Virus record (IMG/VR): IMGVR_UViG_3300011114_000771
Coordinates: 1-26,495 of that record
DNA length: 26,495 bases
Strand: one strand, 5' to 3'
Source of the DNA: a virus
Shown: one piece after another, positions 1 through 26,495 of the stretch
How the letters are laid out: every line of letters begins with the position of its first letter
Position numbering within the stretch: position 1 is the first letter of the stretch
Made by a program: the position numbers and the translations under genes
The notes under the pieces: generated by a model
What the model was told of the DNA's origin: nothing
Database searches by the model: none
Seen by the model: only the letters and a program-made list of their open reading frames with translations

Positions 1-280
1 TTAAATTATTAATTTTAATAACAAGATTAGTATTCTTAATATCCTCTATTGTAGAGTCCTCATCTAAAGGCTTTTCTGTTAAAAAATCTTCATTATTAAT
101 TAATATTCTATATTTAACAGAAGCTTTTTCTTTTTGAAGTAGGAATTTATTAAACTTGCCATCTGTTAAATTTTGAATCGCGTTGATAGCTTCTGATACG
201 CTAGAAACAGATAAAAGCCACTCTTCTCCAAATTTTTGGCCGAGTTCTCCGTGTAATACTACTTTTACCAAATTGCTCAT
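1..280 (-). CDS. I: Lambda gpI-like tail assembly protein (3' end cut by the window)
   Basis: At least 93 residues are visible, open to the left edge. The protein starts MSNLVKVVLHGELGQKFG, which matches the start of lambda tail assembly protein I (a beta strand followed by a G-x-LG-x-x-FG turn). It continues as a small ubiquitin-like fold (an EAINAI helix, then the strand KYRILINNEDF). In lambda, gpI is needed for tail tip assembly but is not found in the mature virion. The ATG lies 4 bases inside the end of the K-like gene. AGGA about 8 bases upstream supports this start. Position directly after M, L and K reproduces the lambda order M-L-K-I, so a J-like central fibre gene should follow to the left. 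The family call rests on the N-terminal motif plus synteny; the C-terminal half is not visible. Confidence 0.8.
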   Translation of the reverse strand, partial: MSNLVKVVLHGELGQKFGEEWLLSVSSVSEAINAIQNLTDGKFNKFLLQKEKASVKYRILINNEDFLTEKPLDEDSTIEDIKNTNLVIKINNL

Positions 281-1056
281 ATCAAGTTCCTATGTCTAAT
301 TACACATTCAATCCTATTTTTAATTTGTGGAGTTAAATATTCGATTCTAGACTTAGAATCTCTTACTTGATGTAGAACATAATTATCTCCTAAATGTATA
401 GCTAAATGCGTTGGGAATTCGCTATCTTCGAATTCTTTCATAAAAATGATATCATGAATTTCGATATCTTTCAAGTTTTTAACTATAGTAAATCCTTCTT
501 TATCTATTACTTTTAAATATTCTTTTTTAGAAAATGCTTCTCTTTGTCTAGCGAAAAAATCCTTTCTTCTATCCGAAAAGACTTCTCCTATATTTATATT
601 TAACTCTTTCTTATAATAATCAATAACTAAAGAAAGACAATCTCTTTCTCCCCATTTAAAATCCCTATCTAAATAATCATTTTTATAGCCACATGGGGAA
701 TATTCAAAAAACTCTCCAGTTCTATTATAATAAAGGATTAGTGAAATATTAAGTCCTTCGGCGTTCATTTTATCTAGAATAGAGAAGTAACTATTCTTAT
801 TTACGTGAGAGTGGATAGAACCAACTATTTTTCCTAACTTAGAGCACTTAATATAATCTCTACAATCAATAACAAACATTCTAGTTTTGTCAACAGCGAC
901 ATTGTTACATATTTTAATAAGTATTTCATCGTCTTTCTCGATTAACAAACCGCATGACTCTTCAGGAGCAAAAGCTCTTGCTTGAAGCCTAAACTCTTCT
1001 TTATCTTTTTTGCTAATTTTATCCAGCAGCTTTATTTGTTCCTGCATAAGCTCCAA
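277..1056 (-). CDS. K: Lambda gpK-like tail tip protein: JAMM/MPN plus NlpC/P60 peptidase domains
   Basis: 259 residues counted from a TTG start. Residues about 1-120 form a Mov34/MPN (JAMM) metallopeptidase domain. PEESCGLL (31-38) carries the acidic residue, and H82-S-H84-x7-S92-x-x-D95 is the complete zinc-binding signature. Residues about 130-259 form an NlpC/P60 cysteine peptidase domain with C140 (GERDC), H217 (PTHLAIHLG) and H229, the last two spaced 12 apart as in Spr-type enzymes. Lambda gpK has the same two-domain build and acts in tail tip assembly and possibly cell-wall cleavage at entry. Both active sites look intact. The gene overlaps the L-like gene upstream by 38 bases. The TTG is preceded at 9 bases by AAAGGAG. 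An in-frame ATG three codons later (1045-1047) is the alternative start and would not change the domains. Confidence 0.92.
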   Translation of the reverse strand: MELMQEQIKLLDKISKKDKEEFRLQARAFAPEESCGLLIEKDDEILIKICNNVAVDKTRMFVIDCRDYIKCSKLGKIVGSIHSHVNKNSYFSILDKMNAEGLNISLILYYNRTGEFFEYSPCGYKNDYLDRDFKWGERDCLSLVIDYYKKELNINIGEVFSDRRKDFFARQREAFSKKEYLKVIDKEGFTIVKNLKDIEIHDIIFMKEFEDSEFPTHLAIHLGDNYVLHQVRDSKSRIEYLTPQIKNRIECVIRHRNLI

Positions 1057-2062
1057 ATGGTAATACTCCTTTAATTAAAGTCCCATTAACGGTAAATGGG
1101 CTTGTTTTATATAGCCATCTTAGTTTACATCCAGTTAGCGTTTTTGAACATGCGTCTTCAACCCAATCGCTTCCGGGAGGAGCATTTGTTGTTGTCGCTA
1201 CTCGACATACGAAATAGTATTTAATTCCTTTTTTTTCTATGTAAACTGCTTGCCCTTTTTTATAGACGGTTCCTTTTATCCATTTATCTTTCATTATAAT
1301 AGACGAAACACCTATAATATCAGTAATTCTTTCATTTCTAGAATTTGCTACTGGTGGGGCTTCAGTTGGCAATATAGATTCCGTAGCTTTACCGTGAACA
1401 GCTTCATTTCTTATAGATTCGTAAAAACATCCACATCCTCTATAGTTAAATCTACATGTATCAGTCGTCACTATTCCTCTTGGTAATTGTAGTCCTTCTA
1501 CATCTAAAAGAGAAGCTAATTCAAACGTTATTCCATATTTATTTTCGCTAGCTTTTCTATCTATATAATAAACGTCTCTTGGAAATTCTACGTATGGGTC
1601 TGGGTCGAAGTTCTCTGGAATATTATTATCAACGAAATTTGTAGCGTCTAAATACTTAGCAAAAGTTCTAATTCTAGTAACTTTAGCTCCTACTAAGTCA
1701 TCTAATTGTCTAATTTTATCTTTTAAAATAGCTAAAAATGGAATTCCATCGTCATTAGTTGAAATAGACATTTTTGGAATTGGAAGCGTTCCTTTAGAAG
1801 ATGTTTCGAATCCTTCTGCTGCTACTGGTGCGGCTAAATACTCTTCTCCATTCCAAATAATACTAGTCAATCCAATCTTAATATTATTATGTATTCTGAA
1901 TACTAATCCTCCATTATCAACGTCTGATTGATTTATAATACCAGAATCTAATGCTAAATCTGTCGCATCTATTTCAAATAAAGTAATAATAGACGAAGGA
2001 GTTAAAGAAAAACTCTCTGAATTTAACTTCTTAATCGAAGATTGTGCTTGTGTTTTTGTCAT
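1019..2062 (-). CDS. L: Lambda gpL-like minor tail protein with Fe-S cysteines and an inserted CBM5/12-like module
   Basis: 347 residues, well above lambda gpL (about 230). The N-terminal and middle part (residues 15-200) has the gpL-type beta-rich pattern. Four cysteines, C203, C212, C305 and C312, have pair spacings of 9 and 7, the spacing I recall for the 4Fe-4S ligands of lambda gpL; C210 and C286 are extra. Between the two pairs sits an insertion of about 70 residues. Within it, residues 258-303 look like a small aromatic carbohydrate-binding module of CBM5/12 type (W261, VYKKGQAVY, YYFVCRVATTTNAPPG, W300). gpL is part of the tail tip ring that connects to J. The start ATG overlaps the stop of the M-like gene (TAATG), so translation is probably coupled. 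The family call is strong; the CBM call is from pattern only. Confidence 0.9.
   Translation of the reverse strand: MTKTQAQSSIKKLNSESFSLTPSSIITLFEIDATDLALDSGIINQSDVDNGGLVFRIHNNIKIGLTSIIWNGEEYLAAPVAAEGFETSSKGTLPIPKMSISTNDDGIPFLAILKDKIRQLDDLVGAKVTRIRTFAKYLDATNFVDNNIPENFDPDPYVEFPRDVYYIDRKASENKYGITFELASLLDVEGLQLPRGIVTTDTCRFNYRGCGCFYESIRNEAVHGKATESILPTEAPPVANSRNERITDIIGVSSIIMKDKWIKGTVYKKGQAVYIEKKGIKYYFVCRVATTTNAPPGSDWVEDACSKTLTGCKLRWLYKTSPFTVNGTLIKGVLPFGAYAGTNKAAG
1066..1072 (-). promoter_or_regulatory. Ribosome binding site AAAGGAG for the K-like gene
   Basis: AAAGGAG on the minus strand, 9 bases before the TTG at 1056 and 18 bases before the ATG at 1047. The spacing fits the TTG better. A second GGAG lies only 3 bases before the ATG. 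This is the strongest Shine-Dalgarno sequence in the window, inside the 3' end of the L-like gene. Confidence 0.6.
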
Positions 2063-2604
2063 TATGAGGCTACTTCTTCAAATTTTGCTTTAATTATATG
2101 ATTGTTGTAGAATGGATTTTGATGACTCCAATTTCGACAGACAAATCTTTTCATTAAATTATGTGGAGGAGAAGGAGTGAATAAAAACGATTTCACGCTA
2201 GCTTTTTCATAAAAGAAGTGTAAGATAGCTGTTGTTTCTTCTATAGACCTTCCATCAAATGATAAATCTATATTGATTAAAATACTATTTATTCCATCCG
2301 CAACTCTTTGTTCGTATCCATCTCCAAATTTTATGACTTTAACCCTAGGACTCAAAGAAACTTCAGAAGCGTAAGATGGAGTCCAAATGAATTGAGGTTT
2401 TGTAGCTCCGTTATATGGGTCAATAGCCGTTCCTACCCAAAGACTTGGATTAGCCGCTATAGTTACGTCTATATTAGCATGAGAAGAACTAGAAACATGG
2501 TCTTCTCCAGCGTAATAAAATGTAGAACCATTTTTTACTATATCGTTCTTTCTATATTGGGTGTTTTGAGCCCAACTCTGTATATTGTAGATACTGGTTG
2601 ACAT
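2062..2604 (-). CDS. M: Lambda gpM-like minor tail protein with an N-terminal CBM5/12-like module
   Basis: 180 residues. Residues 70-178 carry the phage minor tail (gpM) signature: WTPSY, SPRVKVIKFGDGYEQR (FGDGYEQR at 93-100), GIN, the SFLFTPSPP turn and FVCRNW. gpM forms part of the distal tail tip next to L. Ahead of it, residues 5-60 form an extra module (W11, QYRKNDIVKNGSTFYYAGEDH, W56) with the aromatic and turn pattern of CBM5/12 chitin-binding-like domains; lambda gpM has no such extension. This is the first gene of the leftward tail cluster. AAGGA lies 3 bases before the ATG, with AGAGG further up. It is transcribed away from the structural genes on the other strand. In lambda, the tape-measure gene H lies directly upstream of M; here it does not. 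Confidence 0.92.
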   Translation of the reverse strand: MSTSIYNIQSWAQNTQYRKNDIVKNGSTFYYAGEDHVSSSSHANIDVTIAANPSLWVGTAIDPYNGATKPQFIWTPSYASEVSLSPRVKVIKFGDGYEQRVADGINSILINIDLSFDGRSIEETTAILHFFYEKASVKSFLFTPSPPHNLMKRFVCRNWSHQNPFYNNHIIKAKFEEVAS

Positions 2605-2660
2605 GTTTCCTTATACCTCTGAATATTTACACTAAATTTCGTGTAATCATTAATGATAAT
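2605..2660. promoter_or_regulatory. Divergent spacer with two dyad-symmetric elements
   Basis: This 56-bp gap separates the leftward tail cluster from the rightward structural genes and must hold the start signals for both unless they are read from outside. Two dyads are visible. TTACAC (2627-2632) and GTGTAA (2641-2646) flank an 8-base spacer. A perfect 12-bp palindrome, ATCATTAATGAT, covers 2646-2657 and ends 3 bases before the rightward ATG. I see no convincing -35/-10 pair. Operator function is inferred from symmetry and position only. Confidence 0.4.
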
Positions 2661-3512
2661 ATGGCACTAGGCGTAAATAAGGAAAACTATTTTGGTTATG
2701 AACAGTATTTGTTCGTAAATGGTGTTCCTGTGCCGGGGGTGCAAAGTTTCCAGACCTCTTTTCAATTACCAACTGCTCCTATTTTTCAATTAGGAGGCAA
2801 TAATACGATAATTGCCCCTAAAGGAGATAAGGTAGGACAAGCTAATATATCCACATTTTTGGTTAGTTCAGACCCATTTTTTAATTTAACTGGAAATATT
2901 GGAGTAAATGGATTCTTAATAAAGAATTTAAAAAGTAAGTATTTAGATAATTATTCTTTTATTTCTGGTTATATGGGGTCTTACTCTAACCAGTATTCAT
3001 TAGGAGGTCTTCCTCAAGTACAAGCTAATTTTCAAGTTTTCTCAAACATAGGTAAGATTAGCAGTACGCACCCATCTAACATAACAAATGAAATTAATTC
3101 ATTAGTTTTTGATGGAACTGGCCTTTTCCAAGATATCCATCAAGGATGCGCCACTGTGAGCTTTTCCCAAGTCACTTCCAATCCATTAATAAGTTATGAA
3201 TTTTCTATTAACGTTCCAAGGATTCCAATTTATGGATTGAAGAGAGATACTCCATATCATGTTTTACTTGGAAAACCAATAGAGATAAATCTTACAATGC
3301 AATTTGAAGATTCTGATTTTGACGCTCTTAATATGAAAGGATATCCATTTAGAACTTCAGATGAGGATATAGCTATTAGTCTAAAAAATAAACTCGGACA
3401 AACAGTTAATTTTTATCCATTAGGGGTAATGAGATTTGTTTCCGCTCAAAAACAATCAACGCTTGACGGTCCAGATACTAGGACTGTTGTCTACAAAAGA
3501 TATTTAGGATAA
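2661..3512 (+). CDS. Putative phage structural (tail-tube-like) protein, first of three tandem paralogues
   Basis: 283 residues from MALGVNKENYFG. No family is recognised with certainty. The protein is beta-rich with two similar-sized halves. The first holds YLFVNGVPVPGVQSF, NISTFLVSSDPFF and LPQVQANFQVFSNIGKIS. The second holds YEFSINVPRIPIYG, PYHVLLGKPIEINLTMQF and a C-terminal strand pair. The opening resembles phage tail tube proteins (NG-x-x-V-x-GVQSF), but that is a pattern resemblance only. The same two-half layout recurs in the next two genes. An in-frame ATG at 2598 would add 21 residues, but it runs back across the spacer into the divergent M gene, so I prefer 2661. No Shine-Dalgarno is evident; a 12-bp palindrome ends 3 bases upstream. 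The stop is one base before the next ATG. Confidence 0.75.
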   Translation: MALGVNKENYFGYEQYLFVNGVPVPGVQSFQTSFQLPTAPIFQLGGNNTIIAPKGDKVGQANISTFLVSSDPFFNLTGNIGVNGFLIKNLKSKYLDNYSFISGYMGSYSNQYSLGGLPQVQANFQVFSNIGKISSTHPSNITNEINSLVFDGTGLFQDIHQGCATVSFSQVTSNPLISYEFSINVPRIPIYGLKRDTPYHVLLGKPIEINLTMQFEDSDFDALNMKGYPFRTSDEDIAISLKNKLGQTVNFYPLGVMRFVSAQKQSTLDGPDTRTVVYKRYLG

Positions 3513-3513
3513 T

Positions 3514-4380
3514 ATGACTACATTTCAAAACGCAGGAGTTTTTATAAATAGCTTTACAGGATTAATAGCTCAAAGCGTAACTATATCAAATTCGAATAAT
3601 TTAATTTCTTCATCTTCTGCTGGTTCTAGAAATGGGACTATGATTCCAAATGGTCCAATAAAAACAGATTTGACTATTGAATATACTCCTAAAATATTAA
3701 GCGACCCAATTTTAAATGAAATTGTAAGCGTTAATAATTCAATAAATTCAAATCAGCTTTATACAGAAAATCAAACTCCATTAGTGGTTCAGGTTTCTAA
3801 CATATCTGGTTCATTTTTTCTATCGAACTTCAAGATAAATATTTCAACGAATAATATAATTAATGCCTCGGTTTCTTTCGTCTCATTTGGTCAAATTTCT
3901 GGCTTTGGCACTGATAGAGCTACTTCGTCCATATCTGCGTCTGAGAGTCAAATAGGACATGCTTGGAGCACTTCCATAGCGGATGACTCATCTACGGAAT
4001 ACAATGTTAATCTTTATGCTGCGGAATATGGGTTTTCGAAAGCTTTGAATCCTATTTATAAATTAGGAAGTAAAGAACCAATACAAGTTTTATGCGGTCA
4101 AATCTCTAGGACTGTTTCTTTTACTTTTGAAAATTTTTATACAGTCGATTATTCAGGGACGCTAATAAGTGATATATTTAATAATAATGGAAACTTAAAA
4201 ATAAGAGGCTATAATTCATTACAGTATAGAGATTCAGAAGACGGATTTGAACCTACGTCAAATGTTTCTGGAGATGAAGTTTTGTTATCAATTAAAAATA
4301 TGAAGATAACAAAGAGTACTACTCCTGTCCAATTCAATGATATTATAAAAACTACGGTTCAAGCAGAATCAATTATATAG
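3514..4380 (+). CDS. Putative phage structural (tail-tube-like) protein, second of three tandem paralogues
   Basis: 288 residues, Ser/Asn/Ile-rich and beta-rich, with no signal peptide or membrane segment. Its layout parallels the gene before it. The first half has TIEYTPKILSDPIL, a strand block SGSFFLSNFKINIS and NASVSFVSFGQISG. The second half has YNVNLYAAEYG, NPIYKLGSKEPIQVLCG and RTVSFTFENFYTVDYSG. The match of PIYKLGSKEPIQVLCG here to PIYGLKRDTPYHVLLG in the first paralogue is the clearest link. An AGGA sequence inside the end of the upstream gene lies 5 bases before the ATG, and the genes are separated by one base, so expression is probably coupled. A virion component is likely from context; the exact role is unknown. 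Confidence 0.75.
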   Translation: MTTFQNAGVFINSFTGLIAQSVTISNSNNLISSSSAGSRNGTMIPNGPIKTDLTIEYTPKILSDPILNEIVSVNNSINSNQLYTENQTPLVVQVSNISGSFFLSNFKINISTNNIINASVSFVSFGQISGFGTDRATSSISASESQIGHAWSTSIADDSSTEYNVNLYAAEYGFSKALNPIYKLGSKEPIQVLCGQISRTVSFTFENFYTVDYSGTLISDIFNNNGNLKIRGYNSLQYRDSEDGFEPTSNVSGDEVLLSIKNMKITKSTTPVQFNDIIKTTVQAESII

Positions 4381-4382
4381 TT

Positions 4383-7037
4383 ATGTTCTATTCCCATAAA
4401 AATATTTTAGCAAAGATAAATTCGGAGGTCATTCTAGCCAATCAATTAGATTTAAATACCTCTGCGGATTTGTCTCCATTATATTTAGATGGGCAAAGAC
4501 ATAGTTTTTCCTATTTTCCAAATGGAGCTGTAAATGGCTCTTTTAGATTAACGTATTTTTTAACTGGAAATGATGTAATAAAACAATACCTTGATGATGA
4601 CGACTACGTTCTCTCAGGTAATATTGGTGGATTATATTTTAATTCTGGATATGTCCGTTCATATAGCGCCTCATTTCAACCAAATTCTCCTATTCAAGTT
4701 AATGCGGAAATATTAGTAGTTGACGCTTTAATGGGACAATTTCTACCGTCAAATATAGAAAATCCTAATCCTAATTATTTAAATGCTAGCGATTCAATTT
4801 TTACTAATTATACTCCTTTCGTTGATATTGGTTCTCCAATTCAAGCTACTTATAACTACACTTCGGAAATAAATCCTATTTTTTATCAAGCTACTGGCAC
4901 TGGATTATTAGAAATAACCCCTTCTAGAGTTATATTTGGAAAAAAACAAGTATCAATGGAGATAGTGTCAGATTCGACTGGAATGTTTTTACCAATCGAT
5001 GGCCAAACTTGTTCATTAAGATTAGAAGCTGCTAATTCAGGAGGATTAGTCATGGAAGTATTTTCTGTAACTGGAAAAATAAACTCAAGAAATTTAAATA
5101 CTTCTATATCTTCACCAATGAATCAAAGATTCGAAGTTATTCAGCATAGAATTGCTTCTAATCCAACTATAACTTCTTTTTCGCCATCTTCTGTGTCAGC
5201 CGGTAGCACTCTTACTATATTAGGAACTAATTTTAAAAACGTCTTAAATGTATACATAAATAATGAGCCAGCAAGTTCTTATCAAGTAATTAGTGATACA
5301 AGAATTGATACAGTTATAGCTCCAAATCAAAATTCTGGATATATTAAAGTAGATACATTTGAAGATAATACTTACTCTAACACAAGGATTCCTATCAATT
5401 ATCCATCTATTAACGTCGATTCGTTTGCTCCTACTAATATTATATCAGGAAATACGGTATACATTAATGGTTCTAATTTCTATAAAATATCTAGAGTTCT
5501 TTTTAATGATAGAGAAGCTTCTTTTAGCATTTTAAATCCAAATATAATTGCTGCTGTTTCTCCGGGAAGAGAATTGAATGGTCCTATTTCTGTAATTTCT
5601 GATTCTAGATATAAGTCAGGAGTCTCTTCAAGTAATTTTTACGCTAAACCTGTAATAGATAGTTTCTACCCTACTACTGGAATTCCGGGAGACATAATTA
5701 CTGTTTCTGGAGCTAATTTTTCAAATATCTTTTTAACTTATATTAATGATATATACGCTCCTTATTCTGTAATAAATACTGGAGTAATTCAATTAACCGT
5801 TCCAAATGGAGATACAAGAGGATATGTAAAAATTATTAATAATGGTTTCCAAATCACAACCTCTAAATACGATTTCTCTCCACAACTTTTTATAACTGGT
5901 TTAAGCATTAAGAGCGGACAGGCTTTTTCATCATTAACTATATCTGGAGTTAATTTTGAAGATTACATGATGTATAACTTAGGGGATGATTCTTATAAAG
6001 TTTCTTTTAATGGTCAAGTGACTGGATTTTCCAGAATAGATGGTCAAACTTTAACAGGTATAGTTCCAAGAGATGCCGTGACTGGTCCATTTTATATATT
6101 TAAATCGGATAGTACATCTACCTATGACTCTACTGGAGATTTCATTTATATTCCAGATGCTCCTATTATAACGTCTAGTTACCCAATTACTATTACTTCT
6201 GGTGATAAACTAACTGAGTTAATAGTAGGAACTAACTTAACTAATTTGACTAAAGTCTCGCTAGTTGGAAGTGGAGCTTCCGCTAATGGTAGGTCTATTA
6301 TAATTTGGGATAAGGCTTATAACGTTAATTCAAAACCGGCTGATACTACTGGGGTTCAATATTTAATATCAACGGCTCAAAATGATTTATTAGGACTAGC
6401 TTCTACGTTTCAGCATACTTTATCTGCTCCATCTAGTTATAGCGGAAATACTTTATTAACTGGACAAGCTATAAGAACTGGAATGTATGATTTAGTAGTA
6501 GAGAATATTGCTGGAACTGGATATCTTAGCGGAGCTTTAGTAATCAATCCTTTAACTAATTTAGCTCAATCAGCAAGTACTAGAATCACTATTACGTCTA
6601 CTTATCCATCTGGAGATACGAATACCTATAATGAATATAAAACAGTAGATAATAATACTGGAACTTATTGTAGAACAAATACCGTAACTGGCCAATGGAT
6701 GAAGTTTAGCTTTCCATCAAAATGCCAAATATTTAATATAAATTTAACTACTCATTCTACTGGCTATACGTTAGGGACGACTGGGTATTTAGAAATTAGT
6801 TTATTAACCGGAACTGGAATTGGAACTGGAATTGTTTCCAGCGGACTAGCCAATATAAGTCCATACACGACATTAAATTCTGGATATGGTATAAATACAG
6901 GTACTCTTTCTTGGAGAAATGAAGCTAACGCTGTATTGATAAGAGTAAATAGAAGAAACGAGTCGGGTCAGGATTTACCTTACCCGCTCGTTCTAAGTAA
7001 TGTAGAAATTTTAGGAATTAAAATGAATCGCTCTTAA
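4383..7037 (+). CDS. Large structural protein: tail-type paralogous N-terminus, IPT/TIG array, discoidin-like C-terminus
   Basis: 884 residues. Residues 1-255 repeat the two-half layout of the two preceding genes (LTYFLTGNDVIK and IQVNAEILVVDALMGQF, then YNYTSEINPIFYQ and LEITPSRVIFGKKQVSMEI). Residues about 260-592 hold four IPT/TIG immunoglobulin-like repeats, each with a P-x-I-x-S/D-F-x-P entry and an I-x-G-x-N-F strand (ILGTNF 279-284, INGSNF 361-366, VSGANF 441-446, ISGVNF 520-525). A fifth, divergent copy (VGTNL) covers about 593-720. The last roughly 160 residues (from about 727) look like a discoidin/F5-8C jelly roll (AQSAS start, WMKFSFP, NVEILGI end). Such domains are typical of exposed adhesive virion parts, so a role in surface binding is inferred. 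The stop overlaps the stop of the opposing minus-strand gene (shared TTAA), leaving no room for a terminator. Confidence 0.85.
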   Translation: MFYSHKNILAKINSEVILANQLDLNTSADLSPLYLDGQRHSFSYFPNGAVNGSFRLTYFLTGNDVIKQYLDDDDYVLSGNIGGLYFNSGYVRSYSASFQPNSPIQVNAEILVVDALMGQFLPSNIENPNPNYLNASDSIFTNYTPFVDIGSPIQATYNYTSEINPIFYQATGTGLLEITPSRVIFGKKQVSMEIVSDSTGMFLPIDGQTCSLRLEAANSGGLVMEVFSVTGKINSRNLNTSISSPMNQRFEVIQHRIASNPTITSFSPSSVSAGSTLTILGTNFKNVLNVYINNEPASSYQVISDTRIDTVIAPNQNSGYIKVDTFEDNTYSNTRIPINYPSINVDSFAPTNIISGNTVYINGSNFYKISRVLFNDREASFSILNPNIIAAVSPGRELNGPISVISDSRYKSGVSSSNFYAKPVIDSFYPTTGIPGDIITVSGANFSNIFLTYINDIYAPYSVINTGVIQLTVPNGDTRGYVKIINNGFQITTSKYDFSPQLFITGLSIKSGQAFSSLTISGVNFEDYMMYNLGDDSYKVSFNGQVTGFSRIDGQTLTGIVPRDAVTGPFYIFKSDSTSTYDSTGDFIYIPDAPIITSSYPITITSGDKLTELIVGTNLTNLTKVSLVGSGASANGRSIIIWDKAYNVNSKPADTTGVQYLISTAQNDLLGLASTFQHTLSAPSSYSGNTLLTGQAIRTGMYDLVVENIAGTGYLSGALVINPLTNLAQSASTRITITSTYPSGDTNTYNEYKTVDNNTGTYCRTNTVTGQWMKFSFPSKCQIFNINLTTHSTGYTLGTTGYLEISLLTGTGIGTGIVSSGLANISPYTTLNSGYGINTGTLSWRNEANAVLIRVNRRNESGQDLPYPLVLSNVEILGIKMNRS
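5160..6158 (+). repeat. Protein-level tandem array of four IPT/TIG domains
   Basis: Residues 260-592 of the 884-aa protein fall into four units of about 80-90 residues beginning near PTITSFSP, PSINVDSFAP, KPVIDSFYP and QLFITGLS, each followed by a G-x-N-F strand. The units have diverged at DNA level, so this is an old domain duplication and not a recent DNA repeat. A fifth weaker unit follows. Confidence 0.75.
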
Positions 7038-7795
7038 GATTTTGCTTTTGATTCTTTTTCTTGAAGTTTTTTACTAATTCTTCCAATAAGGTCAAAGACG
7101 ACGGGTTTTGAAATATCTTCAACACTATTCCAATCTTTGGCTTCTGCAACACCTTCAGAAGTCAATTTTTCTTTTAGAAAGTTAAAAGTAATATTACCCT
7201 TTGCCATCATTTCTTTTAATTTTGGATGAGGGTCTGTAGAAATATCTGGAGAAGCTTCTATTTTATTAGCATCTTCAGTTTTAATTTCTTCTTTAGACAC
7301 GATATTAATTCTTAGGAAATTTCGAACAGCTCTCGCGAAAGCTCGATTTTCAGCTATCGTTGCTAGGTATATATTAGCAAACCCCTCAGTATTATCTTTA
7401 GATGCGTCAGCCATTGATTCAAAGACAATCTCGCTATTAAGCGTCTCGTAGTTTGGAATCCATTTAATGGCGCATTGAGTTGCGACGTAGGATGGATGAG
7501 CCGCCATGCTCTTATACGTCACGGAGCTGAATCCACGAAGAAATGCTAAATATTTAATACCGCTTAAAAGAATAATCAAATTCTCATCTGGAATCTTAGT
7601 AATGTCCGTTTCTTCTGTTTTTGCAGAATTAGGAACTAAATGCTCAGGCTTTAGCATTTTTCGATAATCAACTAATCCTTCTGGAGTAAAAATGTATTCT
7701 ACATCAATTAAAAGACCATGAGAATTTCTTTTGAAAACTCTAGGAGGTACTGGCCCAATTTGGGCTTCTTGGACATTTGACATATCTTGTATCAT
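7034..7795 (-). CDS. Candidate phage single-strand annealing protein (Rad52/Sak-like), unproven
   Basis: 253 residues. The core (75-170) holds a strand/helix block (YVATQCAIKWIPNYETLNS), then FESMADASKDNTEGFANIYL and TIAENRAFARAVRNFL followed by KEE. The stretch of a short acidic or small-residue loop, then A-E-x-R-A-x-A-R-A-x-R and an acidic end is what I associate with phage Rad52/Sak-type annealing proteins and related DNA-metabolism proteins. A Lys/Glu-rich C-terminal helical region (190-253) follows. It is the last gene of the leftward replication operon, 9 bases after the glycosyltransferase gene. The upstream sequence has no clear Shine-Dalgarno. An in-frame ATG at codon 5 is an alternative start. 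If it anneals ssDNA, it would partner the putative ssDNA-binding protein and the nucleases of the same operon. The functional call is tentative. Confidence 0.5.
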   Translation of the reverse strand: MIQDMSNVQEAQIGPVPPRVFKRNSHGLLIDVEYIFTPEGLVDYRKMLKPEHLVPNSAKTEETDITKIPDENLIILLSGIKYLAFLRGFSSVTYKSMAAHPSYVATQCAIKWIPNYETLNSEIVFESMADASKDNTEGFANIYLATIAENRAFARAVRNFLRINIVSKEEIKTEDANKIEASPDISTDPHPKLKEMMAKGNITFNFLKEKLTSEGVAEAKDWNSVEDISKPVVFDLIGRISKKLQEKESKAKS

Positions 7796-7804
7796 AAAGA
7801 GCTA

Positions 7805-8977
7805 TCAGACTTTTGTCAAGAATGCGTGATGGTCTTTCTCTCTATAGAAATTGCTAGAGAATGATGAATCAATAGGCTTGACAGTCGGAGTAAAATTGTC
7901 TACTGGCAAATTCTTTTTCCAAGCTTCCAAACTAGGATATATTTTGCCTTTGGATAAAATAAATTTTCCATTTCTATAATGAGTAGCTAATCCATTTTTA
8001 ATTTCATCTGGAATATCATTATTTTTATCGATAATGAGTCCATAATCCATATAATGAATTTTTAACGAATTTATTGTTTCTTTAGTCTCGTAGCTAATTA
8101 ATATAACCTTAATTCCAATTTTTAATATGTCTCTAATGAAATTAGGGTCATGATTATTAGCTTTAATAATATATACGAATTGATTAATTCTATGCTTAAT
8201 AGATACTAATAAATTGATATTTACAGGAGCATTAGAAACTATCGAGACTTCACTAAGAGAAGCTTGTTGAGCTAACATTTGCTCGTTAAATAGATAGTCC
8301 ATTCTAACGATTACAGAAGTAAGATTTAACTGTCTTAAATCAATGGCTTGGTCAGGAACTAATTCAAGCATTCGACCTTGATACAAAGGACCAGTATAAA
8401 TAGTCTCAAATTCCTTCTTATAATTTAAATTTAATAATTTTGACACAGAATCAACAATAGATTCTGGACTTATTTTATTAATAGATTTTGGATTCTCTTC
8501 TAAAGAATAACTTGGTTTTTCTCCTTCTTTACGTTTTGGTTCTAATAGTATTTGTTTGTCAGTATTACCCCAATAAGGTTTTACGTTATTTATATTATTA
8601 TTACTATATAAAGCAACGATGGGTTTATCATACATTCCCGCTAAATGAGCGATAAAACTATCTACAGCTAAGACCATTATAGAGTTTCTAACTAAAAATG
8701 CACATTGGTTAATATCAGTATGTCCAAGATAATTTATAGCTCCGTTGTATGGTCTTTCTTTTTGCTCTCCTACTTGTAAAATTGAAATTCCAGTTCCTTC
8801 TAATAAAGGAAGAAGGATTTCTAGTACGTCTTGCCAATAATCATAAGTCTTGGCGGGCTTAGAATGCGGATGAAAAACTATATATTTTTCCTTTGATACA
8901 GGAATAAATTTTTCATAAATATATGGTTTTCCTATTTGGACTCCAACATTAGTTGCGTAGGTTTCAATTAAATGCAT
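7805..8977 (-). CDS. C-terminal half of a GT9 (heptosyltransferase-like) glycosyltransferase plus a domain of unknown function
   Basis: 390 residues. Residues 30-190 match the nucleotide-sugar-binding half of GT9 enzymes: YIVFHPHSKPAKTYDYW, an ILQVGEQKE strand, NQCAFLVRNS, then VDSFIAHLAGMYDKPIVALY with D106 and H111. The acceptor-binding N-terminal half is missing here. It is found at the end of the gene directly upstream, which stops one base before this ATG in a different frame (TAA-T-ATG). Translational coupling is likely because no Shine-Dalgarno is seen. Residues about 195-390 alternate predicted strands and helices (SVIVRMDYL, VSIVSN, FVYIIKAN, IKVILISYE) and are not recognised. Donor and acceptor cannot be deduced. 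A single-base error or mutation splitting one gene is the main alternative. Confidence 0.8.
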   Translation of the reverse strand: MHLIETYATNVGVQIGKPYIYEKFIPVSKEKYIVFHPHSKPAKTYDYWQDVLEILLPLLEGTGISILQVGEQKERPYNGAINYLGHTDINQCAFLVRNSIMVLAVDSFIAHLAGMYDKPIVALYSNNNINNVKPYWGNTDKQILLEPKRKEGEKPSYSLEENPKSINKISPESIVDSVSKLLNLNYKKEFETIYTGPLYQGRMLELVPDQAIDLRQLNLTSVIVRMDYLFNEQMLAQQASLSEVSIVSNAPVNINLLVSIKHRINQFVYIIKANNHDPNFIRDILKIGIKVILISYETKETINSLKIHYMDYGLIIDKNNDIPDEIKNGLATHYRNGKFILSKGKIYPSLEAWKKNLPVDNFTPTVKPIDSSFSSNFYREKDHHAFLTKV

Positions 8978-8978
8978 A

Positions 8979-10934
8979 TTAAACTCTCAAATCTTGATAA
9001 GCGATTCTTGTTTTTCCGTTATGAACCCAATTTAACATTCTTTGAGTACCTAAAAATGGTAAAAAGGCTATTTCAAAAAATCCTTTATGATTTCCAATTC
9101 CTTCTAAGTATAAAAGATTATCTAACTCTTGAGAATAAGGAATTATTTTATGAATGTAAGGGTTAGCTACAAACACATCAAAATTAGGCTTCTCAGTAGC
9201 TACATATAGATTAAATTCTGGATACGTATCTTTGATAGATTTAAACAAAGATGTAGACAATATAGCGTCACCAATTCCATTAGGAATTACATATAAAATT
9301 CTCTTACCTTCATCATTTGCGTCTAAATAAGCTTCTATACCATTTTTTTGTTCTGATTGGACCGGCTGACTTTGAATCTGCTTTTTATTTTCATTATCTG
9401 CCGTTTCTCTAAAGAATTGCTCGATTGTTTGTCTTGGAACTCCATTAGATAGTTGATGCATCCAATGCTGATATCCACTATCAGATTCATCAATATCCAT
9501 TATTAGAATATTTTTATATAACTCTTTAACATAATCTGAGTCCCTAAGACCTTGATTTATATTAGCGATTGGATTTTTAGGAACAATGGTTACTTTACTG
9601 TCCCAATCTATTTCAGGTTGACTATCTAAGAATTCTTCTATCTGCTTTCCAATACTATTAATCGAAAAATTTTCTACAGCCCAAATTCTACTAAGTCTAG
9701 ACATCTCATCTTTCTTATCTTTCGACATCGTATAAACTAGCTGAATCGAATCCGCAATTGATTCTTTTAAAGTGGTAGCTTTTATGAATTGAGTTTCAAA
9801 TTCTCTATACTCTTCCCATTCTAACGGGATAGAACAAGCCTCATGCTTACACATTTCAACGCCACATGAATAATTAGTAACTAATGTTATCAATCCAGCG
9901 AGTTTAGCTTCTTGAATTGGAATTTCCTGCCCTCCTGAAGTAAATGGATGGCAATAGACATTCATTAAATTATATACTTCATTTAATTCATTTTCAGTAA
10001 CTCCATTACTAAGATTAGCCGTACACATTGACTTCGGCTGATTACAAGCTCTACAAGCCTTCTCCTCTCCATCGAATGGTCTTACATGATAGTGACTACA
10101 ATTCCTGCATACATACGTAGCGTATATATCATTTAGGTCAACTCCATTTTGAGAAGCTAGACTTGGAATATTCCAGCCCTCTGAGAAACAGGTATGTAAT
10201 AGAAGTCCAGATTTCTGATTAGGGTTCTTATCTTTCCAAATTTTATAGCCAGCAATAAGATTAGGAATAGATTTTCTTAATTGATTTCTAAATACGAAAC
10301 CGATTAAAAATCTATCAGATTCTATGTTATGATAGTTTCTTAACGCTAATTTTCTATCTTCGTTAAAAGGATAAAAGAATGAAGTATCAATAGCTCCATG
10401 AACCGTTTTTACGTGATTATGACCTAACCTATGCATTTCATCAGTAGCGAACGAACTCCACATCCAATAGTTTTTGATTTTTGGAGCTTGGCTTACAGCA
10501 TTAGGAAGTAGAGGTAAAGAATCTAATGTCGTCCAAATAACAGAATTGATTTTATTAAACCAAGGCTTATCGATAGAATAATCAACGCCCCAGATGTCCT
10601 GAACTCCAAAATAGAAGTCAGGCTTTTCACTTAGAATTACTTTATCCAAGTTATAAGCTCCATACCACATGGAGCGAATTATTCTCTCCTTATCTCCACC
10701 CTCTGCATTACGAGTAACGCTATTAACCTCCTGTTGATTGTAGGGCATAGCGCCGACAGATTTCCATGGTGTTTTAGCTAAGTCTGGTAGGACATCAACA
10801 ACGTGACAGCTATAATGGACAATATCATACTTTCCAGTCTTGTATAAATATGACAATAAAGCCTTTGCGTTTCTCCCGAATCCAGTTTTAGCCAACGAGA
10901 AATCACTATGAAAAACTATCTTTTTCTTACGCAT
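8979..10934 (-). CDS. Multidomain glycosyltransferase: GT4-like, zinc-knuckle insert, DUF4214, N-terminal half of GT9
   Basis: 651 residues. Residues 1-435 are GT-B/GT4-like: KKIVFHSDFSLAKTGFGRNA at the N-terminus, HGAIDTSFFYP, then LIGFVFRNQLRKSIPNLIAGY and SGGQEIPIQEAKLAG with E342 as the second Glu of the E-x7-E motif. The first Glu position is Gly. Inserted at 276-304 is a C-x2-C...C-x2-C knuckle (C276, C279, C294, C297). Residues about 462-513 match DUF4214 (DSDYVKELYKNIL, SGYQHWMHQLSNG). Residues 544-651 are the N-terminal half of a GT9 domain (RILYVIPNGIGDAILSTSLF), which ends at the stop codon while its partner half starts in the next gene. The protein sits between the putative SSB gene and the split GT9 gene. 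The target of glycosylation is unknown. Confidence 0.85.
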   Translation of the reverse strand: MRKKKIVFHSDFSLAKTGFGRNAKALLSYLYKTGKYDIVHYSCHVVDVLPDLAKTPWKSVGAMPYNQQEVNSVTRNAEGGDKERIIRSMWYGAYNLDKVILSEKPDFYFGVQDIWGVDYSIDKPWFNKINSVIWTTLDSLPLLPNAVSQAPKIKNYWMWSSFATDEMHRLGHNHVKTVHGAIDTSFFYPFNEDRKLALRNYHNIESDRFLIGFVFRNQLRKSIPNLIAGYKIWKDKNPNQKSGLLLHTCFSEGWNIPSLASQNGVDLNDIYATYVCRNCSHYHVRPFDGEEKACRACNQPKSMCTANLSNGVTENELNEVYNLMNVYCHPFTSGGQEIPIQEAKLAGLITLVTNYSCGVEMCKHEACSIPLEWEEYREFETQFIKATTLKESIADSIQLVYTMSKDKKDEMSRLSRIWAVENFSINSIGKQIEEFLDSQPEIDWDSKVTIVPKNPIANINQGLRDSDYVKELYKNILIMDIDESDSGYQHWMHQLSNGVPRQTIEQFFRETADNENKKQIQSQPVQSEQKNGIEAYLDANDEGKRILYVIPNGIGDAILSTSLFKSIKDTYPEFNLYVATEKPNFDVFVANPYIHKIIPYSQELDNLLYLEGIGNHKGFFEIAFLPFLGTQRMLNWVHNGKTRIAYQDLRV

Positions 10935-10938
10935 TATA

Positions 10939-11565
10939 TTAGAATGTTACAGTGTCGTCTGAAGTGGGTTGTTCGCCAGCAGCAAAATCTGGTTCTTGAG
11001 AAGGCTCTGCGCTGTCGCTAGGTTCTGGGCTTTCTAATGGAGCAGGAGCAGGGGTATTATTCTTTCCCTTTTCTCTGTATTGGTCTTGCTTTCTTTGCTC
11101 ATTTAATAAAATAGTCCTAACTCCAACTAAAAGAGCATTCTTTAAAAGAACGGATTCTCCAAAAGTAAATCCGATAGCATAATTAGCCTTTTGTTGACTA
11201 TTATCCTTTGGATTTTCTGAAATTTGAAAAGAAAAGCCAAGTTGTTTCTCTACCTTAGTTGCGTTATCTAATCTTACATAAGGCTCAAATACAATTTTTA
11301 CATACTTATTTTTAGCTTGATTATCATGAAGAGTGTTCCAATTAACATTTCTCTCCATTGCGTCAATCATTCCACAAGCTTCAGTGGCATTAATTTTTAC
11401 GTTAATCTCTTTTCCAACTTGCTTCCTATTCCCAGAAAAAGCTCCCTTCTTTTCTTGTCCAGCCTGAGCTTGTTTAAGCAATGTAGCTATGAATGCGTCG
11501 CCAACCAATTTGATTGAGAAGGCATGACCCGTATTATTCTTATTTGGTTTATATAGCTGTATCAT
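10939..11565 (-). CDS. Putative single-stranded DNA-binding protein with an SSB-like acidic tip
   Basis: 208 residues. The core (1-160) is beta-rich and basic in places (GHAFSIKLVGDAFIATLLKQ, INVKINATEACGMIDAMERN, YVKIVFEPYVRL, YAIGFTFGESVLLKNALL). From about 165 a Pro/Glu/Ser-rich, low-complexity linker leads to a terminal TSDDTVTF. An acidic tail ending in a hydrophobic-aromatic tip is the hallmark of bacterial SSB (DDDIPF) and of T7-type ssDNA-binding proteins, where it docks replisome partners. I do not see a canonical SSB OB-fold motif, so the core could be another ssDNA-binding fold. The gene lies 16 bases after the polymerase III alpha core gene and 4 bases before the GT4-like gene. 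The function is inferred from the tail and the neighbours. Confidence 0.6.
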   Translation of the reverse strand: MIQLYKPNKNNTGHAFSIKLVGDAFIATLLKQAQAGQEKKGAFSGNRKQVGKEINVKINATEACGMIDAMERNVNWNTLHDNQAKNKYVKIVFEPYVRLDNATKVEKQLGFSFQISENPKDNSQQKANYAIGFTFGESVLLKNALLVGVRTILLNEQRKQDQYREKGKNNTPAPAPLESPEPSDSAEPSQEPDFAAGEQPTSDDTVTF

Positions 11566-11581
11566 ATTGTGCGATTATTGA

Positions 11582-14185
11582 TTAATTAATTATACCTACT
11601 TTTTCGTCTTTTTCAATTTTTTCTAAATCTTTCGTTAATTCTCCAAGTTTAATATAAATCTTATTGTCTTCTGTATGAACCATATTCGCGAATACGGCAT
11701 CACCTTGTTTTTTGCCAGAGACATAAACTATATTATTTTCATTTGGTAACTTATCTCCATTGATAGACTTAATCTCATCAATAGTATCACCAAAAGAAAG
11801 AACCGTTATCGTTCCGGTCTCATCAGCAATAGTAAGCTTAAGGTATTTTTTACCTTTTTTGCTATTACTTACTAATTGGTCTACAACTTTACCAACGAAT
11901 CTTACTTCTGTTTTTAATGGAGCATTAACGACCTCTTCAACGTACTTGAGAAATTTGTATTTTTCAGAGAATACGTCTTTGAGCTTCTTACCGCAACTAT
12001 AACCCATCAATTTTTGTTCATAGTACCAATTAGCGAATTCTTCGTTTCTAGAATTAAGTTCATAGATTTTCTTATACGGCTCATACTTCTTTTTTATAGT
12101 AGCTAGCCTAGAAGGCTTAACGAACGGTTTACCTTTTTCATCCATCTTAGTAGTAAGGTCTTTAAGAAGAAGGACTATATTAAAATTGTGAGCTTGTCCA
12201 AAAAGAGCCATCGCTTGTTTTTCTTTATCAGATAGAATATTATAGAGTTGAGCTTCTAATACCGTATAGCTTCTATATTCTCGATAGGACTCAAATGCTC
12301 CCGCTTGTATTAATGCAGATAGCACGCTAATTGATAATCCCGCCTCTTCCGCAGCTTGGAATATTTGAAATTTAGTTTTTTGAGCTTCGTTACCTTTGAA
12401 TATTTTAAGCTTCTCGATTGAACTATCGCTAATCCCCTTAATGAAATGAAGACCAAATCTAATATTATTATTCTCAAGGGAGAAGTCCATTTCTGACTTA
12501 AATATATCAGGAGGTAAAATACGAATACCGAAATGACCAATCTCTTGTCCAATTTTAGTAATTTCAGCCCTAGGGTCTGGCTCATGCTTTGTCATCTTGA
12601 GAAGAGACAAAAAGAATTGATGAGGATACTGGAACTTAAGATAAACAGTTAAAGCTGAAAGACTTGCATAAGAAATTGAATGAGATTTATTAAATGAGTA
12701 ATTTGCACTGTCTTCAGCAATTTTCCAAATTACATCAATAATTCCATTATCTAATTTATTTTCAGCAATCTTATCAATAATCTTCTGCTTCCAAAGCTTC
12801 ATTTCTTCAGGTTTTTTCTTACCTACAATTCTTCTTACCGTCTCTCCTTCTTCAGCAGAGAACCCAATCTTTCTAATAGCAGAAATTAATTGCTCTTGAT
12901 ATAGACATTGACCACCAGTAACACCAAAGATATCATCAAAGAATGGATGAATCGACTTAGCCGTTCCTGTGTTAGTAAAAGAAGCGTACTCGTCCAAAAA
13001 TTGCATAGCTCCCGGTCTAGCAATAGCTAGCACTCCGCTTAACTCTTCTAGATTCTTTGGCTTAATCTTCTTTAACGAACTAAATGCAGTATCAGCTTCG
13101 ATTTGGAAAATTCCATGTGGAGACTTTAAATCTTGGAGCGATTGATAAATAATAGGGTCCGTTAAATCTATCTCTGTCATTTTCTTACCAATAGCTTTAC
13201 ATGCATCATCAACAACAGATACGCTTCTAAGCCCAAGACAATCAAGTTTAACATTAATTAAACTTACCCATTCCATATCAAATCCAGAAACAATATTTTT
13301 ATCACTTGACAATTCTACTGGGCAATTTTCTTGAAGTTCTCCATAGGAAAGGAGAATACCAGAAGGATGGACGCCTTTATTCTTAATTAAATCTCTAAGT
13401 TTTAGAGCAATTTTATAGACTTCTTTATTTTCGTCGCACCATTCTTTAAACTCTGGAACTATTTCGTAAGCTTCGTGAATGTCTTTCACTTTACCAAATA
13501 CTTTTGGAATCATTCCAGCTACATTTATCATTTCTGTCTCTGATTTATTTCCAGCGACTTTTCCACATTCTTTAATAAGAAGTTTTCCGCTTAAGCTATT
13601 CAACGTTAGAATTTTCGCAGTCTTGCCTTTGAACGTAGTATCAAGAAACTCCAAAACCTCATGGCGGCGATAATAACAAATATCCATGTCAACATCGCAC
13701 ATAAGAGAACCGTCGAGATAAGTAATACCATCAACTACTTTCTTTTTAGCTCGCGTCTTGGAAATAAAACGCTCAAAGAATAATCCATATTTAATTGGGT
13801 CAACTTTAGTAACACCAATTAGAAATAATACCAAACTACCAGCCGCAGAGCCACGACCTAGACCAACGGGAATATCTTTCTTTTTACAGAAGTTCATTAC
13901 TAACCAAACAAGCAAAATATAATCTGTGAATCCAAGTTCAGATATCGTATCTAATTCCCGCTTAACCCTTTCACCATATTCTTGATACTCAGAAGACCCT
14001 TTAGTTAAATTAAGTTCTCTAAATCCATTCAAGCATAGTTTTCTTAGAAATTCATAATTAGTGCATTTTGAAAGATTTAGTTTAGTGAGTTCTTCTGCTG
14101 GGATTGAAAATTCGGGAAGTCTAACGCCATGAATTTGCAAGTCATAAGACTCAAAAGAGTCTATGGTATCAAGATATTGATGCAT
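11582..14185 (-). CDS. dnaE: DNA polymerase III alpha subunit, core without PHP domain (C family)
   Basis: 867 residues, shorter than typical DnaE (about 1100-1200) because the PHP domain is absent. The protein begins where the palm region of DnaE begins (residues 24-60 resemble the P-x-F linker). Then come ELGFTDYILLVW, PVGLGRGSAAGSLV (106-119) and CDVDMDI, whose D166 and D168 match the catalytic D-x-D. KLDCLGLR at 313-320 has the third catalytic aspartate, D315. ARPGAM, YQEQLI, RRIVGKKKPEEM and YSFNKSHSISYA of the fingers follow, then a helix-hairpin-helix region and an OB fold (about 758-850). The C-terminal tau-binding domain appears to be missing. The complementary PHP domain is encoded by a separate gene 1.3 kb upstream (15506-16267). 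The catalytic residues are intact, so this should be the phage replicative polymerase. Confidence 0.95.
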   Translation of the reverse strand: MHQYLDTIDSFESYDLQIHGVRLPEFSIPAEELTKLNLSKCTNYEFLRKLCLNGFRELNLTKGSSEYQEYGERVKRELDTISELGFTDYILLVWLVMNFCKKKDIPVGLGRGSAAGSLVLFLIGVTKVDPIKYGLFFERFISKTRAKKKVVDGITYLDGSLMCDVDMDICYYRRHEVLEFLDTTFKGKTAKILTLNSLSGKLLIKECGKVAGNKSETEMINVAGMIPKVFGKVKDIHEAYEIVPEFKEWCDENKEVYKIALKLRDLIKNKGVHPSGILLSYGELQENCPVELSSDKNIVSGFDMEWVSLINVKLDCLGLRSVSVVDDACKAIGKKMTEIDLTDPIIYQSLQDLKSPHGIFQIEADTAFSSLKKIKPKNLEELSGVLAIARPGAMQFLDEYASFTNTGTAKSIHPFFDDIFGVTGGQCLYQEQLISAIRKIGFSAEEGETVRRIVGKKKPEEMKLWKQKIIDKIAENKLDNGIIDVIWKIAEDSANYSFNKSHSISYASLSALTVYLKFQYPHQFFLSLLKMTKHEPDPRAEITKIGQEIGHFGIRILPPDIFKSEMDFSLENNNIRFGLHFIKGISDSSIEKLKIFKGNEAQKTKFQIFQAAEEAGLSISVLSALIQAGAFESYREYRSYTVLEAQLYNILSDKEKQAMALFGQAHNFNIVLLLKDLTTKMDEKGKPFVKPSRLATIKKKYEPYKKIYELNSRNEEFANWYYEQKLMGYSCGKKLKDVFSEKYKFLKYVEEVVNAPLKTEVRFVGKVVDQLVSNSKKGKKYLKLTIADETGTITVLSFGDTIDEIKSINGDKLPNENNIVYVSGKKQGDAVFANMVHTEDNKIYIKLGELTKDLEKIEKDEKVGIIN

Positions 14186-14197
14186 ATTTATTTTAAC

Positions 14198-14395
14198 TTA
14201 TTCTTCTAACTGGTTCTGTAAATCAAATAGTAAATTTTGAAAAAGTTGTTTCGATTTCTTATTTGGGATATTTAGATAAATATTCGCATTAGCCTTTTTA
14301 CTTCTCTTTCCTCTTCTTAGAGCTATGATAATATAATCGATTTTATCTTTTTTTAAGTTTTGTGAGATATCTTCAATAAAATCTAAGCTTGCCAT
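14198..14395 (-). CDS. Small basic protein of unknown function in the polymerase operon
   Basis: 65 residues, not recognised. The N-terminus is an amphipathic helix-like stretch (MASLDFIEDISQNLKKD), followed by a strand (YIIIALRRGKRSKKANANIYL) with a basic cluster, then a C-terminal helix (SKQLFQNLLFDLQNQLEE). It fills the gap between the exonuclease and polymerase core genes with 18- and 12-base spacers, is on the same strand, and has no competing frame. That placement makes it a likely real gene. The basic patch and the position next to the polymerase core suggest a DNA- or polymerase-associated role, but nothing shows it directly. No Shine-Dalgarno is seen. Confidence 0.65.
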   Translation of the reverse strand: MASLDFIEDISQNLKKDKIDYIIIALRRGKRSKKANANIYLNIPNKKSKQLFQNLLFDLQNQLEE

Positions 14396-14413
14396 ACAAG
14401 CTATTTTACACGA

Positions 14414-15049
14414 TTAAATGTCTACTCTAAACTTTAGTTTATCCCAGACCTCTTTATTGACCTTCAAATCGTATAAGGCATCGTGCAACATATTCTCATC
14501 AAAGGTAATTCCGTTCTCTTCCGCAGTTAATTTAAGATTACTTTTTAAACCTTTTTGCCTAATATTAATCATTCTATATTGATATTCTAAAAAATTATCT
14601 GCTGGATTATATGGAATATTTAATTTGATTCCTTTAACAATTGCATTAGTATCTATGAATTTATTAGAAAGTCTTCTTGGGTCTTTGCCAAACATCTTAT
14701 ACATTTCATAGATAAGAAAAATATCGAATCCAAGAACATTATGACCAATAATATACTCGCTATTTTCTAGTATTGGATATATTTGAGCAAACGCCTGTTC
14801 TGGAGATGTTCCTAATGTATCCACTTTTTCTTGTGAGTATCTAGTAATTCTCGCCGCATCTTCACTAATCTTTAATTCAGTATCCCATTTTATAAGGATA
14901 TCAAGAGAGTCTACAATGTTCTCTCCCACTACATCCAAAACGGCTATCTGCCAAGGAAGATTATGACAGTAATTTAGACATAGATTCAATGTCTCACAAT
15001 CGATAAAACAAAGTTTTACGTCTTTTCTAAAACGAATTAGTTCTTTCAT
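14414..15049 (-). CDS. DnaQ-like DEDDh 3'-5' exonuclease (likely proofreading subunit)
   Basis: 211 residues, the usual size of a stand-alone epsilon-type exonuclease domain. Exo I is CFIDCETLN with D17 and E19. Exo II is IIGHNVLGFDIFLI with D109. Exo III is LHDALYDLKVNKEVW with H189 and D194 in H-x4-D spacing, which gives the full DEDDh set. In bacteria such proteins remove misincorporated 3' nucleotides as part of the polymerase III core. Here the gene lies between the two genes that together encode polymerase III alpha, so it is the obvious proofreader for that enzyme, the more so since the separate PHP domain looks inactive. Its ATG overlaps the TGA of the upstream nuclease gene (ATGA), suggesting coupling. 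Confidence 0.92.
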   Translation of the reverse strand: MKELIRFRKDVKLCFIDCETLNLCLNYCHNLPWQIAVLDVVGENIVDSLDILIKWDTELKISEDAARITRYSQEKVDTLGTSPEQAFAQIYPILENSEYIIGHNVLGFDIFLIYEMYKMFGKDPRRLSNKFIDTNAIVKGIKLNIPYNPADNFLEYQYRMINIRQKGLKSNLKLTAEENGITFDENMLHDALYDLKVNKEVWDKLKFRVDI

Positions 15050-15516
15050 TTAAAATTATCTTCTCTAATAATAATGTCTGATAGCAAATCTCTATTAACT
15101 ATATACCCAAGAGTTTCATAATGCGGATTTCTGATATACTTGGATTCTACCATATTCCTACTATGCAACAACTCAACCCTCTCAACAAGCTTTTTCGGAG
15201 AAAACCAGAAGAAATGTTTCTGCTTTATGAATAAATAAACGAAATAGTCGATATTATCGTTTGAAGCTCTCCAAGGACCACCAAATTTTTTCTTTGAAAT
15301 ATTACCATAATGTTCTATAAATAGATTAGGAGTTTTATTTATATCGTATGAGTCTGTTTTTATTTCTACCGTTTTTCCATCTTTAAGAATAATGTCTTCT
15401 ATCTTACCGTCTCCTTTACTTGGATTTAAATCTTTGTATAATTTAATAAATAGGTCTTCACCGCTATTACCAACATTTAATTGTTCTTTAAATCCAAATA
15501 TTTTTTTATGAGACAT
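15046..15516 (-). CDS. PD-(D/E)XK-fold nuclease
   Basis: 156 residues from MSHKKIFGFKEQLNVGNSGE. The catalytic pattern is GNSGEDLFIKLY (E20), IEDIILKDGKTVEIKTDS with D41 and E51-x-K53, then a helix. This is the E...D...E-x-K core of restriction-endonuclease-like and resolvase-like nucleases. Trp/Phe-rich strands (YFVYLFIKQKHFFWF) follow. The start at 15516 was chosen over an upstream in-frame ATG at 15648 because AAAGGA lies 4 bases before it and the longer version would run 140 bases back through the PHP-domain gene. The overlap with that gene is 11 bases. A structure-specific or end-processing role in replication or recombination is inferred from the operon; the substrate cannot be predicted. 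Confidence 0.8.
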   Translation of the reverse strand: MSHKKIFGFKEQLNVGNSGEDLFIKLYKDLNPSKGDGKIEDIILKDGKTVEIKTDSYDINKTPNLFIEHYGNISKKKFGGPWRASNDNIDYFVYLFIKQKHFFWFSPKKLVERVELLHSRNMVESKYIRNPHYETLGYIVNRDLLSDIIIREDNFK

Positions 15517-16267
15517 CAATTCCTTTCGGGTTTTGTTCCCTCCATGAATCCATACAAAATTCATCGGATGACATAAACTCAAGCTCTGGCTTATCCAGAC
15601 TGCTTCTATTATTAATACACCTAAATGTAAGATAAGCTTTAAAGTCACGCTTATTCTTATAGTAGATGCTTTTAGCAGGAATAACTAGTTTATCCTTGAT
15701 TCTATCTTGAATTAAGTTATCGAATGGTAAGTAATTATCTTCGTAAACGTATTTTGGCTCAGTAAAATTAAAAACAGGTACGCAAACATTTGATGTCAGG
15801 ATGTTCTTATAAATATAAGAGTCATAAAAAGGAATCCATAAATCTAAGTCGTTATCGTTCCAGTGTTCTTTCAACCATTCGCAAGAAGTCCTAGGCGCGT
15901 AATAAAATCCGTCCGTAGCGGCTTTGGAGTATATTTTAATTAACTTTTTATATCCATTGTAATTTTTAGCAACAACGATTACCTTATGTTCTTTAGATAA
16001 AGATTCTTCAGTCTTATCAGAAGCGTCACTAACACATATCATTCTTATTCCGAAAGTTAATTTAATTCCAGCGTCGGTTAAATTTTTAGACGCTTCAATA
16101 AATCCAGAAAAGGAATCATCGATGAGGACAACCCTTTTGAGATTGTTTTCAATTGCTATATCAACGATAGAATCAGAGCCGTTGGCTTCAGACGAACCCT
16201 TTTTCGCTAAAGTAAGAATTGACCTGCCTATAGAGAAGTGACTCTTAAAGAGTGGGATAGTATTCAT
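15506..16267 (-). CDS. Stand-alone PHP domain of DNA polymerase III alpha, apparently without an intact metal site
   Basis: 253 residues that match the first quarter of DnaE: FKSHFSIGRSIL at 7-18 (canonical L-H-x-H-S-x-Y-S), IVDIAIENNLKRVVLIDD at 34-51 (canonical A-x-x-x-x-G-x-x-x-A-L-T-D-H), GIKLTFGIRM, then IVVAKNYNGYKKLIKIYSKA at 97-116. PAKSIYYKNKRDFKAYL and FMSSDEFCMDS close the protein at exactly the point where DnaE passes from PHP into its palm linker. The first His of the H-x-H motif is Lys8 and the His after T-D is Asp51, so PHP metal-dependent nuclease activity is unlikely and a structural role, such as docking the exonuclease or stabilising the core, is more plausible. The polymerase core is encoded separately at 11582-14185. 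The start overlaps the upstream stop (TAATG). Confidence 0.85.
   Translation of the reverse strand: MNTIPLFKSHFSIGRSILTLAKKGSSEANGSDSIVDIAIENNLKRVVLIDDSFSGFIEASKNLTDAGIKLTFGIRMICVSDASDKTEESLSKEHKVIVVAKNYNGYKKLIKIYSKAATDGFYYAPRTSCEWLKEHWNDNDLDLWIPFYDSYIYKNILTSNVCVPVFNFTEPKYVYEDNYLPFDNLIQDRIKDKLVIPAKSIYYKNKRDFKAYLTFRCINNRSSLDKPELEFMSSDEFCMDSWREQNPKGIDVS
15521..15526 (-). promoter_or_regulatory. Ribosome binding site AAAGGA that fixes the PD-(D/E)XK gene start
   Basis: AAAGGA on the minus strand, 4 bases before the ATG at 15516, inside the 3' end of the PHP-domain gene. It supports the short 156-residue product over the 200-residue reading from 15648. Confidence 0.55.
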
Positions 16268-17256
16268 TAAAAATTGATTGGCTTATTGAACGCTGGACAT
16301 CCAGCATACTCCATAGGAAATATCTTATTTTCATCTGTCTCTGTCAACTCATCTTTTTCGAAAGCTGAAGCTATGATTTTTCCATCTTTATTTTTGAGCA
16401 CGTAATATGAGAATTTAAACTTACACTCGCATCCCCATACAAGTTCTCCATTTTCTTTAGTCTCGCCCGGATATTTATTTCTTCCGCAGAGCCAATATTT
16501 TTCTTTGTTATGGAAAGCCATTTTTGTTTTAGCTTTCTTTTCGTCAAAGTTCTTTATTATCTCAGCAATATATGATAGATACGCCTCAAATCCAATTAGT
16601 TGATTTTCAGTACATTGAGGAGCGTGTTGAATAGCTTTCTTGGGGAATCTTAAAAAGAGAAAAGTAACTTTTGGAATTACTCCTTCTGTTTTATAACAAG
16701 CTAAAGAATACATGTAATTTTGCAGATTATTATTTAACTCCTCTTCGGAGAAAACCTTCTTACTCGTTTTGTAATCGAATATTCTTACTTGTTTGTTTTT
16801 ATATTTAGCTTGTTTATCAATAAATCCATTAACGATAAATGAATCGCACTCTAAAAAGAACTCTTTTTCCGCGTGAAGCTCTTCATGTCCTTCGCAATAA
16901 AAATCATTTTTTAGACCGATATCGACCATGCTATGGATTAATGATAAATCTTCATCATTGTATATACCTAATTTCTTAGCGTTTTTATCAACAAGTTTTT
17001 TCATTGACTTGCATGAAGCAAGACCATTCTTAGATATATTATCAAAATGTTTTCTATGACTTGGCTTTATCAATACTTCGAAAACGACATGGGAGACGGT
17101 TCCTCTTTTAGCTCCAGAGTTACTTAGTTGAGGTAACTTTAGAATATAATTACAGTAATATTTCCATGTGCAATCATCTAACGTTTTAATTTTAGATGCA
17201 GAAAGCTTTGGCTTTTCAGATAACTGATTGCTTTTTTGTTTTGAAGTTGTAGACAT
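16267..17256 (-). CDS. RecB/Cas4-like PD-(D/E)XK exonuclease with a possible Fe-S cysteine set
   Basis: 329 residues. The RecB-family nuclease motifs are in order: KLSASKIKTLDDCTWKYYC (17-35), GTVSHVVFE with H56, NGFIDKQAKY with D147, IFDYKTSKK with D161 and K163, then the Q-x-x-x-Y motif (LQNYMYSLACYK). Cysteines lie at C29 and C35 near the N-terminus and at C257, C276, C278 and C320 near the C-terminus. One N-terminal plus three C-terminal Cys is the arrangement that holds a 4Fe-4S cluster in Cas4 and AddB, so a cluster is possible here. There are no cas genes or CRISPR in the window; the context is phage recombination. The ATG lies 41 bases inside the end of the DUF2493 gene, with AAGG 5-6 bases upstream. 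A role in DNA end resection is inferred. Confidence 0.85.
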   Translation of the reverse strand: MSTTSKQKSNQLSEKPKLSASKIKTLDDCTWKYYCNYILKLPQLSNSGAKRGTVSHVVFEVLIKPSHRKHFDNISKNGLASCKSMKKLVDKNAKKLGIYNDEDLSLIHSMVDIGLKNDFYCEGHEELHAEKEFFLECDSFIVNGFIDKQAKYKNKQVRIFDYKTSKKVFSEEELNNNLQNYMYSLACYKTEGVIPKVTFLFLRFPKKAIQHAPQCTENQLIGFEAYLSYIAEIIKNFDEKKAKTKMAFHNKEKYWLCGRNKYPGETKENGELVWGCECKFKFSYYVLKNKDGKIIASAFEKDELTETDENKIFPMEYAGCPAFNKPINF

Positions 17257-17626
17257 GTACCTTTTTATTTAATTGTTTTGCTATTTCTATTGCGTGAGCT
17301 GTTCCGCTGCTAGATTCATCCCACATAGCCAAGACGTAATCTGCATTTTCCATAACCCATCTATTTCTCCTGAATCCAGCTCCTTTATCGGTTGAGCCAT
17401 CTTTATTCTTCCACTTAGCGTAAAACGTCAGTAGTGGCTTGCCCCTGCTTTCAGCCCACTCCTTTGCTAGTGTATCAGCACCACGAGCCCCTCCGCTAAC
17501 GACTAAAGCTATCTTTGATTCATTTTTATCTAGCTTTTCAAATAAGACTTCTTTATCAGTGAAGTCTCTAGAGCCAATAACAGCTAGCCAAATTCCATCA
17601 GGAACTCCAAATAAGAATTTATTCAT
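17216..17626 (-). CDS. DUF2493 (SLOG/YspA-like) nucleotide-binding protein
   Basis: 136 residues, typical length. It has the full DUF2493 pattern: LAVIGSRDFTD (14-24), VVSGGARGADTLAKEWA (42-58), a YAKW element, KGAGFRRNRWVMENADYVLAMWDESSSGT and a terminal KKVHVYNF strand. The family belongs to the SLOG Rossmann-like superfamily (relatives of DprA, the LOG proteins and the ligand sensors of some defence systems) and is presumed to bind nucleotides or nucleotide-derived ligands. Its biochemical role is not established. In this operon it lies between primase and the Cas4-like nuclease, overlapping both (8 and 41 bases), so it is made together with replication proteins. No Shine-Dalgarno is seen. 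Confidence 0.9.
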   Translation of the reverse strand: MNKFLFGVPDGIWLAVIGSRDFTDKEVLFEKLDKNESKIALVVSGGARGADTLAKEWAESRGKPLLTFYAKWKNKDGSTDKGAGFRRNRWVMENADYVLAMWDESSSGTAHAIEIAKQLNKKVHVYNFKTKKQSVI

Positions 17627-18521
17627 TAAAATAAGAAACTAAGGATTTTTTATCTTTTAATAAGTCGTCGTTGAAATCTTTATTCTTTGGGAGTTTTATA
17701 ATTATTTGCTCTTCGTCAAAATATTTTTCTAATGTGGTTTTTAATTTAACAGATGCTTTATTTCCAATAAGGTTATTATCCTTATCGTTATTTAAACTAA
17801 TATAAATCTTATCTGGGTCTAAAGATACTATTTTAGAAAGGATTGATTTGTTAATTTTAATACCAAATAAGACTATTACGTTTCTAATTCCAACTTCAAA
17901 TAGAGCTAGGCAATCTCCAATACTCTCAACTAGGATGACAGATTTCTTAGCTCTTATCTCTTTCTCGTTTAAAAACAAAGGATAAACCCAAAAGCTTTTA
18001 TTACCTAAGTGTTTCCATTTAGGCCTTTTATCGTTGTTGGTTATATCTCGCCCGCTAAATCCTATGATAGACATTCTTTCGTTATATATAGGAAAAATAT
18101 GTCTATTTATCATTTTTCCACTTTTGCAAACTCCACTTCTAAATTGTTCTAAGGTATCACATGATATTCCACGCTTATTCCAATAAGTAAGATTCTCGTT
18201 GATATTCATTGAACCACAATCATTAATTGAAAATATTTTTGGAGAGTGTTCAAAAACGCTTTTGTTTTCGACTTCAAAACTAAAATTATTAGTATAAGCT
18301 ACTACATCTCCAGAGAACAAATCTAAAGTCTTAGCTATTAGTTGGTTAAAACCGCCGCTTTCAGAAGAGCCAAAATCCACCCATCTTCCAGTATCTTTAA
18401 AAACGCACAAAGACGTATTATTATCAGACTCCCTATAAATAGGGCGCATCCTTAACTCTTTTGCCGTTTCTAAAATCGGAAAATAACCTATATCTGAAAG
18501 TATTTCTTTAAGAGTTTTCAC
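17619..18521 (-). CDS. DnaG-type TOPRIM primase, zinc finger degenerate or absent
   Basis: 300 residues from a GTG start that overlaps the helicase stop (GTGA). The N-terminal part (1-70) retains the frame of the CHC2 zinc-binding domain (SLCVFKDTGRWVDFGSSESGGFNQLIA) but has only C39 of the four metal ligands. Residues 107-180 match the primase N-subdomain (YWNKRGISCDTLEQFRSG, RHIFPIYNERMSIIGFSGRDI, RPKWKHLG). The TOPRIM core has SVILVESIGD with E199 and D203, and IYISLNNDKDNN where the usual D-x-D reads N244-N245-D246-K247-D248. D246 and D248 could serve as the acidic pair. The C-terminal helicase-binding domain of DnaG is missing. Primer synthesis for the neighbouring helicase is the likely job. 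Confidence 0.82.
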   Translation of the reverse strand: MKTLKEILSDIGYFPILETAKELRMRPIYRESDNNTSLCVFKDTGRWVDFGSSESGGFNQLIAKTLDLFSGDVVAYTNNFSFEVENKSVFEHSPKIFSINDCGSMNINENLTYWNKRGISCDTLEQFRSGVCKSGKMINRHIFPIYNERMSIIGFSGRDITNNDKRPKWKHLGNKSFWVYPLFLNEKEIRAKKSVILVESIGDCLALFEVGIRNVIVLFGIKINKSILSKIVSLDPDKIYISLNNDKDNNLIGNKASVKLKTTLEKYFDEEQIIIKLPKNKDFNDDLLKDKKSLVSYFNE

Positions 18522-20029
18522 AGTAGTTTGTTTTTACCAGAATAGTCCCTAGGGTCTTCTTCATGAGTAGTAATATTACTCTTCCTAGGGTCTTGTAGAA
18601 TATCGCGTAAAGTGCCTCTTTCTTCAAGCTTAAAATTATCAATATTGTAGTTTATATAGTTCTGGAGCATTAACCATTTTCCGTTAATTTTTCTTTTAAC
18701 TAAATCGGAATGTCCAGTAGCAGATTTACCTTGGAATCTTCCTTTAATCTTAATTAGTTTATGCGTTCCATTCTCTGGACCATCAATTTCTAATTCATCT
18801 ATTGTCTTAGGCCTCAATAGCCCGACATAACTAGCAAACCACTGCAATCGGTCTGACAAGGCAACAGCAGATGAATCATCATTCAATTCATGACTCTTCT
18901 TATTTTGACTATCTCCTGATTTATTTAATTGCATTGCTACTAAAGCAACGGCATTTAATTCTCCAGCTAGATTCTTTATCTTGTCGATTTTATCTCCGAT
19001 AGCTTGATGTTCTGCCCAATTTTTATCAACTTTCTCTGTAGTTAACTTAATATAATCATAAACTAAAATACATTTCCCTCCTCTTCCTACGTTTTTTGAA
19101 TGCCATCTTCTAGCATAAGAACAAATTTGCTCAATACTCTTATTAGCAACTTTGTAAAAATGAAAAGTATATTTATTGTCTTTGATTGACTTTAACGCTT
19201 TACGAATCTTTGGTTCATACTCAGCGTGATTTTTCCAATTTCCAGTCTCTAAATACCAAAATGGAACCCCACTAATGGAAGAAAGCATTCTGTTTCTAAC
19301 GTCTTCTTGTTCATTTTCTGTATCAAGATACAAAACTTTGACGTTAAAATCATTAACTAAAGATGTTCCAAATGACATTTCCATTAGCCAATTGCTCTTT
19401 CCTTGTCCCGGACGGGCGACAATAGCGTAAATATTTTTAGGTCTTAGTCCGCCATTGAATTGATTGAAGCATGGAAATGGAGTTGGATAACCAATATCAT
19501 TAACTGGATTATTTCCTCTTTCCTCCACGATTAAGTCAATATCACTAAAAATATCCACTGGTTTTTCAGAGGATAATATAGCATTGATATCTTGATTATA
19601 GAGAGAGTCGGTATTTGTAACTACTTCATCAATAGACTTATCGGCAGAAGAGTTAACGTAATCTAAAGCTTTCTTAAGATTCTCTGCTAAATCTCTCTTC
19701 AGTTTTAATTCATGAATCTCTTTAAAAGCTTCCTTTGCCCCATCAGGGGAAATTTGAGAGAATGTCAGACCTTCAATATAATCAAATATATCTATATCAC
19801 TGTTGCTTTTAATTCCAATATTCTTTAAATCCTGAGAAATTAAAGTAGCTTCACATTTTAAATTTTTCTCTATTCTTTGAGTAGTGACAATAAAAATACT
19901 TTCATGGATAGATTGGTAAAAATCATCGTATTTTATGAAAGAATGGATATCGTTATAAATATCTGGATATTTAATTAGACCTCCAAGAGCTCGTCGCTCT
20001 AGAGTAAGAGAATAAAGATTTTTTGACAT
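18518..20029 (-). CDS. dnaB: Replicative DNA helicase, DnaB family
   Basis: 503 residues, close to bacterial DnaB length. The N-terminal helical domain (about 1-150, ERRALGGLIKYPDIY) and the linker precede a RecA-type ATPase. GGLRPKNIYAIVARPGQGKS holds the Walker A (205-212, K211), and VLYLDTENEQEDVRNRM supplies the second motif with its Glu. KCILVYDYIKL is Walker B (D325) and VALVAMQLNKSG is the sensor H3 motif. The C-terminal tail (from about 440) contains a charged RDILQDPRKS region of unknown role. DnaB rings unwind DNA ahead of the fork and recruit primase, the next gene, which starts inside this gene's stop codon. The ATG overlaps the stop of the upstream nuclease gene (TAATG). Confidence 0.95.
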   Translation of the reverse strand: MSKNLYSLTLERRALGGLIKYPDIYNDIHSFIKYDDFYQSIHESIFIVTTQRIEKNLKCEATLISQDLKNIGIKSNSDIDIFDYIEGLTFSQISPDGAKEAFKEIHELKLKRDLAENLKKALDYVNSSADKSIDEVVTNTDSLYNQDINAILSSEKPVDIFSDIDLIVEERGNNPVNDIGYPTPFPCFNQFNGGLRPKNIYAIVARPGQGKSNWLMEMSFGTSLVNDFNVKVLYLDTENEQEDVRNRMLSSISGVPFWYLETGNWKNHAEYEPKIRKALKSIKDNKYTFHFYKVANKSIEQICSYARRWHSKNVGRGGKCILVYDYIKLTTEKVDKNWAEHQAIGDKIDKIKNLAGELNAVALVAMQLNKSGDSQNKKSHELNDDSSAVALSDRLQWFASYVGLLRPKTIDELEIDGPENGTHKLIKIKGRFQGKSATGHSDLVKRKINGKWLMLQNYINYNIDNFKLEERGTLRDILQDPRKSNITTHEEDPRDYSGKNKLL

Positions 20030-20448
20030 TACGGCAAAGATATTCCAAATTTTTGTAAGAAGAACTCTTCAGAAACGTTTGGCGCTTCATCTTGAAGAAT
20101 TTCTATGACTTGTATGTTATTTTTTTCTAACCATACTAATTTCTGGTCGTCTCTCTTAATGGAATTAAGCCAATTAGTTCTACTCCCATTATGAAAGTGT
20201 TTGTTAAATTTAAAGTGCTGGTCTCCATGGACCTCTATAGCGATTCTACGAGTAAAATTGATAATGTCAACCTTCAGTTTGGTTCCATAAACTGGAAACT
20301 CTTCGTACAAGACGTGTCCTGCCCAATAGGGCTTTAAAAACTGCTTGACATGAAACTGAATATTGGAGCGAGAAGGCTTGTCCCAATCTATTCGGAATCT
20401 TTCTACATTTTTACTTCTTGGGTTTCCCCTTACATCAAAGAGGCGCAT
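20029..20448 (-). CDS. Vsr/DUF559-like endonuclease (PD-(D/E)XK superfamily)
   Basis: 139 residues. The core motif is VLYEEFPVYGTKLKVDII with E49/E50 and D61, then RIAIEVHGDQHFKF with E72 and H74/H78, then a K-R-D-D-Q-K-L helix (about 98-103) and WLEKNNIQVIEI. This is the arrangement of DUF559/very-short-patch-repair-type nucleases, where the Lys of E-x-K is replaced by another residue and a His completes the site. The gene overlaps the recA-like gene by 14 bases and the helicase gene by one, so it belongs to the replication/recombination unit. A nicking or junction-processing role is plausible; specificity cannot be read. No close family member is recognised by name. Confidence 0.75.
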   Translation of the reverse strand: MRLFDVRGNPRSKNVERFRIDWDKPSRSNIQFHVKQFLKPYWAGHVLYEEFPVYGTKLKVDIINFTRRIAIEVHGDQHFKFNKHFHNGSRTNWLNSIKRDDQKLVWLEKNNIQVIEILQDEAPNVSEEFFLQKFGISLP

Positions 20449-21580
20449 TTGTATTAGAAAGTAGAATTTTTTTGTACTCTTCGTATAAAAAGTTGACTAT
20501 ATCTGCATTAGCGGGGTCTTCAAAGAAATCATAATAATTCTTTAATCCTCTGAAGGTTGGCTGAATTCTATCTCCAAATTTATTTTTAAGTTCTCTAATA
20601 AGAGGATGTTCTGTTTCTAGAAGTTGATACATTATATTATTTTTCTTTTTATAAAAATCCCATTGAAGCGTAATATCCGCGACTTCCATTTCTCTCCAAA
20701 CCCCTCTTCCTCTTTTAATTGGATATCTTACTTCTGTATTAGAATTATCATTTACTGTTTTAAGTAGCTGAACTTTACACCAGTGGCCAATAATTTTACC
20801 ACCTTCTTCACCATCTTCAAATATTAAGTCAGCTTTATTTCTTTGTTTAAAATTAATAGCAAAATTTACATAATGCTGAATTGCGTTTCCTCCAGAAGAA
20901 TTTCCTTGAGTTTGAGCTCTTGGAGCGTATTTATCAATTACAATTTGTCCTCTTTCTTGAGAGATAAACAAAGCTAAATGTCCCATCTCAGATAAAGCAA
21001 GAGACATTCTCTTAAATAGAATAGAAAGCATTCTCGCACTACTAGCTGTTGCGACACTTTCTTCAGTGGTTTTTTCGAGCTCTGCTCTTGTCATTAAACC
21101 ATCAATAGAATCAATAATAAACATATATTTATGTTTCGTCTTATTATTTCTTACTAAAGACCTCATAGTATCTATGACGAATTCATATACGTTACTTGGT
21201 ATTACTTTAAATTTTTCTGGATTAGTATCAATTTTTGACCTATTCAGTAAGTCTTCGCTAAGTCTTCCTTCAGCTTTAAAATAGACTACAAATCCTTTAT
21301 CTTTAAATTTAAGCTGAAAATTTCTTGCTACTTCAAGAGCCGCACTTGTTTTTCCACCTTCTCTTACTCCAATAAATCTATGTGCTCCAGCATCTAATCC
21401 TCCTCCAAGTTCAATATCAAGCTTTAAAGAACCTGTGCTAATTTTATATCCTTCTTCTTCTTCAGGCTCCTGTACGTGGTTATCGTAATGGTCTTTATCA
21501 TTGGCGTCTAACAAAGCTTTCAACTGTTGGGCAGGGGAAATAGTTACTTCTTTAGCTTTCTCAACTTTTTCTTTACTCAT
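20435..21580 (-). CDS. RecA/UvsX-like recombinase
   Basis: 381 residues. The charged N-terminal extension (1-45) includes an acidic run (EPEEEE, 38-43). STGSLKLDIELGGGLDAG matches the RecA start of the ATPase core. Walker A is GVREGGKT (71-78), FKAEG holds the catalytic-Glu position (E104), and Walker B is YMFIIDSID with D157. The L2-type stretch QTQGNSSGGNAIQHYVNFAI carries the post-L2 elements. RecA-type proteins coat ssDNA and promote strand exchange. This one probably serves recombination-dependent replication or repair together with the nucleases downstream. The C-terminal region (about 290-381) diverges from bacterial RecA. It is first in the replication block, preceded by a 30-base spacer with an inverted repeat that covers its start codon. 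Confidence 0.92.
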   Translation of the reverse strand: MSKEKVEKAKEVTISPAQQLKALLDANDKDHYDNHVQEPEEEEGYKISTGSLKLDIELGGGLDAGAHRFIGVREGGKTSAALEVARNFQLKFKDKGFVVYFKAEGRLSEDLLNRSKIDTNPEKFKVIPSNVYEFVIDTMRSLVRNNKTKHKYMFIIDSIDGLMTRAELEKTTEESVATASSARMLSILFKRMSLALSEMGHLALFISQERGQIVIDKYAPRAQTQGNSSGGNAIQHYVNFAINFKQRNKADLIFEDGEEGGKIIGHWCKVQLLKTVNDNSNTEVRYPIKRGRGVWREMEVADITLQWDFYKKKNNIMYQLLETEHPLIRELKNKFGDRIQPTFRGLKNYYDFFEDPANADIVNFLYEEYKKILLSNTNAPL

Positions 21581-21599
21581 GTATTATTCTATTCATGAG
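21576..21599. promoter_or_regulatory. Inverted repeat overlapping the recA-like start codon
   Basis: CTCATG (21576-21581) and CATGAG (21594-21599) form a 6-bp inverted repeat with a 12-base spacer. The arm nearer the gene contains the ATG of the recA-like gene. In RNA it could form a weak hairpin over the start; in DNA it could be an operator. The short arms make chance a real possibility. Confidence 0.25.
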
Positions 21600-21610
21600 G
21601 AGAAGGATTT

Positions 21611-22591
21611 TCAAGATTTTATAACGTTTTCAAAACATTTAACGATAGACATTTCCATCTCTTTGTTGCTGTAAGGAAGAGCGGATTCATAACAATCTCG
21701 CTGAAAAATTGAGGGAGCTTTATTATAAGCATCGATTATCCCATTAACGTCATAGGTGAAGAACCCATTGACTCCTTGTTTAATTAAGCTTGGCCAGAAT
21801 CCGATATTTGTCGTTACAATTGGAGTCCCAACGCTTAAAGCTTCGATAGCAGAGAGATTAAATGGAGTAGGCCAATTATGGACTAAAGAATATAATCTAG
21901 CTTTTTTCGTAAAATGCATTTTTGTATCTTCGTCTATTTGACCAAGATAAAACGTATTTACATTATTTATGTATTTTAACAATGGATAATCAGGATTAAT
22001 TGGACCAGCAAAATATGCTTTTATTCCAGCTTGATTACATGCATACGCGACCTCAATAGAACAGAATTCTGGACAATGCCTAGTGCATTGAAAAATAAAA
22101 TTAGACTTTTCTCTCTCTACAAAATCTTCTATAGGCTTACCTAGGACGAATTTATGAATTTTAGTCTTTAGTCCTCCTTTTATCTTAGGGTGTTGATAAT
22201 CATTGTATATCATTAAGTGCTCTTGACATTCATGAATATCTTCGTTATAGCCAACAGACCAAACAATATATTTAGCTTTTAATCCAGTTAAATTTAATTT
22301 TACATTAGTATAGCAACTAACAATAATATCATAATTAGCTAATTCTGGAATAAGATTAATTATTGGGTATCCTTGTAAAGCTAAATCTCTTTTATCTTTA
22401 GAGAAAAAGTGGAAGGCTTCTTTTCTATCTTCCTTAGATATATTATTAGCACATTCTTCAGCACAAAAGATATCAAACCATTCGTGCTGTTTTAATAAAC
22501 TAGCGAAAATTCTTCCTCCTCCATATCTTTTCGGCTTTAATGCGTAGTCTTCAAAAAGAGGAACATAAAAATCTAAATATGCAACTTTCAT
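21611..22591 (-). CDS. GT4-like glycosyltransferase
   Basis: 326 residues with a GT-B layout. The N-terminal Rossmann half starts MKVAYLDFYVPLFEDYALKP with a GGGR turn (24-27). The C-terminal half has VNTFYLGQIDEDTKMHFTKKA, LYSLVHNWPTPFNLSAIEALSVGTPIVTT, and a VNGFF loop. The second Glu of E-x7-E is present in SAIEAL; the first appears to be Thr. Several Cys and His residues occur between 160 and 190 (CTRHCPEFC). The enzyme is expected to move a sugar from a nucleotide donor; neither donor nor acceptor can be read, but the GDP-sugar genes directly upstream make a GDP-6-deoxyhexose donor plausible. The start lies one base after the stop of the GDP-mannose dehydratase gene (TAA-A-ATG), with no Shine-Dalgarno. 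Confidence 0.82.
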   Translation of the reverse strand: MKVAYLDFYVPLFEDYALKPKRYGGGRIFASLLKQHEWFDIFCAEECANNISKEDRKEAFHFFSKDKRDLALQGYPIINLIPELANYDIIVSCYTNVKLNLTGLKAKYIVWSVGYNEDIHECQEHLMIYNDYQHPKIKGGLKTKIHKFVLGKPIEDFVEREKSNFIFQCTRHCPEFCSIEVAYACNQAGIKAYFAGPINPDYPLLKYINNVNTFYLGQIDEDTKMHFTKKARLYSLVHNWPTPFNLSAIEALSVGTPIVTTNIGFWPSLIKQGVNGFFTYDVNGIIDAYNKAPSIFQRDCYESALPYSNKEMEMSIVKCFENVIKS

Positions 22592-22592
22592 T

Positions 22593-23729
22593 TTAATTTT
22601 CTAGGTCGTTGGTTATCATTCTATCAACTAATTGATTGAAAGAGATTTTAGGGAGCCAGTTTAATTCTTGTCTAGCTTTGGTGCTATCTCCTAATAATAA
22701 ATCTACTTCAGCGGGTCTAAAAAGATTGGAGTCAATTGTTATTAGAATATACTCCTTACCTTTATAGTCTAGAATTAAATGTTCATTAGTCCCCGCCCCA
22801 CTCCAATAAAAACGACATCCACTAAACGCTTTTCCGACCGTCAGCTCAACAAATTCTCTAACAGCATGAGTCTCATTAGAAGAAAGAACGTATTCTTTAA
22901 TATTCTTAGATAGCCATTTATTGACAGCAAAAGAAGGCCAGACTTCATTTGGAGAATTTACTGGAAATTGTTTATCTAGCTTCTCAGACAATTCCTTATT
23001 ATAAACATCTTGATTAAGCATCTTCCATATACCGTCAACGAAATCATAAGCGTGACTCCAATCTCTTCTAGAGTCTAAATTACCAAGTGCCAATGGTTCA
23101 TAATTAATGTTGTTGTCTATCTTTTTCTTTATAGAAGCTATATTTTTAGTAATTCTTCTAGTGACGAATGTATCTCCCCTACGTTCGGACTCATGATTAA
23201 AAAGAGCTCCTTGAATGGCATATAGGTCATAACTCTCTCTATAGACCTTTGTTATATGCCTCGCAGCGGCTTTAGCAGCTCCATAGGGAGACCTTGGCCT
23301 TAATGGATGGGTTTCGTCTTGTGGAACCTTTACAACGTCCCCAAACTCCTCAGAACTACCAGCATTATAGAATCTACATTCTGGCGCATATTTTCTAATA
23401 GCTTCTAATATTCTCAATACTCCAGTGGCATCTATATCGAATGTTTGCTCCGGGACTCTCCAACTTTCATGGACGTGAGACTGAGCTGCTAAATTAATAA
23501 AATACGATGGATTATATTGTTGTACTATATTATTAATAGAATGAGAATCCCCTAAATCTCCGCTAATAATCTTAAAACGAGGATTATCAATTGATGTTTT
23601 TAAATTTGAATAGTTCGGATTGGATACTCTTCTAACTACTCCGTATATAATAAACTCAGTATTCTTTAATAAATAGTCAACCATCAAACTTCCATCTTGC
23701 CCGGTTACGCCAGTAACGATAACATTCAT
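22593..23729 (-). CDS. gmd: GDP-mannose 4,6-dehydratase
   Basis: 378 residues, the usual length. An extended short-chain dehydrogenase: the NAD(P) glycine motif is GVTGQDGS (7-14), then GVVRR and LAAQSHVHESW. The active site is AGSSEEFG with S125 and E126/E127, and SPYGAAK with Y149 and K153. NHESERRGDTFVTRRI (178-193) is diagnostic for GMD. It converts GDP-D-mannose to GDP-4-keto-6-deoxy-D-mannose, the branch point to fucose, rhamnose, perosamine and colitose. No fucose synthetase or reductase gene is in the window. The next sugar enzyme, encoded just upstream, is a PLP enzyme that should act on this product. The ATG has no Shine-Dalgarno and follows a 7-bp hairpin. All catalytic residues look intact. 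Confidence 0.95.
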   Translation of the reverse strand: MNVIVTGVTGQDGSLMVDYLLKNTEFIIYGVVRRVSNPNYSNLKTSIDNPRFKIISGDLGDSHSINNIVQQYNPSYFINLAAQSHVHESWRVPEQTFDIDATGVLRILEAIRKYAPECRFYNAGSSEEFGDVVKVPQDETHPLRPRSPYGAAKAAARHITKVYRESYDLYAIQGALFNHESERRGDTFVTRRITKNIASIKKKIDNNINYEPLALGNLDSRRDWSHAYDFVDGIWKMLNQDVYNKELSEKLDKQFPVNSPNEVWPSFAVNKWLSKNIKEYVLSSNETHAVREFVELTVGKAFSGCRFYWSGAGTNEHLILDYKGKEYILITIDSNLFRPAEVDLLLGDSTKARQELNWLPKISFNQLVDRMITNDLEN

Positions 23730-23730
23730 A

Positions 23731-23752
23731 TCTGTTTATATTGAAAAACAGA
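23731..23752 (-). promoter_or_regulatory. Hairpin directly upstream of the gmd start
   Basis: TCTGTTT (23731-23737) and AAACAGA (23746-23752) form a perfect 7-bp stem with an 8-base loop in the 36-bp gap between the PLP-enzyme gene and gmd. It ends one base before the gmd ATG, where a ribosome binding site would be expected, and no Shine-Dalgarno is seen. It could limit gmd translation or mark an RNA end. It is AT-rich and lacks the following U-run of a strong terminator. Confidence 0.35.
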
Positions 23753-23765
23753 CTGATTTTAAAGT

Positions 23766-25007
23766 TTATTTTATGTTTAAAGAGGCAATTTCATTAAGAT
23801 AAGAAGTTAATTTTAATATCATTTTTTCATTAACCCCATTATAAAGACCTACATAAAATCCATCTACATGTAGTTTTTCAGCAATTGGATAATCAGATAT
23901 GCTTCCAAATTTCTTATAAGCTGTTTGTCTAAGTAGATTTCCAGAAATAATTGGTCTTGTCTCTATTCCATTTAAATCACACCATTCTAGAATTTCTTTT
24001 TTTACTTTAGGCACATTTCCAAATCTCTCAGAATTTAATATAACAGGTAGACAGAAAGGGATATAGTAATTACCTTCATATTTCTTAGGACAAACGTACA
24101 TTTCTTTATTAATATTAGTCTCAAAGAAATTATATATTTTAGACCTATGAATAGAATATTTATTAGCTCTTTTTAAATCTAATCTCCCTAGAAATGCATT
24201 GATATCTGTATTTCTAAAATTATTACCAATTAGGCAAAAATCAAATCGACCATCGACAAGATGATTTCTCTTCGAATTAAATATCTCTTTTTCTGGGTCT
24301 TCTAGAATATCTTCGTATCCTAATAAGCCTCTAACCATTCCATGATTTCTTGCCTTAAGATAGTATTGATACTCTTCCTTACTTGACGTAAAAATAAAAC
24401 CTCCTTCTACGCTTTGAATTTGATGTCCAAAATATGTAGAAGTTGTCGAAGTAAAGAAATGAGATATATTTTTTTCTCCTCCCCATTTAGACGTTTTTGA
24501 TAAATTACTTTCGCAATTATCAAGAGCAAATTTAATAGAAGGAAATTTAGCTTGAAGTTTCTCTAGTCTTTCAATGTTAGGGCAAAAACCTAATAAAGAA
24601 GTTATAAATACAGCAGCGACGCTATTAGAGTTAGAATTTAAATATTCTTCTAGCTTATCCAAATCCATAGATAAATCATTTAGAGACACATCTATAAATT
24701 TTGGAGTAAACCCCTCTCTTATCCATGGAGAACACGAAGTTTGCCACGTTACAGAAGGGAGAACAACTATATTCTTATCTGGAGTGTATATATTATCTTT
24801 TACATACATTGCTACCAATGTGTTTGCAGTAGAACCACTTGAAACAAATACTGAATATTTACTATCACAAAATTCAGCCATCTCTTTCTCAAAAGATTTT
24901 ACCTCTTCTCCTTGAGTCCATCTTTTACTTTTATCAAGAAAAAACAAACAAGTCTTAATCCTATCAATAAAAGAGAACTGATTATCATTTAATGGCCATT
25001 TATTCAT
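23766..25007 (-). CDS. PLP-dependent sugar enzyme of the DegT/ColD type, likely a 3-dehydratase
   Basis: 413 residues of the DegT/DnrJ/EryC1/StrS fold. WTQGEEVKSFEKEMAEF is the usual N-terminal helix, SSGSTANTL (56-64) binds the cofactor phosphate, and LPSVTWQT and ALDNCES (D163, contacts the PLP ring) follow. At the position of the Schiff-base Lys, six residues before EGG, stands H195 (STYFGHQIQSVEGG). His there marks the C3-deoxygenating members (ColD, RfbH and E1) as distinct from aminotransferases. With GMD encoded next door, the probable substrate is GDP-4-keto-6-deoxymannose and the product GDP-4-keto-3,6-dideoxymannose, the colitose precursor. The ColC-type reductase/epimerase that would finish colitose is not in view. 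An aminotransferase with a displaced Lys is the less likely alternative. The gene begins 2 bases after its upstream neighbour. Confidence 0.82.
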   Translation of the reverse strand: MNKWPLNDNQFSFIDRIKTCLFFLDKSKRWTQGEEVKSFEKEMAEFCDSKYSVFVSSGSTANTLVAMYVKDNIYTPDKNIVVLPSVTWQTSCSPWIREGFTPKFIDVSLNDLSMDLDKLEEYLNSNSNSVAAVFITSLLGFCPNIERLEKLQAKFPSIKFALDNCESNLSKTSKWGGEKNISHFFTSTTSTYFGHQIQSVEGGFIFTSSKEEYQYYLKARNHGMVRGLLGYEDILEDPEKEIFNSKRNHLVDGRFDFCLIGNNFRNTDINAFLGRLDLKRANKYSIHRSKIYNFFETNINKEMYVCPKKYEGNYYIPFCLPVILNSERFGNVPKVKKEILEWCDLNGIETRPIISGNLLRQTAYKKFGSISDYPIAEKLHVDGFYVGLYNGVNEKMILKLTSYLNEIASLNIK

Positions 25008-25009
25008 AT

Positions 25010-25969
25010 TTATTTAATTGCTTGCATTTGTCTCTCGTAAGAAGGAATAGTTCCTTCGTAACTTGTATTATCCTGAATTGAATCTCTAGTTAAAAGAAAA
25101 TGTTTAAAACTCCAGTTATGTCTATTTTTAACTATGTCATTTCTATGCTGTCCAAGAATTTTTAATCTAATAGCGTCTTTTATAGGGAATTCAAAATCAA
25201 TATAGTCTAATATTTGTGGGTCTGGACTAGCAGAACCGTTAATCCATGTTCTTACCAAGTCTAAGAAATTATAAATAGTAGGCTTTTCCCCAAGAATCTT
25301 TTCTAAATGTGTTAGAAACGCATATCTCATTTGGTGATGATAAGTAAGACATTCTTTACCATATCTTTCATAAAACATGTCTAACTGATTCGACATTTCA
25401 CAAAAATAATATTTTGAGCCATGAAAGATAATAGTATTATCTGGATTTTTCTTATTTAATAGATATCTCCCGCTATATATCTCATCATCCTTAATCTTGA
25501 CTACTGTCGATGAGTCTTCTACGTTTAGGACTTTTCCTGAAATTGGAGACGGAAAACAATGAGGATTTCCAAAATAAGCCATACCATAGCTCTTTTTAAA
25601 TATCAAAGGCTTACCCCAAAATATACATCCAATGCCTTGAGATTCCCATCCCTTGATTTTTTCTTTTATATCACATACGAAATCTTGGCATACTCTCTCT
25701 TGAGAGTCTAAAGCGTAAACCCAATCTCCGGGTCTAATTACTCCATTTTGTAGGCAGTATGTTTTGCTTACATAATGTAAATCTATCCAAGGAATCTGAA
25801 TTATTTTTCCTTTCTTTTTGTTCTTTTCTAGAACTTCGTATGTCCCATCTGTGGAAAAATGGTCTACGGCAGAAATTCCATCACACCAATCTAAATCCTC
25901 ACAAAGCTCTTTAATATGGTCAACTTGATTCTGTACCATTAGGCTTATCCAAATTTTAGGTTCTTTCAT
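25010..25969 (-). CDS. GT2-like (GT-A fold) glycosyltransferase
   Basis: 319 residues. The N-terminus KIWISLMVQNQVDHIKELCED and AVDHFSTDGTYEVLEK (35-50) match the first GT-A motif (D-x-x-S-x-D-G-T-x-E). GDWVYALDSQERV (81-93) occupies the D-x-D/D-x-x-E metal site with D88 and E91. A Cys/His/Tyr-rich middle region and basic C-terminal helices follow; they are not recognised. It presumably transfers a sugar from a nucleotide donor, in keeping with the sugar-nucleotide genes that follow. Its ATG overlaps the TGA of the upstream glycosyltransferase gene (ATGA). There is no signal or membrane segment, so it should be cytoplasmic. Donor and acceptor are unknown. Confidence 0.78.
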   Translation of the reverse strand: MKEPKIWISLMVQNQVDHIKELCEDLDWCDGISAVDHFSTDGTYEVLEKNKKKGKIIQIPWIDLHYVSKTYCLQNGVIRPGDWVYALDSQERVCQDFVCDIKEKIKGWESQGIGCIFWGKPLIFKKSYGMAYFGNPHCFPSPISGKVLNVEDSSTVVKIKDDEIYSGRYLLNKKNPDNTIIFHGSKYYFCEMSNQLDMFYERYGKECLTYHHQMRYAFLTHLEKILGEKPTIYNFLDLVRTWINGSASPDPQILDYIDFEFPIKDAIRLKILGQHRNDIVKNRHNWSFKHFLLTRDSIQDNTSYEGTIPSYERQMQAIK

Positions 25970-26495
25970 ATTGAAAATAATTCAGGCTGTGGTTTATTCT
26001 TATAGTATTCTTTACTAAATTCTAGTTTTTCTTCTTTTTCGTTCCATGAAAAGCTACAAGTTCCAAGACATCTCATTTGATACTCTACCTTTTTCTTTAA
26101 ATACTCTTTACTTCCACACCAAGAATAATGAGATGGGAAACATATCGATTTAGGAATGACTATATTAGAACATTGATTACTATGAAGACCATTCTTATAG
26201 CATAAATCATTATCCCATACAAATCTATCTACTCCTCCATTCTTTTTTACCCAATGAATTCTTGGAGGAGTAAAATCATCAACATAATGATTATAGTCGA
26301 ATGTAAAATTCTTAAAATTGACTCTATACCAATCTGTATATTTATTCTTTTGAATATATTTAATGGTATTCAGAATTTGGTCTACTGTGTAAATCTCATC
26401 TCCAAAATCTAATTGCCAAATTAAATCTAAATCAAATTGTTTTAAATAACTCCAACAATAATTTCTAGATTCAAAATCAACAATAGGCTCTTTTA
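25966..26495 (-). CDS. C-terminal part of a second GT-A-like glycosyltransferase (5' end outside the window)
   Basis: 176 complete codons are visible, open to the right edge and ending in a TGA that overlaps the next ATG. The stretch LDLIWQLDFGDEIYTVDQIL resembles the D-x-D/D-x-x-E region of GT2-type enzymes, with W, D and E in the expected order. After that comes an aromatic, Cys-rich tail (DWYRVNFKNFTFDY, a WVKKNGG turn, FPSHYSWCGSKEYL, MRCLGTC). The N-terminal motif that would settle the family lies beyond the window. It is the first gene seen in the leftward sugar block and probably acts in the same pathway as its neighbours. Confidence 0.65.
   Translation of the reverse strand, partial: KEPIVDFESRNYCWSYLKQFDLDLIWQLDFGDEIYTVDQILNTIKYIQKNKYTDWYRVNFKNFTFDYNHYVDDFTPPRIHWVKKNGGVDRFVWDNDLCYKNGLHSNQCSNIVIPKSICFPSHYSWCGSKEYLKKKVEYQMRCLGTCSFSWNEKEEKLEFSKEYYKNKPQPELFSI

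Follow-up and report, generated by a model that had tools for sequence, protein, structure and literature searches.

The DnaE-type DNA polymerase predicted in the window (the whole stretch of 26,495 nucleotides analysed here) is divided between two non-adjacent genes, one for the PHP domain and one for the catalytic core, and this division is fixed throughout a large aquatic lineage of uncultured phages. In each of the 283 complete loci that we collected from relatives, one ORF encodes PHP, a second a DnaQ-like exonuclease, and a third the core, always in this order, and none of the loci has them fused. These loci represent 150 distinct sequence sets, which fall into 89 clusters at 90% core identity. 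An earlier note on this DNA, made from the sequence, had described the split and suggested a survey of related phages, as well as a link between the exonuclease and the divided polymerase; the constant position of DnaQ between the two parts bears this link out.

The split locus in the window

All genes of the locus lie on the minus strand. The PHP protein (15506..16267, 253 aa) and the core protein (11582..14185, 867 aa) jointly span a single-chain DnaE, with nothing of note missing. They are separated by three ORFs, the number given in the earlier note: a variable cargo gene (15046..15516), the DnaQ-like exonuclease (14414..15049, 211 aa), and a 65-aa ORF (14198..14395) that has no match in Pfam or in PHROG and has relatives in 27 of the 89 clusters. 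Directly upstream of PHP is a gene for a PD-(D/E)XK RecB-like exonuclease (16267..17256; PDDEXK_1, 2.3e-14), a conserved neighbour of the split locus whose stop codon overlaps the PHP start (TAATG). The cargo gene had also been labelled a PD-(D/E)XK nuclease, and here the label draws on a motif only (GED...VEIK): the protein has no Pfam match, and it matches phrog_13596 (1.1e-5), a PHROG family of unknown function. Read from its first start codon, a GTG at 15648, the ORF overlaps PHP by 143 nt; translation more likely starts at the ATG at 15516. This gene is not a constant part of the split unit: in relatives it is replaced by other genes or absent.

By sequence and by fold, the 253-aa protein is nearest to the PHP domain of DnaE and PolC, as had been proposed for the ORF at these coordinates. 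It matches Pfam PHP (2.9e-12), its NCBIfam matches are all DNA Pol III alpha, and its only credible sequence relatives in the PDB are Thermus DnaE and, with a profile, PolC. A Foldseek search of the PDB with its AlphaFold2 model (pLDDT 89, pTM 0.87) placed Pol III alpha or PolC at ranks 1-19 (TMq up to 0.76), and the matches include the E. coli PHP domain-epsilon chimera (solved structures 4gx8/4gx9). Generic PHP enzymes match weakly in both respects. In an alignment with active PHPs, the metal-ligand positions (HHDHEH[C/H]DH) are substituted, and there is no His among the invariant columns of the phage family. The protein is thus predicted to be catalytically dead, its metal ligands being lost, and a role as a generic phosphoesterase is disfavoured by family, fold, and the lost ligands. 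Loss of PHP metal ligands alongside a separate exonuclease has been reported in bacteria, and the PHP domain of E. coli is inactive, yet required for stability and activity (PMC3666897).

The 867-aa protein is predicted to be a C-family DNA polymerase of the DnaE type, with palm, thumb, fingers, HhH, and OB regions and the catalytic Asp triad in the palm. It matches DNA_pol3_alpha (1.9e-55), the finger domain (3.5e-27), and HHH_6 (1.2e-15) in Pfam; the OB match is weak (0.0018) and below the cut-off, although the Thermus OB does align. The three aspartates D166, D168, and D315 are invariant among 43 relatives. Its AlphaFold2 model (pLDDT 88.9, pTM 0.84) retrieves Pol III alpha or PolC at Foldseek ranks 1-19. 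The alignment with Thermus DnaE runs from residue 386 on (1.1e-75), and the chain stops just after the OB region. The N-terminal PHP that C-family polymerases carry in the same chain has its own gene in all the complete loci. No beta clamp was found in the relatives.

The protein encoded at 14414..15049, between PHP and core, matches RNase_T (2e-12) and phrog_192 (8e-23), and its catalytic residues D17, E19, D109, H189, and D194 (DEDDh) are invariant, so that its assignment as a DnaQ-like exonuclease stands. E. coli epsilon holds PHP by a long C-terminal tail. The phage proteins have 211-215 aa, end about 17-20 aa past the last motif, and lack such a tail; hence, their docking must differ from that of E. 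coli epsilon, which is known to dock on PHP (PMC4703070).

Break point and free ends

Alignment to single-chain phage DnaE puts the break in the linker between PHP and palm: ~260 of ~1160 residues precede it, and the linker helix begins there, which is where the 253-aa protein had been said to end. In the single-chain relatives, a single ORF (1140-1173 aa) encodes all of these domains, and every such relative with an aligned N-terminus has a PHP. No intein halves were found at the PHP/core break, in line with the earlier reading, and there is no room for them at either end: beyond the homologous region, PHP ends after ~10 aa and the core starts ~15 aa before it. An ordinary split intein does occur in two relatives (L099 and L167), but within the core (YSFNK|SHS), and its halves have ~90 and ~38 residues. 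The free ends of both chains tolerate extra domains, which are found at the C-terminus of PHP in L148 and L155, and at the N-terminus of the core in L266. That one family of extra domains (L148, L266) links PHP and core was not supported (BLAST E 6.3).

Distribution across the phage lineage

Members of the split lineage form one clade (support 0.999), and no fused ancestor was found within it, including its divergent member from a Flavobacteriaceae MAG (L178). The genes of the unit are fully abutting in 27 of the 89 clusters, while complete cargo genes of 0.3-2.3 kb stand between PHP and DnaQ in 42. The intervening genes are mostly interchangeable cargo, and only PHP-DnaQ-core is constant. In three relatives (L126, L143, and L148), DnaQ and core are separated by genes on the reverse strand, which shows that co-transcription of the three genes is not universal. 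Each of 15 long contigs (97-178 kb) has one PHP and one core, and a second PHP was found in none of these 15 relatives; for the second subclade this is less certain, since the family model is too weak there. Among isolated phages, a tblastn search of INPHARED found none with the same split form, all matches being below 60% identity. The other phage DnaE records that we examined are single-chain, or are split differently.

Alternative explanations and proposed assembly

The chains might be joined into an ordinary single-chain alpha, either after translation, by split-intein trans-splicing, or by frameshift or ribosome bypass during translation. There are precedents for the former, since a split intein joins the cyanobacterial DnaE halves and two members of the lineage have one within the core. 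However, the few residues available at the break are too little for intein halves of the size seen in these relatives, complete genes lie between PHP and DnaQ in nearly half of the clusters, in addition to DnaQ itself, and the free ends bear extra domains in several members, so that we regard such joining as very improbable. An artefact, from misassembly of the contig or from a frameshift in sequencing, might be feared for a window that is a single metagenomic fragment, the more so as two-ORF DnaE records elsewhere, such as that of phiST, may be frameshifts. This we consider excluded for practical purposes: numerous independent contigs from metagenomes agree on the arrangement, and whole genes separate the parts.

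The PHP protein might also have left the polymerase, either to work by itself (as a nuclease or a phosphatase) or to act on the replisome of the host, next to a core that is PHP-independent. Its gene is separate and adjoins that of a RecB-like nuclease, host take-over factors are common in phages, and the core model is confident alone. Still, the lost metal positions make an enzymatic role unlikely, the relatives of the protein are the PHPs of replicases rather than generic enzymes, its gene is upstream of DnaQ and core in every complete locus, and single-chain phage DnaE with an aligned N-terminus invariably retains this domain. Overall, we find this explanation unlikely. Another possibility is that the fission left PHP behind as a remnant in decay. 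This idea could draw on the lost metal site, on a median dN/dS (33 pairs) that is higher for PHP (0.10) than for the core (0.06) or DnaQ (0.05), and on the PHP of the second subclade, which Pfam barely recognises. Yet a dN/dS so far under 1 shows that PHP is under purifying selection, and its ORF is full-length in the complete loci, with the motifs PFYDS, SI.Y, and DF conserved. We regard decay as very improbable.

We think it quite probable that the alpha subunit came to consist of two chains by gene fission, with PHP kept as a dead scaffold for core and exonuclease. The linker between PHP and palm would be where a phage C-family alpha subunit of the DnaE type was broken, and this state would have become fixed in the ancestor of the large lineage. 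The PHP protein may bind the core where its fused counterpart sits in bacterial alpha, with the first helix of the core (residues 2-13) restoring the linker helix. As a non-enzymatic scaffold, PHP would stabilise the core and dock the DnaQ-like exonuclease, which would do the proofreading, and the three chains could form a core analogous to bacterial alpha-epsilon. Since the parts of alpha are on separate chains, the enzyme is probably assembled from pieces that are single-chain in bacteria, and the replicase must probably be put together from separate PHP and core chains. Inter-chain covariation (MI-APC, ~55 effective sequences) did not set PHP-core apart from a control pair, PHP and the RecB-like nuclease: of every 10,000 pairs, 4.1 and 3.0, respectively, had z>5. 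We lean towards the broader reading of an obligate, lineage-wide three-chain C-family replicase, in which a free, dead PHP assembly subunit would dock a tail-less DnaQ on a PHP-less core.

In bacterial replicases that lack its nuclease activity, PHP is thought to have a structural role and to position the exonuclease, a role that is hard to test while it is fused to the polymerase. With scaffold, proofreader, and polymerase on three genes, the scaffold can be added, omitted, or swapped. If the three-chain reading is true, PHP would here no longer be a domain but a subunit that can be exchanged, and the lineage would offer a natural test of its job in Pol III. The results also indicate that an essential replicase can stably remain split throughout an entire phage lineage with no intein involved.

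Comparison with known systems

The phage proteins share with bacterial DnaE (E. coli, Thermus) and DnaQ/epsilon all the core domains, the PHP fold, and the catalytic Asp, and they resemble E. coli in pairing an inactive PHP with an active DEDDh exonuclease (judged by residues in the phages). Unlike in these bacteria, PHP comes from a gene of its own, the long tail for binding PHP is missing from DnaQ, and the core ends after the OB. In PolC, PHP, exonuclease, and polymerase are likewise one functional unit, but on one chain and with the exonuclease inserted inside PHP, whereas PHP is uninterrupted and the three genes are separate in the phage lineage. Cyanobacteria also have a two-gene alpha subunit; its break point is another one, and the halves are ligated by the split intein that is missing at the phage break. 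Escherichia phage Ro157lw (795+198 aa) and Cellulophaga phage phiST (525+673 aa) have alpha in two adjacent ORFs, but these nearly touch, are broken inside the catalytic core, and are possibly frameshifts.

The earlier note had known of intein-mediated cases as the only precedent for a split DnaE, and this must be corrected: splitting of phage DnaE is not unprecedented, as Microbacterium cluster EF phages precede the case described here. In the openly accessible literature, their two-gene DnaE is the only split phage DnaE that we found, in a one-sentence mention (PMC7302621). In these phages (AnnaSerena gp56/gp57, JingleBells), the PHP and catalytic chains are separate and without an intein, as in our lineage. 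However, their two genes (345 + 767 aa) are neighbours with 10 nt between them, the break is later, past the linker helix, and the PHP metal motif is present. The EF core groups with a fused DnaE of a Mycobacterium phage, which makes the EF fission independent. Fission at the PHP-palm linker has thus happened at least twice in phages.

Identity and surroundings of the two proteins

The two open reading frames reported in the earlier note, coding for a 253-aa protein (15506-16267, minus strand) and an 867-aa protein (11582-14185, minus strand), were both found at their stated coordinates. The former had been read as a DnaE-type PHP domain, and family models, sequence matches to solved structures, and fold agree with this: the first 19 Foldseek matches of its AF2 model (pLDDT 89) are Pol III alpha or PolC. 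Family models identify palm, fingers, HhH, and weakly OB domains in the larger protein, the core, whose predicted structure (pLDDT 88.9, pTM 0.84) matches the fold of Pol III alpha. The catalytic aspartates attributed to it (D166, D168, and D315) are invariant in 43 relatives.

The window is a virus record of 26,495 bases, and both genes belong to a minus-strand replication block in it, with the order RecA-like, HNH-type, DnaB, primase, SLOG/DprA-like, RecB-like nuclease (16267-17256), PHP, an exchangeable cargo gene, the exonuclease DnaQ (14414-15049), a small ORF, and core. A conserved 208-aa protein (10939-11565), directly downstream of core in most relatives, could from its position be a single-strand binding or clamp-like protein. 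Around the block (21611-25969 and 7805-10934) we read glycosyltransferase, GDP-mannose dehydratase-like, and aminotransferase-like genes from the sequence, a set that suggests surface sugar modification. Of 14 gene starts inspected between 7795 and 21580, none has a Shine-Dalgarno-like 4-mer within 20 nt upstream, which, together with the occurrence of a relative (L178) in a Flavobacteriaceae MAG, suggests a Bacteroidota host.

Conservation of the split

Searches with core or PHP as seed gave 305 loci; their contigs are viral, apart from one that belongs to a Flavobacteriaceae MAG. The survey of related phages proposed in the earlier note recovered the same split throughout: PHP, DnaQ, and core each have their own ORF, on the same strand and in that order, in all 283 complete loci, and a fused PHP-core occurs in none of these 283. 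Since several searches were seeded with core alone, this pattern was not produced by PHP-seeded searching. The 252 loci in which every ORF is complete include repeats; they represent 150 distinct sequence sets, or 89 clusters when grouped at 90% core identity. Of these clusters, 47 have PHP and DnaQ abutting and 42 have cargo between the two; in 27, all three genes abut. Fifteen contigs of 97-178 kb encode exactly one PHP and one core apiece; Pfam found no beta clamp in them, nor in seven contigs from a second subclade. The split is real, conserved, and coherent.

The PHP-DnaQ junction (15046-15516 in the window, minus strand) is an insertion hotspot, occupied by very different genes depending on the relative: cupin, several nuclease-like families, IMP dehydrogenase, SET domain, LAGLIDADG-like protein, kinase, and radical SAM (the last three labelled from reading the sequence only). 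Hence, of the intervening genes listed in the earlier note, DnaQ is constant in complete loci, but the nuclease is incidental cargo. Between DnaQ and core lies, in about a third of the clusters, a small ORF of 65-112 aa (MASLDF...; 14198-14395 in the window; 5946-6200 and 9650-9901 in the relatives L004 and L007), which by place and size could encode a small polymerase subunit. Three relatives (L126, L143, and L148) carry an insertion between the DnaQ and core genes: a reverse-strand cassette of 2-2.7 kb whose large genes are glycine-rich and tail-fibre-like.

Break point and chain ends

The closest relatives with an undivided chain (1140-1173 aa) are a Lachnospiraceae DnaE and proteins encoded on fecal phage contigs. 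An alignment with these single-chain phage proteins puts the break after residue ~260, where the PHP-ending helix starts, and residues 2-13 of core form the first helix of its predicted model. PHP and core sum to 1120 aa, so little or nothing is missing.

Split inteins do occur in this lineage, at another place. In two relatives, L099 (3726-6698) and L167 (7630-10629), a typical split intein interrupts core within the conserved motif YSFNK|SHS, with ~95 residues on the first ORF (starting CLSEDT) and ~38 on the second (ending HNFYAEGIVTSN), the two ORFs lying ~30 nt apart; their alpha would thus come from three genes. In contrast, just ~10 and ~15 extra residues are present at the PHP/core break, where the earlier note had rightly seen no intein. 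PHP has an extra C-terminal, phrog_18407-like domain in L148 (1751-3067) and L155; in L019, a homologue of this domain (47% for L148) is a cargo protein in its own right. The core of L266 (4251-7580) has ~250 additional N-terminal residues. Both ends at the break are therefore free chain ends.

Role of the PHP protein

The phage protein has substitutions at the metal positions of active PHPs, yet its ORF is kept in 283 of 283 complete loci and its median dN/dS over 33 pairs is low (0.10, against 0.05 for DnaQ and 0.06 for core). The neighbouring DnaQ retains DEDDh. Bacterial PHP domains that have lost their metal ligands are reported to go together with a separate exonuclease, and the inactive PHP of E. 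coli still counts for stability and activity (PMC3666897). The C-terminal helix of epsilon packs against PHP (PMC4703070). Given these observations and precedents, we infer that the phage PHP would act as a scaffold, presumably binding core or DnaQ. Covariation across 85 paired genomes (~55 effective) does not distinguish PHP-core from PHP-RecB. One step would differ from epsilon: the phage DnaQ is without the long tail, so its docking would have to be of another kind.

Origin of the split and comparison with known systems

In the core tree, all 43 split representatives form a single clade (support 0.999) that excludes the single-chain DnaE of phages and bacteria, which indicates that the split is derived, a gene fission already fixed when the lineage began to diversify. 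In Cellulophaga phage phiST (L334:41632-45229), DnaE is present as two almost touching ORFs (525 and 673 aa), through either a frameshift or a real split, in a region where the RefSeq annotation lists no gene.

DnaE splits in phages were already known. In contrast, our search of records and papers turned up no precedent for a PHP subunit shared by a whole lineage, with DnaQ invariably placed between it and core. The Microbacterium cluster EF phages represent a second fission, independent of this one: their PHP and core genes are adjacent, their break lies later than in the window's lineage, and their core groups with a fused DnaE from a Mycobacterium phage.
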